Below, piece after piece: positions 1 to 64,000 of a stretch of 64,000 nt of DNA (positions within the stretch are counted from its first letter, which is position 1; each line of letters starts with the position of its first letter). The notes below the pieces were generated by a model. The model searched no databases. It was not told the origin of the DNA and worked only from the letters and a program-made list of their open reading frames with translations. The translations under genes were made by a program, and so were the position numbers. The stretch comes from Myxococcales bacterium (GTDB lineage Bacteria; Myxococcota; UBA727; VGSZ01), in contig JAHFED010000019.1 in the NCBI GenBank assembly GCA_023248635.1, forward strand, positions 1-64,000, in the 5' to 3' direction.

Positions 1-1
1 C

Positions 2-124
2 ATCGAGTTCGAGATGTTGAAAAACGAGATGCAGAAGATGTCGCAAATGCAGCAGGCGTTCTCGAACGTACTGAACGAGATGCACAACCTGGCGATGTCC
101 TCGATCCGTCAGATCGGCAAATAG
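2..124 (+). CDS. C-terminal end of an unknown helical protein (5' end outside window)
   Basis: Only the last 40 codons are present, read in the frame that begins at base 2 and ending with TAG at 122-124. The visible tail is Met-, Gln- and Asn-rich with heptad-like spacing (EMLKNEMQKMSQMQQAF), so it is probably alpha-helical or coiled-coil. A clean stem-loop terminator follows 24 bases after the stop, which supports a real gene end. I do not recognise the family; short helical tails like this occur in secretion-apparatus and flagellar proteins among many others, and nothing visible decides between them. Confidence 0.6.
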   Translation: MEFEMLKNEMQKMSQMQQAFSNVLNEMHNLAMSSIRQIGK

Positions 125-148
125 CGGACGCCCGGCGTCTGTGAAAAG

Positions 149-171
149 CGGCGCCTTTGGGCGCCGTTTTT
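149..171 (+). terminator. Rho-independent terminator
   Basis: A perfect 7-bp stem (CGGCGCC / GGCGCCG) with a TTTG loop is followed by five T residues. It lies 24 bases after the stop of the partial first gene and before the trigger-factor-like gene. Confidence 0.85.
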
Positions 172-364
172 CGTCGGCGCGTGCCCTTTCGTGGAAACGC
201 TGCCCGGTGCTGGGCCCGGCGACGATGCTGGGGCGCTCTGGGACGCAGCGTCTTCGTTGGCGTCTTCGCGACAGTTCTGGGGCGGCTGCGCCCCTGTTTG
301 TGTTTTGAATTGGGGATCGACGAGACTGCGCGCCGGTCAGACGACGACGACGAGGTAAGCAGCA

Positions 365-1678
365 ATGGCTCAGCCGCCGAAGAAGCCCGGTCCTCCCTCC
401 GTTCGCGGTCGCCCCCAAGGCGCGCCGGCTCCGGGTGGTCGCGGGGGTGCGCCCCAACAAAACGACGGGCGCGCGGTCTCTCTCGAAGCGGGCAAAGCGC
501 TCCAGCGCGTGCTCGACACGGCCCCCAACGCAGCCGTGGCCGCCAAGGTCGACGGACCCAAGCGCGCGGCGGCCGAGAAGGTGTTGGCGGCGGCGGCGGG
601 CATCGACCTGCACATCGCGGCCCTGCCGATTTCGCCAGGGCTCGTGGCCCAGCGCGTCGAGGAGCTGCGGCGGATGGTGTCCATCACCGAGCCCCGCGCC
701 TTCGGACAAGCGATCCAAGCCGGCGACGAGGTCGAGCTCGATCTCTTGGGTTACATCGACGGCAAGCTCTTTCTGGCCCAGCAGGCCGGTTGGTTCGACG
801 TCGGCCCCAATGTCTTCCTGCCCGGTCTGTTCGAGAGCCTGATTGGCATCGCCCCGCCCGACAACGCCGTCGTCCAGATGCGCCTGCCCGAGCACTACCC
901 CGTGGCCGAGCAGCGCGGCCAGGTCGCCGCCTTCGCCATCACCGTGCGGCGCGCCCAGAAGCGCATCCTTCCACCGGCCGACCATCCGATCTTTTTGGCC
1001 CTGACCGCCCGCACCGCCAAGACGCGCGCGGAGCTCGAGGTGCTGCTGGTCGATGAGCTCACCCAAGAGCGCGCTCGTCTGTGCGTCGACGAAGCCAAGC
1101 TCTCCTTGCTGCGGGAGCTGTACATCAAGGTGGGCGTCGACGACGAAGTCCCCGAGGAGCTGGTCGAAGAAGAGCTGCGGCGCCGCTGGAAACAGCACAT
1201 CGGCGACGCCCTCGCGCTGCAGGGTGTGAGCGTCGACGAGCAAAAGCGGTCCCTCGCGGACTACAGCAACCCCGCCCAGCGCGCTGAAGCGCGTCGCACC
1301 GTGTGGGAGCACCGCTGCCTCGAGGCCGTCGCCGAGCACCAGGGCATCGAAGCCAACGACGGCGAGGTGCACAAGATGGTCGAGCAGCTGGCGCCCGACA
1401 TCCGCAAGGGTGACATCGAGGGATTGCTCTACCAGCACGCGGCCTTGGCCAAAGATCTGGTGAAGACCCTGCGCCAACATCGTGCCCTGGCCGTGCTCTT
1501 GGGTCGGGCCAAGGTGGCCTTCGACGGCACACCAAAGCCGGTCGACAAGCTCCTGACGCCCCTGCCGACGGCGACGGGGTCGGGGTCGGCGTCTCCGGCG
1601 GGCAGCGGTGCCGTTCGTCCGACTGCGGACACGGCCGTGCGTGGGCTCAAGCGTCCGCCCTCGAAGACACCGGCCTGA
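365..1678 (+). CDS. Trigger-factor-like chaperone with FKBP-type PPIase domain
   Basis: The 437-residue product matches the trigger factor plan from its middle onward. A disordered Pro/Gly-rich segment occupies about residues 1-40. An FKBP-like peptidyl-prolyl isomerase region lies at about 118-200 (GDEVELDLLGYIDG, then FLPGLFESLIG). A long helical substrate-binding region follows at about 205-390, then a Ser/Gly/Pro tail. The usual N-terminal ribosome-binding domain with its GFRxGK signature is not recognisable; the first 110 residues are shorter and Ala-rich. It may therefore act as a ribosome-independent or periplasm-like chaperone, although no signal peptide is visible. The ATG at 365 has a GAGG ribosome site nine bases upstream. 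A dispersed repeat follows directly after the stop. Family assignment is good; the cellular role is inferred. Confidence 0.8.
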   Translation: MAQPPKKPGPPSVRGRPQGAPAPGGRGGAPQQNDGRAVSLEAGKALQRVLDTAPNAAVAAKVDGPKRAAAEKVLAAAAGIDLHIAALPISPGLVAQRVEELRRMVSITEPRAFGQAIQAGDEVELDLLGYIDGKLFLAQQAGWFDVGPNVFLPGLFESLIGIAPPDNAVVQMRLPEHYPVAEQRGQVAAFAITVRRAQKRILPPADHPIFLALTARTAKTRAELEVLLVDELTQERARLCVDEAKLSLLRELYIKVGVDDEVPEELVEEELRRRWKQHIGDALALQGVSVDEQKRSLADYSNPAQRAEARRTVWEHRCLEAVAEHQGIEANDGEVHKMVEQLAPDIRKGDIEGLLYQHAALAKDLVKTLRQHRALAVLLGRAKVAFDGTPKPVDKLLTPLPTATGSGSASPAGSGAVRPTADTAVRGLKRPPSKTPA

Positions 1679-1680
1679 GC

Positions 1681-1888
1681 CCCGATCTCGCTGAACTTCG
1701 ACCGCGGAGCGGTCTCGTTCATCTCCCTCGGGGATGCTCTTCTGGGAGGTCTGGTGCAGACCTCCCCCCGCCCCGGCAGAGCCGGACGCGGGGCCCCCCA
1801 CCAACTCCGCGTTCCGCGGGCGCTTCACGCGCATCATCCCGCGTCTTTCCCATCTCGGAACGCGGCCGAACATCAAGCGGACGCGGGA
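1681..1888 (+). repeat. Dispersed structured repeat, family A, copy 1 (full length)
   Basis: About 208 bp, closely matching the reverse complements of 47742-47957 and 62751-62899. It starts with CCCGATCTCGCTGAACTTCG and ends in an ACGCGGGAT motif. Internal structure includes a perfect 10-bp hairpin with a GTG loop (1744-1753 pairing with 1757-1766) and a GACCGC/GCGGTC stem near 1700-1715. It begins two bases after the stop of the trigger-factor-like gene and points the same way as that gene. Open frames through it are shifted between copies, so it is not coding. Confidence 0.85.
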
Positions 1889-1911
1889 TGAGCCCGGAAA
1901 AAGCGGCGCGC

Positions 1912-2478
1912 TCAGTTCACGAGCGTGAAGCTGCTGGAGACGACGGTGGGGCGGGCGTCGTCGTAGCTGGTACCGTCGAAGCCGTCGGTGATGGTGGCGT
2001 CGATGTCGATGTCGCGCACGTCTCCCCGTTCGGTGACGACGACGACGACGTCTTCGGCGATGCCGTCGAAGTGCTGGCCGTCGCTGGTGTCTGAGCACAG
2101 CTGCACGTAGTTGGGGTCCGCCATGTCGTTGTTGCCGCGCAGGTGCGTTTCACCGGCGGCGAGGTCGCGAATGCTGTGGTCGAGGGAGAGCATGATGAAG
2201 CCCGTCCCGTTGCTGGCGCGCGAGTCGACGGTGACGAGGCTGTAGCCATCTTCGTCGGCGAGGGAGGCCGTAGCTGGTCCGTCGAACGCGCGCACGGGTC
2301 CGATGTCCCCCGTGAGGCGCGCCCCGTGGATGTTGGGATCGTTGACGACGTCGCCGCGGTCGCCGATCTCCCCGAAGCCGCGGTTCTGCTGGGGATCGAG
2401 ATAGCCGTGATCGACCATGCACCCCGAGAGAGCGGCGAGCGGGGCGGACAGGACGAGGGTCGCAAAGACGGACTTCAT
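1912..2478 (-). CDS. Secreted lipoprotein of unknown function
   Basis: The 188-residue product begins with a lipoprotein signal peptide (MKSVFATLVLSAPLAALSGC), so the predicted acylated Cys is residue 20 and the protein should be tethered to the envelope. The mature part is acidic and beta-rich, with segments such as DEDGYSLVTVD and GTGFIMLSLDHS and a run of valines near the end; no known domain is recognised. The ATG at 2478 is chosen because AGAGGTG lies upstream at proper spacing and the signal peptide starts there; longer upstream starts would place the signal internally. It lies 153 bases downstream of the peptidase/barrel gene on the same strand, so it could be co-transcribed. Confidence 0.8.
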   Translation of the reverse strand: MKSVFATLVLSAPLAALSGCMVDHGYLDPQQNRGFGEIGDRGDVVNDPNIHGARLTGDIGPVRAFDGPATASLADEDGYSLVTVDSRASNGTGFIMLSLDHSIRDLAAGETHLRGNNDMADPNYVQLCSDTSDGQHFDGIAEDVVVVVTERGDVRDIDIDATITDGFDGTSYDDARPTVVSSSFTLVN

Positions 2479-2631
2479 GGGTTCACCTCTGGTGGTCTGG
2501 GCGCACAACACGCACAACAAGGACGACAACCGCACAGCACTGGTTGTGCCACAGCCGCCATCGCTCCAGCTCGACCTGCGTGCGCGCGGACACAAGGAGG
2601 AAGGGTCAAACCACGACACCGCCGTCGTTGT

Positions 2632-5592
2632 TCAGTAGGGAAAGCCCAAGACGAAGTAGGGCTGGTCGACGCCGCCGGTGGTGAGGCCCCGAGCGTAGCC
2701 AGCGCGCACGACGTAAGAGCCGTAGTAGCCGAGCACGATCTGCAGGCGGAGCTCGATGCCGATGCTGGTGGCTGCTCGAGCGGCGGCGGCGGCGTCGTTG
2801 AAGGCCAGGGCGGTGTCGACAAAGACCGCCCCGTGCAGCCGATCGACGAAGATGGGCAGGGTCTCGATGCCGCGCTCGATCTCCCAAAGGGGGAAGCGGT
2901 ACTCCAAGGTGGCCGCCCCGAGGGTGTCGCCGACCAGGTGGGCACCGGGAAAGCCGCGCAAGACGCCCGGGCCCGAGCGATTGCCGCCGACGAGGTCGGA
3001 GAGCAGATCGCGTCCGACGAAGCCGCCGACGACGAAGAGGGATCCGGGTCGGTCGTCGAAGGTGGTTCCGCCCGAGAGGTAGGCAGCGACGGCGTGGTTG
3101 CCGAGCCCGGGCACGGGTGAAAAGGCGCGGACGTCGACGAAGAGTTCGCGCACGTCGACGTCGGAGAAGGCGCGCCGGTCTCCAAAGCGCAGGCGGACGA
3201 AGCTTGTGAGCCCGCGCTCGGTGGAGACGCTGTCGCGGTACTGCTCCGTGCCCGAGTAGGACCAATCCAAGCTGAAGGTCTGCGTTTGCGGCTCGGTGAC
3301 GTTGGTCGGATAGCGGGGCGCCAGGGCTTCGGGAAAAGTCGTGAAGCCGGTCTCGTCGAAGGCCACCTGACGCTGCACGCCGAAGGTCAGACTGTGGGAA
3401 TGACGACGACGGCGGAAGGGGATGCTGACGCTGGCGCTGCCGCGGAGCAGGGTCTCTTGGTGCAGCTCGGGTACGCCGTCGTTGGTGCGCGCTCGGTCGC
3501 TCACGTTGGGTCGCAGCTCGACGCTCAGGCTCAGGGGCAGATAGAGGTCGGCGAAGCGGGTGTTCAACGAGAGACTCGGGCGCACCAACGTCGTGTCGAT
3601 GGCCGCGCGCAGCTGCCAGGAGAGCAGGTTGGCCGGATCAGTGCCGTCGGTGGCAAAGCCCAGCGCGAGGCCTCGCAGGGGGTCGCCGTCGACGAGGGGG
3701 AGCCAGGCCCGCGGCAAGAGTAGGGGCCAGGCGTTGTAGGTCTCGGGAGCTGTCTCCAGGTTCATCGCCGGGCGTGGGGCCGCCGTCGCTGTCGGTAACG
3801 TGGTGCCCTGCGCCTGTGAAAGCTCGGGCTCGCGGGTCGGGCCGGCGACGATGGGCGCGTGGTCGAAGTCGTAGTCGGCGACGTAGAGGTCGGCACCGTC
3901 GAGGTGGGCGTCGGTGAACACGATGCCTTTGCCGTCGGGCGTGACCAGCGGTTGGGCAGCGCCGCCGAGGGTGTCGACGATGCGGCGGGTCTCGCGCGTG
4001 GCGAGGTCCATCGCATAGACCGAGAACACGCCGTCGCGGTCGTCGACGAAGACCACCTGGTGGCCGTCGGGTGTGTAGCCGGGATCGAGCACATCGCCGC
4101 CGGTGGAGGCGCCGTCGACGAGGATCGAGAGGGTGCCGGTGACGGCGTCGATGGCGGCGATGGAGCGTTGCCCGTGCCCATCGAGGCGCGACACCAGGAC
4201 CGTGTGGCCATCGGGCGAGCACTGCGGCGTGTAGAGGATCTCGCCGGCCTCAGCGGTGAGCAGGGGCGTGATGGCCCCAGTGTCGACGTCGACGAAGACG
4301 ATGGCGCTGCTCAGGCCGGTGCGCTGCTCGGCCACCACGCGCCGGCTGCCGGGCACTGTGTCGGGGTTTCGCAGGCGCTGTTCGTGGGTCAGTTGGCGCA
4401 CCCGCCCATCGGGAAAACGCACGAAGAGATCGCGAAAGGAAAACCACGCGCTCTGGGTCTCGGTCTGGGCAAAGACCACCAGATCGTCGACGACGGCGAG
4501 GTCGGCGACGTCGGCGGTGCGCACCAGGGGGATGGGGTCGGGACGGGCGTTGGGCAAGCCGCGCAACGCGTAGATGCCCGCGGGACCATCGGGAGGGTCG
4601 GCGCCAAAGAGCAGGGCGTCGCCGTCGTCGTCACCTTGGTTGCGCAGGAAGATCGGCGAGCGGACCTGTCCACCGATGCGAGTGAGACGCCGCATTTTCG
4701 TCGGTCCACCGCGGGCGACCACGCGGGCGCGCACGTCGTCGGCCTCGGCCTTCAGCCCGTCGAGGAAGTCCTGCCAGTCGAGGGCCAGGTCTCGTTGGGT
4801 GAAGGACTCGATCGAGCGCTGCACCCCGTAGGGAACGAGCTGGCCGCCGTAGTCGTGGGCGTAGGCGGCCCAGAGCGATTCTCCGTACTTGCGCGTGAGG
4901 AACTCGACGAAGAAGGCGCCGTAGACGTAGGCGGCTGCTCCGCCGGGGGGTCGGCGCGAAGCGTTGGCGACGTCGTCGAGGGACCAGCGATCGCCCTGCA
5001 ACGCCGCGATGCGCAGGGGGGCCTTGAACAGCGAGGAGCGCAAGCGTCCCCCGCTGTCAGAGAAGCGCGTTTCGGCATAGGTCGCGAGCCCTTCGACGAA
5101 CATGCGCGGCTGGACCAGGTTGGGCGGCCAGCTCTTGCCGAGGACGACGTTCACGATGGCCGGCACGCCGTGCACGATGTCGAGGTGCACGACGTGGAGA
5201 ATCTCGTGCTGCACCAACATGCGCAGCCACTGGCTCGTCTTTGCCAGCTCGCTGTCGTCCTCGGGCGTCACCGCGCGCAGATCGATCAGGTCGTAGGGCA
5301 CCACGTTGGCAAAGCCATTGGGGGAGTCGGTGACGTCGTGGAGCACGACCTGAATGCGCTCTGCCGGCATCGACTGCACCAGCTCGCCGGCGTTGTGCAC
5401 GCATTCGTCGACGAGCCCGGCGACTTCTTGCCCGAGGGGCGTGATGGCTTCAGGAAAGTGCACATCACAGCAGGGCGTGGCGATGGTCCTCCAGTGCAAA
5501 TGGGGCGCAGCCGCAGCCCGCACGCCCACAGAAAACACGACAGCAGCAACGACGACGACGGCCCACCCTAACGGGGCCTGCCGCTCACGCAT
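2632..5592 (-). CDS. Metallopeptidase / TolB-like propeller / outer-membrane barrel fusion
   Basis: This 986-residue protein joins three parts that usually occur separately. After a signal peptide (about 1-28), residues 40-260 resemble a peptidase-MA gluzincin: HEILH at 129-133 gives two zinc ligands and the catalytic Glu, and E167 in FVEGLATY is the likely third ligand. Residues about 310-600 carry PD40/TolB-type propeller blades (SPDGHTVLVSRLDG, TPDGHQVVFVDDRDG, TPDGKGIVFTDAHLDG). From about 640 to the end lies a beta-barrel of the BamA/surface antigen D15 type, with GPGVLRGFPG and EYRFPLWE and a terminal aromatic residue. The protein is therefore probably an outer-membrane barrel carrying a periplasmic or surface protease. 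Its start overlaps the end of the alpha/beta hydrolase gene by eight bases, implying translational coupling. Substrate unknown. Confidence 0.85.
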   Translation of the reverse strand: MRERQAPLGWAVVVVAAVVFSVGVRAAAAPHLHWRTIATPCCDVHFPEAITPLGQEVAGLVDECVHNAGELVQSMPAERIQVVLHDVTDSPNGFANVVPYDLIDLRAVTPEDDSELAKTSQWLRMLVQHEILHVVHLDIVHGVPAIVNVVLGKSWPPNLVQPRMFVEGLATYAETRFSDSGGRLRSSLFKAPLRIAALQGDRWSLDDVANASRRPPGGAAAYVYGAFFVEFLTRKYGESLWAAYAHDYGGQLVPYGVQRSIESFTQRDLALDWQDFLDGLKAEADDVRARVVARGGPTKMRRLTRIGGQVRSPIFLRNQGDDDGDALLFGADPPDGPAGIYALRGLPNARPDPIPLVRTADVADLAVVDDLVVFAQTETQSAWFSFRDLFVRFPDGRVRQLTHEQRLRNPDTVPGSRRVVAEQRTGLSSAIVFVDVDTGAITPLLTAEAGEILYTPQCSPDGHTVLVSRLDGHGQRSIAAIDAVTGTLSILVDGASTGGDVLDPGYTPDGHQVVFVDDRDGVFSVYAMDLATRETRRIVDTLGGAAQPLVTPDGKGIVFTDAHLDGADLYVADYDFDHAPIVAGPTREPELSQAQGTTLPTATAAPRPAMNLETAPETYNAWPLLLPRAWLPLVDGDPLRGLALGFATDGTDPANLLSWQLRAAIDTTLVRPSLSLNTRFADLYLPLSLSVELRPNVSDRARTNDGVPELHQETLLRGSASVSIPFRRRRHSHSLTFGVQRQVAFDETGFTTFPEALAPRYPTNVTEPQTQTFSLDWSYSGTEQYRDSVSTERGLTSFVRLRFGDRRAFSDVDVRELFVDVRAFSPVPGLGNHAVAAYLSGGTTFDDRPGSLFVVGGFVGRDLLSDLVGGNRSGPGVLRGFPGAHLVGDTLGAATLEYRFPLWEIERGIETLPIFVDRLHGAVFVDTALAFNDAAAAARAATSIGIELRLQIVLGYYGSYVVRAGYARGLTTGGVDQPYFVLGFPY

Positions 5593-6598
5593 CGACCCTC
5601 TTGAGCAGGCGCAGCACCGCTCGCTCGACGAGGCGCGGTTGTTCGATGGGGGCGCAGTGGCTGCCCTCGACCATCATCAAGAGCTCGCTGCGCGGAATGC
5701 GGGCATGCATCTCTTCGGCGATCCACGGGGGCGCGAATTTGTCGCGGGCGCCGCCGACGACGAGGGTGGGTGCGCTGATGGTGGGCAGCACTTCACGGGC
5801 GCTGTGCCGGTGCATGTCGCGGGCGAGCTGGGCGAACACGCGCATGTCCATGCGCCCGAGATGCTCGATGTAGGGGCGGAAATCGCGCTCCTGGATGTAG
5901 GCTGGATTCAGTTCACCTTGTACCGCTTGATGATAAGCAAAATCAGTGCGCATCAAGCGCTTCCATGCGCCGCCAATCTGATGCCATCGGTTGATGATGC
6001 CTTGGCTGCCCTGGTCGAAAATGAGGTTCATCACGAGGTTGGCGAGGGGACGGAGCGCGTCGGGCGCGTGGGGCCCATGCCATGTCTTGATTGGGTCTTC
6101 GAAGACACCACAAAAGAGACCGAGTCCACGCACTGTGGCCGAGAACCGCTGCTCAGAAAAAGCCCGCCAACACTCCAAGGCCACGGGTACGCCCATGGAA
6201 TGGCCCAGCAAGACGACGTCGCCGACGCCGAAGTCGGCCAGCACCTGCGAGAGGTCGTCGACGATGGAGGTGATGCACACGGTGTCGAGGTCTTTGGGCA
6301 CCCCGCTCTCGCCGTGGCCGCGCCATTGCAAATGCAGCAGCGGGCGTTCGCCGACGAGGCGTGAGAGCAGATAGGGCCAGACGTAGCCGTCGCAGCCGAG
6401 GCCGTCGCACAAGACGATGGTGGGCCCTGGGGGTGCGTCGTCGCCGTGGGATCGGCGGTTCCAGCGGCGCACGACCAGCGGCGTGCCGTCTTTGGCGTCG
6501 ACGACGTAGCGGTCGGGATCGCCGATGTGCAGCGTCGACGTGATGCCGCGCTCGCGGGTCTTCTTGAGGGCGGTGCGAGAAGGAGTGCTGTCAGCCAT
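5585..6598 (-). CDS. Alpha/beta-hydrolase fold enzyme
   Basis: The 337-residue protein has the hallmarks of an alpha/beta hydrolase. The nucleophile elbow GHSMG places the catalytic Ser at 134; the oxyanion region is CDGLGCDG (64-71); QWRGHGES (91-98) follows strand 4; and likely acid and base are D286 (GARDKF) and H314 (EGSHCAP). No signal peptide is present, so it is probably cytoplasmic. It overlaps by eight bases both the glutamine amidotransferase gene upstream and the peptidase/barrel gene downstream, making a tight three-gene operon. Substrate cannot be told from sequence; esterase, lactonase and C-C hydrolase activities all use this fold. Confidence 0.85.
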   Translation of the reverse strand: MADSTPSRTALKKTRERGITSTLHIGDPDRYVVDAKDGTPLVVRRWNRRSHGDDAPPGPTIVLCDGLGCDGYVWPYLLSRLVGERPLLHLQWRGHGESGVPKDLDTVCITSIVDDLSQVLADFGVGDVVLLGHSMGVPVALECWRAFSEQRFSATVRGLGLFCGVFEDPIKTWHGPHAPDALRPLANLVMNLIFDQGSQGIINRWHQIGGAWKRLMRTDFAYHQAVQGELNPAYIQERDFRPYIEHLGRMDMRVFAQLARDMHRHSAREVLPTISAPTLVVGGARDKFAPPWIAEEMHARIPRSELLMMVEGSHCAPIEQPRLVERAVLRLLKRVDA

Positions 6599-7400
6599 GG
6601 CGCTGGGCCTCGTCGTGAGCGATGGCGGCGAAGCGACGGACCAAGGCGGCCGCCTGCGTGGTGGTGGTGACGTTGGCGATGCGCGTGTCGCAGGCGGAGG
6701 CGCCCAGCTCTCGATCGAGGGCTTCGCGGCGAACCTCGAGGTAGAGCCTCATGGTGACGTCGTCGAACTCCGGATGGAACTGCACGCCCCATTGGCGTCG
6801 CCCCGCTTTGACGACGTGGTTGTTGTCGTGCGGTGCCTTGCCCAGCACCACCAGGTGATTGCCCGGCGAACGGATGACGTCGCGGTGCGTGCATTGGGCC
6901 TGGAAGGAGCGCGGCATGGTGCTCCACAGCGGGTCGTCGACGATGACGGCGGTGTTGGTCATGGCGACGTCGATGGTGCCCATTTCCCGGCCGCGCGGAT
7001 TTCGGCCGACGTCGGCGCCGTAGGTCACGCCCATCAGCTGGTGCCCGAAGCACACCGCCAACAAGGGGAGGTCGTCGTCGACGAGCTTGCGCACGAGCCT
7101 TTGCCCCCAACGCATCCACGGTTCGTCGTCGCCGACGTAGGCGGGCGAGCCCGTCATGATCGCTGCGTGGTAGCGGGAGAGCGAGGGCAGGTCGTCGTCG
7201 GCGCGGCGACAGGTCATGTCGAGCTCATCGACAGCGATCTTGCGCAGGGGGTTTCCCTCGCCGTCGTTGAGGGTGCGCTGGAACAATCGATAAAAGGGGC
7301 CGCAATGGGCGTGCACGCGGCTCACGGCTTGACCCGTGCGCAGGACGACCAAACGCGTGGTCGGGAGCTCGCTCGATCGGGGGGCGCTTGTCGACGTCAA
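6591..7400 (-). CDS. Class I glutamine amidotransferase-like protein
   Basis: The 269-residue protein has the GATase1 triad: nucleophile C117 in LLAVCFGHQ, and H209 and E211 in GVQFHPEF. It resembles stand-alone amidotransferases related to GMP synthase N-domains and gamma-glutamyl peptide hydrolases such as PuuD of putrescine degradation (a different protein from urate hydroxylase PuuD). Such enzymes release ammonia from glutamine or cleave gamma-glutamyl bonds; no synthetase partner lies nearby. The start is TTG at 7400, supported by AGGAG ten bases upstream. It is first in a three-gene operon and is transcribed divergently from the gene at 7442, so the 41-base gap must hold both promoters. 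Confidence 0.85.
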   Translation of the reverse strand: MTSTSAPRSSELPTTRLVVLRTGQAVSRVHAHCGPFYRLFQRTLNDGEGNPLRKIAVDELDMTCRRADDDLPSLSRYHAAIMTGSPAYVGDDEPWMRWGQRLVRKLVDDDLPLLAVCFGHQLMGVTYGADVGRNPRGREMGTIDVAMTNTAVIVDDPLWSTMPRSFQAQCTHRDVIRSPGNHLVVLGKAPHDNNHVVKAGRRQWGVQFHPEFDDVTMRLYLEVRREALDRELGASACDTRIANVTTTTQAAALVRRFAAIAHDEAQRHG

Positions 7401-7441
7401 CGGCTTCTTCTCCTGCGGCCCGCTGATGCTAGCGTCATTGC

Positions 7442-8020
7442 ATGGACGTCGTGCAATGGCTGACCCCCCGACCCGGAAGTGACGACGTCGCCGTCTGCTT
7501 CGCTCCTCCCTGGGCCGTCAATCTGCCTCCCCACGCGGGCTTGCCGGCCTTGCGCCGTCGCTCGGCGACGCTTGTGAGCCGGCACCTCACCCGACCCTTC
7601 GCCGTCGCGGTGGCGGCCGATCTCGTCGACGACGAAGCTCCTCTGCGCCTGCCCGGCACCGCTGGCGCGGTCTCTTTGCGCATCGCGCTCTCTGCCAACG
7701 GCGTGGCCTTGCTCGATGCTGGCGCGTCTGACGTGCGCTTTGCTGCAGTGCTGGGCGAGTTCGTCGGCGTCGTCGTCGACTTGTGTGAAGCCGCGGGGCT
7801 CCCCCTCTTGGGCGCTCAGCCCGTCGACGAGCGCCGCGCCCTTCAGCTGCTGCTGGGGGCCTTGCAGGGCAACGCGCGTGCTCGCTTGGCCGATGCCCTG
7901 CTCTTGTTCGCCGGCGCCGTCGAAACGTGTGCGCTGGCGCGGGGGTTCGAGGCGCGCTGCTCCCTCCTCCACGGCAGTCGGATCATCCCCATCAATGCCC
8001 GCATCGAGGTGGAGTTGTGA
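7442..8020 (+). CDS. Hypothetical protein, first gene of the cutA operon
   Basis: A 192-residue Ala/Leu-rich protein without signal peptide or obvious motif. The pattern of short beta segments followed by helices (FAVAVAADLVDD, RFAAVLGEFVGVVVDLCEAAG, ARLADALLLFAGAVETCALARG) suggests a compact soluble domain. Its stop overlaps the GTG start of cutA (GTGA), and cutA in turn overlaps the eight-Cys protein gene, so the three are translationally coupled. I do not recognise the family. Confidence 0.75.
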   Translation: MDVVQWLTPRPGSDDVAVCFAPPWAVNLPPHAGLPALRRRSATLVSRHLTRPFAVAVAADLVDDEAPLRLPGTAGAVSLRIALSANGVALLDAGASDVRFAAVLGEFVGVVVDLCEAAGLPLLGAQPVDERRALQLLLGALQGNARARLADALLLFAGAVETCALARGFEARCSLLHGSRIIPINARIEVEL

Positions 8021-8406
8021 CGCCCGAAGACGCCACCGCAACTGCTGCTGGCGAAGGGCTCGTCGTCGTGCTGGCGACCTTCCCCGACGCTGAACTCGCT
8101 GCCCGCGTGGCCCACCTCTTGGTCGCGGAGCGCCGCGTCGCCTGCGTCAACATCCTGCCCGCCGTGCGCAGCGTCTATGCGTGGAAAGGGCAGGTGGAGT
8201 CCGCCGCCGAAGTGCTCGTGATCATGAAGACCCGCGCCGGCGCCGTTAACGACGTCGTCGCTCGGGTCAAGGCGCTGCACCCTTATGAACTCCCCGAGGT
8301 CATTGCCCTGCCGGTGGTGGCCGGCCTGCCTGGCTATGTGCAGTGGATCATGGATGAGACCCAGATCCCGGCATCGACAGAGTCCACCAAAGGACCGACT
8401 TCATGA
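8017..8406 (+). CDS. cutA: CutA family divalent-cation tolerance protein
   Basis: The 129-residue product matches CutA: VVVLATFPDAELAARVAHLLV, then RRVACVNILPAVRSVYAWKGQ, the VLVIMKTR strand and HPYELPEVIALPV. CutA proteins form ferredoxin-like trimers that bind metal ions and are linked to copper tolerance. The GTG at 8017 is chosen because GAGGTGGAG precedes it and it overlaps the previous stop; the family core begins about 15 residues in. Cytoplasmic. The last codons overlap the next gene (ATGA), so expression of the two is probably coupled. Confidence 0.93.
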   Translation: MTPEDATATAAGEGLVVVLATFPDAELAARVAHLLVAERRVACVNILPAVRSVYAWKGQVESAAEVLVIMKTRAGAVNDVVARVKALHPYELPEVIALPVVAGLPGYVQWIMDETQIPASTESTKGPTS

Positions 8407-8780
8407 ATATCGTTGTCATTTGTCATGTCTGTCAGAGGCAGCATTCTTTTTCTGACATCGTCCCTTTCCGCGCCGAGTGCGACTGCTCCGCCGACCTGCA
8501 CGTCTGTCTGAATTGCCGCTTCTACGACCCTTACGTCGAAAACCAATGTCGCGAAGATCAGGCCGATCCCGTCGCCGTCAAAGACCGACGCAACCTCTGC
8601 GAGTACTTCAAGCCCCTGGGCAAAGACGCCGGCGACGACGAAGCCACCGCTGCCAAGGCCAAGCTCGCAGCCCTCTTTGGTGGTGCGGCACCGTCGGCAT
8701 CTTCAGTGGTTGGTGGGTCGCCGTCTTCTGCTGCTGACGAAGCAAAGAGAAAACTCGAAGACCTGTTTCGAAAAAAGTAA
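8403..8780 (+). CDS. Small eight-cysteine (zinc-ribbon-like) protein
   Basis: The 125-residue protein has eight cysteines in its first 66 residues: C7, C10, C26, C28, C35, C38, C49 and C66. The CxxC pairs imply zinc or Fe-S binding. The rest is a charged Ala/Ser-rich tail ending in KRKLEDLFRKK. From memory, similar short proteins with a CDCSADLHVCLNCRFYDP-type core occur across delta-proteobacteria without assigned function. The ATG overlaps the cutA stop by four bases, so a metal-related role is a reasonable but untested guess. Confidence 0.8.
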   Translation: MNIVVICHVCQRQHSFSDIVPFRAECDCSADLHVCLNCRFYDPYVENQCREDQADPVAVKDRRNLCEYFKPLGKDAGDDEATAAKAKLAALFGGAAPSASSVVGGSPSSAADEAKRKLEDLFRKK

Positions 8781-8811
8781 AGAAATTCCTGTGCCCTCAG
8801 GCCGGGCAGCC

Positions 8812-8830
8812 CACGCTGTTCCCCAGCGTG
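8812..8830. terminator. Possible bidirectional stem-loop between convergent genes
   Basis: A perfect 7-bp inverted repeat (CACGCTG / CAGCGTG) with a five-base loop lies between the stops of the eight-Cys gene (+) and the TolB-N-like gene (-). No T-tract follows on either strand, so terminator function is uncertain. Confidence 0.4.
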
Positions 8831-8839
8831 CCCCGAAGC

Positions 8840-9694
8840 CTATTGAAGATTCACGGTGGGGTCGGCGCCGTAGTTGTTCCAGTCGGTGAAGAGGGCCACC
8901 ACCGACGTCGCGGCGCCGGCGATGACGGCGCCGCCGACCAGCGCCCAGGCGGTGCCGGCGGTGTTGGTGATGTTCGTGTTCTTCTCGACGAAGACGGCGC
9001 CTTCGAGGGGTTCGCCGCCGGCGGTGGCCAGGTAGTCCGAGAGAGACGCACGCTCGGCGACGTTGAGCACTCCGGCGGTGATGCCGCCCGCGACCAGCGC
9101 GCCCGAGGCCGCGATGCCCGACCAGAAGACCCACGTCGGCAGCGGCGGCGGATTGATGCGCAGCGCGACTTCGGCGGCGACGCCGCGGTCTTGTCCCGGA
9201 CGCAGGCCGAATTCGGGGAAGAGCTCGAGCACGGCCGGTCCGACGCAAGCCAGGTATTCCTCGCCGTTGGCCCCTTCGAGACGTTGGCTCACGACGCCAA
9301 GGGTCTTTGCCTCATGCTGATCGATGCGGCGCATGCCGAACACATCTTGGCCGCCGACGTTGGCGAGGCTGCCGATGACGATGCCTTCGACGCCGAGGGA
9401 GTCGGCAATTTCCGACAGACACGAGGCCTCGGTGCATCCCGTCAGTTGCTTCTTGGTCTCGAGGTCGAGCATGGCGCGCACCTCGTCCATCGAGACGACC
9501 GAGATGCGCTGCAGCTTGCGCAACTCCGAGACCACGCTGTCGGTGACCAAGCGAGCCACCTTGGGGTCGACGCCGTTGGCCTCGAACTCGTAGACGGCAA
9601 CCCGCAAAACCTTCGTCGTCGTTGGCGCCGTCGTCGTCGTCGTCGCTGCGGGCGTTTGGGTCAGGGTCAGACTCAGGAGCAAAGTGGTGATCAT
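8840..9694 (-). CDS. Secreted TolB-N-like protein (paralogue 1)
   Basis: A 284-residue protein with a signal peptide (MITTLLLSLTLTQ) followed by a Thr-rich stretch. Residues about 28-115 form an alpha/beta domain resembling the TolB N-terminal/FlgT-like fold (RVAVYEFEANG, VVSELRKLQRISVVSMDEVRAML, then GCTEASCLSEIADSLGVEGIVIGSL). Two hydrophobic segments lie in the C-terminal half (about 194-217 and 255-275), so it may span the inner membrane. The same core, including the GCxxxSCLxEIA cysteine pair, recurs in the gene at 29268-30224. It starts 13 bases after the giant Ig/kelch lipoprotein gene and is probably in its operon. Confidence 0.8.
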   Translation of the reverse strand: MITTLLLSLTLTQTPAATTTTTAPTTTKVLRVAVYEFEANGVDPKVARLVTDSVVSELRKLQRISVVSMDEVRAMLDLETKKQLTGCTEASCLSEIADSLGVEGIVIGSLANVGGQDVFGMRRIDQHEAKTLGVVSQRLEGANGEEYLACVGPAVLELFPEFGLRPGQDRGVAAEVALRINPPPLPTWVFWSGIAASGALVAGGITAGVLNVAERASLSDYLATAGGEPLEGAVFVEKNTNITNTAGTAWALVGGAVIAGAATSVVALFTDWNNYGADPTVNLQ

Positions 9695-9707
9695 GGGTGC
9701 AGCTCCT

Positions 9708-12700
9708 TCAGGGCAGACGGTATTTGATGGTGACTTCGGCGAGGTCGGTGCTCACCGACGACACGGAGCTCGAAGCCCCGCTGGGGTCGCCGCCGCGAAT
9801 GGCAAAGCGCAACGCGCGGTCGGGTCCGGAGAACACGCGCTGCAAGAACGCGGAATCGGTGCTCGAGAAAGGCAGCGCCGCCGGCGTCGTCACCGGAGCC
9901 GTGTTCGAGCTCACCGGTCGCCAAAAGCCGCCGTCCCAGACGAAGAGGTCGGCGCCGTTGGCGCTCGCAGACCCCGCGGCCCCGCGCGCGCCGGCGATGA
10001 TGCTCGAGGTCAAAGAAAGGATGGTCGCGCTCGTCGCAGCACCCGAAGAGCGGAAGGAGAAGGTGGCTTGGTGGCTGACGCTGCGGGCGGCGGAGCCGTC
10101 GAACAGCCAGGTGTTCTGATCGGGCGTGACACCGCCGAAGCTGATGGTGACGCCGTTGAAGTCGTCGTAGGCGATGGCCGGCGTCGTGCGTCCAACGGGT
10201 GCGGCGTCGGCTTCGGGATCGACGTCGGTGCGGTTGACCCAGGAGGCGCCATCCCACTCACCGATGGTCTCGACCACATTGCCTCCGCCGTTGGTGCCAC
10301 CCATGGCCACCACCCGTTCGCGTCGTCGATCGAAGGCCGCCGAGAGGAAGCGCTGTTGGCTCGGGACGCTGGCGAACTTCTTCCACCGGGTGCCATTCCA
10401 GGTCCAGGTCTTGTCGCAGAGGGTGCTGCCGCCGTCGCAGGCCGCATTCGGCAGGCCGGATGCGGTCCCCGCCACCAGCACGATTTCGTCGCGCACGTCG
10501 TCGAAGGCCATGCCTCCGCTGGCCCGCTCGGTGGGGTTGCCGTCGTTTTCGACGTCGGTGACTGGGGCGATGGCCCAGTTCACACCATTCCACAGCCAAG
10601 TGTCGTCGCAGCCGGCGCCGCCGTCGCAGCTGGCGTTGTTCAGCACCTTGCCGCCAAACATCACGACGACGCCGCGCTGGGCATCGAAGGCCATGTGATG
10701 GCTGGAGCGCGCCGTGGGGTTGGTGGTCGGTGCTTGCTTGGTCCACACGGCGCCGTTCCAGGTCCACGTGCCGCCGCAATCGGTGGTGCCCGAGCCGTCG
10801 CAGTTGGTGCCGCCGCTGCCGCCAAAGAGGACGACGACGTTGCGCACGGAGTCGTAGGCCATGGCGTGGCCGAAGCGCGCTGCGGGGGTGGGGTTGGGGC
10901 CGGTGATGATGCCGGCGACCTTGGTCCAGTGGTTGTTGATCCACTCCCAGGTGAAGGCGCAGTTGCCGTTGCCGCCGCCTTCGGGAACGCAGCTGTTGGC
11001 GCCGTCGCCGTTGCGCCCGCCGAACATCACCGCGCGCCGTCGGGCGCTGTCGTAGGCCATGGCCGACTCACGGCGGTTGGCAGGGTTCCCGTCGTTGGCT
11101 TCGTCGGGGATGAGATCGGCCCAGCTGGTGCCATCGAAGCGCCAGATGCCATGGCAGCCGCCGACGACGCCGTCGCAGGAGCCGATGCCCGGCAGCGTGG
11201 TGCCAGCGAACATCTCGAGGCCGCGCGCCGTCGTCGCATACCCGCTGTAGCGCCGACCTTCCGGGTCGCCGTCTCCTTCGGGATCGGTGGGCGTCAGCTG
11301 CACCCAGCGGGTGCCGTCGAAGGACCAGGTGTCGCCGAAGAACGTCCCGCCGCTGTTGCGCGCGTCGCCGGTGCCGCCGCCGAAGAGCACGACCTCTTGG
11401 CGGGATGCGAGGAAGCCCGAGACCGCACCCTGGCGGGCGGGGGGCCGCGGCGTCGACGTGACGTCGGTCCAGGTGGTGCCGTCCCAGGTCCAGACGTCGT
11501 CGAAGGGGGTGGTGCCGGTGGCGCCGCTGCCGCCGACGAGGACGATGCGATTGGTGCGTTCGTCGTAGGCGAGGGCGTTGCCGTAGCGGGCCGAGGGCTT
11601 GGTGGCGCAGGTGTCGCTGGCGGGGGATGCGTCGCAGCGCTGGGTCCAGGTCGTGCCATCCCACTCCCACACGTCAGCCAGCGCGGTGGTGAGGCCGAAA
11701 GAGGTCGCACCGCCGAAGAGCACAACCTTGGCGCGGCGGGAGTCGTAGGCGAGGCGGTGGTTGCGGCGTCCCGGGGGCAGGGTGCAGACGTCGGAGGCGG
11801 GTGAGCCCTCGCAGCGTCGGTTCCAGCTGTGGCCGTCGTACTCCCAGGTCTCGTTGGAGTCGGCGCCGCCGAAGAGCACGAGCTTCTCGCGGGCTGCGTC
11901 GTAGACGATGCCACCGCTTTCGACCCGCGCAGAGGACGGTTTGCCGTCGCCCTCGGGATCGAGGGGAACAGCCTCGGTCCAGCTGTCGCCGTCCCATTCC
12001 CAGGTGTCGTTCTTGGTGCGCTCGGCCTCGCCAAAGAGCACGAACTTTCCGCGCCCCGCATCGAAGCCGGCGGCCACCGTCAGGCGTGCTCCGGGCGTGT
12101 CCAGGCCGCCAGCGTTGACCCAAGTCGGTGACGCCGTCGTCGTCAACTTGCCCGTGCCGCTTCGATCGATGCCGTTGCTGGCCGCACCAGCGATGGCGGC
12201 GACGGTGGTGAGGTCGTCGGTGGACCAGGGGTTTGCTTGGAACTCGTGCGGGTTCTCGAGCACGCTGCCGACGACCTTGCCGCCGAAGCCCGCGGTCCAG
12301 CTGACGTCGCGCACGGGGGTCGCCTGCAGAGCGCCGCCAGCGACGTCGTCGGATTCGTTGCCGGCGTCGTCGACGGCGGTGACGAAGACCTCGGGGCGGT
12401 CGCCACCGGACAGGGACACAGTGGCGCCCCCGCCGCCGACGGAGGACCGCCCGATCTCTATGCCGCTGACGCGCGGAGTGGGTCCATCCCAGGCAATCAC
12501 GGTGCTGCCGGCGACGGCGCCGCTGGCGACTGCGATGCGGAAGATCTTGGTGACGTCGCTGGCGTCGGAGCCCCAGGGTTCGCGCTTGTAGACCAGTGCG
12601 TCGGCGACACCGACGGAGGGAGCGGCCGGCGCCGAGGTGTCGACGGTGAAGGTGGGCGTCAGGTTGGTCACGGTTTGGTTGCCCGCGAGGTCGGTGGCGG

Positions 12701-15700
12701 TGACGCTGATGGAGTGCACGCCCTGGCCGGTCGTCGCCAGAGTGTGGTCGAAGACGAAGGTGGTGCCCGTCGACGACGTCTTGGTGAAGCTCAGCGACGA
12801 CGGCGACCCTGCGGTGGTGGTCACCACGGGCGTGCTGCTGGCCTCGCTCAGGGTGAAGGTGAGCTGCACGCGGGTGCCTGTCGTCACCGCCGTCACGGTG
12901 CTGAGCGGGTTGGTGTCTGTGGGCACCAGCTTGATGAGCGCGCTGTTGGCGACGACGGCAGGCCCTGTGAAGTCCAGGGCCAGGCTGTTGGAGGCGAAGC
13001 CCTTGTTGCCGGCGGCGTCTTTGAGGGCGACGGCGACGGCGACGGTGGCTTCGGTGGCGGCGGGGATCTCGGTGCCGAGCACGTTGTAGGTGCAGGTCTT
13101 CACCAAGGGGCTCGCAGTGTCTGTGCAGAGCACAGAGTTGCCCGCAACAGTGACGACGATGGCGCCAGCGGTGGCGGCCGACAGGGCCTCGGACAAGGTC
13201 AACGAGATGGTCACTGCGCTGCGGCCCGCGGCGGTGCTCGCGAGGGCTGGGTTCACCGTGAAGGCGGTGACCGAGGGCGTCGTGGTGTCGAAGGCGAAAG
13301 AGGGTCCGGCGACGCCGACGCTGCGGTTGCCGGCCAGATCGGTGAGGTCGACGTTGGAGGTGTAGTTCCCCTGTGCATCGCTGCCGCCGACGGTGTGCGT
13401 GAAGGTGTTGCCGGTGCCGACGAAAAAGGGCGTGGGTGCCGGACCGCTGATGTTCAAGGTTGGAGCCAGCGCCAAGGTCTCCGACGGCGTGAACGTGAGC
13501 ACCACGTTGTCCCCGGGGCGCGCGAGGCCCGGCACCACCGTCGACGTCGTCGTCGGGGCCACGAAGTCAAAGACCACCGAAGAGCCCGCGAAACCGACGT
13601 TGCCAGCGGCATCGCGAGCGGTGAGGGCGATGCCGGCGGTGCCGTTGCCTTCGTTGCCGACGACGTTGTAGCTGCAGACGACGTTGAGGGGATCGGACTG
13701 CTCGATGCACGACGTGAAATTGCGTCCGCCGATGGTGGCGTCGAGGCGCGCGGGTGCGAGGTTGATCCGTTCCGACACGCGCAAGCTCAGGGTGACGACG
13801 TTCTTGCCCGACACCGTCGACGCAAACGCCGGGCTGACGCTGTTGATGCTGATGGTGGGCGTGCTGACGTCGAGGGTCAGGCCGGGGCCGGCGATGTTGG
13901 TTGCGACGTTGCCGGCGAGGTCGGTGAGATCGATGCGGCTGACGTAGTTGCCGCCAGTGTCGCCGTTGACGACCAGGTGATTGAACGTGTTGCCGGACGC
14001 GATGGTGCTCAGCGTGGTCGGTCCTGTGACGCGCAAGACCGGGCTGGCAACGATGGCCTCGCTCGGCACCACCGAGAACACGACGTTGTCACCTGGGCGC
14101 GCCAGGCCGGGCGTCACCGTCGTCGTCGCCGTGGGGGCCACGAAGTCAAAGACCACCGACGCCGCTGCGAAGGCCGTGTTGCCGCCGGCGTCGCGCGTCA
14201 GGACCGAGATGCCTTTTTCGCCGTTGCCTTCGGTGCCGAGCACTCGGTAGCTGCAGGTGAAGTCTTTGGGATCGACGCCGGCCGTGCAGGAATCAAAAGC
14301 GCGACCACCGATGGTCGTCGTCAACCCGCCCGCCGGTGGCACCTCGGACAGGTGCAGGGCCAGCGTCACGGTGTTCTTGCCGACGACGGTGCTGGCAAAG
14401 GCCGGGGCAGCGTTGATCGAGGTGACCACGGGGACTGAGGTGTCGAGACTGAAGGACGCTCCGACGATGTTGGTCGCGACGTTGCCCGCCAAATCGGTGA
14501 GATCGATGCGGCTGTTGTAGGCGCCTTCGACGTCGCCGCCGACGACGGCATGGCTGAAGCTGTTGCCGCTGTTCACGAAGGTCAACGTCGACGGACCGCT
14601 CACGCGCAGGGTCGGGCTGCCGATGATGGGCTCGCTCGGCACCACGGCGATGGTCAGGTTGTCGCTGGGGTGACCGACGGCCGGCGAGACCGATGAGGTC
14701 GCCGTGGGGGCGATGAAGTCGAAAGTCACTGCGGTCGCACCAAAGCCGGTGTTGCCTGCAGCGTCGCGCACGACGACGGAGATGCCTCTTTCGCCGTTGT
14801 CCTCGTTGCCGCGCACCGCATAGATGCAGGTGATGTCGTGGGCGTCGACGCCGGGGGTGCAGCTGTCGAAGGCACGGGCGCCGATGGTGGCGCTCAACCC
14901 GCCCGGAGGCGGCACTTCAGAGCTGTGCAACACCAGGGTGACGACGTCGTTGCTGGGCGCGCTGCTCGCGAACGCCGGCGTGGCGCTGATGGCACTCACG
15001 ATGGGCGTCGACGTGTCGAGGCGGAAGCCGGGTCCGACGACGCTGGTGGCGACGTTGCCCGCGAGGTCTTCGAGGTCCAGCTCACTCGTGTAGCTGCCTT
15101 CGGCGTCGCTGCCGAGCACGCTGTGAGCGAAGGTGCCGCTGTTGGCTCCCGCGTTGAAGGTCAACGCCGAGGGTCCGCTGACGCGCAGGATCGGCGCCAG
15201 GGTGGCTTCGCTGGTGACGATGGACAGCACGATCTTGTCGCCCGGGCGGGCGAGGGCCGGGGACGCCGCCGCCGACGTCAACGCCGGTGGCGTGAAATCG
15301 AAGGCAACGCTGGCGGCCGCGAATCCGCTGTTGCCGGCGGCGTCGCGGGTGACGATCGAGATGCCTTTTTCGCCGTCGTCATCGACGGCCTGCACCGCGT
15401 AGCTGCACGTGAAGCCGTCGGAACCATCGGCCAGACAGCCATCGAAGGCGCGCCCATCGATGAGAGCAGTGACGTCGCCGGCGAGGACGGGCTCGCTACT
15501 GACGAAGGAGACGCTCACCACATTTCGGCCAGCCACGCGGGAAGCGAAGGCGGGTGCGTCGACGATGGTGACGAAGGGCGTCGACGTGTCCAGGGCGAAG
15601 GAGGGACCAGCAACGGTCGACCGGTTGCCAGCGAGATCCTCGAGGTCGAGCTCGGTCGCGAAGGCGCCGTTTGCGTCGCTGCCGACGACGCTGTGGTGGA

Positions 15701-18368
15701 AAGTGCCGCCGTTGTCGACGAACGAGAGCGCAGGGTTGGTGCGCAGCGCAGGGCTCGCAGCAAGGGTCTCGCTCGCGGTGGTGGAGAGAACGACGTCGTC
15801 GCCGGCCCGGGCCACCGCCGGAGAAACCGACCCGGCCGCCAGCGTGGGTGGCGTGAAGTCGAAGACGACGCTGCCAGAGGCGAAGCCGGCATTGCCCGCG
15901 AGATCGCGGGCCACGACGGAGACGCCCGCCTCGCCTTCGTCTTCGTCTCCTTGCACGAGGTAGACGCAGCGGAGCAAGAGGGCGTCGTCGACGTCGGCTT
16001 CGCAGTCGCTGAGCTCGCGTCCGCCCATCGAAACATCGATGTCGGCGGCCTCGGAGAGCTGCAGCGTGACGGTAACGACGTCGCGGCCGGCGACGGTGCT
16101 GGCAAAGGCTGGCTCGATGGAGGTCACCGTGATCGCAGGGGTGCTCACGTCGACCGCGAAGGCAGGGCCAGCGACGTCGAGGGCGCGGTTGCCGGCGAGG
16201 TCCATCAGGTCGACGCTGCTCAGGTAGCTGCCGGCGACGTCGCCGCCGGTCACAGCGTGCGCAAAGGTCGCTCCCGACGGCGAAAACGCCAGGGCGCTGG
16301 GTCCGGCGACGTGCAGCAGCGGGCTCCCGGCCAAGGCTTCGTTGCCGACGAGGCTGATGACGAGGTTGTCGCCGGCCCGGGCGAGCAGCGGCGACACCGT
16401 GGCCGACGCCAGCGCAGGAGCCGTGAAGTCGAAGACGACGACGGCGGCGGCGAAGCCCACATTGCCGGCCCCGTCGCGGGCCACCACCGAGATGCCCGCT
16501 TCGCCTTCGGCTTCGTCGCCGACGACCTGGTAGGTGCACAGCACGTCGGTGGGCGAGGCGTTTTCGACGCAGGAGTCGAAGGCGCGTCCACGAATGCGCG
16601 CATCGAAGTCGGGAAGGGCCAGGCGCACCGGTTCCGACAAGGTGACGGCGATGGTGACGACGTCGCGACCGGGCTGCATCGACGCATGGGTCTGACCCGC
16701 AACCACACCGAGCACGGGCGCGCCGACATCGAGGCTGAAGGAGGGGCCGGCGACGTCGACGGCGGCGTTGCCGGCGACGTCGACCAGGGTCAGCGTCGTG
16801 GTGTAGTTCCCGCCGATGTCTGCGTCGGTGACGTTGTGCAGGAAGCTACCGCCGGCGGCGCTGAAGTCGACGTCGCCAGGTCCATCGACCTGCAAGCTCG
16901 GGGGCGCGGCCAGGGTTTCAGCAGCGATGACGGCGACGACGAGGGCATCGCCTGGCTTGCCGCGCAGGGGCGTGGCTGTCGCCGACACCAACACCGGTGG
17001 GGTGAAGTCGAGGGTGACCGGAGCAGCGGTGGCGAAGCGGCTGTTGCCCGCGGAGTCGGTGGCCGTGACCGTGATGTCCGCCGTGCCTTCGGTGTCGCTG
17101 TCGACGACGTCGAAGCTGCACTGCCAGGCGATGGGCGCGCTGACCCCGGTGGGAGCGCAGTCGTTGAGGCTACGAGTGCCCACGCGCACTGCCACGACGG
17201 CGGCTTCGTCGAGGGCGAAAGAGAGCACCATGCTCGAGCGTCCAGCCTGCCTGGAAAGGTGGGTGGCGCTCGTCGTCGGCGCGTTGAGGAACTGAGGAGC
17301 CGTGGCATCGACGAAGACATGATCGAGCACCACGGGGGGCCCGACATTGCCGGCGACGTCGCGGTATCCGATCAGCCGTACTTCGTAGGCGCCGTCGGGG
17401 TCGCCCGCGCCGATCAGACGCGAAGCCGCATACACTAGGCCCACGCGCTCGATGCCCGGCATGGCGAGCTCGACGTCACCAGAAGCCAGCACGACCGTCG
17501 GAGGCTCACTGAACACTTCATCGGTGGTGAAGGACACGTTGGCCAAGCTGCCAGCACCGAAGTGCGCGGGCGCCGGCCGCACTTGGGGCGTGACGAGGGG
17601 CGCGTGGAAGTCGAGCACGAAGACGTCGTCGAAGCGACGCTCCGAGCTGTTGCCCGCGGCATCGACCACAGTGACGACGACAGCGGCGGCGCCCTCGGCA
17701 TCGACGGCGGCGTCGGCGATCAGGCTGAAGCGCGAGACCAGCGGGTCGTCGTCGTCGGGTCCATCGGCGGCAAAGAAGCGGCCGTCGGCGACGACGACGC
17801 TGCTGGCGCTGTCGACGAGCTCATCGGTGCGCAGGCGCAGCTTGACGACGCCGCGATCCTGGGCCAGCGCGGACGCCGTGACTTCGACGACGGAGGGCGC
17901 AGCGAAGTCGAAGCGGACCGCCCCGAGTCCCAGGCCTTTGGCGACGTTGCCAGAGGCGTCGACCAGAGTGCCGACGCGAATGGCGACGTCACCGGCCGGT
18001 TCGTCGCCGCGTGCACGATAGATCGCGGTGATGGTGTCGCCGTCGACGCTGACGGCGAAGGCGCGCTGGCTGAAGTCGAGCTCCACCACCGGGAGCTGAA
18101 ACAGGGTCTCGCTGGCCTTGAAGGCGACGGTCACATCCTGTCCAGCCCGCACCAAAGCCGGAGCGACGACGACGTCGGTGACCGCGGGAGGCACGTCTTC
18201 GATGTCGACGTCGGCGATGCAGACCCCGATCTGCTGGCGGCAGGTGAACTGCTCGGGACACTCGGACTTGTCGTTGCACTTCAGCACAAGGTCAGGAGGG
18301 AGGACGACGTCGGTGCACGCAGCAGCAGCCAGCAAAGCCGTCGTCGTCACCAGCCGTGCAATTTTCAT
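9708..18368 (-). CDS. Giant Ig-repeat / kelch-like surface lipoprotein
   Basis: About 2,886 residues. The signal peptide MKIARLVTTTALLAAAAC gives a lipobox, so the mature protein is lipidated. Residues about 50-1920 are tandem Ig-like modules arranged as pairs; the boundary motif FDFTPP, FDFTAP or FDFVAP followed by SVSPxLARPGDNV recurs about eight times, with VDLxDLAGN and the Cys-containing IGGRAFDSC as other landmarks. After a linker, residues about 2090-2750 carry kelch/galactose-oxidase-like blades (YDAAREKLVLFGG, WEWDGTTWTQ). The last 110 residues look beta-rich. The ATG at 18368 is preferred over upstream in-frame starts because of the GAGGG site and because the signal peptide begins there. 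Likely a cell-surface adhesin or matrix protein; ligand unknown. Confidence 0.88.
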   Translation of the reverse strand: MKIARLVTTTALLAAAACTDVVLPPDLVLKCNDKSECPEQFTCRQQIGVCIADVDIEDVPPAVTDVVVAPALVRAGQDVTVAFKASETLFQLPVVELDFSQRAFAVSVDGDTITAIYRARGDEPAGDVAIRVGTLVDASGNVAKGLGLGAVRFDFAAPSVVEVTASALAQDRGVVKLRLRTDELVDSASSVVVADGRFFAADGPDDDDPLVSRFSLIADAAVDAEGAAAVVVTVVDAAGNSSERRFDDVFVLDFHAPLVTPQVRPAPAHFGAGSLANVSFTTDEVFSEPPTVVLASGDVELAMPGIERVGLVYAASRLIGAGDPDGAYEVRLIGYRDVAGNVGPPVVLDHVFVDATAPQFLNAPTTSATHLSRQAGRSSMVLSFALDEAAVVAVRVGTRSLNDCAPTGVSAPIAWQCSFDVVDSDTEGTADITVTATDSAGNSRFATAAPVTLDFTPPVLVSATATPLRGKPGDALVVAVIAAETLAAPPSLQVDGPGDVDFSAAGGSFLHNVTDADIGGNYTTTLTLVDVAGNAAVDVAGPSFSLDVGAPVLGVVAGQTHASMQPGRDVVTIAVTLSEPVRLALPDFDARIRGRAFDSCVENASPTDVLCTYQVVGDEAEGEAGISVVARDGAGNVGFAAAVVVFDFTAPALASATVSPLLARAGDNLVISLVGNEALAGSPLLHVAGPSALAFSPSGATFAHAVTGGDVAGSYLSSVDLMDLAGNRALDVAGPAFAVDVSTPAITVTSIEPAFASTVAGRDVVTVTLQLSEAADIDVSMGGRELSDCEADVDDALLLRCVYLVQGDEDEGEAGVSVVARDLAGNAGFASGSVVFDFTPPTLAAGSVSPAVARAGDDVVLSTTASETLAASPALRTNPALSFVDNGGTFHHSVVGSDANGAFATELDLEDLAGNRSTVAGPSFALDTSTPFVTIVDAPAFASRVAGRNVVSVSFVSSEPVLAGDVTALIDGRAFDGCLADGSDGFTCSYAVQAVDDDGEKGISIVTRDAAGNSGFAAASVAFDFTPPALTSAAASPALARPGDKIVLSIVTSEATLAPILRVSGPSALTFNAGANSGTFAHSVLGSDAEGSYTSELDLEDLAGNVATSVVGPGFRLDTSTPIVSAISATPAFASSAPSNDVVTLVLHSSEVPPPGGLSATIGARAFDSCTPGVDAHDITCIYAVRGNEDNGERGISVVVRDAAGNTGFGATAVTFDFIAPTATSSVSPAVGHPSDNLTIAVVPSEPIIGSPTLRVSGPSTLTFVNSGNSFSHAVVGGDVEGAYNSRIDLTDLAGNVATNIVGASFSLDTSVPVVTSINAAPAFASTVVGKNTVTLALHLSEVPPAGGLTTTIGGRAFDSCTAGVDPKDFTCSYRVLGTEGNGEKGISVLTRDAGGNTAFAAASVVFDFVAPTATTTVTPGLARPGDNVVFSVVPSEAIVASPVLRVTGPTTLSTIASGNTFNHLVVNGDTGGNYVSRIDLTDLAGNVATNIAGPGLTLDVSTPTISINSVSPAFASTVSGKNVVTLSLRVSERINLAPARLDATIGGRNFTSCIEQSDPLNVVCSYNVVGNEGNGTAGIALTARDAAGNVGFAGSSVVFDFVAPTTTSTVVPGLARPGDNVVLTFTPSETLALAPTLNISGPAPTPFFVGTGNTFTHTVGGSDAQGNYTSNVDLTDLAGNRSVGVAGPSFAFDTTTPSVTAFTVNPALASTAAGRSAVTISLTLSEALSAATAGAIVVTVAGNSVLCTDTASPLVKTCTYNVLGTEIPAATEATVAVAVALKDAAGNKGFASNSLALDFTGPAVVANSALIKLVPTDTNPLSTVTAVTTGTRVQLTFTLSEASSTPVVTTTAGSPSSLSFTKTSSTGTTFVFDHTLATTGQGVHSISVTATDLAGNQTVTNLTPTFTVDTSAPAAPSVGVADALVYKREPWGSDASDVTKIFRIAVASGAVAGSTVIAWDGPTPRVSGIEIGRSSVGGGGATVSLSGGDRPEVFVTAVDDAGNESDDVAGGALQATPVRDVSWTAGFGGKVVGSVLENPHEFQANPWSTDDLTTVAAIAGAASNGIDRSGTGKLTTTASPTWVNAGGLDTPGARLTVAAGFDAGRGKFVLFGEAERTKNDTWEWDGDSWTEAVPLDPEGDGKPSSARVESGGIVYDAAREKLVLFGGADSNETWEYDGHSWNRRCEGSPASDVCTLPPGRRNHRLAYDSRRAKVVLFGGATSFGLTTALADVWEWDGTTWTQRCDASPASDTCATKPSARYGNALAYDERTNRIVLVGGSGATGTTPFDDVWTWDGTTWTDVTSTPRPPARQGAVSGFLASRQEVVLFGGGTGDARNSGGTFFGDTWSFDGTRWVQLTPTDPEGDGDPEGRRYSGYATTARGLEMFAGTTLPGIGSCDGVVGGCHGIWRFDGTSWADLIPDEANDGNPANRRESAMAYDSARRRAVMFGGRNGDGANSCVPEGGGNGNCAFTWEWINNHWTKVAGIITGPNPTPAARFGHAMAYDSVRNVVVLFGGSGGTNCDGSGTTDCGGTWTWNGAVWTKQAPTTNPTARSSHHMAFDAQRGVVVMFGGKVLNNASCDGGAGCDDTWLWNGVNWAIAPVTDVENDGNPTERASGGMAFDDVRDEIVLVAGTASGLPNAACDGGSTLCDKTWTWNGTRWKKFASVPSQQRFLSAAFDRRRERVVAMGGTNGGGNVVETIGEWDGASWVNRTDVDPEADAAPVGRTTPAIAYDDFNGVTISFGGVTPDQNTWLFDGSAARSVSHQATFSFRSSGAATSATILSLTSSIIAGARGAAGSASANGADLFVWDGGFWRPVSSNTAPVTTPAALPFSSTDSAFLQRVFSGPDRALRFAIRGGDPSGASSSVSSVSTDLAEVTIKYRLP

Positions 18369-18369
18369 T

Positions 18370-18388
18370 GATGCCCTCAAGGGCATTG
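18370..18388 (-). promoter_or_regulatory. Hairpin covering the ribosome site of the giant lipoprotein gene
   Basis: The bases just before the ATG at 18368 contain ATGCCC-TTGA-GGGCAT (minus strand), a 6-bp stem that buries the GAGGG ribosome-binding site. A longer-range regulatory role is inferred only from position. Confidence 0.35.
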
Positions 18389-18572
18389 TTTCCGAACACA
18401 TGTAGGGGTCAATGCGTAAAGGTGTGAGGAAGTCCCACACGAAACACGTTGACACTGGCAAAGGCTGGTGCACGGCTCAGCAACGGAGTTCATCGTGGGT
18501 GGCGCGATATGCACCACTTGAAGCCGTATCCAGCACATCCATCGGCCTTTTCATCGGCCGGTGATTGCATGT

Positions 18573-18857
18573 TTACATGATGGTGAATTCTTTGACGCTG
18601 TCGACAATCTCACACAGTTCGAGGCGTTCGACGAAGAGGTCGAGCGCCTGCAATTGGCCTTCGAGGTAGCGGCGATCGTTGCCGACCGACACGAAGCCCA
18701 ACACGGCCCCATTGGGGTTGTCGAGCTCCTCCACCTCGGCGGCACTGACGTTGAACGCCGAGCGCGTGCGCGCCAACACGCGCTTCACGATGCTGCGCTT
18801 GTCCTTGAGCGACTCCGCATAAAAGGTGATCGTCATCTCCAAAGATGCGACGATCAC
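18573..18857 (-). CDS. ylxP: DUF503 / YlxP family protein
   Basis: The 94-residue protein fits the YlxP (DUF503) family: a ferredoxin-like fold with SLKDKRSIVKRVLARTRSAF after the first strand, NVSAAEVEELDNPNGAVLGFVSVGNDRRYLEGQL, and a final IVDSVKEF strand. In many bacteria ylxP sits next to infB and rbfA in the nusA-infB operon; its exact function is unsettled. The GTG at 18857 directly follows the stop of the small lipoprotein gene, whose GAG-rich end can serve as a ribosome site. No rbfA follows here. Confidence 0.88.
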   Translation of the reverse strand: MIVASLEMTITFYAESLKDKRSIVKRVLARTRSAFNVSAAEVEELDNPNGAVLGFVSVGNDRRYLEGQLQALDLFVERLELCEIVDSVKEFTIM

Positions 18858-19178
18858 TTACTCGCCCTCGCCCTCGCCCTCGCCACCTTCAGGAGGGAGG
18901 CATTCCAGCGAAACGCGGCCGCTGAAAGTGACACAGACGTTGCCGACGTTGTCGTCGGGGCACAACTCCTCGAGGACGTCGCAGGCGCAGATTTCCTCGG
19001 GATCGCAACTGGCATCGGGCTCGGCGCAGGTCGAAGTCTCGCCATCGCCGAGATCGACGCACACGAGTCCATCCTCGCAGCGCAGGTCGCTGCAGTCGTC
19101 GCCGACGTCGGCCCGCTCTGGGGGCGGCTTCTCACAAGCTCCGAGGGCGAGGAGGACGACGAGAGGAAGCGCCCTCAC
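18858..19178 (-). CDS. Small cysteine-rich lipoprotein with GEGEGE tail, inside the infB operon
   Basis: A 106-residue protein with a lipoprotein signal (MRALPLVVLLALGAC) and ten or more Cys residues in the mature part (DDCSDLRCEDGLVCVD, SCDPEEICACDVLEELC), ending in EGGEGEGEGE. The Cys pattern recalls the small disulfide-rich headers common in Myxococcota surface lipoproteins. Its start overlaps the infB stop by four bases and its stop abuts ylxP, so an envelope protein is inserted in a translation operon. The gene may be one exposed piece of a larger complex, or a recent insertion; function unknown. Confidence 0.78.
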   Translation of the reverse strand: MRALPLVVLLALGACEKPPPERADVGDDCSDLRCEDGLVCVDLGDGETSTCAEPDASCDPEEICACDVLEELCPDDNVGNVCVTFSGRVSLECLPPEGGEGEGEGE

Positions 19179-21904
19179 GCCTGCGCGCCCGAACCCTGCG
19201 CCTGGGGTTGAGCAGACGACATCGCTGCCGACGTCGGATCGATGGCCTCACCCAGGTCCGCGGCCACTTCCACGAGCTCAAAGCACTCGATGACGTCGCC
19301 GGGTTGGAAGTCGATGAAGGACGCGAAGCCGATGCCGCACTCGAAGCCCGCGGCCACGTCTTTGGCGTCGTCTTTGAAACGTCGCAGCGAGGTGAAAGTG
19401 CCTTCGTGCAACACCTGTGTGCCCCGCTTGATGCGCGCACGTTCGGAGCGAACGATCTTGCCGTCGACGACGTAGGAGCCGGCGATGACACCCAGCTTGG
19501 GCACGGTGAAGGTCTGACGGACCTCGGCGCGACCCAGGTACTTCTCTTCGACGTTGGGCGCGAGCATCTGCCGCATGACCTTTTTCACGTCATCGAGCAG
19601 CTCATAGATGATGCTGAAGCTGCGGAGCTCGACCTTCTCGTGGCTCGCGAGGGCAGCCGATCTCTTGTCGGGCTTCGAGTTGAAGCCAACGATCATCGCC
19701 TTCGACGCCAAGGCGTGGTTCACGTCGGCTTCGGTGATGGTGCCGACACCCGAGAGGATGACGGTGACCTTCACCTTGCGCGTGCTCATCTTCTCGAGCG
19801 CCTGCGAGACCGCTTCGACGGAGCCGCCGACATCGGCCTTGACGATGATCTTGAGCTCCATCTGCTGCTCGGCGGTGGCCGATTTTTGGATGAAGTCCAA
19901 GAGGTTCGACATCGAGTTCTGGTTTTGACGACGAAGGGCCTCTTCGCGAGCCTTCTGCTGACGGTGCTCGGCCACGGTGCGGGCGGCTTTTTCGTCGGTG
20001 ACGGCATTGAGCTTGTCGCCAGCGTCGGGGACGCCGGACAGACCCAGCACCTGAACCGGCGTCGACGGCCCGGCTTCTTTCAAGGGCTGACCGCGGTCGT
20101 CGAGCATGGCCCGCACACGACCGGCGTGCTCGCCAGCGACGATGTAGTCGCCGATATGCAGCGTGCCTTGCTGCACCAAGATCGTCGCCACCGGGCCCCG
20201 ACCCTTGTCGAGCTCGGCTTCGACGATGGTGCCCTCGGCGCGCTTGTCGGCGGTGGCGCGCAGGTCGCCTACTTCGGCGACGAGCAAGATGGCCTCGAGC
20301 AGCTTGTCGACGTTCATGCCCGTGCGGGCCGACACCGGCAGCATGAGCGTGTCGCCACCCCACTCTTCGGCAACAAGGCCGTGCTCGGTGAGCTGTTGCA
20401 TGACGCGCTCGGGCTTGGCGTCGGCTTTGTCGGCCTTGTTGAGGGCCACGATGATCGGGACCTTGGCAGCCTTGGCGTGGGCCAGCGCTTCGGCCGTCTG
20501 CGGCATGACGCCGTCGTCGGCAGCGACGACGAGGATGACGATGTCGGTGACCTGAGCGCCGCGGGCGCGCATGGCCGTGAACGCCGCGTGACCGGGCGTG
20601 TCGAGGAAGGTGATCTTCCCCTTGGGCGTTTCCACCTGGTAGGCGCCGATGTGTTGGGTGATGCCCCCCGCTTCGCCGGCGGCGACCTCGGCCTTGCGAA
20701 TGCGGTCGAGCAGGCTGGTTTTGCCGTGATCGACGTGGCCCATGATGGTGACGACGGGAGGCCGCAGCTCGCCCTCTTTGGGCGCGGTGTCGGGCTTCTT
20801 CTCGACGGCGTCGAGGAGGTTTTCTTCGGTGAAGGCGACGTTCTTCACTTCGAACCCGAACTCGGTGGCGATGAGCGAAGCCGTGTCGAAGTCGATGGTC
20901 TGGTTGACCGTGACCATCATGCCCATCGAGAAGAGCTTCTGAATCACCTGGCCGGACTTGATGGCCATCTGGTGGGCGAGCTCGCCGACGCTGATCAGGC
21001 CGCTGACCTCGACGACGCGCTTGTGCTGCGCCGCCTGGGTGACCTCGGTTTGCTTGCCCTTTTTGCCCGTGCGCTTTTTCTCACCGGGATTGAACCAGAT
21101 GTCGCGGCCGCCTTGGCGCTGGCGGGAATCGCGACGTGCATCGGGACCACCAGGGGCTCCAGGAGAGCCAGGAGCGCCAGGCGTACCTGGACCTCGGGGC
21201 GCTCCGTTGGGGTTGGCGCCGGTGACGTCGACCATCTTGGGACCGCCGAAGCGATCGTTGATGACCCGAACTTCGCGGATGGGACCGCGGCCGCCAGGAC
21301 CTGTGCCCGCACGACGGGGACCCGAGGGCCCGAGCACGCGGCCCTCACCGGCCAAGCGGGCCCGGATGGTGTCGGCGTCGATGACGCGGGTGATGTTCTG
21401 GGCACCAGGGGCCGCAGCTGCAGCCTCTGCCGCCGCCGGTGCCGGCGTTGACACTTCGGGGCTGGCAGTCTCGACGCGCGGCGCCGCGGCCGGAGCTGCT
21501 TCCGACGCAGGCGCGGCGTCGACGGCCTCGACCACCGGACGCGCATCGACGACGGCGGCGCGAACCTCGACCGGCGCTTCGATGACGGGGGCGACGCGGA
21601 TGGGCTCCGCGGCCCGAGCCACCGGCGGCGGCGGCGTCGGGTCGCGGCGCACCGGCGCGGGTTTCTCCTCGATCACCACGGGCGCGGGCTCGGGCACGGG
21701 ACTGCTGCGGCGAACGACGCTGGTGCGCACGACGCTGGTGGGCTTGGGAGGCTGACCAGCGTTCAACGCTTTCATCGCCTCTGCTTCGTCGACCGTCGAC
21801 GAATGCGACTTGATGTCGAGGCCCAGCTTGTTGAGCTTCTCGAGGAGCTCTCTGTTCTCCAGCCCGAGCTTCTTTGCCAGCTCGTGGACGCGCAACTTAC
21901 CCAT
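19175..21904 (-). CDS. infB: Translation initiation factor IF-2
   Basis: The 909-residue protein carries fMet-tRNA to the 30S subunit and drives subunit joining by GTP hydrolysis. An IF2-N helical motif occupies about residues 1-55 (LRVHELAKKLGL), then a Pro/Ala/Gly-rich linker to about 300, a second IF2-N-like motif, and the G domain from about 385 with GHVDHGKTS (G1), GGITQHIGAY (G2), DTPGH (G3) and NKAD (G4), followed by domains II to IV. Start at 21904 (MGKLRVHEL) is where the family begins; upstream in-frame codons lack conservation. nusA is not upstream; the gene has its own 263-base leader. A small lipoprotein gene and ylxP follow in overlap. Confidence 0.97.
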   Translation of the reverse strand: MGKLRVHELAKKLGLENRELLEKLNKLGLDIKSHSSTVDEAEAMKALNAGQPPKPTSVVRTSVVRRSSPVPEPAPVVIEEKPAPVRRDPTPPPPVARAAEPIRVAPVIEAPVEVRAAVVDARPVVEAVDAAPASEAAPAAAPRVETASPEVSTPAPAAAEAAAAAPGAQNITRVIDADTIRARLAGEGRVLGPSGPRRAGTGPGGRGPIREVRVINDRFGGPKMVDVTGANPNGAPRGPGTPGAPGSPGAPGGPDARRDSRQRQGGRDIWFNPGEKKRTGKKGKQTEVTQAAQHKRVVEVSGLISVGELAHQMAIKSGQVIQKLFSMGMMVTVNQTIDFDTASLIATEFGFEVKNVAFTEENLLDAVEKKPDTAPKEGELRPPVVTIMGHVDHGKTSLLDRIRKAEVAAGEAGGITQHIGAYQVETPKGKITFLDTPGHAAFTAMRARGAQVTDIVILVVAADDGVMPQTAEALAHAKAAKVPIIVALNKADKADAKPERVMQQLTEHGLVAEEWGGDTLMLPVSARTGMNVDKLLEAILLVAEVGDLRATADKRAEGTIVEAELDKGRGPVATILVQQGTLHIGDYIVAGEHAGRVRAMLDDRGQPLKEAGPSTPVQVLGLSGVPDAGDKLNAVTDEKAARTVAEHRQQKAREEALRRQNQNSMSNLLDFIQKSATAEQQMELKIIVKADVGGSVEAVSQALEKMSTRKVKVTVILSGVGTITEADVNHALASKAMIVGFNSKPDKRSAALASHEKVELRSFSIIYELLDDVKKVMRQMLAPNVEEKYLGRAEVRQTFTVPKLGVIAGSYVVDGKIVRSERARIKRGTQVLHEGTFTSLRRFKDDAKDVAAGFECGIGFASFIDFQPGDVIECFELVEVAADLGEAIDPTSAAMSSAQPQAQGSGAQA

Positions 21905-21934
21905 GAACGAACCAACCTTGTCTGAGACGGAGTC

Positions 21935-21954
21935 GCGCCCTGCCACCAGGGCGC
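21935..21954 (-). promoter_or_regulatory. Leader hairpin upstream of infB
   Basis: A perfect 7-bp inverted repeat (GCGCCCT / AGGGCGC, 6-base loop) lies 30 bases upstream of the infB start. The rest of the 21905-22167 leader shows no recognised riboswitch or clear promoter boxes. Confidence 0.4.
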
Positions 21955-22167
21955 ACCGAACGGAAACCTTCTGGTGCGGCAAAGCTCTCGCCGCAAGGGG
22001 GAAGCCTGGTCCCCTCCGAGAACGTCAAAGACTAATGATTGCCCGGCTCCGTCGCAGCCCTTCGTCGGGGTCGGTCTGAGAGAGGAACTACCCAGCCAGG
22101 TGCAACGATGACGACGTCAAACCACGCAGCCCGCCCGTTTTTCGTGGGCGACGTTGGCGCTGGACCA

Positions 22168-23028
22168 TCAAAGGCGCGCAGGCTCACTGACCTCGAGGGC
22201 GCTCAGTGCGGCGCGGGCGTGGGCCTGAACGGCAGCGTCGGGATGTCCGCTCGACAGGGTGAACAACCAGGGCAGGGCCCGGCGTGAACCAGCGGCGGCA
22301 ACGGCGTCGATGCACAGATTTCGCAACTGCGCGGGCTGGCGGTCGGAGTAGGCGATGATGGCGTCGACGGCGCTTTCGTCGCCCAGCAAGGTCAAAGCCT
22401 GCAGCGCCGTCGCCGCCAGCTCATTGTCCTCACTCTTGAGCAGAGCCATCAACGCGGGTGTGGCCCTTTTTTCCCGCCGCGATCCCAAGGCCTGCATGGC
22501 TCGCTTCTGCTGCGATGCCGACGTCGACGTATCGCTCAGCCACCCCAACAGCTCGTCGGACCCCAGCTTGTCGGCGGCGTGGCTCTGAAGCACCTGGCGC
22601 AAGGCATCGGCCAGGGCCTGCTCGAGGAGTACGCGCGGCTCGAGGACGCCGTGTACGCTGGCGACGGAGTGCGCGCGCAAGGTCGGGCGGCCGCCTTCGG
22701 TGACGTCGATGGACAGGCTCAGCGTCGCTGGGGGCACCTCGCCGCCCGTCCCATCGGCGGGGCCGGTGCGGGCGAAAGACTCCACCCGCAGCCGCAAGGT
22801 GGCGCCCTCGGGGCGGTTGTCGTCGATGGTGATGCCACGCGTGCCTGAAAGCACCTCGGACATCGTCGCTCGGACCTCCTCCCGGTCGACGTCGTTGGCC
22901 ACCGCCGCCGGGTCGACGTCGACGAGCACGCGCCGCACCACCAGTGGATCTCCACAATGGCAGGCGCCGACGACGACGAACCCCACCAGCGCCACGGTCG
23001 TGCGCGCGCATGCGAATAGACGCCTCAC
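22168..23028 (-). CDS. HEAT-repeat lipoprotein
   Basis: A 286-residue protein with a signal peptide and probable lipobox (VALVGFVVVGAC). Residues about 30-150 form a mixed domain, and about 165-275 contain HEAT/PBS-lyase-like helical repeats (RATPALMALLKSEDNELAATALQALTLLGDESAVDAIIAYS, SRRALPWLFTLSSGHPDAAVQAHARAAL). Such proteins are scaffolds in the periplasm or at the membrane. The ATG overlaps the stop of the HMG-CoA lyase gene by four bases, so the two are co-expressed, but no functional link is evident. Confidence 0.82.
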   Translation of the reverse strand: MRRLFACARTTVALVGFVVVGACHCGDPLVVRRVLVDVDPAAVANDVDREEVRATMSEVLSGTRGITIDDNRPEGATLRLRVESFARTGPADGTGGEVPPATLSLSIDVTEGGRPTLRAHSVASVHGVLEPRVLLEQALADALRQVLQSHAADKLGSDELLGWLSDTSTSASQQKRAMQALGSRREKRATPALMALLKSEDNELAATALQALTLLGDESAVDAIIAYSDRQPAQLRNLCIDAVAAAGSRRALPWLFTLSSGHPDAAVQAHARAALSALEVSEPARL

Positions 23029-23975
23029 GCGCGCACCTCGGCGGCCATCTCGGCCAGCAGCTCGGAGCGCAAGGCCGCGACCACCTTAGACGCGGGTGGA
23101 CGTCGCAGCAGACCCTCGAGCCTCAAGCTCGCGCGCGCCAACTTGCGCAGGTCGACGCCCGTCTGAATGCCCATGCCATCGAGCATGTTGACGAGGTCCT
23201 CGGTGGCGACGTTGCCGGAGGCGCCGGGCGCGTAGGGACAGCCCCCGAGCCCACCCGCTGACGAGTCGAAGGAGCGCACGCCTTCGTCGAGGGAGACGGC
23301 GATGTTGGCCAGCGCTGCCCCGCGCGTGTCGTGCAAGTGCAGGGCGAGCCGGGACACATCCACGCTGCTCTTCAGTGCGCGCACCAGCTCGACGGTCTGG
23401 CGCGGATTGCCAACGCCGATGGTGTCGCCGATGGAGACCTCGTAGCAGCCCAGCTCGAAGAGCTTCACAGCGACGTCGACGACGGCCTTGACCGCGACCT
23501 TGCCCTCATACGGACAGCCCATCGCGCAAGACACGTAGCCGCGAAAGGGCACAGCATCGGCGACGGCGCGCGCCGCGACTTCGGCGTAGCGAGCCAGGGC
23601 CTCCGCCGTCGACGCGTTGATGTTCTTTTGGTTGTGGCTTTCGCTCGCCGCCAAGAACACCGCGACCTCGTCGAGGCCAGCAGCCCGGGCGCCTTCGTAG
23701 CCCTTGACGTTGGGCGTGAGTGCGGCCCAGGTCGCCTTGCCCTTGAGCGGGGCCTGTTGCGTCGCGTGCGCCACTTCGGCGTGGTCGGCGAGGGGCGGAA
23801 TCCAGCGCGGATTGACGAAGGCCGTGGCTTCGATGCGGCGGCACCCAGCGTCGGCGAGGTCGTTGAGGAAGGCGATCTTTGCCCGGGTGTCGACGATGAC
23901 CTTTTCGTTTTGCAGCCCGTCTCGTGGTCCCACCTCCATGAGGCGCACCCGATCCGGCAGCGACGCGAACAACAT
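23025..23975 (-). CDS. mvaB: Hydroxymethylglutaryl-CoA lyase
   Basis: Cleaves HMG-CoA to acetyl-CoA and acetoacetate, the last step of leucine catabolism. The 316-residue protein has the HMGL-like TIM barrel: VGPRDGLQNE near the start (metal Asp), ASESHNQKNIN, HLHDTRG (metal His residues), and the signature GLGGCPYAPGASGNVATED with the catalytic Cys. Length is normal for the bacterial enzyme. The usual neighbours (methylcrotonyl-CoA carboxylase, isovaleryl-CoA dehydrogenase) are not in this window. Stop overlaps the HEAT-repeat lipoprotein start. Confidence 0.95.
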   Translation of the reverse strand: MLFASLPDRVRLMEVGPRDGLQNEKVIVDTRAKIAFLNDLADAGCRRIEATAFVNPRWIPPLADHAEVAHATQQAPLKGKATWAALTPNVKGYEGARAAGLDEVAVFLAASESHNQKNINASTAEALARYAEVAARAVADAVPFRGYVSCAMGCPYEGKVAVKAVVDVAVKLFELGCYEVSIGDTIGVGNPRQTVELVRALKSSVDVSRLALHLHDTRGAALANIAVSLDEGVRSFDSSAGGLGGCPYAPGASGNVATEDLVNMLDGMGIQTGVDLRKLARASLRLEGLLRRPPASKVVAALRSELLAEMAAEVRA

Positions 23976-24053
23976 CGCTTGAACCTAGCAGGCGAAGCGG
24001 TCTCTGACAGGTCCACCTTTGCGCCACGCCCTCGGCTCGGACCTTCTGCCTTC

Positions 24054-24081
24054 AAAGAAAACGAGCGGCCAAGGCCGCCCG
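24054..24081 (-). terminator. Rho-independent terminator of the transglutaminase-like gene
   Basis: A GC-rich stem (GCGGCC / GGCCGC extended by CG pairs, one mismatch) followed on the minus strand by TTTTCTTT. It lies about 30 bases past the stop at 24112. Confidence 0.8.
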
Positions 24082-24111
24082 TTTCCTTCATTCCAGTTCA
24101 GAACAGAAGCT

Positions 24112-26292
24112 TCAGTTGTCGGCGGTCGTGAGCACGAAGCTCGAGGCCTCGTAGCCGTGCACGCCGATGTACAGGACACCTGACGCCGTCGGCACGAAGC
24201 GCAGGGTCTCGTTGCCCGACTCGGTGTAGGCCTGAGCGAGGGCGGTGGTGTCGGTGGGGTTGGCGCCCATCTGGATGTAGATGTCGACGTCGTGGGGCGC
24301 GATGGTGCGAATGGTAATGGGCTTGCCGGCTGTGACATTCACTGTGTTGTAGACATAGGAACCGAGCGCGACCGAAGACGACACATTCAGGTGCACCGTG
24401 GCGCCGGTCGGTGGCGGGGGCGGGGGCACACCACCGCCGCTGCCCGCCTCGGTCCAGCTGATGGCCAGGCTGAAGCTGCTCGTCGCTGCGTAGCCGTTGA
24501 CGCTGACGAACACCGGTCCACCGCCAGCCACCGAACAGGACTCGGCAGTGCCGTTGTTGTAGGGGCGGCAATCATAAGTCGACGTCGTCGGCGCTGATCC
24601 TTTCTTGACATAAAGATCCGCGTCACCCGTGCCGGTCATAGTCACCACTAGATTGCTGCCGGCGGCGACGTTGTAGGGGCCAAACTGCGCCCAGGCATTC
24701 TTGGCGAGGGTGCCGGTCTTGCTGTCGGTCTTGGCCGTGCCCGTGGTCCCGCTGCCGTCGGCGATGGACTCGTCGAGCATGCTCTTGACGTCGGCGTACT
24801 TGATCTTGCCGCCGGCGACCGAGGCGTTGCGCACCGAGACGGGCAGCCAGGCGAAGTCGGGGTGGAAGCGCTTGCTGGCGCCGACCCATTCGCCGCCGAT
24901 GATCTTGCCGAGCTCGTCGAGCTCGAGGATGTACTCGTAGCGCTCGGTCGAGGTGTAGTTGTTGATGGTCGACGAGAGGTTGCCGTCGGTCTCCGACGAG
25001 GATTCGCCGATGAAGCTGACGTCGTTCTTCACGTACTGCAGCGTCTTGGCCTTGGCGTTGAAGATGTAGGTGGTGGGCAGGGCGCCGCCCGTGGTGACGA
25101 CCAGGGACACCGTCGATGCCGTGTAGCCGTTGACCGAGATGAAGGCCTGGGTGGCGCCCGCGGGAGGCGTCAGCTCACAGGTTTCGGCGGAGCCATCGGA
25201 GTAAGGGCGGCAGTCGTAGGCGGCGGCGGTGGGCTGCGCGCCGAACTTCACGAACAGGTCAGCGTCGCCGGTGCCGCTCATGACGACCTTGAAGGGGGTG
25301 CCGGCCTTGACGGTGACGGCGGGGAAGTGCTGCCAGGCGTCCTTGGCCAGCGTCGCCGTGAGGGTTTGGGTGCTGGCGCCGGTGGCGCCGACGCCGATGA
25401 GCTGAAGGGCTTCGGCGACGTCGACGACGCGGGTGTCGACGATCTTGTAGCCGCGGAGGGGCTGGTTCCACACCTCGTCGTCGTACACGCGGTCAAAGAC
25501 GAAGGAAGCGTGCTGCGTCCCGAGGTAGCCAGCGAGCAGCACGTGGAAGGAGCCGGCGTTGCTGTCGCGGCAGGCCTGCTGCTCGGGGCGTCCGTGAATG
25601 TCGAAGTCGACGTCGACGGCTTCTTCGGCGCCGACGCGGTCATCGGATTCGCAGCGCAGAGAGACGAACTTGGTCTCGACGCCGTCGTGAACGAGGGAAG
25701 CCAGGGCTTTGAGGTCGTTGATCTTGAACGTGACGCCGTTGCGGATGACGACCTTCCTCGGCTCGGGAATCATGATGGCCGCGGGCGACCACGCGTGGCA
25801 GATGCCGAACCAAGTCGGAATGCAGTAGCCCTCGGTCTTGCCGGCGCGGAACGAGCACTCCTCGCCGAGATCGGCCTTGCACGTGGCGGCGGCGGTGGCG
25901 GCCGTGCACTTCTTGCGGCTGGATTGGCTGTCGATGCCGTTGGCCTTGCTGACGGCGTCCTCGACGCCGGTGACGCCGAAGGCCTTGGCGTACTTCGTCG
26001 ACGGCGGATCGTTGGCGCCGTCCCACTTGTGGTTCAAGCCGTCTTGGTAGACCGGCCAATACGAGCCCGCCCAGGGAATGCGCGCCGCTTCACCGGCCGC
26101 CGGCAGCTCGGCGAACTTGTAGTTCAAGCTCGACGAAAAGAGCGAGGGCGCGTCCTGCGCCGACCAGACCTCTGGCTTCTGCGCATTGGGCTTCGCGTTG
26201 GCATTGACGCCATTGACGTCGTCCATCGCGTTGGTGCACGCGACGAGGCTGAGGGCAGCAGCGGCAGCGAGAAAAGGTGACCGGGCGGACAT
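24112..26292 (-). CDS. Transglutaminase-elicitor-like lipoprotein with PPC domains
   Basis: The 726-residue protein begins with a lipoprotein signal (lipobox ending at C19). Residues about 45-300 resemble the TGase-elicitor family first known from Phytophthora GP42: the catalytic region GICHAWSPAAI gives C165, with likely H250 in GSFHVLLAGYLG and a following Asp. This suggests protein cross-linking or a related papain-like activity at the cell surface. Two clear pre-peptidase C-terminal (PPC) beta domains follow (GTGDADLFVKFG and GTGDADLYVKKG with CRPY cysteines), and a third, more diverged one is at the C-terminus. The ATG at 26292 has GAGAGG upstream and starts the signal peptide. Monocistronic, with its own terminator. 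Confidence 0.82.
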   Translation of the reverse strand: MSARSPFLAAAAALSLVACTNAMDDVNGVNANAKPNAQKPEVWSAQDAPSLFSSSLNYKFAELPAAGEAARIPWAGSYWPVYQDGLNHKWDGANDPPSTKYAKAFGVTGVEDAVSKANGIDSQSSRKKCTAATAAATCKADLGEECSFRAGKTEGYCIPTWFGICHAWSPAAIMIPEPRKVVIRNGVTFKINDLKALASLVHDGVETKFVSLRCESDDRVGAEEAVDVDFDIHGRPEQQACRDSNAGSFHVLLAGYLGTQHASFVFDRVYDDEVWNQPLRGYKIVDTRVVDVAEALQLIGVGATGASTQTLTATLAKDAWQHFPAVTVKAGTPFKVVMSGTGDADLFVKFGAQPTAAAYDCRPYSDGSAETCELTPPAGATQAFISVNGYTASTVSLVVTTGGALPTTYIFNAKAKTLQYVKNDVSFIGESSSETDGNLSSTINNYTSTERYEYILELDELGKIIGGEWVGASKRFHPDFAWLPVSVRNASVAGGKIKYADVKSMLDESIADGSGTTGTAKTDSKTGTLAKNAWAQFGPYNVAAGSNLVVTMTGTGDADLYVKKGSAPTTSTYDCRPYNNGTAESCSVAGGGPVFVSVNGYAATSSFSLAISWTEAGSGGGVPPPPPPTGATVHLNVSSSVALGSYVYNTVNVTAGKPITIRTIAPHDVDIYIQMGANPTDTTALAQAYTESGNETLRFVPTASGVLYIGVHGYEASSFVLTTADN

Positions 26293-26644
26293 GAAAAACC
26301 TCTCGGGTTTGGTCGTTTGACCGATGCGCGAGGCAGTATCCGTCAAGCTGCGTAGGTCTGTGTGCCGATTCTGACTACATCGGTTGACATGCGTGTCAAT
26401 GTTTGAGGTGCTGCGGGGGCGTTGCAATGCGTTCTGGCTCATCCTGACGCCCGGAGTCGGCTGTCGGGAGAAGTGGGGAGACGTCGGCGGAGGTGTGACG
26501 CGTGCACCGGACGCTCGCTGGATCCGCCAGCAACGGGCGAGATCCGGCCCAGGAAGGATCGCCGGGCGGCTGGCAAGGGCAAGGACCTGGGACCGGGCAA
26601 AGAATTGCCGAGTTCAGGGGCGCCGATGCGATGCTGGCGTCGAC
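26293..26644. other. 352-base divergent intergenic region
   Basis: This is the longest gap without a gene. It lies between the divergently transcribed transglutaminase-like and pseudo-receiver genes, so it must hold both promoters. The only clear signal is the inverted repeat at 26384-26399. Short open frames in 26400-26640 lack ribosome sites and protein-like composition; I see no RNA gene. Confidence 0.6.
26384..26399. promoter_or_regulatory. Inverted repeat TTGACA-TGCG-TGTCAA, possible operator or paired -35 boxes
   Basis: A perfect 6+6 palindrome with a 4-base centre. Each arm is a consensus -35 hexamer, one on each strand, lying 91 bases from the minus-strand start and about 245 bases from the plus-strand start. 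No good -10 is seen at 17 bases, so a regulator site is as likely as a promoter. Confidence 0.45.
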
Positions 26645-29209
26645 ATGGCCAACGTGGATCCCACACAACACCGCGTCCTGCTGGTGGGACCGCGCGTGGT
26701 GCCCCTCAAGTCGTTTTTCGAGAAGCGCCGCTACCCCGTCGTCGCCGCTGACAGCGGCGTCGAAGGCATGGCCCAGCTCGACACTTCGCCCTGCGACATC
26801 GTCGTCCTCGAGCTGAACCTGGGCGATCTCACAGCGAGCGAATTCCTGATGGCCGCGCGCCAGGGCAATCCCAAAACGACTTTCTTGCTCATCGACGAAT
26901 CCAGCAAGGCCGCGCACATCGTCAAGGCCATGCAAGCCGGCGTCGACGGCTATCTCGCTACACCGCCCGACGACGAACGACTCTTCTACGAGGTCGAGCG
27001 CCACCTGATGCGCACGCGCGCGCAGGCGCCAGAAAAGGCCTTCGACGACGACGAAGCGACGCGCACCGTCATGCACTCGATGGCCGAGGCCGCCGCCTTG
27101 ACCGCGGCCATCGCCGACCGAGAGACCCAGGTGATTGAGTTGTTGGTGCAGGTCAAGAACGCCAACGAGGGCCTGAGGCGCCTGGGGGAGGCCCAAGAGG
27201 CCCTCAGTGGTGTGCTGGACGGCCCTCTCGATGGTCCGCGCGCCCAGCAACTTCGCGAACAGGTGCAGCTGGCGCAGCTGGCCGGCATCGAGCTGGATTC
27301 GCTGCGCAAAGAAGCGCAAGGCGCGCGAGAAGTAAAAGCGCGTTTGCAAGCCGAGCTCGACGCTGCGCGCCAGGTTCTCCCCGCCGGCAACGCTGCTCGC
27401 GTCGACGAGCTCGAGCGCGAGAACATCCTGCTGCAGGGCCGCGTCACCGAAGCCCTCGACGCCGCGGCCGCCGCCAAGGAAGCCCTCTCGGTCTCAGAAG
27501 ACGAGAGCACCGAAGCCCTGGCTGACGTCGAGAACCTGCGCCAGGTGATCGTCGAGCGCGACACCCACATCGCGGCGCTCGAAGCGACAGCCGAAGCGCA
27601 GGCGTCGTCGTCGGCGTCGTCGCTGGAGCTTGCGCGTGCCGCCCACAGCGAGGCCCTCGTCGCCGAACGTGGCGCCCACCGAGACGCCCTCGCTGAGGCC
27701 CTGGCAGCGAGCGAAGCGGCCCACAAAGAGGCCCTCGCCAAACAGGCACAAAGCCTCGCCCACGACGTCAAACTAGCGGTCGCCAAGGAGGGTGCCCGAC
27801 TCGAAAAGATGCACACGGAGGCCATGGCCCAAGCCCGCAACTCTGGGGCCGACGACGTCGACAAGAAGCTCGAGGCCCAGCGCGTGCTCATGGCCAAACA
27901 GACCCAGGCCGCCGTCGACAAGGCCACCGACAGCCAGCTGCAGCTCGAAGAAGCGCGCACCCGCATCGAGTTTCTCGAGCAAGAGGCGCGGCGCATCCAA
28001 GCCGAGTCCAGCACCGCCGTCGAGCGGGTGCGGCGCGAGGCCGAGGAACGCGTCAAGGGACTCCAGGCCAGCTGCGAGACCCGCCTGCTCGTCGAGCAGC
28101 AGGACTTCAAGAAGCAACAGCGCCAGGAACAGGAGGCCTTCAAGAAAGAAAAGATGCGCCTCATCGAGGAGAAGCAGGCGGCGGCATCGGGATCCCAAGA
28201 GGCCGCCGTCGTCATGGAGCGCTTCTCGGCGGAGAACGTGGCCCTGAAGAAGCAAAACGCGGAGCTGCTGGCGAACAAGCAGGGGCTGCAAGACGCCGCC
28301 GCCGCCGCTGCCGAGCGGGTCCGATTGGCCGCCGGCGAGGTCACCCGGGCCCGCGACGAAGCAGCCCAGGCCGCCGCCCGCGTCAACGACGTCGTCGACA
28401 CCCACAAGCGCGTGGATGCCGCCATGGGGGCGGTTCAGGCCCATGCCCGCAACCTCGAGGAGGAGCTCGCAGCCGAACGCCGCCGCGCCGACGCCGCCGT
28501 CGCCGTCGCCGCCGGCATCCCTGCGCTCGCCGCGGCTCACGCTCGCGCCCTGACCGAAGCAGCCGAGGCCCACCAGCGCGCGCTCGAGCGATGCGAGGCC
28601 GCCCAACGCGACGCTTTGGCTGGGGTGCGCGCAGAGTTGCAGGCCCTGCAGCAGAGCTCCGAGGCGCAATTGGCGCAGCAACGGCAGCGGCTCGAAGATC
28701 TGCGCAGCGAGGCCCAGGCGGCCCAGGCCCAGGCCACGCAGTTTATCGGCGAGCTCCAGCGGCGCACCCAGGACCTCGAGCCCATCACCACCGACCGCGA
28801 CGACTTGCGCGCGCGTCTAGCCAGCGCGCAGTCCGACGCCGAGATCCAGCGGGCCCAGCTGCTCGGCCAGCTCAGCGAGCGTCAGGCCGAGGTCGATTCC
28901 CTGCGCGACCAGCTGTCGATCCTGCGGTCGACGGCGCCGTCGTCGTCGTCGCCGGACGAGACTGAGGGGCTGCGGGCGCGGCTTGCTCAGCTCGAACGCA
29001 GCTCGACGACGGATCCCGCGGTGATGGCCACCGTGCGCTCCCTCGTCGACGCCATCGAACCGCTGCGTTGGGGGCTCGGCTCGGCCATCGACTACATGCA
29101 CCCCTTCGAGACCAACGATCAGTCGCTGGCGGGCCACGTGCGGAGCTTGCGCCTGCTGCAGGCCACCCTGGCCCGGCTCGCCACCGAGAGCGCCAAGAAC
29201 GGCAGCTGA
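26645..29209 (+). CDS. Pseudo-receiver plus long coiled-coil protein (FrzS/AglZ-like architecture)
   Basis: The 854-residue protein starts with a response-regulator receiver fold (residues about 8-125: HRVLLVGPR, CDIVVLELNL, GVDGYLATPP). The phospho-acceptor position is Glu56 instead of Asp and the conserved Lys is replaced (T106), so it is probably not phosphorylated. Residues about 140-760 are a very long Ala/Glu/Arg/Gln-rich coiled coil. A short globular C-terminus follows (about 775-850). Myxococcus polarity and motility proteins FrzS and AglZ share this order of domains. The start is placed at 26645 because the receiver begins there; the ribosome site is poor. Function as a polar or cytoskeletal scaffold is inference. 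Confidence 0.8.
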   Translation: MANVDPTQHRVLLVGPRVVPLKSFFEKRRYPVVAADSGVEGMAQLDTSPCDIVVLELNLGDLTASEFLMAARQGNPKTTFLLIDESSKAAHIVKAMQAGVDGYLATPPDDERLFYEVERHLMRTRAQAPEKAFDDDEATRTVMHSMAEAAALTAAIADRETQVIELLVQVKNANEGLRRLGEAQEALSGVLDGPLDGPRAQQLREQVQLAQLAGIELDSLRKEAQGAREVKARLQAELDAARQVLPAGNAARVDELERENILLQGRVTEALDAAAAAKEALSVSEDESTEALADVENLRQVIVERDTHIAALEATAEAQASSSASSLELARAAHSEALVAERGAHRDALAEALAASEAAHKEALAKQAQSLAHDVKLAVAKEGARLEKMHTEAMAQARNSGADDVDKKLEAQRVLMAKQTQAAVDKATDSQLQLEEARTRIEFLEQEARRIQAESSTAVERVRREAEERVKGLQASCETRLLVEQQDFKKQQRQEQEAFKKEKMRLIEEKQAAASGSQEAAVVMERFSAENVALKKQNAELLANKQGLQDAAAAAAERVRLAAGEVTRARDEAAQAAARVNDVVDTHKRVDAAMGAVQAHARNLEEELAAERRRADAAVAVAAGIPALAAAHARALTEAAEAHQRALERCEAAQRDALAGVRAELQALQQSSEAQLAQQRQRLEDLRSEAQAAQAQATQFIGELQRRTQDLEPITTDRDDLRARLASAQSDAEIQRAQLLGQLSERQAEVDSLRDQLSILRSTAPSSSSPDETEGLRARLAQLERSSTTDPAVMATVRSLVDAIEPLRWGLGSAIDYMHPFETNDQSLAGHVRSLRLLQATLARLATESAKNGS

Positions 29210-29222
29210 GAGGGTGACGCGG

Positions 29223-29267
29223 TGGCTGCCCGCTTCCGCGTCAGCGAGGAAGCACTCGAAGCGACCA
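29223..29267 (+). repeat. Short dispersed repeat, family B, copy 1
   Basis: A 45-bp stretch between two genes whose core CTGCCCGCTTCCGCGTCAGC and flank TCGAAGCGACCA match the reverse complement of 48637-48682; the core also matches 59764-59789. It begins 13 bases after the stop of the coiled-coil gene and ends just before the next ATG. GCTTCC and GGAAGC can pair. Confidence 0.75.
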
Positions 29268-30224
29268 ATGAAGCAGCGCAGTAGCCTTGCGTTCATGCTG
29301 CCCTCCCTGCTGCTGATCCTTGGTGCCGCGAGCGCCCAGCCGAAGCCCCTACCACCCGCTGTGGTCCCCGCGCCGCCGCCGCTGGTGTGCCCGGAGGTCC
29401 CGGCGTCGCCGGCGAAGGCGGCCAAGGTGCGCGTGATGCTCCCCGATCTCGATGTGCGCGGTCGTCACACCCAAGCGCGGGCGGCGTTGGGACAGATCGT
29501 GGCCGAGACCGCCGGCGGCGTGCGGGGCTTCGAGATCCTGTCGGCGACCGAGGTGCGCGCGGTCCTCGATCAAGAAGCGAACAAACAGTTCGTCGGCTGC
29601 AGCGCCAGCAGCTGTCTGGCCGAGATCGCCGAAGCCCTCGACGCCGATCTCGTGGTCACCGGGCGCATCGAAGACGCCCCCGACGGCGCCGCCCTGCTCT
29701 CGCTCTCGGTGGTGAACGCCCGGGCCATCGTCGTCGTCAACCGCGTCAATGTCGTCTGGCGGGGAGACAGCTCGCGCATGGCCGACGTCGTGCGTACGTC
29801 GTCCCAGCTGCTCTTGGTCGACGCCAAGGCGCGCAAGCCAGGCTCCATCGTGCTGACGGGAGTCGGACCCGAGGCCCGCGTCGTCGTCGACGGCATCGAG
29901 CGCAGCGCCGATCACCGCCACGGCTCCATCGGTGGGCTCGACGTCGGCGTTCACGAGGTCGTCGTCGATGCGCCGGACAAGATCACGCGCACCAGCTGGG
30001 CCATCGTCGAAAGCGACAAGGAGACGACGTTGTCGACACCCCTCGACGACGTCCCCGTTCCGGCGGTGTGGTTGTGGCTGGGGGGGACCGCGGCTGTCGT
30101 CGGGGGGGCCGCAGCGACCGGGGCCTTGCTCTATTTCAGCGGGCCGGGAAACGCCGGCCTCGTCGCCGACGCGCCCTCGGTGTCGGTCAACGACGTCGAG
30201 GGCCTCAAGGGGATCGGCAAATGA
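29268..30224 (+). CDS. Secreted TolB-N-like protein with PEGA-like region (paralogue 2)
   Basis: The 318-residue protein has a signal peptide (MKQRSSLAFMLPSLLLILGAASA), a Pro-rich linker, then the same core domain as the gene at 8840-9694 (FEILSATEVRAVLDQEANKQFVGC, SSCLAEIAEALDADLVVTG), including the Cys pair. Residues about 190-265 (PGSIVLTGVGPEARVVVDGIE, GLDVGVHEVVVDAPD) resemble a PEGA beta domain, followed by one transmembrane segment near 275-295. Its stop overlaps the start of the FGE-like gene (ATGA). The ATG at 29268 begins the signal peptide; a GTG at 29214 would add 18 residues but hides it. Confidence 0.8.
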   Translation: MKQRSSLAFMLPSLLLILGAASAQPKPLPPAVVPAPPPLVCPEVPASPAKAAKVRVMLPDLDVRGRHTQARAALGQIVAETAGGVRGFEILSATEVRAVLDQEANKQFVGCSASSCLAEIAEALDADLVVTGRIEDAPDGAALLSLSVVNARAIVVVNRVNVVWRGDSSRMADVVRTSSQLLLVDAKARKPGSIVLTGVGPEARVVVDGIERSADHRHGSIGGLDVGVHEVVVDAPDKITRTSWAIVESDKETTLSTPLDDVPVPAVWLWLGGTAAVVGGAAATGALLYFSGPGNAGLVADAPSVSVNDVEGLKGIGK

Positions 30225-31564
30225 AGGTCAGCGTCTCTGCCCTCGTCGTCGTCGTCGTCGTCGTCGTCGCAGGTTGTCGCGATGTCGGCGATGCCCAATT
30301 GCTGGTCGAGTTGGTGTCCCCCGTTGGGCAGCAAGGGCTGCAGCAGGTCGAAGCGCGGCTGACGCTCACCGATGACAAAGGCCAACACCCGGCCGTCACC
30401 GTGCGAGATCTCAAGGAGGACGTGGTCGTAGCCGGCGTCGACGTGCCCTTTCCTTGTGGCGATGCGGGTTGCGAAGCTTCGATCTCCGTCGACGCTGGCA
30501 GCTACGACGCAACCCTCGTGCTCTCCGCGGTGGATCGCTGCGGTGCCCGCGCCCCCGTGCTGGCCTTCGACGGCGTCGTCGATGTCGACCACTGGGAGGT
30601 GGTCGTCGTCGACCTGCGACCAAGCGACGCGAGCTTCGACGCCGACACCGACGGCGTGATCGATGTGCTCGAGGCCGTGAGCTGCGGGCGCTTCGACGTC
30701 GACGAAGGTGCTCAACCGCCGCGCGCCTGCGCCGCAGGTCACGAGGAGTGTTGCGCCGGCGTCACTGCTCTAGAGGGTGCGGCGACGTTCTTCGCCGGTG
30801 GCACGACGACGCTGCCCTACGATCTCGACGGCGACGGCGTCACATTGACCCCCGTTCCCGCCTTTGCCCTGGATGCCACCGAGGCCACCTTTGGCCAGCT
30901 CGAGCGCTGCGTCGCCGCTGGGGTGTGCCTCGCAGGGCGCCCCGAGGATCCCGCGCGCAAGGCGCTGGCCGAGGTCGATCGACGCCAACCCGTGCGGGGA
31001 CTCCTGCCCGTCGACGCCGCGGTCTTCTGCGGTTTTTTCGGCAAGCAGCTCCCCGATGACGCCTCCTGGGATCTTGCGGCCGCTGATCGCGACGGCGTGC
31101 GCGCGCGCTACCCCTTCGACGGCGGCGACATCGTCGAATCGGTGGGCTGCGATCCCGAGGATCCGGCGCCGTCGGCCCGCCACCGCGCGGCCGGCAAGGA
31201 CTGCGATCCTGGGCCTGCGGCGGTGGCGTCGTTCACGTCGACCTACGCCGAGCGCGGCACCGGCAGCCCGCTGGCCGATCTTGCCGGGAACGTCGCGGAA
31301 TGGACCCTGGTGCGAGGCACGGGCGCAGACGACGACGACGCCGACTTCGACGGCATCCCCGACGGAGCGAGCGCGGTCGTGTTGCGGGGCGGTGGGGCTG
31401 GCAGCTTCGTGCAGCTGCTCGAAAACGATTTGCCCCTCGTCTTTGAGATCGCGTCTGAGAGCGATCGCAATGCGCTGCAGGCCGTCGTCGCCGAAACCGG
31501 CTTTCGTTGTGCTGCCCCCGTCGCCCCCGTCGTCGTCGACGAGCCCGCTTGCCCCGGCCTGTGA
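30221..31564 (+). CDS. FGE-sulfatase-domain (SUMF1-like) lipoprotein
   Basis: The 447-residue protein has a lipoprotein signal made largely of one Val run encoded by GTC repeats (MKVSVSALVVVVVVVVAGC). After a beta-rich N-terminal half, residues about 205-435 resemble the formylglycine-generating-enzyme/SUMF1 fold: VPAFALDATEATFGQLERC, the PVRGLLPVDAAVFCGFFGKQLPDD block, LADLAGNVAEWT and the closing TGFRCA. Many such proteins are non-catalytic scaffolds or carbohydrate binders; I cannot confirm the copper-site cysteines of true FGE. The ATG overlaps the stop of the TolB-N-like gene, so both proteins probably work together in the envelope. Confidence 0.82.
   Translation: MKVSVSALVVVVVVVVAGCRDVGDAQLLVELVSPVGQQGLQQVEARLTLTDDKGQHPAVTVRDLKEDVVVAGVDVPFPCGDAGCEASISVDAGSYDATLVLSAVDRCGARAPVLAFDGVVDVDHWEVVVVDLRPSDASFDADTDGVIDVLEAVSCGRFDVDEGAQPPRACAAGHEECCAGVTALEGAATFFAGGTTTLPYDLDGDGVTLTPVPAFALDATEATFGQLERCVAAGVCLAGRPEDPARKALAEVDRRQPVRGLLPVDAAVFCGFFGKQLPDDASWDLAAADRDGVRARYPFDGGDIVESVGCDPEDPAPSARHRAAGKDCDPGPAAVASFTSTYAERGTGSPLADLAGNVAEWTLVRGTGADDDDADFDGIPDGASAVVLRGGGAGSFVQLLENDLPLVFEIASESDRNALQAVVAETGFRCAAPVAPVVVDEPACPGL
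30244..30270 (+). repeat. (GTC)n trinucleotide microsatellite within a signal peptide
   Basis: Nine consecutive GTC triplets encode most of the hydrophobic core of the signal peptide of the FGE-like lipoprotein. Triplet gain or loss would change signal length without shifting the frame. Confidence 0.8.
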
Positions 31565-31689
31565 CGCTCAGGAGAGCCCGCGGCGCACCCGCAACACCTC
31601 GATCAAGGCGCCGGCCACCAAGGCAGCGCGCCCAACACCCCGATCCCGAGCAGCATCAAGAGCGTGCGTTGCCGCCAATCCGCGCTCAT
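31565..31689 (-). pseudogene. Possible small membrane peptide with a frameshift
   Basis: Reading leftward from an ATG at 31689 gives 21 codons of a one-helix peptide (MSADWRQRTLLMLLGIGVLG) that then runs into a stop at 31603. A one-base shift near 31620 would continue the helix with a charged end (LVAGALIEVLRVRRGLS) to a stop at 31565. It lies 48 bases downstream of the membrane-protein gene on the same strand. No ribosome site is obvious, so it could be a decayed gene, a sequencing error or chance. Confidence 0.25.
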
Positions 31690-31736
31690 CGTTGTGAAGG
31701 CAACGCAGCCGAGGTCAGGGGCCTTGGATCCACGAT

Positions 31737-32345
31737 TCAGCCCTTCAGCAGGACGGCGCGGGTGCGCAGGATCTCGGCCACGGTGGCGCCGACGACGACG
31801 AGATCGACGATCTGAAAGAACCAGGGAAAGGGCGGGAAAAACACCAGGGTGACGACGTCGATGAGCGCCCAGGCGATGACCACGATTGGCAGAAAGGCCG
31901 GGGCACGGTGGGCCATCAAGATGCTCGTCAGCCAGCAAGCGAAGACGAAGGCTGCAATCAAGGGGATGCCCTGGAACCAGAAGAAGGTGAGCCAGGGCGA
32001 GCGCTCCAAGCCAAGCGCGTCCAGCAAGGGCCCTTTGGCGAGGACCCACACCGCGTCGATGATGAACGCGACGAAGACGGCCTGCCGCAGCACCGCGCTC
32101 CCAGCCGTCGTCGGCATGTCGTCGAGAGAGGCCAGCAGGAAAACGATCACCGCGATGGCTGCGGCGCCCAGCAGCGAGCCCAGCAGCCCAGGGATGCCAA
32201 AGGTGTGCCCCATCCACGGGACCACGATCGCAGCGACCAGTCCGAGGAAGAGCTGGTCGATGGTGGGAGCCGAAGACGCCGTCGTCGTCGTCGTCGTCGG
32301 CTCGGGTGCGGTCTTCTTGCGGGCAAGGGTGGGGCCGTCGGACAT
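31737..32345 (-). CDS. Multi-pass membrane protein of unknown function
   Basis: The 202-residue protein has a charged, Thr-rich N-terminus (encoded by GAC/GTC-type repeats) and five or six predicted transmembrane helices (LFLGLVAAIVVPWMGHTF, LLGAAAIAVIVFLLASL, AVFVAFIIDAVWVLAKG, IPLIAAFVFACWLTSILM, LPIVVIAWALIDVVTLVFF and a weaker last one). No family motif is recognised. It starts 9 bases after the uracil-DNA glycosylase stop, so they may be co-transcribed. Confidence 0.75.
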   Translation of the reverse strand: MSDGPTLARKKTAPEPTTTTTTASSAPTIDQLFLGLVAAIVVPWMGHTFGIPGLLGSLLGAAAIAVIVFLLASLDDMPTTAGSAVLRQAVFVAFIIDAVWVLAKGPLLDALGLERSPWLTFFWFQGIPLIAAFVFACWLTSILMAHRAPAFLPIVVIAWALIDVVTLVFFPPFPWFFQIVDLVVVGATVAEILRTRAVLLKG

Positions 32346-32354
32346 GGCCTCGGT

Positions 32355-33173
32355 TTAGCGCGCCAAGCGTTTCATGACTTGCTGCAGGTCACTCCACGCT
32401 TCGCGCTTCTTGCTCTGCTGGGGATCGCGCTCTTCGCGCAGCAGGTAGCTCGGGTGGTAGGTCGGCATGAGGTCGATGCCTTCGTAGCGTTGCCAGGAGC
32501 CGCGCAGCTTGGAGATCGGGGTTTGGGTTCGCAGCAGTGCATGGTTGGCGACCCGGCCCAGGCCAACGATCACCTCGGGCTGCAGGATGGCGAGCTGGGT
32601 GCGCAAGAAGCCCTCGCAGGCGTCGACCTCGTCACGCTCGGGGTCGCGGTTGTTGGGCGGCCGGCATTTGACGACGTTGCAGATGTAGACCTCGTCGCGG
32701 CTGAGCCCCATGGCAGCGATCATTTTTGTCAGCAGCTGGCCCGCGCGGCCGACGAAGGGGATGCCCTCGCGATCTTCGTCGGCCCCAGGTCCTTCGCCGA
32801 CGAAGACCAGTCGTGCCTGAGGGTTGCCGGCGCCGAACACGAGCTTGTTGCGTCCGCGGTGCAATTTGCAGCGGGTGCAGTCGCCAACGACGTCGTCACG
32901 AAGGATACGCAGCTTCTCGGCGTTTGGGGCGGTCAGCCTTGTCACCGAGGCGAGCAGCTCGCCCAGCTCGACGCCAGCGAGCGGCGCGGAAGGCGAAGGC
33001 GTCTCAGATGGCGCTGGCGGCATCGGTGCGGGCGCGCTGGTCGGCTGGGTCGGCGCCGTTGGCGCGGTGGCGAAGATCGGCCGGGGCAAATGCTCGAAGC
33101 CAGCGACGTCGACGGCCCCCTGGAGACCGCGGGCCAGCAAGGCGAGAGCCGAGGGAAGATCGTCGCGGTTCAC
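32355..33173 (-). CDS. Uracil-DNA glycosylase, Fe-S type (family 4/5)
   Basis: Removes uracil from DNA to start base excision repair. The 272-residue protein has a Pro/Ala-rich N-terminal stretch (about 35-65) and then the family core: Fe-S cysteines in DCTRCKL and in YICNVVKCRPP plus a later Cys in DEVDACEGF, the catalytic-pocket motif VGEGPGADEDREGIPFVGRAGQLL, GLGRVANHALL and the C-terminal PTYHPSYLLR. This is the arrangement of type-4 UDGs. The start is GTG at 33173; the ribosome site is weak. The N-terminal extension is typical of myxobacterial and other delta-proteobacterial homologues as far as I recall. Confidence 0.92.
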   Translation of the reverse strand: MNRDDLPSALALLARGLQGAVDVAGFEHLPRPIFATAPTAPTQPTSAPAPMPPAPSETPSPSAPLAGVELGELLASVTRLTAPNAEKLRILRDDVVGDCTRCKLHRGRNKLVFGAGNPQARLVFVGEGPGADEDREGIPFVGRAGQLLTKMIAAMGLSRDEVYICNVVKCRPPNNRDPERDEVDACEGFLRTQLAILQPEVIVGLGRVANHALLRTQTPISKLRGSWQRYEGIDLMPTYHPSYLLREERDPQQSKKREAWSDLQQVMKRLAR

Positions 33174-33307
33174 CAGGGAGGCATGGTCCAGCGTGGTGCG
33201 CTCGGCAAGCGATGCGAGGCAAGGAAGGTCGCCGACGTTGACGCCGCTTTGGAGTGGGCGTTACGGTCCGGCGTCAAGTTTTTCGTCCCTCGAGGACGGA
33301 GGCCCGG

Positions 33308-33856
33308 TTGAGCACGCGCACCAGCAGCAACACGAGCAGCACGACGACGCCGCCCCCCGATTCCGCGGGTCTGCCCGACGGCGCGGTCCTCGCTACAACG
33401 ACGGAGGACGGCGAGAAGCGCCGCCGCGCTCGCACCCTGTCCCGCAAACAAATGGCCCGCGAACATCGCAAACAGCGCGCCCGCGGCGAAGTCGTCGACG
33501 TCGTCGAATACTGGCGGCCCCAGACCCGCTCCGAGTGCCTCGAGATGGAGCGGCCCTGCCTCTTCGTCTCCTGCCGCTTTCACCTCTTTCTCGACGTCAA
33601 TCCTGAGACTGGGTCGCTCAAAGAGAACTTTCCCGGCAAAGAGCCCTGGGAGCTCGAGGAGACCTGCGCCCTCGACGTCGCCGACCGCGGAGGCATCACC
33701 CTCGAAGAAGTCGGCACCATCATGAACCTGACGCGAGAGCGCATCCGCCAGGTCGAGGTGCGGGGGCTCGAGAAATTGAAAGAGGTCCCCGAGTCCGAAG
33801 GCGGCGTCGCCGTCTACATCGACTGGGATCCCTACGATTCCTCCGTCGACTACTGA
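33308..33856 (+). CDS. Sigma-region-4-like helix-turn-helix protein
   Basis: The 182-residue protein lacks sigma region 2 but carries a clear region-4-type helix-turn-helix at about residues 135-165 ([29 protein letters not shown]). Ahead of it is a conserved block [21 protein letters not shown] and [12 protein letters not shown], with Cys residues that could bind metal or sense redox. The N-terminal third is Ser/Thr-rich and then strongly basic. The start is TTG at 33308, chosen for the GGAGG five bases upstream. Similar short proteins are widespread in Myxococcota as I remember them; DNA-binding or RNA-polymerase-binding is inferred. Confidence 0.8.
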
Positions 33857-33882
33857 GCGCCTGCCCCGAGGTGAGGTCGACT

Positions 33883-34545
33883 TCAGGGGGCCGCGCGCTG
33901 AACGACCATGAGCACTGCGATGAAGTGCAGGGTCGCGCCGCCCAGCGTGCACGCGTGAAATGCCTCGTGGTAGCCAAACACGGAAGGCCACAGAGTCGGC
34001 CTTTTCAACGCATAAAAAATTGCCCCAAAGGTGTAGACGACGCCGCCGGCAAAGACGAGGGCGAGCACTTCGGTGCCGAGGCCGGCGTGGGCTTCGGTCC
34101 AATAGGGCACGACGGCCCAGCCCAAGGCGACGCACAAGATGGGCGCGACGATCTTGGGTGCGTTGATCCAAAAGAGGGATTTGACGACGCCGACGACGGC
34201 GCCGCACCACACCGCCAGCAGCAAGACGTTGCCCTGGTCGCTGCGCAGGCCCAGCAAGGCGAGGGGCGTGTACGTCCCGGCGATCAGCACGAAGATCGAC
34301 GCGTGATCGGCCCGCCGCATCCGCGCCCGGGCCCCAGGGCTCCAATTCACCCGATGATAGACGGCGCTCACTGTATATAGAACGACCAGGCTCGTGGCGA
34401 AGCCGCCCGCCGCCGCCGCCGCCCGCGTCGTCGGCGCCGTCGCCACCATCACCAGGCCGGCACCCAGGGCGGCGAAGGCAGCACACTGGTGCAAGACGCC
34501 CCGCAGAAGGGGCTTGGCCACGACGACGTCAGAGCTGGCGGACAT
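33883..34545 (-). CDS. Hemolysin III / PAQR family membrane protein
   Basis: The 220-residue protein has seven hydrophobic helices and the Hly-III/PAQR landmarks: SAVYHRVNWSP after helix 2, RRADHASIFVLIAGTYTPLAL, and the late YHEAFHACTLGGATLHF with paired His residues for a metal site. Members act as membrane hydrolases or regulators of membrane fluidity; bacterial roles are poorly defined. It converges with the sigma-region-4-like gene and is followed upstream by the large zinc-ribbon/TPR gene on the same strand. The ATG at 34545 begins the family's N-terminus. Confidence 0.88.
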   Translation of the reverse strand: MSASSDVVVAKPLLRGVLHQCAAFAALGAGLVMVATAPTTRAAAAAGGFATSLVVLYTVSAVYHRVNWSPGARARMRRADHASIFVLIAGTYTPLALLGLRSDQGNVLLLAVWCGAVVGVVKSLFWINAPKIVAPILCVALGWAVVPYWTEAHAGLGTEVLALVFAGGVVYTFGAIFYALKRPTLWPSVFGYHEAFHACTLGGATLHFIAVLMVVQRAAP

Positions 34546-34583
34546 GCTCTGTGAGCTAGCGGCCGGCGCTCGCGCGTCAATGG

Positions 34584-37500
34584 CTACCGCGGCGCCTTGC
34601 CGCCGAGATCTTCGATGAAGTCCCGCACATCCTGGTTGTCGGGATCGGTGGGATTGACGATGAGGTGCTGCCGGAAGGCGGCGAGGGCGTCCTTGTTCTT
34701 CTTGTCCGACTTCAGGGCCTCGCCGAGGTGCTTCCATGCGGACGGATGCGTCGGCGCCAGACGGACGCAGCGCTGGGACATTTCGATGCCGCGCTTGAGG
34801 TTCTTTGGCACGTCGCCGAACTGCTGCACCAGCATCTCCCCCATCGCGCAGACGGAGTCGGCGTTGTTCGGGTCTGCCTTCAGGGCTTCCTCAAAGGCGC
34901 GCAGGGCCGCGGGACCATCACCGGTAGCGGCCAGGATGTCGGCGATTTGAATCCAGGCGTCGGTGCGCTTCTTGTCGATGCGGACGACTTCGCCGAAGCA
35001 CTTCTTTGCCTCCTCGAGGCGGCCCATGTCGCGTTTGGTCTTGCCCAGCGCGAACCAGGCGTCGTCGTAGTCGGGTGCCAGGGTCGTGGCCTTCACCAGC
35101 GCATCCACGGCCTCGGGGTTTTGCGCCATCAGCTGGTTGGTGATGCCGAGCAGGTAGGGAAGCACGGGGTCCTCAGGGGCGGCGTCCACGGCGCCCTGCA
35201 AAAGGGTCGAGGCTTGTTTGGGATCGCTGCTGCTCATCACGATGGCTTTGGCGGCGATGACGTCGGGGTTGTTGGGCCGCTGTCGATCTGCGGTCTCGAT
35301 GAGGCTCTTGGCGCGCAGCACGTCCTTCAACTTCGCGCAGGTGACGGCGGCGCGCGTGTAGCCGTCGAAGGCGTTGGGCGCCAAGGCCATCGCCTCTGAA
35401 TAGCGGTCGAGCGCTTGCTTGAGCTCGCCCCGGGCAGCGGCGACGTCGCCGGCGGCGAGGATGACGGCGGGGTTCTTGGCGTCCATCAGCAAGGCTTCGT
35501 TGACCTGGAGCTCTGCGTCGTGTGGCCGCTTCATGTCGACGAGGGCTTCGGCGTAGCGAGCGCGGGTGTCGCTGTCGCGCGGATTTTCGGCCAAAGCCTT
35601 GACGTATTCGGCTTCGGCTTCGGCGAACTGCCGCCGGCGTGTGAAGACGTAGGCCTTGGCCGAGCGCACGCGGTAGCGCTCGCCCGAATTCACCCCGTCC
35701 AAGGCGGCGTCGGCGATCTTTAATGCCTCGGCGAGCTTGCCGCGCTCGATGGCGTCGAGGACGTTTTCGACAACGGCGTCGGAGCGCTTGGGATCGAGCT
35801 TCTGGGCCTTCTCGAACTGGGCGCGCGCCTCGGGGGCCTTGCCCATCTCTTTGGCCGCCACGCCGAACCAGAAGTTCAGTGCCGCGCTGTCAGGGGCCTT
35901 CTTGAGCGCCAATTGAAGATCGGTGTAGGCGCTGAGAGTCTCGGTGATGCCGAGCTTTGCGCGCGCCAGGCCAATGATGCCGTCGACGTCGTCGGGAGAG
36001 AGGGCCAGCAGGGCCTTGGCGTGCTCGCGGGCCACGGCGTAGTCGCGCAAGCGGATGGCGAATTCGATGGCCCGCACCCGCAAAGAGCGGTTCTCGGGAA
36101 CGAGGGCGACAGCAGCCGCAAGCAAGCGCATGGCGTCGGCGTTGGCGCGGGCCGAGATCGCGATCTCCACCCGCCCCATGAAGGCCTCTGCTTGTTGAGG
36201 AGGGGATGCCTGCTTGGCGCGGGCGCCTTCACTCATCTCGGTGAGCAGCGCCTTGCCTTCTTCAACGGTGGCCGAGGTCTGAGCGAGCAGCGTGCCCTTG
36301 AGAATGGCGGCCCGCGGATGCTCTGGGTTTTCGGCGAAGACCTTGGCGAGATAAGCCATGGCCGGCTCCGGCGACCCCGACGAAGCCAGCAGGCGGGCCT
36401 GCAGGAAGAGCGGCAAGGCGTTGTGCACCATGGAAGAGGCGGCGGCGTTCGACGCCAGCGCCAGGTCGAACTGCTTCATGGCGCCGTCGACGTCTCCTTT
36501 GCCTTGCAGCCCCAGCCCCCACCAGGTCAGCAACTCGGCGGTGCGCTCGGGCGGCAGCGAGGTCGCGGCCTTGATGACGGGTTCGAGGCCGCTGATGCCG
36601 ACATCCCAGCTCTGGTGGGCATAGGCGATGGCTGCGGCGGCGACGGCGACGGAGGTCTCGTCTCCGCCCGCAGCGAGGGCGGCGGCGGCCTGCAGGTCCG
36701 CCAAGAAGCTCGGCATGTCCTCGACGATGGTCAGGTAGGCGAGGAAGCGGGCCTGCTCGGCGGCGGCCCTCTTGCCGGCGTCCGGGAAGGGCGTGATGGC
36801 CTTGCTGGAGTCGACGATGGCGCCGTAGTGGGCCGCGCCCTGGCGGTAGGCGAGGTAGGTGTCCTGGCGCAGCAGCTGGGCAGGGTCCACACCCCCCGGT
36901 GGCGGTGGCGGTGGCGGTGGCGGGGGCGGGGGTCGCAGCTCGATCACCTCGGGCGTACCGCCGACGTCTCCGGAGCCGACGATGCAGCGGTAGCCAAACC
37001 AACCACACTCACTGGCGAAGTTGGGGATCGCACCCAGCAAGCCGACGACGACGACGGCGGAGACCCCGGCGATGCCGATGAGCAGGGGGCGTTTGCTCGT
37101 CCCCTCGCGTGCTGCCTTGCGACGACGTTCGACCTCTTCTTTGGCCTTCTCGGCCTGCAAAAGGTCGCCGGTGCTCACCTGCATCTCGTCGTGCGGGTCG
37201 GCCGCGGGGGGCTCGGTGCGTTGGCGCTTGGGGACCGGCAGGTCGCTGGCCTTGGGCACCGGGAGGTCGGTGCCGGCGAAGGGCGTGGGGAGGTCGTCGA
37301 GGCCGCCGAGAGCGGAGGCCATCGCTTTTTGGATCGTCGCCGCAAACGCGGGAATTTGGGCCAGGGGCTTCCAGCTGACGCCGTCGGAGCTGCCTTCTTC
37401 GCTCCCGAGCATCTCGCCGCGGGCAAACATTTGCAGGATGGTCTGCGAGTCAAAGGGCCCCAGCACACGGCCCGAGCGCTTGCGGACGCGGTATTGCTCC

Positions 37501-38315
37501 TGCTTGACGGCTGGCCCCGCGGCGCCGGCGTCGTCGATGAAATCGAGCAGTCCCGACCCGGGAGAGTTGGTGTTGACCACCACCGAGTTGTTGCCGTGGA
37601 AAGCCGAGGGGTTTGCAGGCACCGGCGACGATCCGAGGTCGCCGAAGATGTCACTCATCGCCGTCGACTTGCCGACGGCGGGCTTGGCAGGCGGAGCATC
37701 GACGCCAAAGATGTCGTCCATCGAGGGCAGCGTCGGCTTCGTCGTCGGCGTCGGGCCGCTGCCAAACGAGGGCGCAGCGCCGCCGGGCAGCGGAACCGCG
37801 CCAGCAGCGCGCGGCAGGGGGACAGCCCCACCCACCGGCGCAGCGCGAGGCAAGGGAACAGCACCAGACGACATCCCCGGCAAAGGCACTGAGCCGCCCG
37901 GCAGGGGCACCGCACCCCCTGGCAAGGGAACGGAGCCGCCGGGCAAAGGCACAGCGCCTCGTGCGCCCGGCAGGGCCACCGGGCCTCCACCCCCTGGCAA
38001 GGGAACGGCGGCGCCGCCCGGCAGGGGCACAGCGCCGCTGGGAAGGGGGACAGCACCAGCGAAGCCGGGGAGGGGCACCGAGGCCCCAGCGCTCGCGCGC
38101 GGCAAGGGCACGGCGGCACCAGGCAGCGGCACAGCGCCGGGATTGGCAGCGGGCAGGGGAACGGCAGCGCTGGGCAGGGGGACGGCGGCGTTGGCGTTGG
38201 CGTGGACGACGAATTGGTGTTGGCAGCGCGGACACTTGATCGACACGCCCTGAGGAGGGATGCGCGATTCGTCGACGTTGTACTGGGCAGAGCAACTCGG
38301 GCAGGCGATCTGCAC
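34584..38315 (-). CDS. Zinc-ribbon / VPLP-repeat / GYF / TPR transmembrane protein (GltJ-like N-terminal half)
   Basis: The 1,243-residue protein has an MJ0042-type zinc ribbon (C5, C8, C28, C31), a low-complexity array of 15 VPLP units at about 44-177, two DIFG short motifs (about 202 and 223), a GYF-like domain at about 275-325 (RKRSGRVLGPFDSQTILQMFARGEM), one transmembrane helix at about 410-430, a Pro run near 465, and then TPR repeats to the end. In Myxococcus GltJ a cytoplasmic zinc ribbon and GYF domain precede one transmembrane helix and recruit the GTPase MglA. Here the periplasmic part is TPR rather than TonB-like. A role in assembling an envelope machine is inference. Confidence 0.85.
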   Translation of the reverse strand: MQIACPSCSAQYNVDESRIPPQGVSIKCPRCQHQFVVHANANAAVPLPSAAVPLPAANPGAVPLPGAAVPLPRASAGASVPLPGFAGAVPLPSGAVPLPGGAAVPLPGGGGPVALPGARGAVPLPGGSVPLPGGAVPLPGGSVPLPGMSSGAVPLPRAAPVGGAVPLPRAAGAVPLPGGAAPSFGSGPTPTTKPTLPSMDDIFGVDAPPAKPAVGKSTAMSDIFGDLGSSPVPANPSAFHGNNSVVVNTNSPGSGLLDFIDDAGAAGPAVKQEQYRVRKRSGRVLGPFDSQTILQMFARGEMLGSEEGSSDGVSWKPLAQIPAFAATIQKAMASALGGLDDLPTPFAGTDLPVPKASDLPVPKRQRTEPPAADPHDEMQVSTGDLLQAEKAKEEVERRRKAAREGTSKRPLLIGIAGVSAVVVVGLLGAIPNFASECGWFGYRCIVGSGDVGGTPEVIELRPPPPPPPPPPPPGGVDPAQLLRQDTYLAYRQGAAHYGAIVDSSKAITPFPDAGKRAAAEQARFLAYLTIVEDMPSFLADLQAAAALAAGGDETSVAVAAAAIAYAHQSWDVGISGLEPVIKAATSLPPERTAELLTWWGLGLQGKGDVDGAMKQFDLALASNAAASSMVHNALPLFLQARLLASSGSPEPAMAYLAKVFAENPEHPRAAILKGTLLAQTSATVEEGKALLTEMSEGARAKQASPPQQAEAFMGRVEIAISARANADAMRLLAAAVALVPENRSLRVRAIEFAIRLRDYAVAREHAKALLALSPDDVDGIIGLARAKLGITETLSAYTDLQLALKKAPDSAALNFWFGVAAKEMGKAPEARAQFEKAQKLDPKRSDAVVENVLDAIERGKLAEALKIADAALDGVNSGERYRVRSAKAYVFTRRRQFAEAEAEYVKALAENPRDSDTRARYAEALVDMKRPHDAELQVNEALLMDAKNPAVILAAGDVAAARGELKQALDRYSEAMALAPNAFDGYTRAAVTCAKLKDVLRAKSLIETADRQRPNNPDVIAAKAIVMSSSDPKQASTLLQGAVDAAPEDPVLPYLLGITNQLMAQNPEAVDALVKATTLAPDYDDAWFALGKTKRDMGRLEEAKKCFGEVVRIDKKRTDAWIQIADILAATGDGPAALRAFEEALKADPNNADSVCAMGEMLVQQFGDVPKNLKRGIEMSQRCVRLAPTHPSAWKHLGEALKSDKKNKDALAAFRQHLIVNPTDPDNQDVRDFIEDLGGKAPR
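37785..38186 (-). repeat. VPLPG-coding tandem minisatellite
   Basis: Imperfect repeats of about 18-27 bases encode 15 VPLP units and one VALP unit between the zinc ribbon and the GYF domain. All spacing keeps the frame; copy number is likely to vary between strains. Confidence 0.85.
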
Positions 38316-38488
38316 GGGGGCCTCGACGGAATTCTATGCCTTGCAGGCGACAAACAAATCTACGTTGCCGGTAGCTCGGCGCGACGAAAACGCTCGACGG
38401 AGGTAGCACGCCGCGCGCGCGCTCCGCAAAAGCGGCCCAGCACGTCGCAGGCCGCAGCGACGCCCGCGCCTTTGACGTCGAGAAGGGG

Positions 38489-39280
38489 TCAGGGAACCGC
38501 GAGCTCGCGCGATCGCCGCGTAGCGGCCCTGACGGCGTCGGCGAAGGCAGCCCGCACGGTGTGTGTCTCGAGGGCCGCCAAGCCGGCGGCGGTGGTGCCG
38601 GCGGGCGAGGTCACCAGCGATCGGATCACCTGCGGTTCGATGTTGTCGCCGTCGTTGCCCAGTCGCGCAGCGGCGGCGACGACGGCGGCGCGGGACCAGG
38701 CCAGGGCCTCGTTGCGGGAGAGTCCCTGTTCGACGGCGGCGTCGGCGAGGGCTTCGCAGGCGAGCAGGACGAAGGCAGGCCCAGAGGCGCCGACGGCGGT
38801 GACGACGTGCAGCTGGGACTCGTCGCCGACCTCGCGCACGCTGCCGACGGCGGCGAAGACCTGCGTGAGTCGCGGTCGATCGCGGGACAAGAGGCACCCC
38901 GGACCGAAGCACAGCGCCGTCGTCGACGCGCGCGCTTGAGCACCGATGTTGGGCATGGCGCGCGCCACCACTTCGTGGCCCTCGAGCCGGGCCAGCGAAA
39001 CACCGGCGGCGCAGGAGACGACGACGGCGTCGCTGGGGAGCGCCGAAGCGAGGTGCTGCAGCAGCTCGGGCGTGCCCTTGGGCTTGACCGCGAGGACGAC
39101 GACATCGGCGTCGTCGACGGCGTCGCGGGTGTCAAAGAGCAGGCGCGCACGTCCGGCGAAGGGCTCGAGGCCGCCGGGTCGGCGCGCGCAAATCGTGAGA
39201 TCGATGTCGGTGCCGGCTTCGAGCAGGCCGCTGGCCAGTGCCTGTCCGAGTCCGCCGACGCCGATGATGGTTACTTTCAT
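38489..39280 (-). CDS. proC: Pyrroline-5-carboxylate reductase
   Basis: Reduces pyrroline-5-carboxylate to proline with NAD(P)H. The 263-residue protein has a Rossmann nucleotide site (IIGVGGLGQALASGLLEAG), VVVLAVKP, the VSCAAGVSLARLE and RAMPNIGAQ blocks, and the C-terminal substrate motif LVTSPAGTTAAGLAALE. The ATG at 39280 has AAGGAG at good spacing. It overlaps yggS, a pairing common in bacteria. Confidence 0.95.
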   Translation of the reverse strand: MKVTIIGVGGLGQALASGLLEAGTDIDLTICARRPGGLEPFAGRARLLFDTRDAVDDADVVVLAVKPKGTPELLQHLASALPSDAVVVSCAAGVSLARLEGHEVVARAMPNIGAQARASTTALCFGPGCLLSRDRPRLTQVFAAVGSVREVGDESQLHVVTAVGASGPAFVLLACEALADAAVEQGLSRNEALAWSRAAVVAAAARLGNDGDNIEPQVIRSLVTSPAGTTAAGLAALETHTVRAAFADAVRAATRRSRELAVP

Positions 39281-39960
39281 GGTGCTCCTTGTTGCCGAGA
39301 TTGGAGCGCAGGTCGTGGGCCAAAGATCGAGGTTCCCACCCGCACCAGGGTGGCGCCTTCTTCGATGGCGATGCCGAAGTCGCCGCTCATGCCCATCGAA
39401 AGATCGCGCAGATCGGGGACGAGCTGGTCGCGCAACGCCCGCACGGCGGCGAAGGCCGGTCGGACGTCGTCGACGTGGGGCATGGCCATCAGCCCCGTCA
39501 AAGCCAGTCCACGCAGGGCGCGCAGCTGGGGCAGAGCTGCCGCCAACGACGTCGACGAAAACCCGCCCTTGCTGTCTTCGTCCGCCAGGTTCACCTGCAG
39601 GAGCACGGGGAGTTGGCCGGAGGCCACCTTGAGCAGCGCTTCGGCTTGGGAGATGGAGGAGACGCCGTGGATGAGGTCGGCGTGGACGATGAGCTTGGCG
39701 TTGCCGCGCTGCACCCGCCCGATGAAGTGCCAAACGATGGCGAGATCAGCGAGCTCCCGTTGCTTGCCCGCGAGCTCGGCGGCGTAGTTCTCCCCAAAGT
39801 GCCGCTGACCGGCGGCGTAGGCCGCGCGGATGGCATCGGGCCCACGTCCCTTGCTGACCGCGATGAGCCTGACGTCGTCGGCGGGGCGGCCGGCCTTGGC
39901 GCAGGACGTCGCCATCTCGGCCTGCACCGCACGCAGCCGGTCGGCGACTCCGGTGGCCAT
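39277..39960 (-). CDS. yggS: YggS/PROSC family PLP-homeostasis protein
   Basis: The 227-residue protein is a single TIM barrel that binds pyridoxal phosphate; LIAVSKGR provides the PLP lysine, HFGENYAAEL and WHFIGRVQRGNAK follow, and MGMSGDFGIAIEEGATLVRVGTSIFG forms the phosphate site. Members buffer PLP rather than catalyse a known reaction. Its stop overlaps the proC start, and its start abuts maf. Confidence 0.95.
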   Translation of the reverse strand: MATGVADRLRAVQAEMATSCAKAGRPADDVRLIAVSKGRGPDAIRAAYAAGQRHFGENYAAELAGKQRELADLAIVWHFIGRVQRGNAKLIVHADLIHGVSSISQAEALLKVASGQLPVLLQVNLADEDSKGGFSSTSLAAALPQLRALRGLALTGLMAMPHVDDVRPAFAAVRALRDQLVPDLRDLSMGMSGDFGIAIEEGATLVRVGTSIFGPRPALQSRQQGAP

Positions 39961-40505
39961 CACGGGGCCCGCAGGGCGGCGACGACGTCGTCGACGGGGA
40001 GGCCGATGACGTTGGTGAGGGATCCTTCGACGCGCGCCACGAGCACCGCCGCGGCACCTTGGATGCCGTAGGCGCCGGCTTTGTCCCGATGTTCGCCCGT
40101 GGCCAGATAGGCCTCGATGTCGGTCTCGTGCAGCGCGCGGAAGGTCACCGACGTCGCCACCACGCCCTCGCTCAGACGGCCGGGGCGCCGCACGCACCAG
40201 CCCGTGAACACGGTGTGCGCTCTGCCGGAGAGCAAACGGAGCATGCGGGCAGCATCGTCGTCGTCGATGGGCTTGTTCAAGATCAAAGCCCCCAAGGCGA
40301 CGGTGGTGTCGGCGGCGACCACGGCGTCGTCGAAGCGCACGCAGGCCAGGGCTTTCGCCCGCGCGAGGCGGCGCACCAGCTGGTCGGGCGCCTCGACGGC
40401 CAAAGGGGATTCGTCGATGTCAGCGGGGCAAACGACGACGACGAAGCCGGCCGCTTCGAGCAAGGCCCGGCGGCGGGGGGAGGCAGAGGCGAGCACGACG
40501 CGCAC
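39960..40505 (-). CDS. maf: Maf-like nucleoside triphosphate pyrophosphatase
   Basis: The 181-residue protein begins with the Maf signature RVVLASASPRRRALLEAAGF, with DAVVAADTTVALGALILNKP, the RAHTVFTGWCV strand, and DKAGAYGIQGAAAVLVARVEG. Maf proteins hydrolyse dTTP, UTP or modified nucleotides. GTG at 40505 fits the family start; a TTG one codon earlier is also possible. First gene of the maf-yggS-proC cluster. Confidence 0.93.
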   Translation of the reverse strand: MRVVLASASPRRRALLEAAGFVVVVCPADIDESPLAVEAPDQLVRRLARAKALACVRFDDAVVAADTTVALGALILNKPIDDDDAARMLRLLSGRAHTVFTGWCVRRPGRLSEGVVATSVTFRALHETDIEAYLATGEHRDKAGAYGIQGAAAVLVARVEGSLTNVIGLPVDDVVAALRAP

Positions 40506-40625
40506 CAAGGCGTCATATCGTGAAGGCCTCAGACCGTGCTGGTCGGAGGTGGGCTGACGCGAACGTCCGCACGGCCCTGAAGTTCTGCTCGTTCAAACTG
40601 AAAAAAAACATGAGAGAAGGGCGCC

Positions 40626-41828
40626 ATGTCGGCGGTTTTCCAAGAATGGCTCAACATCGTCATCCGCTGGGCCCACGTGCTCGCGGCCATCATGTGGGTC
40701 GGTGACTCCTTCTTGTTCATGTGGCTCGACAGCCACTTGACCAACCCCAGCCGCAAGCGCGAAGGCGACGTCGTCGGCGAGCTTTGGATGACCCACTCCG
40801 GCGGCTTTTACGAGATGGTCAAGCGCAAGACCCTCGCCAAAGACGAGCTGCCGCCGACCATTCATTGGTTCAAATGGGAGTCCTACTCGACGTGGATCAG
40901 CGGATTCCTGCTGCTGATCGTCGTCTACTACGCCGGCGGCCGGGCCATGCTGGTCGAGGCGACCTCGACGCTGTCGCACGCCGAAGCCGTCGGCATCAGC
41001 TTGTCGTGCCTGGTCGGGGCAGTGGCGTTTTACGATTTGTTGTGTCGCACGCCGATCATCAAGCGTAACCGCATTTTCGGCGTCGTCGGCTTGGCTTTGA
41101 TTGTCACTGTTGCTTGGGGATTGTTGCAGATTTTTTCACCCCGCGCAGTGTTTCTGCAGGTGGGGGCCATGCTCGGCACCATCATGGCCAGCAATGTCTT
41201 CTTCCGCATCATTCCATCGCAGCGCCACATGCTGTCGGCGACGTCGGCGGGCGAGCCCGTCGATCCCTCCTACGGCTATCGCGCCAAGCAGCGCTCGGTG
41301 CACAACCACTATCTGACCTTGCCCGTGCTCTTCACCATGTTGTCGAACCACTTCTCGACATTGTATTCCCATGCACAAGCCTGGGCAGTTCTCGGTCTTG
41401 TTTTTATCGCTGGTGTTGGCGTCAAATATTTCATGAATTTTCGACGCCGTACCCATCCGATCATCCTGGTGGGCACGGTGCTCGCTTGCTCCGCGGTGGC
41501 GGCGCTGACCCTGCCGTCGTCGTCGACGACGACGACCTCTGCGGCTGGTGATCGAGTGGCCTGGGGCGCGGTGAAATTGATCCTCGAGACGCGCTGCACG
41601 GGCTGTCATGCGAAGAAGCCGACGAACCCGGGTTTTGCGGCGCCGCCGGTGGGCCTGACCTTCGAAGATCCACGCGACGTCTACGCCGTCAAAGACCGCA
41701 TCTTGGTGCGCGCGGTGCAAACCAAGACCATGCCTTTGGGCAACCTGACGGGCATGACCGAAGACGAGCGCGTGCTCCTCGGCCGCTGGATCGCCCAAGG
41801 TGCGCTCATCCCTGGCGCCTCGCCATGA
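40626..41828 (+). CDS. puuD: Urate hydroxylase PuuD with fused cytochrome c domain
   Basis: Oxidises uric acid to 5-hydroxyisourate in the membrane, passing electrons to a cytochrome. The 400-residue protein has about eight transmembrane helices in the first 300 residues (WAHVLAAIMWVGDSFLFMWLD, the RNRIFG loop, ASNVFFRIIPSQRHML, HNHYLTLPVLFTMLSNHF). The C-terminal domain carries a c-type haem motif, CTGCH at 324-328, with a likely axial Met at 369 (KTMPLGN). The ribosome site GAGAAGG precedes the ATG. First gene of the urate operon; its stop overlaps the allantoinase start. The 120-base upstream region shows no recognised urate-repressor palindrome. Confidence 0.93.
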   Translation: MSAVFQEWLNIVIRWAHVLAAIMWVGDSFLFMWLDSHLTNPSRKREGDVVGELWMTHSGGFYEMVKRKTLAKDELPPTIHWFKWESYSTWISGFLLLIVVYYAGGRAMLVEATSTLSHAEAVGISLSCLVGAVAFYDLLCRTPIIKRNRIFGVVGLALIVTVAWGLLQIFSPRAVFLQVGAMLGTIMASNVFFRIIPSQRHMLSATSAGEPVDPSYGYRAKQRSVHNHYLTLPVLFTMLSNHFSTLYSHAQAWAVLGLVFIAGVGVKYFMNFRRRTHPIILVGTVLACSAVAALTLPSSSTTTTSAAGDRVAWGAVKLILETRCTGCHAKKPTNPGFAAPPVGLTFEDPRDVYAVKDRILVRAVQTKTMPLGNLTGMTEDERVLLGRWIAQGALIPGASP

Positions 41829-43213
41829 GCGTGACATCGACGTCCTTTTGCCTGCGGGGGCAGCGCGTGCTGCTCGCGACCCAGCACGGCAGCGGCCTGC
41901 ATCCGGCCACCCTGCACATCAAAGACGGGGTCATCGCCGACATCAGCGCCTTCGACGTCGTCGACCACAACTTGGCCCTCGTCGACGCTGGCGAGCTCTT
42001 GGTCACCCCCGGCGTCGTCGACAGCCACGTGCACATCAACGAGCCCGGGCGCACCCACTGGGAAGGCTTTGAGACTGCGACCCAGGCCGCAGCCGCCGGC
42101 GGCATCACCACCGTCGTCGACATGCCCCTGAATTGCATCCCGGCGACGACGTCGAAGGCCGCGGCTGAGGCCAAGCTCGCGGCTCTGCAGGGGCAGCTGC
42201 ACGTCGACGTCGCCTTCTGGGGTGGGGTGGTTCCCGGCAACGTCAAGGAGCTCAAGGGCCTGGCCGACTTCGGCGTGCCCGGGGCCAAGTGCTTTCTCTG
42301 CCCCTCGGGCGTCGACGAGTTTCCCCACGTCGAGCGCGCGCATCTCGACGACGCCATGCCGGTGCTGCGCGACCTGGGGCTCACTTTGCTGGTGCATGCC
42401 GAGCACCCCAAGCCCATCGATGACGCCGAGCGGGCCTTGGTCCGCGAGCAAGCCGATCCCCGCGCTTACGCCACCTACCTGCGCTCTCGTCCCCGCGCGG
42501 CCGAAGACGAAGCCGTCGGCCTTGTGATTGAATTGGCCCGCAAGCACCGCTGTCCAGCGCACATTGTTCACCTATCGTCGGCGTCGGCCATCCCACTGCT
42601 GAAAGCCGCCCAGGAAGAGGGCGTACCCATCACGGCCGAGACCTGCTTGCACTACCTGGCCTTCTCGAGTGACGACGTTGCCTCCGGCGAAACCCGCTTC
42701 AAGTGCGCGCCGCCCATTCGCGATAGAAGCAATCGTGAAGATCTGTGGGATGGCCTATTCGACGGCACCATTAATATGGTAGTATCGGATCATTCACCCT
42801 GTGCGCCGGCGCTGAAGAAATCCGAGAGCGGCGACTTCCTCGGCGCCTGGGGTGGCATCGCGGGGCTGCAGCTCGGACTCAGTGTCTTGCACACGCTCTC
42901 TTCGTCGCGGGGTCAGGGCTTGGCGCAGATGTTTGCCTGGAACGCCACCGCCCCCGCTCGGCTCGCAGGCCTCTCGTCGCGCAAAGGACAACTCAAACGA
43001 GGCTTCGACGCCGACATCGTCGTTTGGGACGAGCGCGAGAGCTTTGCCGTCGACGTCGACCTGCTGCGCCACCGCCACAAGGTCTCGCCCTACGCCGGAC
43101 GAACCCTGCAGGGCGTCGTCGAGCAGACCTTCGTGCGCGGTCGCCTCGCCTACTCCAGGGCTGCCGGCCTCAGCGCGCCGCGCGGATCTTTTCAGCGTGC
43201 GTCAGCGATCTAA
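41825..43213 (+). CDS. allB: Allantoinase
   Basis: Opens the hydantoin ring of allantoin to allantoate. The 462-residue amidohydrolase has the metal motif VDSHVHINEPGRTHWEGF, the GAKCFLCPSG segment bearing the carboxylated Lys, LLVHAEHP and IVHLSSASA for further His ligands, and VVSDHSPC for the final Asp. Composition and length fit the bacterial enzyme. Start overlaps the puuD stop (ATGA). Acts downstream of the hydroxyisourate hydrolase and OHCU decarboxylase encoded two and one genes later. Confidence 0.95.
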   Translation: MSVTSTSFCLRGQRVLLATQHGSGLHPATLHIKDGVIADISAFDVVDHNLALVDAGELLVTPGVVDSHVHINEPGRTHWEGFETATQAAAAGGITTVVDMPLNCIPATTSKAAAEAKLAALQGQLHVDVAFWGGVVPGNVKELKGLADFGVPGAKCFLCPSGVDEFPHVERAHLDDAMPVLRDLGLTLLVHAEHPKPIDDAERALVREQADPRAYATYLRSRPRAAEDEAVGLVIELARKHRCPAHIVHLSSASAIPLLKAAQEEGVPITAETCLHYLAFSSDDVASGETRFKCAPPIRDRSNREDLWDGLFDGTINMVVSDHSPCAPALKKSESGDFLGAWGGIAGLQLGLSVLHTLSSSRGQGLAQMFAWNATAPARLAGLSSRKGQLKRGFDADIVVWDERESFAVDVDLLRHRHKVSPYAGRTLQGVVEQTFVRGRLAYSRAAGLSAPRGSFQRASAI

Positions 43214-43275
43214 AGACTGAAGATTTAAGCTGACTGTATCATGATCTCAGAGCGAGTGGATTGGAGCCTTCCGCT

Positions 43276-44799
43276 GTGTCTTCCCGCCAGAAATCACCCC
43301 CCGATCTCGCCCATCTGGTCAACCTCGCCGAGGACCTGACGGGCACCTTCGTAGTCTACGCCACCGATGACTATTTCGCCGACAAGGAGAACCTGATCCG
43401 TCCCGACGCTCCGCAGTGGATCGAGGATAAATACACCGATAAAGGTAAGTGGATGGACGGATGGGAGTCCCAACGTCGTCGCACTCCGGGCCATGATTAC
43501 TGTATTGTCCGTTTGGGCACTCCAGGCTTTATTCATGCCCTCGTCGTCGACACCACCTGGTTCCGCGGCAATGCACCCACGCACATCGCCGTCGAGGGTA
43601 TCGACCTCAGCCACACCGCCACCGCCGACGAGCTCAACGCGGCGACGTCGTGGACGACCATCCTCGAACGCACCGCGGTGCTGCCCCACACCGAAAACCA
43701 GCTCTCGCTGGCGGCGCCGTCGACGACGAAGGCCTCTCATGTGCGCCTGCACATCTTTCCCGACGGCGGCGTCGCCCGCTTGCGGGTCTTTGGGGTCGTG
43801 GCCGCCGACGAACGCACCTTTTGGCGCAGCGGCGTCACCGACCTCGCTGCCATCGAAAACGGGGGCACCATCGCAGCAGTCTCCGACGCCTTCTTTGGAC
43901 CGCCCTCGAACCTCTTGTTGCCCGGCCGCGGCGTGAACATGGGCGACGGTTGGGAGACCAAGCGCCGCCGCACCGCGGGCTCCGATTGGTGCGTGATCAA
44001 GCTTGCCCGCCGAGGTGTGGTCGAACGCATCGAACTCGACACCGCCTTTTTCAAGGGCAACGCACCCCAGGCCGTCGTCGTCGAAGCCCTGGACGAGCAA
44101 GCGCCATCACCAGAGCGCCTGCGCACCCTGGGAGGCTGGCCCGTCGCTGTGTCCAAGACCCCGTTGGTGCAGCACCGCCGTCACGTGATCGAGCCCGAGC
44201 GGCCGACGACGGCGACGCACCTGCGCGTGCACATTTTTCCCCACGGCGGCGTCAACCGGCTGCGCGTGTTCGGCAACGCCACCGACACCGACCAAGAGGC
44301 CCGGGCCCTGCGCACCCTGCACCAGGCCGACGACGCGCTCTGGCTGTCTTTTTGTGCGAGCAAGACCTGGATGAAAGCCCTGAAAGCAGCGCCGGCGTCG
44401 TCGGTGCGTGCTCTCTTTCAGCAGGCCGACGCGGCGTTTTGGCAACTGACCGAGGCCGACCTCCTCGAGGCCTTCGCCGCCCATCCAAAGATCGGCGAAC
44501 ACAAAGCTGCAGCGACGGCGACGGCGCAATCGGCAGCTTGGTCGACGGCGGAGCAGGGGTCGGCGACGTTGACGACGACGACGACGGAGCGCCTGGCCAC
44601 GGCCAACCAGACATACGTCGACAAGTTTGGATTCATCTACATCGTCTTTGCCGCCGGAAAGAGCGCAGACTTGATGCTTGAAATACTCGAGCAACGCGTT
44701 GACAACGATCGCGCGACGGAGCTCGAGACGGCGGCACGCGAACAATTGAAGATCACCCGTCGACGCCTGGAGAATTGGCTGCGGGCGCAGGTGGCCTGA
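43276..44799 (+). CDS. Allantoicase - OHCU decarboxylase fusion
   Basis: Two enzymes in one 507-residue chain. Residues about 15-330 are an allantoicase: two related jelly-roll halves, each with GxGWExxRRR (MDGWESQRRRTPGHD and MGDGWETKRRRTAGSDW), FRGNAP or FKGNAP, and HIFPxGGVxRLRVFG. Allantoicase yields ureidoglycolate and urea from allantoate. Residues about 340-505 are OHCU decarboxylase (UraD): EAFAAHPKIGEH and the ending NQTYVDKFGFIYIVFAAGKS, which makes S-allantoin from OHCU. A linker near 335 joins them. Start is taken as GTG 43276 with GGAG upstream; TTG 43261 would add five residues. The fused enzymes are not consecutive steps; allantoinase acts between them. Confidence 0.92.
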   Translation: MSSRQKSPPDLAHLVNLAEDLTGTFVVYATDDYFADKENLIRPDAPQWIEDKYTDKGKWMDGWESQRRRTPGHDYCIVRLGTPGFIHALVVDTTWFRGNAPTHIAVEGIDLSHTATADELNAATSWTTILERTAVLPHTENQLSLAAPSTTKASHVRLHIFPDGGVARLRVFGVVAADERTFWRSGVTDLAAIENGGTIAAVSDAFFGPPSNLLLPGRGVNMGDGWETKRRRTAGSDWCVIKLARRGVVERIELDTAFFKGNAPQAVVVEALDEQAPSPERLRTLGGWPVAVSKTPLVQHRRHVIEPERPTTATHLRVHIFPHGGVNRLRVFGNATDTDQEARALRTLHQADDALWLSFCASKTWMKALKAAPASSVRALFQQADAAFWQLTEADLLEAFAAHPKIGEHKAAATATAQSAAWSTAEQGSATLTTTTTERLATANQTYVDKFGFIYIVFAAGKSADLMLEILEQRVDNDRATELETAAREQLKITRRRLENWLRAQVA

Positions 44800-44843
44800 G
44801 GTCTTGAGGTTCAGGACGCAGGTGCGTCATGAAGGAGTCACAC

Positions 44844-45179
44844 ATGGGCATCAGCACGCACATTCTCGACACCTCTTTGGGCAAGCCTGCCGAAGCCGTC
44901 GCCATCGTCCTCGAGCGCATGGTCGCCGATGAGGGTCCCTTCGAGCGGGTCGCCGCCGGCACTACTGACGCCGATGGTCGTCTGAAATTGGTGGTCGGCG
45001 AGCCACGGGTGGGCACCTACCGCCTGCGTTTTGCCATTGGCGAGTACTTCTGGCGCCGCGGACACGAGGCCTTCTTCCCGGTCGCCGAGGTGGCTTTCGT
45101 GGTGAAGAATGCTGCGGAACACTATCATGTGCCACTGCTTCTTAATCCATTCGGATATACGACATATCGGGGATCATGA
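44844..45179 (+). CDS. uraH: 5-Hydroxyisourate hydrolase
   Basis: Hydrolyses the unstable product of urate oxidation to OHCU. The 111-residue transthyretin-like protein starts GISTHILDTSLGKPA with the catalytic His, has TTDADGRL and GTYRLRFAIGEYF, HYHVPLLLNPFGYTTYRGS, and ends in the diagnostic YRGS. The ATG at 44844 has AAGGAG six bases upstream; an ATG at 44829 would overlap that site. Its stop overlaps the allA start. Confidence 0.95.
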   Translation: MGISTHILDTSLGKPAEAVAIVLERMVADEGPFERVAAGTTDADGRLKLVVGEPRVGTYRLRFAIGEYFWRRGHEAFFPVAEVAFVVKNAAEHYHVPLLLNPFGYTTYRGS

Positions 45180-45682
45180 AAATGCGCGAGATCAGGGCGC
45201 TCCCGCTCAGCGCCGCCGCCTTCGCTCCCTTCGGCGCCGTGGTCTCTGCCGGCCTGACCGCGGGGCTCGCCGCCAATCAGGGGACGGCGGTGCGCTTCGA
45301 CTTCTGCGCCCCGTTGACATCGACACGCCCTGCCGCCCGCGGAAATCTCGCGGTGTTTCGCTCGACACAGAAGTCCCTCCCTTTCGAGGTGCGCCTGCTG
45401 GAGCGGCACCCCTGCTCGACCCAGACGTTCTTGCCCATGGTCTGCACCCGTTTCCTTGTGTGCGTGGCGCCTGCGCGCCCAGACGGCGCCCCCGACGACG
45501 ACGGCCTCCTCGCTTTCGTCTGCGGTCCGGGCCAGGGCATCTCCTACGACGTCGGCGTGTGGCACCACCCCATCATCGCCCTCGACGCCGACGCCGACTT
45601 CGCCATGATCGCCTTCGAGGACGGCTCTGCTCTCGACTGCGTCGAGCAACCCTTGGCCAGCGTCGTCGTCGTCACCGCCTAG
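45176..45682 (+). CDS. allA: Ureidoglycolate lyase
   Basis: Cleaves ureidoglycolate to glyoxylate and urea, the last step encoded here. The 168-residue cupin-like protein has FAPFGAVVS near the N-terminus, LLERHPCSTQTFLPM, FVCGPGQGISYDVGVWHHPIIAL and DFAMIAFEDG, all family landmarks. Its start overlaps the uraH stop (ATGA), closing a five-gene operon. No urease or ureide transporter is visible in the window. Confidence 0.94.
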   Translation: MKMREIRALPLSAAAFAPFGAVVSAGLTAGLAANQGTAVRFDFCAPLTSTRPAARGNLAVFRSTQKSLPFEVRLLERHPCSTQTFLPMVCTRFLVCVAPARPDGAPDDDGLLAFVCGPGQGISYDVGVWHHPIIALDADADFAMIAFEDGSALDCVEQPLASVVVVTA

Positions 45683-45725
45683 GCCGAGCTTTCAGCGCGC
45701 GCCCGGCGAGGTGTAGGGTCCGCCC

Positions 45726-46580
45726 ATGAACCAAAAGCTGATCCTCGCGGCGCTGATTCTGACCTCTTGCTCCGGCACCAATGGCACCGATGGCAAGGAT
45801 GGCAGCGATGCCGTGGGCACCGACGGCGTGCCAGGTGTCGACGGCGTCGACGGCGCCGATGGCGACGATGGCGACGACTGCAGCGTCGTCGACGGTCCCG
45901 GCGCTGGCGAGCACACCGTCACCTGTGGCGCCACCACCGTCGTGATCCGCGATGGGGCGGACGCGGGCCAAGGCGAGGGGGAAGGCGAGGGAGAAGGCGA
46001 GGGAGAAGGCGAGGGAGAAGGCGAGGGAGAGGGAGAACCGTGCGGCACCATTGAGGGCGACCTCGTGATCGCGAATTCCCTCCAGATTCAGGAGGTCGCC
46101 GGCTTCTGCACCGTGACTGGCACCCTGCGCATCTCAGCCGCTGGCCTCACAAGCGTGGCCGGCCTGTCAGGAATCACTGACGTCGGCGGCTCCGTGGTCG
46201 TCACCTCGACCAATGCGCTCACAAGCCTGGACGGACTGCAGAACATCGTCAGCGTGGGCGGAGAGGTAGCGCTGGTGGGCAACTCGGCCCTGAGCAACAT
46301 CGATGCGCTCGCCGGGCTGACCGCAGTGGGCGCCCTGAGCGTGGTGTCGAACGACGCGCTGACCAGCTTGGCCGCACTCAGCACCCTGACGACCGTCGGC
46401 GGCAATCTGACCATCTCGTTCAACAATGGTCTGACGTCGCTGACGGGCCTGGAGAACATCACCAGCATCACCGGCCTCGTCGGCATCGTCGGCAACGATG
46501 CCCTGCCGAACTGCGCCGCCGACGCCATTTACCTCCAGTTGGCCGCAGCGAACTCTTCCAGCCCCGGCACCTGCGATTGA
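45726..46580 (+). CDS. Collagen-like / L-domain surface lipoprotein
   Basis: The 284-residue protein has a short lipoprotein signal (MNQKLILAALILTSC). Residues about 18-50 are a collagen-like Gly-X-Y run with many Asp (GTDGKDGSD, GVPGVDGVDGADG), then CSVVDGPGAGEHTVTCG, a (GE)n linker of about 20 residues (80-102), and a repeat region at about 105-270 resembling the EGF-receptor L domain: GTLRISAAGLTSVAGLSGIT, then recurring NALTSLDGLQNI-type units spaced about 23 residues apart. Cys residues near both ends of the L domain could be paired. Likely surface-exposed; partner unknown. Confidence 0.85.
   Translation: MNQKLILAALILTSCSGTNGTDGKDGSDAVGTDGVPGVDGVDGADGDDGDDCSVVDGPGAGEHTVTCGATTVVIRDGADAGQGEGEGEGEGEGEGEGEGEGEGEPCGTIEGDLVIANSLQIQEVAGFCTVTGTLRISAAGLTSVAGLSGITDVGGSVVVTSTNALTSLDGLQNIVSVGGEVALVGNSALSNIDALAGLTAVGALSVVSNDALTSLAALSTLTTVGGNLTISFNNGLTSLTGLENITSITGLVGIVGNDALPNCAADAIYLQLAAANSSSPGTCD
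45963..46038 (+). repeat. GA-rich tandem repeat encoding the (Gly-Glu)n linker
   Basis: Near-perfect 12-base units (GAGGGAGAAGGC) encode GEGE. Slippage would change linker length in steps of four residues without a frameshift. Confidence 0.85.
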
Positions 46581-46607
46581 GGGGCACGGCTCGAACTCGC
46601 TCAGACG

Positions 46608-46630
46608 GGTTGCACGCGGGAGTGCAAGCC
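46608..46630 (+). promoter_or_regulatory. Leader hairpin upstream of infC
   Basis: A 6-bp stem (TTGCAC / GTGCAA, extended by GG/CC across a bulge) lies in the 213-base gap before infC. No T-tract follows, so it is not an obvious terminator for the lipoprotein gene. Autoregulation by IF-3 is known in other bacteria but is not shown here. Confidence 0.35.
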
Positions 46631-46793
46631 GGCAGACGTCCGGCGAAACCTTGACGCGGGCCCCGGTCCCGCACTTCGGAGAGCTGTTCTGGCCTACCGC
46701 GATTCGTCTCCTCCTCCCGGCGCTCCCACGGGTGCGTCGACTGCTCCCCGTCCTCCGTTCGGCGGTGGCCCTCCTCGTCCACCCGGAGCAGGG

Positions 46794-47741
<948 letters not shown>

Positions 47742-47957
47742 TCCCGCGTCCGATTGATGTTCGACCACGTTCTGAGATGGGAAAGACGCGGGATGATGCG
47801 CGTGGAGGGCGCCCGCGGAACGCGGAGTTGGTGGGGGGCCCCGCGTCCGGCTCCGCCGGCGCGGGGGGGAGGTCTGCACCAGACCTCCCAGAAGAGTATC
47901 CCCGACGGCTCTGAACTTCGACCGCTCCGCGGTCGAAGTTCAGAGAGATCGGGGATA
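47742..47957 (-). repeat. Dispersed structured repeat, family A, copy 2 (longest)
   Basis: About 216 bp, matching 1681-1888 in reverse orientation. It contains a perfect 16-bp hairpin with a three-base loop (47910-47925 with 47929-47944) and a perfect 10-bp hairpin (47867-47876 with 47880-47889). It abuts the infC stop on one side and lies past the terminator of the convergent gene on the other; it points the same way as that minus-strand gene. Confidence 0.85.
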
Positions 47958-47983
47958 AGGGCGACGACGACGTCAGGACCAAG

Positions 47984-48010
47984 AAAAGGGCGCCTCGCGG
48001 CGCCCTTTTT
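47984..48010. terminator. Strong bidirectional Rho-independent terminator
   Basis: An 11-bp perfect stem (AAAAGGGCGCC / GGCGCCCTTTT) with a TCGC loop has A- and T-runs on both sides. It separates convergent infC (with the repeat) and the gene at 48030-48533. Confidence 0.9.
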
Positions 48011-48029
48011 CTTCGAGCTGGTGCTCCGC

Positions 48030-48533
48030 TCAGAGGGAGCCGATGTTCACGACCTTGGGCGTTTTGATTGTGGCGTGGCCCTCGGGGACCATGATCGAGA
48101 TGGGGGCCGGCATGCCCGCCGCACCTTCCTTCTTGCCGATCCAGATCTTGTAGACCTTGCCCTTGATGGCCGAGGCGCCGAAGCCCTGGCCGTTGCTGGA
48201 GGCGACGTTAACGCGGGTGACAGCCACGGGGTCCGCGTAGAACTTGACGTCGTCGAAGTCCTTCTTCAGCGAGAAGCGGGGGACGTCGGTGCGCAGCGCG
48301 TTGCCGGCTTCGTTGACCACGCCGCCGCCGGCGATGAGCAGCAACCCCTTGGCCGCAGCGTCGATGTCTTTGGAGGCGCGCAGCATGTCGACATACTGAA
48401 CGAGCACCGCCTTGACGCCGGGGGGGAGGGCGTCGACGGGGATGTCGTCTTTCTTTGATTGAGCGTGGGCTTCGACGGAGACGAAGGTGGTGAGGGCGAC
48501 AAACGCGAGGGCGAGACGGGCAACGGTGTGCAT
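48030..48533 (-). CDS. Small secreted protein of unknown function
   Basis: A 167-residue protein with a signal peptide (MHTVARLALAFVALTTFVSVEAHAQ). The mature part starts with a helical stretch (VDALPPGVKAVLVQYVDMLRASKDIDAAAKGLLLIAGGGVV) and continues with beta segments (FSLKKDFDDVKFYADPVAVTRVNV, KVYKIWIGKKEG). No cysteine and no known domain are seen; it is probably periplasmic. It sits between two Rho-independent terminators and has no cotranscribed partner. Confidence 0.8.
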   Translation of the reverse strand: MHTVARLALAFVALTTFVSVEAHAQSKKDDIPVDALPPGVKAVLVQYVDMLRASKDIDAAAKGLLLIAGGGVVNEAGNALRTDVPRFSLKKDFDDVKFYADPVAVTRVNVASSNGQGFGASAIKGKVYKIWIGKKEGAAGMPAPISIMVPEGHATIKTPKVVNIGSL

Positions 48534-48572
48534 GGGTCCTCCGGGGTCGCCGTCGATAGCACCTCAGGGGCG

Positions 48573-48607
48573 CAAAAAAGAAGACGCCCGAGCAGGGCGC
48601 CTTCTTC
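48573..48607 (-). terminator. Rho-independent terminator of the EGSCGG lipoprotein gene
   Basis: A 13-bp stem with one mismatch (AAGAAG-CGCCC / GGGCG-CTTCTT) lies before a minus-strand TTCTTTTTT run, about 110 bases downstream of the small lipoprotein stop. Confidence 0.8.
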
Positions 48608-48636
48608 CTCGTCCGGATGCGAAGATCCGGTTCCAC

Positions 48637-48694
48637 TGGTCACTTCGGATGGCTTCTCGCTGACGCGGAAGCAGGCAAGTCAGAGAAGCCATCC
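48637..48694 (-). repeat. Short dispersed repeat, family B, copy 2, in a long hairpin
   Basis: The minus strand reads TTGCCTGCTTCCGCGTCAGC, close to copies at 29223 and 59764, and continues with TCCGAAGTGACCA as in copy 1. It is enclosed by a perfect 12-bp inverted repeat (48647-48658 with 48683-48694). It lies between the stop of the EGSCGG lipoprotein gene and its terminator. Confidence 0.75.
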
Positions 48695-48713
48695 TGCGCG
48701 ACCGGAGGCGAGC

Positions 48714-48926
48714 TCAGTTCTTGGGCGCGCCGCCGCAGGAACCTTCGCCGGCCTTCTTCTCGCCGCCGCAGGAGCCTTCGGCGGGCTTGGCAGCGCCGTC
48801 AGCGGCGGGAGCGGCGTCGGTGGTCGCCGCGGGCTCAGCGGGCTTCTCGGCGGGCTTGGACGTGCCGCAAGCAACGGCGAGGAGGGCAGCGGCGCCAACG
48901 GAGGCAAGGAGCGTGGTCGTCTTCAT
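48714..48926 (-). CDS. Small lipoprotein with two EGSCGG motifs
   Basis: A 70-residue protein: lipoprotein signal (TTTLLASVGAAALLAVAC), an Ala/Pro/Glu/Lys-rich spacer and two copies of EGSCGG near the C-terminus, the only cysteines besides the lipobox. EGxCG motifs are the core of HvfA-type copper-binding peptides whose cysteines are modified by an MNIO (DUF692) enzyme, but no such enzyme is in the window. The second ATG (48926) is preferred since GAGG lies eight bases upstream; ATG 48932 would add two residues. Metal binding is inference. Confidence 0.8.
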   Translation of the reverse strand: MKTTTLLASVGAAALLAVACGTSKPAEKPAEPAATTDAAPAADGAAKPAEGSCGGEKKAGEGSCGGAPKN

Positions 48927-49145
48927 GGTCATGACCTCAAAGTGCCCCCGCAGGGGCGTTGTGTGTGGTGAGCGAGCGAGCCTGTCGACGTTGCGGTACC
49001 TCAGCGTGACAAGTCGACCACCAATCTTGCCGCCGAAGATTCGGCAAAAAGCTGGTGGACCCCGCCTTCTCGACGCGGACCATCGCCACTGCGCGCCGGG
49101 AAATCAAGTGTCCAGTGTGCGGGTCACGCCCGCCGATCGGCCGCG

Positions 49146-49174
49146 TTGACGAGGTCGACGCACCCCCCTACATC
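49146..49174 (+). promoter_or_regulatory. Sigma-70-type promoter of tRNA-Arg
   Basis: A TTGACG -35 and a TACATC -10 are separated by 17 bases, with the -10 ending 11 bases before the tRNA. Spacing and position are ideal for a tRNA promoter. Confidence 0.7.
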
Positions 49175-49185
49175 AGCGCCGCCGC

Positions 49186-49259
49186 GCGCCCATAGCTCAG
49201 CTGGATAGAGCACCGGTTTCCTAAACCGGGGGTCGCCTGTTCGAACCAGGCTGGGCGTG
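49186..49259 (+). tRNA. tRNA-Arg (anticodon CCU)
   Basis: The cloverleaf is complete: acceptor arms 49186-49192 and 49252-49258 (G-U at the first pair), a D-arm with GGATA, anticodon stem CCGGT/ACCGG around loop TTCCTAA giving anticodon CCT, and TTCGAAC in the T-loop. CCA is not encoded. The xerD reading frame begins within 50 bases after it. Confidence 0.95.
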
Positions 49260-49306
49260 TTTCCTTGAGCACTGCATTGCCGCAACTGGAGCAATCGACC
49301 GACGCC

Positions 49307-50227
49307 ATGCAGCTCGACGCCGCCATCGACGCGTATCTGTCCCACGCTCGGGTCGAGAAGGGCCTCGCCGAGAATTCCCTCGAGTCCTACGGCCGGGATC
49401 TGGCCACCCTGGCCCAGGCCCTCGATCGGCAGCAGGTCGTCGACGTCGCCGACGTCAGGGCGCTGCACGTGCTCCAACACCTGGTGGGGCTGTCGAAGGC
49501 GGGGCTCGGCGTGCGCACCCAGACGCGGCACCTGGTCGCCATCCGCCAGCTCTTTCGCTTTCTCGTGAAAGAGCGGGTGCTGACGGAGGACCCGGTCACA
49601 GACATCGAGCTGCCCAAGGCCGCCAAGAAGCTGCCGCAGTTTCTCGACGTCGACGAAGTGGAGCGCTTGATTGCGGCGCCGGACGTCAAGACCCCGCGCG
49701 GGCTGCGCGACCGGGCCATGATCGAGACCCTCTACGCCACGGGCCTGCGCGTGAGCGAGCTGGTGAACCTTCCCGCCGAAGGACTCGATCTCGAGCGCGG
49801 CTTCGTCGTCGTCCGCGGCAAGGGGAACAAAGAGCGCATGGTGCCTCTGGGTCAGATCGCGCTGGCCGCCGTCGTCGACTACGTCGGCAACGCTCGTTCG
49901 GGCTTTCTCGGGGGCCGCACCAGCGACGCCCTGTTCTTGCGCGCGGGCGGCGAGCCCATGACCCGGCAGGGATTCTGGAAGCTGCTCAAAGGCTACGCCG
50001 ACGTCGCTGGCATCAGCAAACCGATCTCGCCCCACAAGCTGCGGCACTCCTTCGCCACCCACCTCGTCGAGCGCGGTGCCGACCTGCGCTCGGTGCAGGA
50101 GATGCTCGGGCACGCCAATCTGTCGACGACGGAGATCTACACCCACGTCAACCGCGAGCGTCTGCGCCACGTCTATGGTCAGCACCACCCCCGCGCCGGG
50201 CTCGTCCCCAAGGAACCGGCCGGTTGA
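49307..50227 (+). CDS. xerD: Tyrosine recombinase XerD
   Basis: The 306-residue recombinase acts with XerC at dif to resolve chromosome dimers. A SAM-like N-domain (IDAYLSHARVEKGLAENSLESYGRDL) precedes the catalytic domain with Arg in ATGLRVSELVNL, Lys in VRGKGNKERMVPLG, HKLRHSFATHL (His, Arg), GHANLSTTEIYTHV (His and the nucleophile Tyr). Length and sequence fit housekeeping XerD rather than a phage integrase. ATG 49307 matches the family start; TTG 49265 would add 14 residues and lies five bases after the tRNA. No att-like duplication of the tRNA end is seen nearby. Confidence 0.93.
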   Translation: MQLDAAIDAYLSHARVEKGLAENSLESYGRDLATLAQALDRQQVVDVADVRALHVLQHLVGLSKAGLGVRTQTRHLVAIRQLFRFLVKERVLTEDPVTDIELPKAAKKLPQFLDVDEVERLIAAPDVKTPRGLRDRAMIETLYATGLRVSELVNLPAEGLDLERGFVVVRGKGNKERMVPLGQIALAAVVDYVGNARSGFLGGRTSDALFLRAGGEPMTRQGFWKLLKGYADVAGISKPISPHKLRHSFATHLVERGADLRSVQEMLGHANLSTTEIYTHVNRERLRHVYGQHHPRAGLVPKEPAG

Positions 50228-50245
50228 TCGCGCTGTCACCTGGGG

Positions 50246-52342
50246 ATGCTCGTCCTCCTCGCGCTCTCCCACACGCTGTTGGCCTCTTGTCCCGACGGAG
50301 ACGTCGCTGGCGGCCTCACCGACCTGGTCCCCGACGTTGCCAGCCTGACCCTGCGCGTCGACGTCGACGGCGTCGGCCATCTGCGCTTTCATCTGCCCTG
50401 GAAAAACGAGAGCGAGGGACCCGGATCAGCATCGGTCCGCTTCGACAGCGATGTGCTGGCCGTGCAAGGGGCCCGGGTCGTGGGCGGCGACGATGCAGAC
50501 TTGGTCGAGGCCTCCGATGCGATGACTTCGTGGGATGCCTTCGTCACCGCCCTCGAAAACGGTGTGGACCAAGAGCAAGAGAGACCGGGCGCGCGCCGCT
50601 TTGGTCTGCACGTGAACCACGGCGACGACGGCTGCTGCGGGGGCTCGAACTCCATTTCTGTCGACGTCGCCGGCGCCTGCTCCGTGCGATCGCTGGTGGC
50701 CGACGTCGACGCCCTGATCGATCCCCTGCCCGCCGCCGGGGGGTGGCGCTTCGAGCTGCCGGCGCCTTTTGCCCGCGCGACGTTGCGGGTCGAGGCTCCC
50801 CGCGATCACCTCGTGTACGTCGACGGCAAACGCAGCAGCCGCGGGGCGCGGGAGGAGTCGGACCCCTTCGTCGTCGACGTCAGCCGCCCGGGGCCTTCGA
50901 TCCGCGCGCGTGGTGGTGCCATCGTGCTCGAACCCAAAGCTGCACCGAAGGCAGAGACAGCGACGTCGTCGACGCCCTTCACTCTTGTGCGTGCCGCCAT
51001 CGATCTGCCTGAGCCTCTGTCAGCGGCACCCCCTGAGCTCCGCGTCGTCTTCGTCGTCGACACCTCGGTGAGCGCCGGCGACAACGGTGTGGCGATGGCC
51101 CTCGCGGTGGTCACCGCCTACCTCGACGAGGCCCCCGACGACGTCGGTTGGGCGCTGGTGACGTCGTCGCGCACCCCCCAGCTGTTGATCCCGCCGTGGC
51201 GCACCAAGGAGCAGCGACACCTGCCGGCTCTGGCGCTCGAAAACGGGTCCGACGTCGTTGCTGCCGTCGCCCTCGCGCAGAAGATCGCCGCCGACGCGCT
51301 GCCGGGAAGGGGGCGCGTCGTCGTGCTCTCGGACCTGCAGCTGAGCACCCACCTGGAGGCCATCCTGCCGGCCCAGATCTCATCGGGCGGAGGGCACGGC
51401 CCCCTGGTGCACGTGGTGCAGCTCCCGGCCGACGTTGACGACGGCGAGCATGTGAGGGTCGGCTTCGATCGCGTCTTTGCCACCGACGACGTCACGGCCT
51501 TCGCCGTCGGTCGCACCGGTGGCGTGTTGTTGAGCGCCTTTGACCAGGGCGATGCCGGATCGGTGCTCGAGCTTGGTCGCTACCTGGTGCGTCCGACGCG
51601 CCTCGATCAGCCGGTGCTGCTGCTGGATGGACACGACATCCAAGAACGGGCGACGACGACGACGACCCATGTCTTCGCCGGTGGAGCTGGGACCAGCGAG
51701 GGCGAGCTGCCCCTGGCTCTGCTCGAGGGTGGGGGCGCGCGGGTGAGCGTTCTGCTGGAGGGCCGAGCTCACACCGCGACGGTGGCCGGGCTGCTCTGGG
51801 CGACCCCAGTGGAAGTGCCGTTGACGTCGACGAGGTTCAGCCGCGCCCTCGATCTTTCGATCATGGCCAACGCCGATCTGGCTGTGGATCTCGACGACGA
51901 CCAGGTTCGCGCCGCCGCCTTCGCCGGGCATTTCGTCTCGCGTGTCACCTCGTTGGTCGACGTGCCTGCCTGGCGTCCGGCCGAACCCCAGACCCTGTAC
52001 GGCCACGGCTGCGGCGGCTGCGGTTGCTGCGGCGGCCACTCGGGGACCTCTCATTGCGGAGGTTGCACCCTGAGGACAGGTCGCGCCGTGCACACCCAGG
52101 ACATCCTCGATGACATGGCCGCCGAAGCCGCCGAGCAGTGCCGGGCAAAGCAGGTCGACGTCGAAGTCGAATTCGGCGATCGGGAGATCCTCGACGTCAA
52201 GGCCGACAGGGGGGGGGCCTGCGCCGCCGAGTGGTTTTGGAGGCAGCGCCTGGATGAACACAGCGACGACACCTCCTTTGAGGCCCACGCTCGGTTGCAT
52301 GCCCGCTTCGGGGTCGCGGCAGCGGACGCCGACAAGCGCTGA
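50246..52342 (+). CDS. Secreted VWA-like protein with a Cys/Gly/His cluster
   Basis: The 698-residue protein has a signal peptide (MLVLLALSHTLLASC; the Cys could be a lipobox). Residues about 25-250 are beta-rich, then a VWA-like fold starts at about 265 (ELRVVFVVDTSVSAGD) with the metal-site DTSVS. Near residue 590 is a cysteine/glycine/histidine cluster (GHGCGGCGCCGGHSGTSHCGGC), and the C-terminus is charged. The domain order recalls VIT-VWA proteins of Myxococcota. Eighteen bases separate it from xerD. Function unknown; adhesion or metal binding is possible. Confidence 0.8.
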   Translation: MLVLLALSHTLLASCPDGDVAGGLTDLVPDVASLTLRVDVDGVGHLRFHLPWKNESEGPGSASVRFDSDVLAVQGARVVGGDDADLVEASDAMTSWDAFVTALENGVDQEQERPGARRFGLHVNHGDDGCCGGSNSISVDVAGACSVRSLVADVDALIDPLPAAGGWRFELPAPFARATLRVEAPRDHLVYVDGKRSSRGAREESDPFVVDVSRPGPSIRARGGAIVLEPKAAPKAETATSSTPFTLVRAAIDLPEPLSAAPPELRVVFVVDTSVSAGDNGVAMALAVVTAYLDEAPDDVGWALVTSSRTPQLLIPPWRTKEQRHLPALALENGSDVVAAVALAQKIAADALPGRGRVVVLSDLQLSTHLEAILPAQISSGGGHGPLVHVVQLPADVDDGEHVRVGFDRVFATDDVTAFAVGRTGGVLLSAFDQGDAGSVLELGRYLVRPTRLDQPVLLLDGHDIQERATTTTTHVFAGGAGTSEGELPLALLEGGGARVSVLLEGRAHTATVAGLLWATPVEVPLTSTRFSRALDLSIMANADLAVDLDDDQVRAAAFAGHFVSRVTSLVDVPAWRPAEPQTLYGHGCGGCGCCGGHSGTSHCGGCTLRTGRAVHTQDILDDMAAEAAEQCRAKQVDVEVEFGDREILDVKADRGGACAAEWFWRQRLDEHSDDTSFEAHARLHARFGVAAADADKR

Positions 52343-52362
52343 GCCCACGGCTACAGTGTCTC

Positions 52363-52929
52363 GTGCTCGCTCTCCTCACCGCCCTCCTCGTGGCCTCGCC
52401 GCCCGGCCCGACCCTCATCGAGGGCATCACTGACGTCGACGGCGATCCCGGCATCCACGCGGCCTTCGACGTCGACGCCGACGCCGACATCGTCCTCGAG
52501 CTGCTTTGGGATGTCTCGCGTTTCAAAACCCTCTTTCCCGACATCAATGAGATCACCGTCCTGGCGCGGCCCGACGACCGCACCGTCGAGGTGCGCTTCG
52601 TCATAGACGCCGTCGTCGCCAAACCCAACTACACCTTGAGACGCACCATCGATCGCGCGGCCCGCCACATCTCGTGGATCAGCATCGCCGGCGACGTGAA
52701 GAAGATCGTCGGCCACTGGCAAATCACAGCCGTGCCCGGGGAACACCGCTCGCGGCTCACCTACCAAACCGTCGTCGACGTCGGGGTGCCGGGGGCGAGC
52801 ACCCTCTACCGCAGCCTGGTGATGGGCAAGATCGAGATGGTCATCGATCGGGTGCGGGCGGCGTCGATGGCCGCCGAGGCTGCCCGCAGCGCGGCGACGA
52901 CGTCAGTGGTGCCATCGCTCAGCCCGTGA
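52363..52929 (+). CDS. SRPBCC/START-like domain protein
   Basis: The 188-residue protein has a probable signal peptide (MLALLTALLVASPPG) and then a polyketide-cyclase/START-like fold: IHAAFDVDADADIVLELLWDVSRFKTLFPDINEITVL, then a strand VEVRFVIDAVV, YTLRRTIDRAARHISWISIAGDVKKIVGHWQIT and a long last helix. Such proteins bind hydrophobic ligands in a helix-grip pocket. The start is GTG 52363. It converges with the YhhN-type gene, the two ends overlapping by 11 bases. Confidence 0.82.
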   Translation: MLALLTALLVASPPGPTLIEGITDVDGDPGIHAAFDVDADADIVLELLWDVSRFKTLFPDINEITVLARPDDRTVEVRFVIDAVVAKPNYTLRRTIDRAARHISWISIAGDVKKIVGHWQITAVPGEHRSRLTYQTVVDVGVPGASTLYRSLVMGKIEMVIDRVRAASMAAEAARSAATTSVVPSLSP

Positions 52930-53575
52930 AGCCCGCGATCAGCAAGAGCTGGGCGAAGAAATACAGCGGGATGCCGAACACGCGGTTGATGTAGCCGGGG
53001 GCGACGAAGCGCTCGCGGGCCACCGTGATGTCGGAGAGATAAAAGACCGCGGCGCCGACGAAGAGCAAGGGTGAGACGCCGCCGTTTTTGCTCGCGCCCT
53101 CCACGGTGCAAGCAAAAGCAGCGCTCAACATGGTCGAGATGACGAAGACGTAGGCGACGACGGCGTAGCGCATGGTGCCCTGCACGCGGCGCCACAACCA
53201 GCGCAGCACCAGCCCGATGGGCAAGAGGGTGGCGACGCCAGCGCCGGCGAAGGCTTGCACGTCGACGCCGCGGGCCACGAAGGCCGGCACGTACATCACA
53301 TGGGCCAGCAAGAAGGCCACGAGCCCCCCAAGGAATACGCCCTTGTGGCCCTTCGGGATCAGCAACACGTCGCCCAACCAGGATAAGACCAAAGCAGCAA
53401 TGAAAAAACGGCTGGCGTCGGCTTCGGTGCCGGCGAGTAGGGCTCCGACGACGACGAACAGCGAGGCCGCCAGCACCTTGAGGGTCGCATAGATCTGCCG
53501 AGGGAGCTTTTTTCCTTCGACGATGATCATGGCCAAGCAGAGCATCGACATGGTGACGAACGAGAGCGCGAGCAT
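52919..53575 (-). CDS. YhhN family membrane protein (lysoplasmalogenase-like)
   Basis: The 218-residue protein has seven or eight transmembrane helices and matches the YhhN/TMEM86 family: KVLAASLFVVVGAL, ALVLSWLGDVLLIPK, the LAHVMYVPAF helix, and GAAVFYLSDITVARERF. TMEM86 hydrolyses the vinyl-ether bond of lysoplasmalogens; some myxobacteria make plasmalogens, which fits but is not shown here. The ATG shares one base with the stop of the GH13 gene (TGATG), so translation is coupled. Confidence 0.88.
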   Translation of the reverse strand: MLALSFVTMSMLCLAMIIVEGKKLPRQIYATLKVLAASLFVVVGALLAGTEADASRFFIAALVLSWLGDVLLIPKGHKGVFLGGLVAFLLAHVMYVPAFVARGVDVQAFAGAGVATLLPIGLVLRWLWRRVQGTMRYAVVAYVFVISTMLSAAFACTVEGASKNGGVSPLLFVGAAVFYLSDITVARERFVAPGYINRVFGIPLYFFAQLLLIAGFTG

Positions 53576-54981
53576 CAGGGCCCCCCGGGCGAAGGATCCT
53601 GCAGTACCACGACGACGGCGCCGTCTTTGTCGACGTCGATGACGAGCTGCTCGCCCTCCCTTTGTGCCCGTCCGTGCCAGGCGATGACGTCGACGAGGTG
53701 AGCGGCGCGGGCGAGGGGCTCTATGTGGTGCAGCGGTCGATCCAGGGCGAGGGCGGTCACCACGCGCTGCTGCTCGTGCCGGCGCTCGTAGACTGTGAAA
53801 TGAGGAGCGCTGTCGTCGACGTCGTGGCCGCGAATGCTCAAGGTGCCGCGCCGCGCGGCGATGGAGCTGGTCCGCAGGTGGATGAGGCGGCGCCAGAAAT
53901 GAAACGACGACGACGGATCGTGCTGCTGCTGCTCCGCTCGATCCCAGGGCATGAAGCTGCGGTTCTCGGGGTCTGTTGCCCCACCCTCGCGCAAGAGCTC
54001 GGTACCCCAAGTGACGACGGGGATGCCCCGGTTGGTCAACAGCAAAGCCGCACCGATCGGTGATCGCTGCGCACCCACGCTCCCCGTCCATGTGGCCAGG
54101 TCGTGGTTGTCGAGGAAGGGCAGCATGGGCGCCCGCGGCGCGGCGTCGGCGTCGCGCTTCACGAGGTGGTGCACAAAGGCCGCGCTGCGCATGCGTCCCT
54201 GCACGAAGTCGCGGGCAAGCCCAGCAAAGCCGAAATCGAAGACGGCGTCGGCAGCCCCACTGCTGAGGATCTCGTCGACGACGGCGTCGCCGGGGCTTGC
54301 ACCCCACTCTTCGGCCAGGGTGAAAAAGCCCGGAGGTACCGCGGCCCGCAGCGCCGTCGACGTCGCCCGATCCACATGCTTGAAGGCGTCGATGCGAAAG
54401 CCCGCCAGGGGCGCTTGCCGCGCCCACCACAGGGTCTTATCGACGACGATCGCTCGTACCCGCTCGTCCTCGGTCTGCAGATCGGGCAGCCCGAACAGGC
54501 ACGAGCTCACGTCGTCGTCGCCGCAGTGCGCGCGCACGAGATGCAAGGGGTCGTTGGCGCCATAGCCCAGGTGGTTGGTGACGACGTCGAGGATCACGCC
54601 CATGTGCAGTGCGGCGGCGTCATCGACCAATCCTTGCAGATCGGCGAGGGAGCCGAAGTGCGGATCGACGGCGTCCAGGGTCTGGGGCCAGTAGCCGTGG
54701 TAGGGCGCCGTCTCATCGACCGGAGGGCCGACGATCTGCTGGTGCAGCGGCGTCAGCCACAGGTGGGTGACCCCGAGATCGTGCAGATAGCCCAGGCGCG
54801 CGCGCAGGCCGGGCAGGTCGCCGCCCTGAAAGAGGCGCAGGGCCTGCGGCGACGAGGGAGCAACGACGTCGGGCCGGTTGGGGGCGCCGTCGGCAAAGCG
54901 GTCCACCATGATGAGCGCGATGACGGCGTCGTCGGGGAGCCCGGCGGCGGTCAACAGACCCAAGAGCAGCCCCGCCATCAT
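53575..54981 (-). CDS. Secreted GH13 alpha-amylase-family glycosidase
   Basis: The 468-residue protein has a signal peptide (MMAGLLLGLLTAAG) and the four GH13 regions: DVVTNHLG (I), GFRIDAFKHV with nucleophile D198 (II), FTLAEEWG with acid/base E224 (III) and FLDNHD with D294 (IV). HGYWPQTLDAVDPHFGSLADL is typical of the amylase barrel. It acts on alpha-1,4/1,6-glucans in the periplasm or outside the cell; specificity is not clear. It is followed in overlap by the YhhN-type gene and is divergent from the BNR-repeat gene. Confidence 0.93.
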   Translation of the reverse strand: MMAGLLLGLLTAAGLPDDAVIALIMVDRFADGAPNRPDVVAPSSPQALRLFQGGDLPGLRARLGYLHDLGVTHLWLTPLHQQIVGPPVDETAPYHGYWPQTLDAVDPHFGSLADLQGLVDDAAALHMGVILDVVTNHLGYGANDPLHLVRAHCGDDDVSSCLFGLPDLQTEDERVRAIVVDKTLWWARQAPLAGFRIDAFKHVDRATSTALRAAVPPGFFTLAEEWGASPGDAVVDEILSSGAADAVFDFGFAGLARDFVQGRMRSAAFVHHLVKRDADAAPRAPMLPFLDNHDLATWTGSVGAQRSPIGAALLLTNRGIPVVTWGTELLREGGATDPENRSFMPWDRAEQQQHDPSSSFHFWRRLIHLRTSSIAARRGTLSIRGHDVDDSAPHFTVYERRHEQQRVVTALALDRPLHHIEPLARAAHLVDVIAWHGRAQREGEQLVIDVDKDGAVVVVLQDPSPGGP

Positions 54982-55027
54982 CGCGGCAGAGGATGGCAGA
55001 TCGACGACGGAGCGCTAGCGTTGGGGC

Positions 55028-56290
55028 GTGAACTCTCTCTTGCTCATCGCGTTTGTGGCCGCTCATGTCGGGCAAGATCAATTCGGCAAGATCCCCTTCG
55101 TCGACGGCGGCACCCTGATCGGCGGGGCGACGTCGTGGGGCCTGGTGCGTCCCGATCCTGAGGGGGGGTGGTCGCGGGTCTGCGAAGAGGCCTTTGGCCC
55201 CGTTGTCTTCTTCGCCATCGATCAGGGCGAGCGGGTGCTGATGGGCGGCATCGAGGGGCTGTCGACGACGACGGACCATGGCTGCAGCTACACGGTCGTG
55301 CAAAACGAGCTCACCGGCGAATTCACCAGCGCCCTGTGGATCGATCCCACCAACGCGTCTCACTTGATCGTGGGAACATCGACAGTGAGTGCGACGAATG
55401 GATTGTGGGAGTCCTCCGACGGCGGCGACACCTGGACAGAGCTGCTGCCCGCGCGTCCCGCGAACTTCTTCAACCTCGCCGCCTCCGACGACGGCGTGCT
55501 CCTGGCCGCCTCTGGCAACAATGGCGCGGGCGAGGTGCTATTGCTCGTGTCCGATGATGGCGGTGCCTCCTTTATCGATGTTTCAGATGTGGCAAATCAG
55601 TATCCAGTGATTCATGCGCTCTTGTTTGATGGCAGCACGCTGTTGCTCGGCGGATTCGAGTCCACCGGCCAGGGCTTCGTCGACCGCGTGGCCTTCGATG
55701 GCGTCTCGGCCACCGCCACGCGCCTGGGCTCGACCCCGCGCGAGACCACGCAGGCAGCGCTCTTTCAGGGCGAGCTCTACGTCATCGCGAAAAACGGCAC
55801 CCGCGGCGAGCTCTACCGGGCGAACGAGTCGGCCCTCGGCTTTGGCGTCGTCCCTGAGGGGCCCAGCGAGTGCGTGTTCGTCAAAGGCGACGACCTCTTT
55901 GGCTGCGGCAAGCAGGTGGGCGTGAACACCTCCCTCTTCCTGCGCTCCGACGACGGCGTGATCTGGCGCGAGGAGGTCGCCTTCTTCGACATCCACTACG
56001 AAATCTGTCCCGAGGGAGCAGCCGGTCGCACCTTCTGCTCCACCTTCGTCGAGCTCTTCTGCGCCGACGGCGTCGACAACGACCTCGGCGGCGGCACCGA
56101 TTGCGCTGATCCCGACTGCGAGACCAACGAAGTGTGCGTCGGAGAAGGCGAAGGCGAAGGCGGTGAGGGCGAAGGCGACGTCGTTGGTGAGGGCGAAGGC
56201 GAAGGCGTGCTCCCCGCCACCTCGTGTTGCACGGGAGCGCCGGCATCGGTTTGGCTGCTCGGCCTGGGGCTGCGTCGTCGTCGTCGTTAG
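55028..56290 (+). CDS. BNR-repeat surface protein with GE linker and MYXO-CTERM-like end
   Basis: The 420-residue protein has a signal peptide (MNSLLLIAFVAAHV), about five BNR/sialidase-like propeller blades (SSDGGDTWTELLP, SDDGGASFIDVS, RSDDGVIWREEV), a Cys/Asp-rich calcium-binding-like segment (CADGVDNDLGGGTDCADPDC), a Gly-Glu linker, and a C-terminus of CC, a short hydrophobic run (SVWLLGLGL) and RRRRR. The end resembles the MYXO-CTERM sorting signal processed by myxosortase and places the protein on the cell surface. Start is GTG 55028. Confidence 0.88.
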   Translation: MNSLLLIAFVAAHVGQDQFGKIPFVDGGTLIGGATSWGLVRPDPEGGWSRVCEEAFGPVVFFAIDQGERVLMGGIEGLSTTTDHGCSYTVVQNELTGEFTSALWIDPTNASHLIVGTSTVSATNGLWESSDGGDTWTELLPARPANFFNLAASDDGVLLAASGNNGAGEVLLLVSDDGGASFIDVSDVANQYPVIHALLFDGSTLLLGGFESTGQGFVDRVAFDGVSATATRLGSTPRETTQAALFQGELYVIAKNGTRGELYRANESALGFGVVPEGPSECVFVKGDDLFGCGKQVGVNTSLFLRSDDGVIWREEVAFFDIHYEICPEGAAGRTFCSTFVELFCADGVDNDLGGGTDCADPDCETNEVCVGEGEGEGGEGEGDVVGEGEGEGVLPATSCCTGAPASVWLLGLGLRRRRR

Positions 56291-57303
56291 TCTCTGCGTA
56301 TCAAGAGCGTGACCTCGAGCTTGTTGGCCACAAGGTGCTTGACGCGACCCGAGAAGCCCGGGGTGTTGGTGGCCAGCTCCACAGACTGAGCGACGACGTC
56401 GTGGTCGACGGGCCGCTTGAGCTTGATGGTGGCCACAATGCCCCGCAAGCCAGGCACTTGCAGAGCGCGCTCGACGACGACCAGGGTGATCTTTGGCTCC
56501 CAGATGACGTCGCAGACGACGAAGGCCGGGGCCAGGGCCCCCAGGTCGACGTCCAGGGCGTCCTTCCGCAGGTGCGTCACCAAGGGATCGCGCGCCAACA
56601 TCGGATCGAGAGCCGCGCGATCGACGGCGACGACGGTGGCCCCTCGATCGCGCAACACCCGCGTCCAGCCCCCGGGTGCGGCCCCGAGGTCGACGACGAC
56701 GTCGCCAGCGCCGGGGGCGTCGCCGAGCCAGGCCAGGCCCTCTTCGAGCTTGCGGTGAGCCGATGAGGGCGCGTTGCGGGACTGCTCGACAGCGACGGCG
56801 CGTCCGGCGGGGAAAGGGCTCGGCCAGGCCGTGAGGGGATCGACGTCGACGTCGGTGCCGATGGCGCGCCATCCCTGTCGAGGGGCGGTGAGCACGAAGC
56901 GCAGCCGGGACGACGACGCCGCACCCAGCTTGCCCTGCTGTCGTCGTCCTTCGGTCTTTTTTCGCAGGGTGTCTTGCAGCACGGCCGCCGTCTCTGTGAG
57001 GGGGTGGCGCTGCTTGTCGCGGCTGCCCGTGCGGGGGAGCTCAGGAGCTTCGACATCGATGAGCGAACCGGCGAAAGGCAGGCCGTCGACGTCGAGCACG
57101 GCGGCGGCCAGCGCGGCTGGGTTGTCGGCCTGCAGCAGTTGCGCATCGATCAAGACCTGCCGCGCAAAGACGGCGTCGACCAGGACCCCGCAGCGCACCA
57201 GCCCCGGCGCGAGCACCGAGACGTCGCCGCTGTGCCGCCGCAGCTCGCTGAGCAGCGCGTCTTCGACGTCGGGACTGCCGCAATAGACATGGCGCGGACG
57301 CAT
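56287..57303 (-). CDS. RlmM-like 23S rRNA 2'-O-methyltransferase
   Basis: The 338-residue protein fits RlmM (C2498 methylation of 23S rRNA): a THUMP-like N-terminal region (about 1-175), then an FtsJ-type Rossmann domain with VVDLGAAPGGWTRVLRDRGATVVAVDRA for SAM, a following Asp (FVVCDVIWEPK) and Lys (GIVATIKLKRP) of the catalytic set. The ATG at 57303 begins the conserved part. It converges with the MYXO-CTERM gene, the ends overlapping by four bases. Confidence 0.85.
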   Translation of the reverse strand: MRPRHVYCGSPDVEDALLSELRRHSGDVSVLAPGLVRCGVLVDAVFARQVLIDAQLLQADNPAALAAAVLDVDGLPFAGSLIDVEAPELPRTGSRDKQRHPLTETAAVLQDTLRKKTEGRRQQGKLGAASSSRLRFVLTAPRQGWRAIGTDVDVDPLTAWPSPFPAGRAVAVEQSRNAPSSAHRKLEEGLAWLGDAPGAGDVVVDLGAAPGGWTRVLRDRGATVVAVDRAALDPMLARDPLVTHLRKDALDVDLGALAPAFVVCDVIWEPKITLVVVERALQVPGLRGIVATIKLKRPVDHDVVAQSVELATNTPGFSGRVKHLVANKLEVTLLIRRD

Positions 57304-57446
57304 CAGGCCCCGTAGCCGGCCCCGTCGAGAGCGAAAAGGCGCTGACGGATCAGGAGCTCTCGGCCCAAACCCACAAACAGCAGTTTCAGCCCCCGTCGTC
57401 GTCGTCGGCGACATCTGCTATAGGCAGTAGCTGTGGGAGGTCGCCT

Positions 57447-59222
57447 ATGCGTCGCGCACTCGCTTTGTCCATCGCCTTGGCCGGTTTTTGCGGCTGCAAT
57501 TCCTACTGCAACCGGCGGGTGTTCGAGCAGGTCGAGCCCAGCTGCGACGCGACCATCGCCAACGACGTCGACATCCCAGCCGAGAAGGCCTCGGACATCC
57601 TCATCGTCGTCGACAACTCGGGATCGATGCAGGAAGAGCAAGACCGCATGGCGGCGGCCTTTATCAACGACAACCCCGCGCAATGCCCCATCGGCAAGAA
57701 CGATCTGAAGGACTTTGCGCGCTGCAAAACCGAACCCGAGCTCCCGGTGTGCCTGTTCGTCAACCCCTCGCTTGAGCTGCTGGCCGCGCCGGGTCCGGCG
57801 GGGCTGAGCCAGTGCGGGTTCATCCAAGTGCTGGCCGCCTTCGAGAACGACTTCCGCATCGGCGTCATCACCACCGACGTCGGACTCTGCGACAACCGCG
57901 TCTCCGAAGGCCAGGCGGCCGAGTGCCGGGGCAGCGTCCCCCTCGGTGGCGGCGTCTTCAGCGACGGCACTTGCGTGCTCACCGGTGCCGTCTGCAACCC
58001 GGCCACCAACAAGTGTGCGAACGACTGGGGTTTTCGCGCCCAGCGCGGGTGCTTGCAGCCCAACGGCCCCCCCGGCACCACGCTCAAGGTCATCGCCCGT
58101 CCCGATCTCGACAGCCCCGACGCCGCCACCAACGACATCGGCCAGCGCTTCATCGACACCCTGTCCAACGTTCGCACCTTCGGCAGCTCCATTGAGCGCG
58201 GTCTCGACGCCATGCAGATCTTCCTCGATCCCAACTCCGATCGCGGTCCCGGCTGCGACGGCGACCTCGATGCTTTCTTGCGCGATGACGCCAAGCTCAT
58301 CGTCATCTTTCTCACCGACGAAGAAGACTGCAGCCGCCTCGAAGACGTGGGTGACTGCGCCGCCGACGACGACGGCGACGGCGGCATCGAGTGTGGCGCC
58401 TGCAACGTCGACGGCGCGGGACAGTGCACCGAGGCCCCCGCCTGCGACGACCCCAACGGCTGCGAGATCTTCGATTGTCCGGCGGGTGGGTGCACCAACG
58501 GCCGCACGGAGTTCACGGGCGAGACCTGCGGGGAATTCGCCAGTCACTTCAGCGCCAACCCCGCGGGCCTCTGCTACGACAACGTCGCCAGCTTGACGCC
58601 GCCGGATCGCTACGTGGCGTTCCTCAAGAGTTTGAAGCGCGATCCCAGCGACGTCTCCGTCGCCGTCATCGCTGGCGGTCTCCTCGACGCCGACGGTGGG
58701 ATCACGCCGGGAGGCTGCACCTTCAACGACGCCGCGGGCCAGGGTCAGATTCCCCTCGGCACTTGCCGGCTCTCGCAGGGCAACTCGAACGGACAGGCGT
58801 GCCAGGCCTCGGGCGACTGCTGCTTCGCCGACCCCGGCACCCGCTACTACGACCTCGCCACCGGGATGAACGGCCTCAAAGACACCATCTGCGTGGACAG
58901 CTTCGGCCAGACCATGATCAAGATCGCGGTCTTCATCGCCGATGTCACCTTCGTCGACTTGGCGGAGCCGCCCGAGAACCCCGCGCTGGTCTTTGTGGAA
59001 ACGGCCGCGGCCGGCTCCGAGGACTTCACGACAGTCGCCCGCATCAACGACACGGTGTGTGGCGACCCGCCGCAAAACGGTTGGGTGCTCGAGGACAACG
59101 GTACCCGGGTGCGCTTTTGCGGCGACGCTCGTCCCACCCCCGGCGAGAAAATCCGCGTGCGCGCCAAGGGGGAGGGCGCCAATGGCAAAGATCCCAACGC
59201 CTGCGCGGGTCGCGGACAATAG
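57447..59222 (+). CDS. VWA-domain lipoprotein, cysteine-rich
   Basis: The 591-residue protein has a lipoprotein signal (MRRALALSIALAGFCGC) and a VWA domain starting at about residue 50 (DILIVVDNSGSM, the DNSGS metal site), interrupted by many Cys-containing insertions (GCDGDLDAFLRDDAKLIVIFLTDEEDC; DDDGDGGIECGAC). Such proteins are common in Myxococcota surfaces. A GGGAGG ribosome site precedes the ATG. The next gene starts directly after the stop, so the two are a pair. Ligand unknown. Confidence 0.88.
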   Translation: MRRALALSIALAGFCGCNSYCNRRVFEQVEPSCDATIANDVDIPAEKASDILIVVDNSGSMQEEQDRMAAAFINDNPAQCPIGKNDLKDFARCKTEPELPVCLFVNPSLELLAAPGPAGLSQCGFIQVLAAFENDFRIGVITTDVGLCDNRVSEGQAAECRGSVPLGGGVFSDGTCVLTGAVCNPATNKCANDWGFRAQRGCLQPNGPPGTTLKVIARPDLDSPDAATNDIGQRFIDTLSNVRTFGSSIERGLDAMQIFLDPNSDRGPGCDGDLDAFLRDDAKLIVIFLTDEEDCSRLEDVGDCAADDDGDGGIECGACNVDGAGQCTEAPACDDPNGCEIFDCPAGGCTNGRTEFTGETCGEFASHFSANPAGLCYDNVASLTPPDRYVAFLKSLKRDPSDVSVAVIAGGLLDADGGITPGGCTFNDAAGQGQIPLGTCRLSQGNSNGQACQASGDCCFADPGTRYYDLATGMNGLKDTICVDSFGQTMIKIAVFIADVTFVDLAEPPENPALVFVETAAAGSEDFTTVARINDTVCGDPPQNGWVLEDNGTRVRFCGDARPTPGEKIRVRAKGEGANGKDPNACAGRGQ

Positions 59223-59744
59223 ATGGACATCGGCTGGCAGCTCGTCGTCGGCGCGGGCGTCGGCGGCGTCGTCGTCTTGTGGCTGTTGTCCACCTTCTTG
59301 TTTCGCGTCAGCGGCACTTGGGAGCGAGAGATCACGGCGGCCGAGCGCGAGAGTGGTTTGCGACCGGAGCGCATCACGCTGGGGCAACTGGGCCCCCTGG
59401 TGACCGGACGACGGGAGGTGCCCGGTGGTTGGCAAGAGCTGTCGGGGCTGTTGGTGGGGCGCACGCTGCGGCTCACCCGCCGTGACCACGGCCTCAAGGC
59501 GCTGGTGGCTCTGGGTTTTCCCGAGCCGGTGGCGGTGAAGCTGGATGGGGAGGTCACGGCCCGCCTCGAGCTGCAGCTCAAGGGCGGGCTCATGCCCCTG
59601 TTTCTGGAGGGATCCTTCACGCCGCAAAAGGTGGAGTTCACCCACCAACCCCCCCGCATCACGCGCAGCTACTTCCTCGACCCCCAACCGCGCCGCTACC
59701 GCAAGCTCGACGCCGTCGTCGTCGACGTCGCGGCCTCGGCCTGA
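59223..59744 (+). CDS. Membrane-anchored protein of unknown function
   Basis: A 173-residue protein with one N-terminal transmembrane helix (WQLVVGAGVGGVVVLWLLSTFLF) and a beta-rich soluble part (LGQLGPLVTGRREVPGGWQELSG, LKLDGEVTARLELQLKGG). The composition suggests a small beta-sandwich or PH-like domain. It starts immediately after the VWA lipoprotein stop and precedes the motor genes by 131 bases, with a family B repeat in between. Confidence 0.78.
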   Translation: MDIGWQLVVGAGVGGVVVLWLLSTFLFRVSGTWEREITAAERESGLRPERITLGQLGPLVTGRREVPGGWQELSGLLVGRTLRLTRRDHGLKALVALGFPEPVAVKLDGEVTARLELQLKGGLMPLFLEGSFTPQKVEFTHQPPRITRSYFLDPQPRRYRKLDAVVVDVAASA

Positions 59745-59746
59745 CG

Positions 59747-59801
59747 CCTACCATCGTCAGGGGCTGCCGGCTTCCGCGTCGGCGAGAAGGGCTGTGGTAG
59801 G
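59747..59801 (+). repeat. Short dispersed repeat, family B, copy 3
   Basis: The core CTGCCGGCTTCCGCGTCGGC (59764-59783) matches copies 1 and 2 with two base changes that keep a GCCG/CGGC pairing. The core is flanked by a 7-bp inverted repeat CCTACCA/TGGTAGG. It lies three bases after the stop of the gene before it and points the same way. Confidence 0.7.
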
Positions 59802-59875
59802 TTCGGCGCGCCTGGCGTCCTCGTTCGCCGAACGTTCGGCGGGCGATGTCGTCGTCGGGACGGAGCCGCATCCCC

Positions 59876-60520
59876 ATGATTGACGCCATCAAAGAACACC
59901 CGATCATCCTGCTGGCGGTGTTCTCCCTCGTCGTCGTCGTCATGATCTCGATCGAGCGCTTCTTTACCCTCTTCATCGCCTTCCGACTGCGGGTGGGCCC
60001 CTTCAAGAAGGCCCTCGAAGCAGCCCTGGTCGAGATGGATCTCAACAAGGCGCTGCGCATCGCGTCGATCAGTCCTGCCCATCCGGTGTGCAAAGTCGCC
60101 CGCGCAGGATTGGTAAGGGCCAACGCCGGCGACCGCGACCTCGTGCGGGCCATGGAAGTGGCCCAGCTCGAAGAGATGCCGCGTCTGCAGGGTTTGACGG
60201 CCTTTTTGGGCATGCTCGGCAACCTCGGCACCCTCATCGGCCTCATCGGGACGGTGTTCGGCATGATCGAGGCCTTCGCCGGCCTGGGGGTCAGCGACTC
60301 CGGCGCCAAGCAGGAGATCCTCGCGCGCGGCATCTCGGTGGCCATGAATGCGACGGCCATGGGCCTCATCGTCGCCATCCCTGGGAGCTTTTTCGCAACC
60401 CTCTATGGCCACCGGCAGGAACGGCTCATCGACCAGATGGAAGAGGTGAGCCTCACCGTCGCCAGCCACATCAGCCAGGCCACCCGTGAGGCCAAACAGC
60501 GCGCCCAACTGGGTCGCTGA
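59876..60520 (+). CDS. MotA/TolQ/ExbB proton-channel protein
   Basis: The 214-residue protein has the TolQ/ExbB plan: one N-terminal helix (HPIILLAVFSLVVVVMISIERFF), a cytoplasmic loop (about 35-100), and two late helices (GMLGNLGTLIGLIGTVFGMIEAFAG and ISVAMNATAMGLIVAIPGSFFATLYG). With the two ExbD-like genes that follow, it should form a proton-driven motor complex in the inner membrane. In Myxococcus the same order (AglR-AglQ-AglS) powers gliding, and TolQ-TolR and ExbB-ExbD use the same plan. ATG 59876 has GGAG upstream. Confidence 0.92.
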   Translation: MIDAIKEHPIILLAVFSLVVVVMISIERFFTLFIAFRLRVGPFKKALEAALVEMDLNKALRIASISPAHPVCKVARAGLVRANAGDRDLVRAMEVAQLEEMPRLQGLTAFLGMLGNLGTLIGLIGTVFGMIEAFAGLGVSDSGAKQEILARGISVAMNATAMGLIVAIPGSFFATLYGHRQERLIDQMEEVSLTVASHISQATREAKQRAQLGR

Positions 60521-60525
60521 CGCCG

Positions 60526-61056
60526 ATGGTCAGACGTCGCAAACAAGAGGGCAGAGAAGTCGACCTGGCGGCCCTCGTCGACATTCTGGCGAACATGCTC
60601 TTTTTCCTGCTGGCGACGGTCACCTTCCTGCAATTGAAGACCTTGAACGCCGCCGTCCCCGCCCTCACCACCGGCCCGGTGTCGACGGACAAGGTGGTCA
60701 ACGTCAGCATCGAGATCCATCCCGCGGGCTTCACCCTGAAGGCCAGCGGCGACGCTGCCGACAAGGGCATCGGGGCCATCAATGTCAGCAAGGATATTAC
60801 GCGCAAGGGCGATAATCACCTGGATTCCAAAGCGCTGACAGCAGAGCTTTGGGATATCAAGAAGCAGACGCCTGAGACCAAAAATATTATGATCTTCCCC
60901 GAGGAGGGGACGCCCTTCGAGGAGATCGTCCAGACCATGGACGCCAGCCGGGAGATGCCCTCGATCCTCGACCCCCGCAAGAAGGTGCCGCTGTTTACGC
61001 GTCCGGTGCTCTCGGAGCTCGTCGCCGGCGCTGACCCGGCGCGAGAGATGCCATGA
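60526..61056 (+). CDS. ExbD/TolR-like motor protein 1
   Basis: The 176-residue protein has a basic N-terminus, one transmembrane helix with the proton-carrying Asp19 (LVDILANMLFFLLA), and a periplasmic domain about 50-170. It starts five bases after the ExbB-like stop, and its stop overlaps the second ExbD-like gene (ATGA). The pair may form a hetero-dimeric stator as proposed for AglQ/AglS. Confidence 0.9.
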   Translation: MVRRRKQEGREVDLAALVDILANMLFFLLATVTFLQLKTLNAAVPALTTGPVSTDKVVNVSIEIHPAGFTLKASGDAADKGIGAINVSKDITRKGDNHLDSKALTAELWDIKKQTPETKNIMIFPEEGTPFEEIVQTMDASREMPSILDPRKKVPLFTRPVLSELVAGADPAREMP

Positions 61057-61610
61057 GCGAATTGTTTGCAGGTTCATCGCCTGGCGGCGGCCAATTGCCG
61101 AAGAAAAAGAGGCGCTTCCGCGGTGCCCGCATCATTCCGCTCAACCTCGCGCCCCTCATCGACATCAACGCCAACCTGCTCTTCTTCATGATCATCGCCA
61201 ACTCCGTGCAGGAAGATCGCCTCACCGCCGGCAAAGACGTCGAGCTGCCAGCCTCGAATGCGTCGACGGCGGAGGCGGGCGATCTGGTGTCGATTGTTGT
61301 GAGCATGAGTGCGATCTCTGTCAACGAAAAAGAGATCGTGAAATTGAGCAGCGGAATCTTCGACGACAAGATCTTAGATAAGCAGCGCGAGAACCGAATC
61401 GTGCCTCTTTACACCGACCTCAACCAGCGTTTCCAGGATCTGGTGCGCAAGGGCGCACAGCCGGGCGCGGCCAACGACGACAGCCGGCTGCCGGTGGTGC
61501 TCATTCAGGGGGACAAACGTCTGCCTTATCAAACACTTGCGAAGGTCATGCGGACCTGTGGCGAAGCCGGTTTCACGAAGTTCCGTTTCGCAGCCAAGGC
61601 GGGCGGTTGA
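61053..61610 (+). CDS. ExbD/TolR-like motor protein 2
   Basis: The 185-residue protein has a longer Lys/Arg-rich cytoplasmic segment (1-30), one transmembrane helix with Asp37 (NLAPLIDINANLLFFMII), and a periplasmic domain. It is last in the ExbB-ExbD-ExbD operon and differs clearly from the first ExbD, so it is not a recent duplicate. Confidence 0.9.
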   Translation: MSELFAGSSPGGGQLPKKKRRFRGARIIPLNLAPLIDINANLLFFMIIANSVQEDRLTAGKDVELPASNASTAEAGDLVSIVVSMSAISVNEKEIVKLSSGIFDDKILDKQRENRIVPLYTDLNQRFQDLVRKGAQPGAANDDSRLPVVLIQGDKRLPYQTLAKVMRTCGEAGFTKFRFAAKAGG

Positions 61611-61631
61611 CGTAGACGACGTCGTCCTTGG

Positions 61632-61964
61632 TCAGCGCTTCAGGCTCACGCAGCGGACGGAAGAGCGGTGCTGCGGCGGGACTTCGCTGGGGCTCTCGAC
61701 GATGTTCGTGCTGCCTTGGGCGTCGGTGAACACCAGGTACTGGCCAGCGGCGCCGGTGAAACACTTGATGCCCTCGCCCTCGCCGTCGGGGGCGCTGCTC
61801 GCCCTCGTCCCCCACCGGGCGCCGTCCAAGGTGCTCCAGCCCACGACCCCGCCGACACCCACGAGGACGACGGCCACGCCGACGACCACAGGCCTCCACG
61901 AGCGCCGTGGGGGCGCGGGGCTTTGGGGATACCAGGCGCGGGGATCCTCCGACGACGACGCCAT
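61632..61964 (-). CDS. Small one-helix membrane protein with a C-terminal soluble part
   Basis: A 110-residue protein with a Pro/Arg-rich N-terminus, one transmembrane helix (RPVVVGVAVVLVGVGGVVGW), a short GEGEG linker and a beta-like end (KCFTGAAGQYLVFTDAQGSTNIV). The first ATG has GAGG directly adjacent, too close for a ribosome site, and the frame stays open upstream with protein-like residues into the end of the next gene, so the start is uncertain. Function unknown. Confidence 0.65.
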   Translation of the reverse strand: MASSSEDPRAWYPQSPAPPRRSWRPVVVGVAVVLVGVGGVVGWSTLDGARWGTRASSAPDGEGEGIKCFTGAAGQYLVFTDAQGSTNIVESPSEVPPQHRSSVRCVSLKR

Positions 61965-62017
61965 CCTCTGGCCGGTGGCGTCGTGGGAGCGCAGCTCGCG
62001 ACCCAGCTGAAGGCCGC

Positions 62018-62629
62018 TCAGATGATTCCGGAGGCCGCGGGTGGGCGCACGTCGCCCCCGTCGCTGGCGGTGGCCAAGACACCGGCGGGATCGAAGAAGA
62101 AGCGGGCGTCGGAGTAGTAGGGGTCGATGGCGATGACGTCTTCGTCGATGGTCACCTCGACCGACGACGTCGACACGCTGCTGTTGGCGCCGGCGCAGCT
62201 CTGGGCCTCCGAGAGCAGGTCGTCCATGCGGCGCCGGGATTTCTTCACCTTGCGAAAGGTGCGTCGACCATCGGAGGTCTGGTTGGTGGCCACGGCCTCT
62301 TGCAGGTCGACGTTGGCGTCTTCGGCGACGCGCAGCACGCCTTTCATCGCCGCCACCGGCTCGTTCACGCAGGTGACGCGCACGGCGTCCTTCTCGTCGC
62401 GGGCTTTCTTCAGCTCATCGAGGCCCTTGCGCAGGGAGCCGCGCATGGAGTTGAGCGCCTCGTTGGCCTCCTCGGCGTAGCGGTTGATGGGCGTGTTGTC
62501 TTCGTCGTCGGCGATGATGCTGGGGGCTGGCTCCGGCGGGCCCAGCTCCCGCTCAGGCTCCTGGGCCAACGCCAGCGAGGCGCTCACACCGAGCAAGACC
62601 AGAGCAAACAAAGACCGTTGGCTGCGCAT
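62018..62629 (-). CDS. Secreted helical protein of unknown function
   Basis: A 203-residue protein with a signal peptide (MRSQRSLFALVLLGVSASLALA). The mature part has an acidic stretch, then helices (INRYAEEANEALNSMRGSLRKGLDELKKARDEKDAVRVTCVNEPVAAMKGVLRVAEDANVDLQEAV) and a Ser/Asp-rich end. Two Cys residues (about 89 and 147) could form a disulfide. ATG 62629 has GAGG upstream. A family A repeat and the oleC gene lie upstream on the same strand. Confidence 0.78.
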   Translation of the reverse strand: MRSQRSLFALVLLGVSASLALAQEPERELGPPEPAPSIIADDEDNTPINRYAEEANEALNSMRGSLRKGLDELKKARDEKDAVRVTCVNEPVAAMKGVLRVAEDANVDLQEAVATNQTSDGRRTFRKVKKSRRRMDDLLSEAQSCAGANSSVSTSSVEVTIDEDVIAIDPYYSDARFFFDPAGVLATASDGGDVRPPAASGII

Positions 62630-62750
62630 GACGACCTCAGCATGCCGGAGCGCCGGCGCTCCCGCCAGCGCTCGACCCCCTGCTCCTTCTTCGTGTTCGC
62701 ACTTCCGTGCGGCGTTCAAGACGCGCCAGCGCCAGCTTCTTGCACCAGTC

Positions 62751-62899
62751 ATCCCGCGTCCGCTTGATGTTCGACCGCGTTTCGAGATGGGAAAGACGCG
62801 GGGTGATGCGCGTGAAGCGCGCCCGCGGAACGCGGAGTTGGTGGGGCACCGACGGCGATGAACGAGACCGCTCCGCGGTCGAAGTTCAGCGAGATCGGG
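62751..62899 (-). repeat. Dispersed structured repeat, family A, copy 3 (internally deleted)
   Basis: 149 bp matching both ends of the other copies but lacking about 55 bases that hold the GGGAGGTCTG hairpin and the GC-rich middle. It starts one base after the oleC stop (62901 on the minus strand) and points the same way as oleC. Confidence 0.85.
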
Positions 62900-62900
62900 A

Positions 62901-64000
62901 TCAGCCGCTTTGCATCGCGACCAGCACCAAGCGCTCTCGCTCGATTTTGGCGTTGTGCCTGCGGTCGACGGGAAAGGAGCCGGCGAAGGCGCGCACCTGG
63001 TCGATGGCGGCGCATCCGGGCAGGGCACGCACCGCGTCAAGGGAGGGCACCGGCCGTGATCCTTCTTCGACGAAGACCACCGCTCGCTGGTTGCCGCGTT
63101 CGCCGATGCCGACCAAGGCCGCCCGCTGGCCGCTGCCTTCGAGGAGGGTTTCGACCACGGCTTCGACGGGGAGGGAGTGCAGCACGGCGCCATTGGCCAG
63201 CTCGACGCGGTGGGCCTTGCGCCCGCAAAACCACAAGCGACCACCGGCGTCGAGGTAACCGGCGTCGCCCATGCGGTGCCAGATGGGGCCGTCGACGTCG
63301 TCGTTGGCTCTGATTTTCGCCAGGGCGTTGGCGGCCTTGCCTCGCTCGCTCTTGTCATCGTAGGCGCGGGTCACACCCAGGCCCTCAACGATGATCTCGC
63401 CGGTCGCTCCTTGCGGCAGCTCGACCGCGTCTCGCAGGGATTCGATGGCTCCGTCGTGGAGGCCGATGATCTTGACCTTGATCCCCGGCGCCAACGCGCC
63501 CACACAGGTGCCCTGGCCCGCCCGCGTCGCCGTCGCCGTTTCCTTCACCACCGCGCGCCCGCCCATGAAGGCCACCGGCAAGGCCTCCGTCGCCCCATAG
63601 GGAGTGAAGACGTCGCCGTCGTCGGGCAGGGCTTGCAGGAGGCGCTCGTGCAACTGCGGCCGCACTGGGGCGCCCGCCGTCAACACCCTCTTGAGGTGGG
63701 GGAGCTTCTCTGCGTGCGCCATCAAGTATTGGGAGAAGGGCTCCCATAAAGCAGGCGACGCAAAAGCCGACGTCGCTGGCTTGTCCGCCCCCGTGCGCAG
63801 CGCCTGTAGGATGGCCTCTGGCTTGGCTTTGGCGGGGAAGCGGAAGTCCATCGCCGGGAAAACCGCGGTGGTGCCCATGGCCACCGAGAAGAGGGCGAAG
63901 GGCAGGAAACAGCAGACGTCGACGTCGCCGCGGCCGATCTGGAACATGTCGCGGATCGAGAGCGCCTGCGCCGCCAGCATGCCGTGCGTGTAGAGGACGC
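62901..64000 (-). CDS. oleC: OleC-type AMP-dependent beta-lactone synthetase (5' end outside window)
   Basis: The last 366 codons are present. OleC activates a beta-hydroxy acid made by OleABD and closes it to a beta-lactone, a step in making long-chain olefins. The visible part has VLYTHG with CCFLPFALFSVAMGTTAVFPAMD, which is an OleC-type segment, TPYGATEALPVAFM as the AMP-binding motif, and DGPIWHRMGDAGYLDAGGRLWFCGRKAHR as the C-terminal hinge block. The final catalytic Lys region is RRHNAKIERERLV. Its usual neighbours (oleA, oleB, oleD) are not in the window on this side. The 62900 end is the stop. Confidence 0.88.
   Translation of the reverse strand, partial: VLYTHGMLAAQALSIRDMFQIGRGDVDVCCFLPFALFSVAMGTTAVFPAMDFRFPAKAKPEAILQALRTGADKPATSAFASPALWEPFSQYLMAHAEKLPHLKRVLTAGAPVRPQLHERLLQALPDDGDVFTPYGATEALPVAFMGGRAVVKETATATRAGQGTCVGALAPGIKVKIIGLHDGAIESLRDAVELPQGATGEIIVEGLGVTRAYDDKSERGKAANALAKIRANDDVDGPIWHRMGDAGYLDAGGRLWFCGRKAHRVELANGAVLHSLPVEAVVETLLEGSGQRAALVGIGERGNQRAVVFVEEGSRPVPSLDAVRALPGCAAIDQVRAFAGSFPVDRRHNAKIERERLVLVAMQSG

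Follow-up and report, generated by a model that had tools for sequence, protein, structure and literature searches.

A peptidase-propeller-Omp85 barrel protein of Myxococcota and the inherited pairing of its gene with an alpha/beta hydrolase gene

In the window, the 64,000-nucleotide stretch of DNA analysed here, one minus-strand gene (2632..5592; 986 aa, ATG start) encodes a protein that we call PPB (peptidase-propeller-Omp85 barrel protein). Its one-chain design is real and lies far beyond what chance would produce. The original prediction that a peptidase, a propeller and a barrel are joined in one chain was borne out by conservation, by the Pfam families that relatives match and by structure prediction, in which the AlphaFold model of the whole protein has a pLDDT of 87.7 and a pTM of 0.88. 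The pairing of the PPB gene with an upstream alpha/beta hydrolase gene is also real and inherited.

Domain architecture and conservation of PPB

All of the parts described here are encoded on the minus strand. The chain begins with a Sec-type signal peptide (residues 1-27, 5512..5592), which was assigned by eye and contains a hydrophobic helix in the model (residues 6-21). Residues 28-296 (4705..5511) are predicted to form a gluzincin-fold zinc peptidase domain, and AlphaFold modeling of this domain alone gave a pLDDT of 92.3. Its fold matches include M30 lugdulysin (Z 16.4) and M1 aminopeptidases (Z about 14-15), and M30, M1, M61 and collagenase entries come first among the matches listed. 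The predicted zinc-binding motif is HEILH (residues 129-133, 5194..5208), and Glu167 in EGLA (5092..5094) would be the third zinc ligand by analogy. Residues 297-578 (3859..4704) form a TolB-like beta-propeller that aligns with TolB (3iax) over 240 positions with a Z of 26.0 and an rmsd of 2.3. After a linker that is mostly devoid of strands and helices in the model, residues 629-983 (2644..3708) form an Omp85-type barrel with 16 modeled strands, which superposes on E. coli BamA (9mge) with a Z of 22.2 and an rmsd of 3.3 over 292 aligned positions; the closest barrel folds among the matches listed are BamA, TamA and SAM. The loop-6 motif of Omp85 proteins is [VL]RG[FY], and LRGF (residues 878-881, 2950..2961) is the PPB counterpart of this VRGF/Y element.

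Across 41 PPB members, Pfam detected PD40 in 40, Omp85 (PF01103) in 23 and Peptidase_MA_2 in three, and the window PPB itself matched PD40 only, without an Omp85 match. No POTRA family appeared in the Pfam table of these 41 members, and no M48 match was found among their Pfam families at E 0.01. With its 16-stranded barrel, its loop-6 motif and the PF01103 matches of its relatives, PPB belongs to the Omp85 superfamily. By its sequence and modeled gluzincin fold, it would also belong to the gluzincin clan MA(E), since HEXXH and the downstream Glu are intact in 80/80 named relatives, a set that consists of the best tblastn scores and includes near-duplicates as well as loci that stop near the gene.

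In these 80 relatives, the HEXXH-33-E spacing occurs in 59 and an LRG[FYW]-type motif in 78, and Tyr222 (YLYG) fits a strict pattern in 72, with the remaining eight all showing YLYG. H129, E130, H133, E167 and E174 are kept in 28/28 aligned rows, and H129, E130, H133, E167 and Y222 in 41/41. The 28-row alignment and the tree cover 28 of 30 loci, with the fragments L003 and L025 left out; alignment A1 has 19 rows, and A3 (41 rows) and A4 (57 rows) were hand-picked from the window and the 80 loci. The sets L001-L030 and L039-L118 overlap in contigs (for example, G003 and G005) and therefore are not independent. Because the zinc-site residues and LRG[FYW] are so widely kept, strong selection appears to act both for the activity and for the Omp85 barrel. 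A split of barrel and peptidase into separate proteins in relatives, which had been named as grounds for rejecting the one-chain prediction, was never seen in the full-length relatives read.

PPB members are present in Myxococcota, Gallionella-type bacteria, Nitrospirota and Gammaproteobacteria. At E 1e-20, a cut-off that also misses the Myxococcaceae-like form, PPB was found in 74 of the 193 phylum genomes. The Myxococcaceae-like version is homologous end to end (hhalign 100%, E 7e-57, 869 columns), and all six versions of this kind have a lipobox-like Cys close to the N-terminus, which fits a periplasmic N-terminus.

Gene order and the pairing with the hydrolase

The three genes lie on the minus strand in the order amidotransferase, hydrolase, PPB, and the 8-base overlaps reported earlier can be read at both junctions, ATGCGTGA and ATGGCTGA. 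The first gene (6591..7400; 269 aa, TTG start) encodes a class-I glutamine amidotransferase (Pfam GATase, E 3.3e-17) and is preceded by AGGAG (7410..7414, minus strand), the likely ribosome-binding site, nine bases before the TTG. Its triad is intact (Cys117/His209/Glu211, with CFGH at 117 and FHPE at 208), and it scored 184.1 bits against PRK09065 (NCBIfam NF006562), under the cut-off of 205. The second gene (5585..6598; 337 aa, ATG start) encodes the alpha/beta hydrolase (Pfam Abhydrolase_6, E 7.3e-18), whose triad is Ser134/Asp286/His314 in the alignment and whose score against the PcaD 3-oxoadipate enol-lactonase model TIGR02427 was 71.2 bits, under the cut-off of 255.85. No signal peptide was seen by eye in either enzyme, so both are probably cytoplasmic while PPB is exported, which leaves the earlier suggestion that they might supply or modify the substrate of the barrel weak; they probably do not act on what it handles.

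In 42 of the 74 phylum genomes with the fusion, representing 13 of 25 families, the hydrolase gene lies directly upstream of PPB on the same strand. The two genes share one contig in 45 genomes, and wherever they are directly paired (the same 42) the hydrolase is always upstream on the same strand. Mapped on the tree, hydrolase adjacency requires three label changes, compared with 9.4 for shuffled labels. The spread of the pairing over these genomes and families makes the link real and inherited. The support was weaker in the sample of 80 named loci, which differs from the phylum sample: direct tblastn found the hydrolase near PPB in six, and an iterated profile found it in 15, all upstream on the same strand and within 1 kb except L088 (5.9 kb upstream) and L039 (printed as a partial segment only). 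Roughly half of those 15 belong to another type of hydrolase, and L086 and L090 lack the nucleophile Ser.

The strongest competing explanation is that the operon link is gene packing only, with a shared promoter inherited from an ancestor and no function in common between hydrolase and PPB. This is a real possibility, although we lean against it. Nearly all genomes of the phylum have the hydrolase (172/193), which is not so for PPB; the two are not adjacent in 32 of the 74 genomes, and BipA is near the hydrolase in one Myxococcaceae-like genome. However, 13 of 25 families retain the order and strand, mostly with little DNA between the two genes, and the tree needs only the three changes.

The amidotransferase gene is part of this arrangement in close relatives only. 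The expectation that all three genes would co-occur in related genomes held for the PPB-hydrolase pair but not for the three-gene set, which is present in 3 of 58 relatives (G000, G001 and G005); in G014 and G025, the amidotransferase-hydrolase pair occurs without PPB beside it. A three-gene pathway as a general unit was rejected; among the matches listed, the amidotransferase sits beside the hydrolase in at least five genomes (the five named above), as compared by eye from printed positions, with the amidotransferase of G002, at a contig edge, outside the count. A downstream lipoprotein ORF (start 2478) was likewise rejected as a fourth operon member, as tblastn matched only the copy in the window and the best other E was 0.93. 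Clustering of the neighbors of the 80 named loci revealed no partner common to all. Among the ten neighbor proteins scanned, RapZ, HPr kinase, PTS enzyme I, sigma-54, NAD kinase and a RecN/SMC-like ATPase recur near PPB.

Possible roles at the outer membrane

By analogy with BepA at BamA, we tentatively propose, with somewhat less than even confidence, that PPB is a periplasmic protease which is tethered to the outer membrane and serves in the quality control of envelope proteins. After export by Sec, PPB would be anchored in the outer membrane by the 16-stranded barrel at its C-terminus, and the even number of strands would position the domains N-terminal to the barrel, the peptidase and the propeller, on the periplasmic side. 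From its residues, the peptidase is expected to be an active gluzincin, with HEXXH binding zinc together with Glu167, and the conserved Tyr222 would fit the oxyanion Tyr of M1/M30 enzymes. The propeller is probably there to hold substrates or to gate them, and may serve in docking much as BamB or TolB does. At the barrel, outer-membrane or envelope proteins would most likely undergo quality control or maturation. One PPB chain might thus do the work of two separate E. coli proteins, BepA (a Zn peptidase) and BamA. The upstream hydrolase, in the cytoplasm, would likely serve the same envelope process (e.g. acyl-ester or thioester turnover), and the amidotransferase may be a later, lineage-specific addition. 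The available part of PMC8423444 describes BepA acting on LptD at BamA, which provides a precedent for the quality-control role. Three observations count against this role: PPB lacks POTRA, with which Omp85 proteins usually handle their clients; its presence at the 1e-20 cut-off in only 74 of 193 phylum genomes implies that it is not a core assembly factor; and the hydrolase is not adjacent in 32 of 74 genomes.

It is unlikely that PPB instead uses its barrel, in a type Vd-like manner, to bring its own peptidase and propeller to the cell surface for digesting prey or nutrient proteins, even though Omp85/TpsB barrels include translocases and the PPB loci include predatory bacteria (Sorangium, Nannocystis, Polyangium). 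PPB also occurs in Gallionella-type bacteria, which to our knowledge are not predators, the Myxococcaceae-like genomes have the lipobox-like form, and a 269-aa gluzincin with a closed propeller would be poor cargo. Heinz and Lithgow consider, in the available text of PMC4104836, that Omp85 proteins carrying enzymes might be exposed at the surface, but PlpD, the model for this idea, has an exclusively periplasmic enzyme domain according to the available portion of PMC11116518, which is instead a precedent for a periplasmic PPB peptidase.

We regard it as similarly improbable that PPB is a barrel-assembly factor in its own right, inserting particular outer-membrane clients as BamA or TamA does, with a peptidase that only trims or regulates those clients. 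The barrel fold nearest to BamA, TamA and SAM among the matches listed and the LRG[FYW] motif in 78 of 80 relatives would suit such a factor, but the missing POTRA domain and the absence of PPB from most phylum genomes at the 1e-20 cut-off would not. A channel that admits peptides for the peptidase to trim is very unlikely, despite the fold near the peptide-trimming M1/M61 aminopeptidases and the M1-like active-site set, because the LRG motif is kept, Omp85 barrels being normally plugged by loop 6, and the ten scanned neighbor proteins included no inner-membrane peptide transporter.

The quality-control role also has a bolder form, to which we give a low probability: PPB as a one-chain machine that decides between folding and destruction of outer-membrane proteins, with the near-universal hydrolase as its cytoplasmic partner in envelope maintenance. 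The corresponding division of labor is just as speculative: within one molecule, the peptidase would act like BepA, the propeller would dock like BamB or TolB, and the barrel would bind clients like BamA. Most of what is known of Omp85 barrels concerns POTRA-bearing devices for assembly or translocation, and a widespread member with an intact zinc peptidase and a TolB-type propeller in place of POTRA domains would show that the scaffold has been reused as an enzyme platform. It would place a protease right where outer-membrane proteins fold, and the pairing offers a lead to the function of a near-universal Myxococcota hydrolase.

Comparison with known systems

M30 lugdulysin and M1 aminopeptidases share the gluzincin catalytic fold with PPB (Z 16.4 and about 15, respectively), but are soluble or ectodomain enzymes with about 8-16% identity and without propeller or barrel. 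TolB shares the propeller fold (Z 26), and TIGR02800 (TolB) matches 41/41 PPB members; however, TolB is a soluble partner of Pal, and the window PPB scores 56.7 bits against this equivalog, far under the cut-off of 343.15. BepA with BamA in E. coli offers a parallel to the role proposed for PPB, with a zinc peptidase that works on outer-membrane clients at an Omp85 barrel, but these two are separate proteins and BepA, which carries TPRs, is an M48 enzyme. PlpD, a patatin-like Omp85 protein, joins an enzyme domain to a 16-stranded Omp85 barrel as PPB does, but has a patatin (lipase) fold and a POTRA domain, and no propeller.

PF00149, which we take to be the metallophosphoesterase family, had no Pfam match in the 41 PPB members. 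In the available text of PMC4104836, PF00149 is called a metalloprotease and is the enzyme domain of the Metallo-Omp85 subfamily, which differs from PPB in this respect and resembles it in having a metal-enzyme domain on an Omp85 barrel. The Omp85 definition given there is based on the barrel, with POTRA usual and not required. A full-text literature search found no description of the PPB peptidase, and a term search of the available text of PMC4104836 found that the word peptidase is not used for its WD40-Omp85 subfamily. As far as that text describes it, PPB is close to this WD40-Omp85 subfamily of Heinz and Lithgow 2014 (PMC4104836): both have a TolB-like propeller N-terminal to an Omp85 barrel without POTRA, and PPB differs in carrying an intact gluzincin domain ahead of the propeller in all 80 relatives checked.

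Architecture of the peptidase-propeller-barrel protein

The original prediction of three overlapping genes is borne out by the ORF coordinates of the window: the minus-strand genes for an amidotransferase (6591-7400), an alpha/beta hydrolase (5585-6598) and the 986-residue peptidase-propeller-barrel fusion (PPB, 2632-5592) overlap by eight bases at each junction. The amidotransferase gene is the first of the unit because a divergent ORF begins at 7442. By eye, PPB starts with a signal peptide, and none was seen in the amidotransferase or the hydrolase. A predicted lipoprotein (1912-2478, lipobox LSGC), encoded 153 bases downstream of the PPB gene, was found in no other locus compared. Elsewhere in the window, 365-1678 encodes a protein that matches the trigger-factor C-terminal domain and no other Pfam family, and 9708-18473 (minus strand) encodes a 2921-residue protein containing bacterial Ig-like and kelch-type repeats.

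In the AlphaFold model of PPB (41 sequences; mean pLDDT 87.7, pTM 0.88), a mainly helical domain extends to roughly residue 293 and is followed by a propeller at 297-578; a poorly ordered linker (pLDDT below 50 at residues 588-598) leads to 16 strands within 629-983. In fold comparison, TolB aligns to the propeller (Z 26.0, rmsd 2.3, 240 aligned) and E. coli BamA to the barrel (Z 22.2, rmsd 3.3, 292 aligned). The peptidase domain, modeled alone (pLDDT 92.3), resembles the M30 peptidase lugdulysin (Z 16.4, rmsd 5.0, 234 aligned), followed by M1 aminopeptidases (Z about 14-15), and Foldseek returned gluzincins at E about 1e-5. Sequence-only comparison of this domain to solved structures gave nothing convincing (best E 0.15).

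Throughout 30 PPB loci, HEXXH is kept except in L003, a fragment without that part, and LRG[FY] is kept except in the truncated L025. The 80 named loci (the best-scoring 80 of 141 relatives) all retain an intact HEXXH...EG, and 78 of them have LRG[FYW]. Pfam recognized PD40 in 40, Omp85 in 23 and Peptidase_MA_2 in 3 of 41 PPB members. From this conservation, peptidase and barrel therefore form a single protein in relatives rather than separate ones, in line with the one-chain design originally proposed. Structure prediction and conservation together establish the architecture of PPB, as modeled.

Judged by their record titles, most of these best 80 of 141 relatives are Deltaproteobacteria/Myxococcota MAGs, accompanied by Sorangium, Polyangium, Nannocystis and Enhygromyxa strains, nine Gallionella/Nitrosomonadales-type loci, two Nitrospirota and two Gammaproteobacteria. 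Within the phylum, PPB occurs in 74 of 193 genomes (E 1e-20). The form in six genomes of a large-genome, Myxococcaceae-like family (f13) is divergent; with the first of the six as reference, identity is 37-64%. It keeps HEXXH-33-E and [LI]RG[FY]E and has a lipobox-like Cys near the N-terminus in all six (L129-L134). Pfam is weak on these forms (PD40 2/6, Peptidase_MA_2 1/6, Omp85 0/6); profile comparison with the main family gave a probability of 100% (E 7e-57, 869 columns).

The hydrolase and amidotransferase genes as neighbors

A homolog of the window hydrolase was found in 172 of the 193 genomes (E 1e-20). In 42 of the 74 genomes carrying PPB, the best hydrolase is encoded directly upstream of it and in the same orientation; these make up 42 of the 45 with both genes on one contig and reach 13 of 25 families, and the gap is below 300 bases in 38 of the 42 (largest 2126). 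In a phylogeny of 28 full-length PPB sequences, adjacency requires three changes, compared with 9.4 in shuffles (0 of 500 as low), and thus the pair is inherited, with some losses. The hydrolase-PPB pairing is established. In G167 and G070, two of the 32 unpaired PPB genomes, each gene sits at the end of a contig, and the two may be linked. Support is thinner in the 80 named loci (best 80 of 141 relatives), where direct search found the hydrolase near PPB in six.

Nannocystis and Polyangia loci (L106, 6663-7892; also L110-L112, L086, L090, L113 and L115) have an alpha/beta hydrolase of another, second type upstream of PPB, and its nucleophile Ser is lost in L086 and L090. In L119, from a Myxococcaceae-like genome, a hydrolase homolog (about 6435-7211) lies near BipA/TypA, away from PPB.

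Among the matches listed, the amidotransferase adjoins the hydrolase in close relatives and in just two further genomes, and the proposed three-gene pathway does not stand as a general unit. On contigs G014:C7 and G025:C128 (L125, L126), the amidotransferase adjoins the hydrolase and PPB is not beside them.

Proposed role and relation to described Omp85 proteins

PPB would sit in the outer membrane. Its N-terminus probably faces the periplasm, because the strand number is even, a lipobox-like form exists and PlpD offers a precedent (PMC11116518). The peptidase is presumably catalytically active and, by analogy only with BepA, which acts on LptD at BamA (PMC8423444), PPB might work as a protease on outer-membrane clients.

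Heinz and Lithgow (2014; PMC4104836) described, in one survey, a WD40-Omp85 subfamily bearing a TolB-like propeller and a 'Metallo' Omp85 subfamily bearing PF00149; the paper's main text contains no word beginning 'peptidase'. A full-text search of mostly openly accessible papers, judged from titles, abstracts and passages, found no description of a peptidase-propeller-Omp85 fusion, and as far as searched the architecture is undescribed. A M. xanthus 'TolB protein' among detected outer-membrane candidates (PMC3222651) might or might not belong to the PPB family. PPB is a real and widespread architecture among Omp85 superfamily proteins, and the hydrolase is its conserved partner.

Follow-up and report, generated by a model that had tools for sequence, protein, structure and literature searches.

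A phylum-wide Myxococcota protein family with a GltJ-like cytoplasmic domain order, a VPLPG/IPLPG array and a TPR half

A gene in a Myxococcales assembly encodes a protein that resembles the Myxococcus protein GltJ on one side of its membrane helix, is built of TPRs on the other, and carries 15 copies of the tetrapeptide VPLP near its N-terminus. We asked whether this protein belongs to the motility machinery, as the resemblance to GltJ might suggest, and what the repeats are for. The gene lies in a window of 64,000 nucleotides (by which we mean the whole stretch of DNA analysed, positions 1 to 64,000 of contig JAHFED010000019.1, assembly GCA_023248635.1). The original prediction for this locus gave the domain order of the gene product as zinc ribbon, 15 VPLP copies, GYF domain, membrane helix and TPRs, likened its cytoplasmic half to GltJ, and proposed that the VPLP repeats could be the ligand of the protein's own GYF domain.

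Domain layout of the protein

The gene is a frame of 1243 codons at 34584..38315 on the minus strand with a GTG start, and two relatives start at the identical residue, one with ATG (L038) and one with GTG (L040). Profile matches, motif counts and AlphaFold2 together confirmed every element of the proposed order, giving a zinc ribbon, 15 exact VPLP copies, a GYF fold, one membrane helix and about 20 predicted TPRs.

The zinc ribbon (residues 1-37, 38205..38315, minus strand like all features below) is of the MJ0042 type, CPSC...CPRC, with both CxxC pairs present. It scored 57.9 bits against PF13717 over residues 1-35 (cut-off 30.3) and 43.4 bits against TIGR02098 (cut-off 20.9). Its closest solved sequence is the zinc ribbon of M. 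xanthus GltJ (7zok, E-value 9.5e-6), with 2nb9 also matched, and the fold matches found by Foldseek were the zinc fingers or ribbons of ZitP, LysW and GltJ. The ribbon of ZitP binds PopZ, with the C-terminal part of ZitP serving pilus biogenesis, and unlike the ribbon of ZitP, that of AgmX/GltJ did not reach the pole in Caulobacter (PMC5182065), so ribbons of this type do not share one common ligand.

The GYF-fold domain (residues 272-337, 37305..37502) is divergent in sequence. The Pfam family GYF_2 (PF14237) matched it at 12.6 bits when the N-terminal half was searched and at 17.6 bits when the domain was searched alone, both short of the 25.8-bit cut-off; five of five relatives, however, also matched GYF_2 and matched no other domain consistently. 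AlphaFold2, run with a five-sequence alignment, predicted a beta-beta-alpha-beta-alpha domain at residues 274-337 with pLDDT 83-88, for which the top Foldseek matches were the GYF domains of Smy2, GIGYF2, GIGYF1 and GltJ (probability 0.97-1.00). The E-values of these matches were only 0.006 to 0.03, perhaps owing to the long disordered parts of the model. A single profile-profile comparison, of a profile built from 62 homologues against a small GYF_2 set that included the domain of GltJ, gave a probability of 95% and an E-value of 5.5e-8. By sequence profile the domain is homologous to the GYF domain of GltJ, and the GYF fold that the original prediction assigned is established at the level of structure prediction.

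A predicted transmembrane helix follows at residues 409-428 (37032..37091), seen both in the structure prediction and in the sequence and preceded by a basic helix at residues 382-406. Applying the positive-inside rule to this single predicted helix, we infer that the N-terminus lies inside and that the TPR half is periplasmic. A run of 12 prolines, read in the translation, stands just outside the membrane (residues 462-473, 36897..36932), and beyond it AlphaFold2 predicted an unbroken superhelix with about 44 helices over residues 478-1236 (34608..36884), with a mean pLDDT of about 90. PF14559 matched ten stretches of this half, and further TPR profiles matched it too; these repeated units above the cut-off, together with the superhelix, identify the part beyond the membrane as TPR, as originally proposed. 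A Foldseek search with the TPR half returned only large eukaryotic TPR superhelices (such as OGT, Ctr9 and Ski3) and was uninformative.

Three shorter motifs lie between the VPLP repeats and the membrane. Two copies of xDIFG (residues 198-228, 37632..37724) have two to three counterparts in the nearest relatives, one copy being changed to DLFG in L025. The motif LLDFIDDAG, which precedes the GYF domain (residues 256-264, 37524..37550), is recognisable in most homologues. Three copies of DLPxP follow the GYF domain (residues 341-362, 37230..37295), and relatives L021 and L022 have four and one.

A short motif repeated across a phylum-wide family

On profile searches the protein falls into a family of its own that is apparently undescribed. 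No NCBIfam equivalog reached its cut-off for this protein, and the literature searched contained no paper on the family, none joining the VPLPG/IPLPG motif with myxobacteria, and none under the locus tags that the gene might bear in M. xanthus (guessed from its distance to mglA). A single-protein scan of named genomes gave no match and an alignment-based scan gave five loci, among them one (L042) with a zinc ribbon and TPRs but neither a GYF domain nor an array. Within the order, orthologues with shared architecture were found in G001, G002 (split over two contigs) and G015, and in G004 with two IPLPG copies only. When searched with the profile of the GYF region rather than the full-length protein, 146 of 193 Myxococcota genomes (120 of the 149 of high quality) were matched, usually once, by frames mostly 1000-2400 residues long. 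Of 40 further loci that we read, nearly all those whose N-terminus is complete encode the zinc ribbon, a linker rich in proline and a GYF-like domain, and TPRs were found where the sequence was read on. A tree of 39 members placed every taxonomic family with at least two rows on one side of a branch; following taxonomic families in this way, it fits vertical descent.

The array itself spans residues 45-177 (37785..38183), mostly as AVPLPG, and is predicted to be disordered (pLDDT <50). The original prediction had called it an unusual proline-rich repeat. Besides 15 exact copies there is one VALP, and residue shuffles of this protein's linker yielded on average 0.09 [VI]PLP with a maximum of 1. 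At the DNA level the VPLP pattern occurs 20 times in the window, against 4.6 +/- 2.35 expected, and 15 of the 20 matches fall inside the array. The copies use 13 distinct 12-mers of DNA, and their third-position identity is 0.47, compared with 0.41 for independently drawn codons. Since the copies differ in their codons, the repeat is held at the protein level and does not stem from fresh DNA duplication.

Across the family we counted 309 copies of [VI]PLP in 62 distinct homologues, with at least one copy in 51 and at least four in 34; the 62 include near-copies from within the same genus, so these counts measure breadth and not independent events, the breadth being carried by the many taxonomic families with arrays. 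The consensus over the 62 is A-[VI]-P-L-P-G. Of the 50 linkers that are complete, 40 hold more copies than shuffles of their composition would give (p<0.01). Copy number varies from 0 to 19 per homologue with unrelated spacers between copies, as would be expected of a multivalent short binding motif. When 1.09 Mb of DNA was scanned, the frames with at least three motifs that fell outside our filter's family assignment all came from loci fetched for the family. The array is missing in several branches (taxonomic families f8, f9, f11 and f12), and other Pro-rich linkers replace it in some lineages. It is found on both sides of the midpoint root, making it probably ancestral and lost in these four families; its loss in several branches means that it is not essential everywhere to the core function.

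Could the array be merely a flexible Pro-rich spacer, kept open by its composition and with no ligand of its own? Predicted disorder would fit this, as would the lineages that manage with other Pro-rich linkers, but we regard it as very improbable: composition shuffles leave about 0.05 [VI]PLP per linker where up to 19 are seen, and a five-residue core is kept while its neighbours, spacing and codons vary. The proposal that the GYF domain binds the array of its own chain, holding the tail closed until a partner competes, draws on the behaviour of eukaryotic GYF domains, which bind proline-rich peptides (3fma is one such complex), and most homologues do carry array and GYF domain in one protein. 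Those domains read their peptides through an aromatic pocket with the signature W-x-Y-x(6-11)-GPF-x4-M-x2-W-x3-GYF. The family shares with Smy2 and GIGYF1/2 the fold and the GPF turn (kept, with F or Y, in 59 of the 62 homologues), as well as an aromatic before the turn (F in 47), but four of the six aromatic positions are replaced in virtually all 62, so that most of the peptide pocket is lost. At the first W position 57 homologues have F or Y and only 2 have W; the Y is replaced by V, I or L; the second W has become M in 60 homologues and L in the other 2; and in the terminal GYF, 58 homologues have Q, E or K for the Y and 58 have L for the F. Conservation is seen elsewhere, in a basic strand (R-R-R/K-S-G-K) and an acidic stretch (G-N-E-D/E). 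The GYF signature positions carry the same residues in the seven homologues that lack [VI]PLP altogether. Conversely L026, a relative without a recognisable GYF domain, keeps Leu-Pro repeats, with seven copies of [IVE]xLP[SND] against 0.3 expected for a pattern chosen after seeing the sequence. AlphaFold2 leaves the array disordered, which weighs little either way. On this evidence the array is a poor candidate for the GYF domain's own ligand, and we consider the closed-tail arrangement decidedly unlikely, although a non-canonical GYF-array interaction is possible.

Relation to GltJ and the polarity machinery

The cytoplasmic half does follow the order of GltJ (AgmX, NF033761): an N-terminal MJ0042 zinc ribbon, a long linker, a GYF domain and one membrane helix. 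This part of the original prediction held, with a GYF domain homologous to that of GltJ and a zinc ribbon whose nearest solved relative is GltJ's. GltJ, however, ends in the AgmX/PglI C-terminal domain and adjoins glt genes, whereas here that domain is absent, a superhelix of about 20 TPRs takes its place and the linker bears the VPLPG array. The protein scored 24.3 bits against NF033761, for which the cut-off is 450. The same genome moreover has a separate GltJ-like gene (L043:9588-12005) near gltG and gltE on contig C120, with a product that matches the AgmX/PglI C-terminal domain. Identity as GltJ is ruled out by the NF033761 score, the TPR half and this separate protein.

Other known proteins share parts of the architecture. 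ZitP of Caulobacter crescentus has a cytoplasmic zinc ribbon (fold match 2nb9), a linker, one membrane helix and a C-terminal domain beyond it (PMC5182065), but its linker is short, its C-terminal domain is DUF3426, and it has no GYF domain, array or TPRs. SgmX is a Myxococcota protein with a long TPR array (PMC7668184); it consists solely of TPRs, however, and those of the present protein, predicted to lie outside the inner membrane, could not meet MglA.

The gene's surroundings point to no single pathway. No neighbour is shared across the phylum in the roughly 40 loci read, and no glt gene recurs beside the family gene in any of them. A seryl-tRNA synthetase gene lies downstream on the same strand at a gap of at most 138 bases in 16 loci (f8, f26, f29 and f13, which is suggested to be the Myxococcaceae), and a TolC-like gene lies downstream in f18, suggested to be the Anaeromyxobacteraceae. 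Upstream, a gene for a cyclic-nucleotide-binding protein overlaps or abuts the start of the family gene in f8 and f26, and the Myxococcaceae and some others have divergent genes for a flavin oxidoreductase, a glycosyltransferase 2, a polysaccharide deacetylase, an acyltransferase and an epimerase. The next gene downstream in the window, for a haemolysin-III-type membrane protein, is not common to other loci.

The protein might nevertheless be an effector of MglA or of another polarity-module protein that links front-rear polarity with a machine in the envelope, as a TPR counterpart of GltJ. Both GltJ (PMC12288465) and SgmX, which binds MglA-GTP (PMC7668184), are MglA effectors in M. xanthus, and the zinc ribbon and GYF domain point the same way. 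The genome of the window encodes an MglA, 82% identical to an M. xanthus MglA reference sequence, and has MglB, GltG-like, GltE-like and GltJ-like proteins, all four below the NCBIfam curated cut-offs; the case in which the genome lacks MglA and Glt-like proteins, which would have spoken against a motility link, therefore did not arise. An MglA-type GTPase was present in 23 of 23 genomes checked, with and without a family member, and for that reason its presence is a weak test. Six Myxococcaceae genomes carry mglBA downstream of the family gene, no more than about 20 kb away and beyond serS, tadA and other genes, but the intervening segment is largely housekeeping, mglBA was not found within the stretches read (up to 20 kb a side) in f8, f18 and f26 loci, and it is on another contig in the present genome; we read the proximity as shared chromosomal order, not an operon. 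The family and GltG overlap broadly, with exceptions both ways among near-complete genomes: six (G020, G033, G045, G049, G063 and G094, 96-100% complete) have a strong GltG match and no family match, and four (G053, G095, G116 and G191) have a family match and no GltG match at 1e-30, in a co-occurrence table that is rough, as intermediate-score GltG matches may come from paralogues that share its tail domain. The failure of GltJ's ribbon to reach the pole in Caulobacter also counts against this reading. Taken with the separate GltJ-like protein and the want of an adjoining glt gene, these exceptions leave the proposal of a GltJ-type motility component unsupported. A role in motility is possible, but we consider the polarity effector unlikely, and any link of the family to MglA is conjectural.

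A proposed recruitment scaffold

We give roughly even chances to a transmembrane scaffold that recruits cytosolic partners to a periplasmic TPR platform through a multivalent arm. Such a protein would be a single-pass inner-membrane member of a phylum-wide Myxococcota family, its cytoplasmic tail serving as a flexible recruitment arm. Partner proteins would bind to the zinc ribbon at the tip of this tail and, separately, to the GYF-fold domain near the membrane; between the two, the disordered [VI]PLPG array would present one weak docking site many times over, gathering a cytosolic partner by avidity. The membrane helix would couple this arm to the rigid periplasmic superhelix of about 20 TPRs, which may hold or assemble an envelope complex. 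It would work in the manner of GltJ or ZitP, in which an MJ0042-type zinc ribbon at the N-terminus is likewise followed by a linker and a single membrane helix.

As far as our searches show, three things are new: the combination with TPRs, a family that spans the phylum, usually in single copy, and, most of all, the conservation of the VPLPG/IPLPG array. The single parts are known, as is the order of zinc ribbon, GYF domain and membrane helix from GltJ. We tentatively propose, though at somewhat less than even confidence, that a new bacterial short linear motif, A-[VI]-P-L-P-G, forms multivalent arrays that gather a specific cytosolic protein onto a scaffold ancestral to much of the Myxococcota, and that the GYF-fold domain now binds a different ligand by way of its conserved basic strand. 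This can be tested directly, since apparently cultivable Myxococcaceae have orthologues. Repeats of a short binding motif are a common feature of eukaryotic scaffolds but, to our knowledge, have rarely been recognised in bacteria. Here the motif can be traced through a whole phylum, and its natural losses and copy numbers from none to 19 are ready-made variants. Proteins so widespread in a phylum of polarity, predation and multicellularity usually serve something basic.

Linker variants among relatives of the adaptor

In presumed Myxococcaceae orthologues of the 1243-aa adaptor (L080:6972-14279 and L079:6531-11531, stretches read around these relatives), a second repeated motif, DPFALPPP, lies C-terminal to the IPLPG array. 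A relative from family f4, which belongs to the same order as the source genome (L026:7980-12299 and L027:1-2940), has a Leu-Pro-rich linker and TPRs, with a zinc ribbon observed in L026, but lacks a recognisable GYF domain.

Other genes of the window

The minus strand encodes an exported-looking protein of 2921 aa with Ig-like and Kelch repeats (9711-18473). A urate/purine breakdown cluster lies on the plus strand (40626-45679), comprising a membrane urate oxidase (PuuD type), an amidohydrolase, an HIU hydrolase, a 512-aa fusion of allantoicase and OHCU decarboxylase, and one more small gene.

Motor-type and gliding-type genes

A TolQ/ExbB-type gene and, downstream of it, a pair of ExbD/TolR-type genes (59846-61607, plus strand) are arranged as in the AglRQS gliding motor, and a second TolQ/ExbD-like set lies near mglBA on another contig, C94 (L045:17658-19001). 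Elsewhere in the source genome, a gliding G1-like cluster (L043:9588-12005 and 13453-19500) contains GltJ-like, GltG-like and GltE-like proteins and a further TPR protein. Since none of the three Glt-like proteins reaches its NCBIfam cut-off, diverged forms of them occur in this order.
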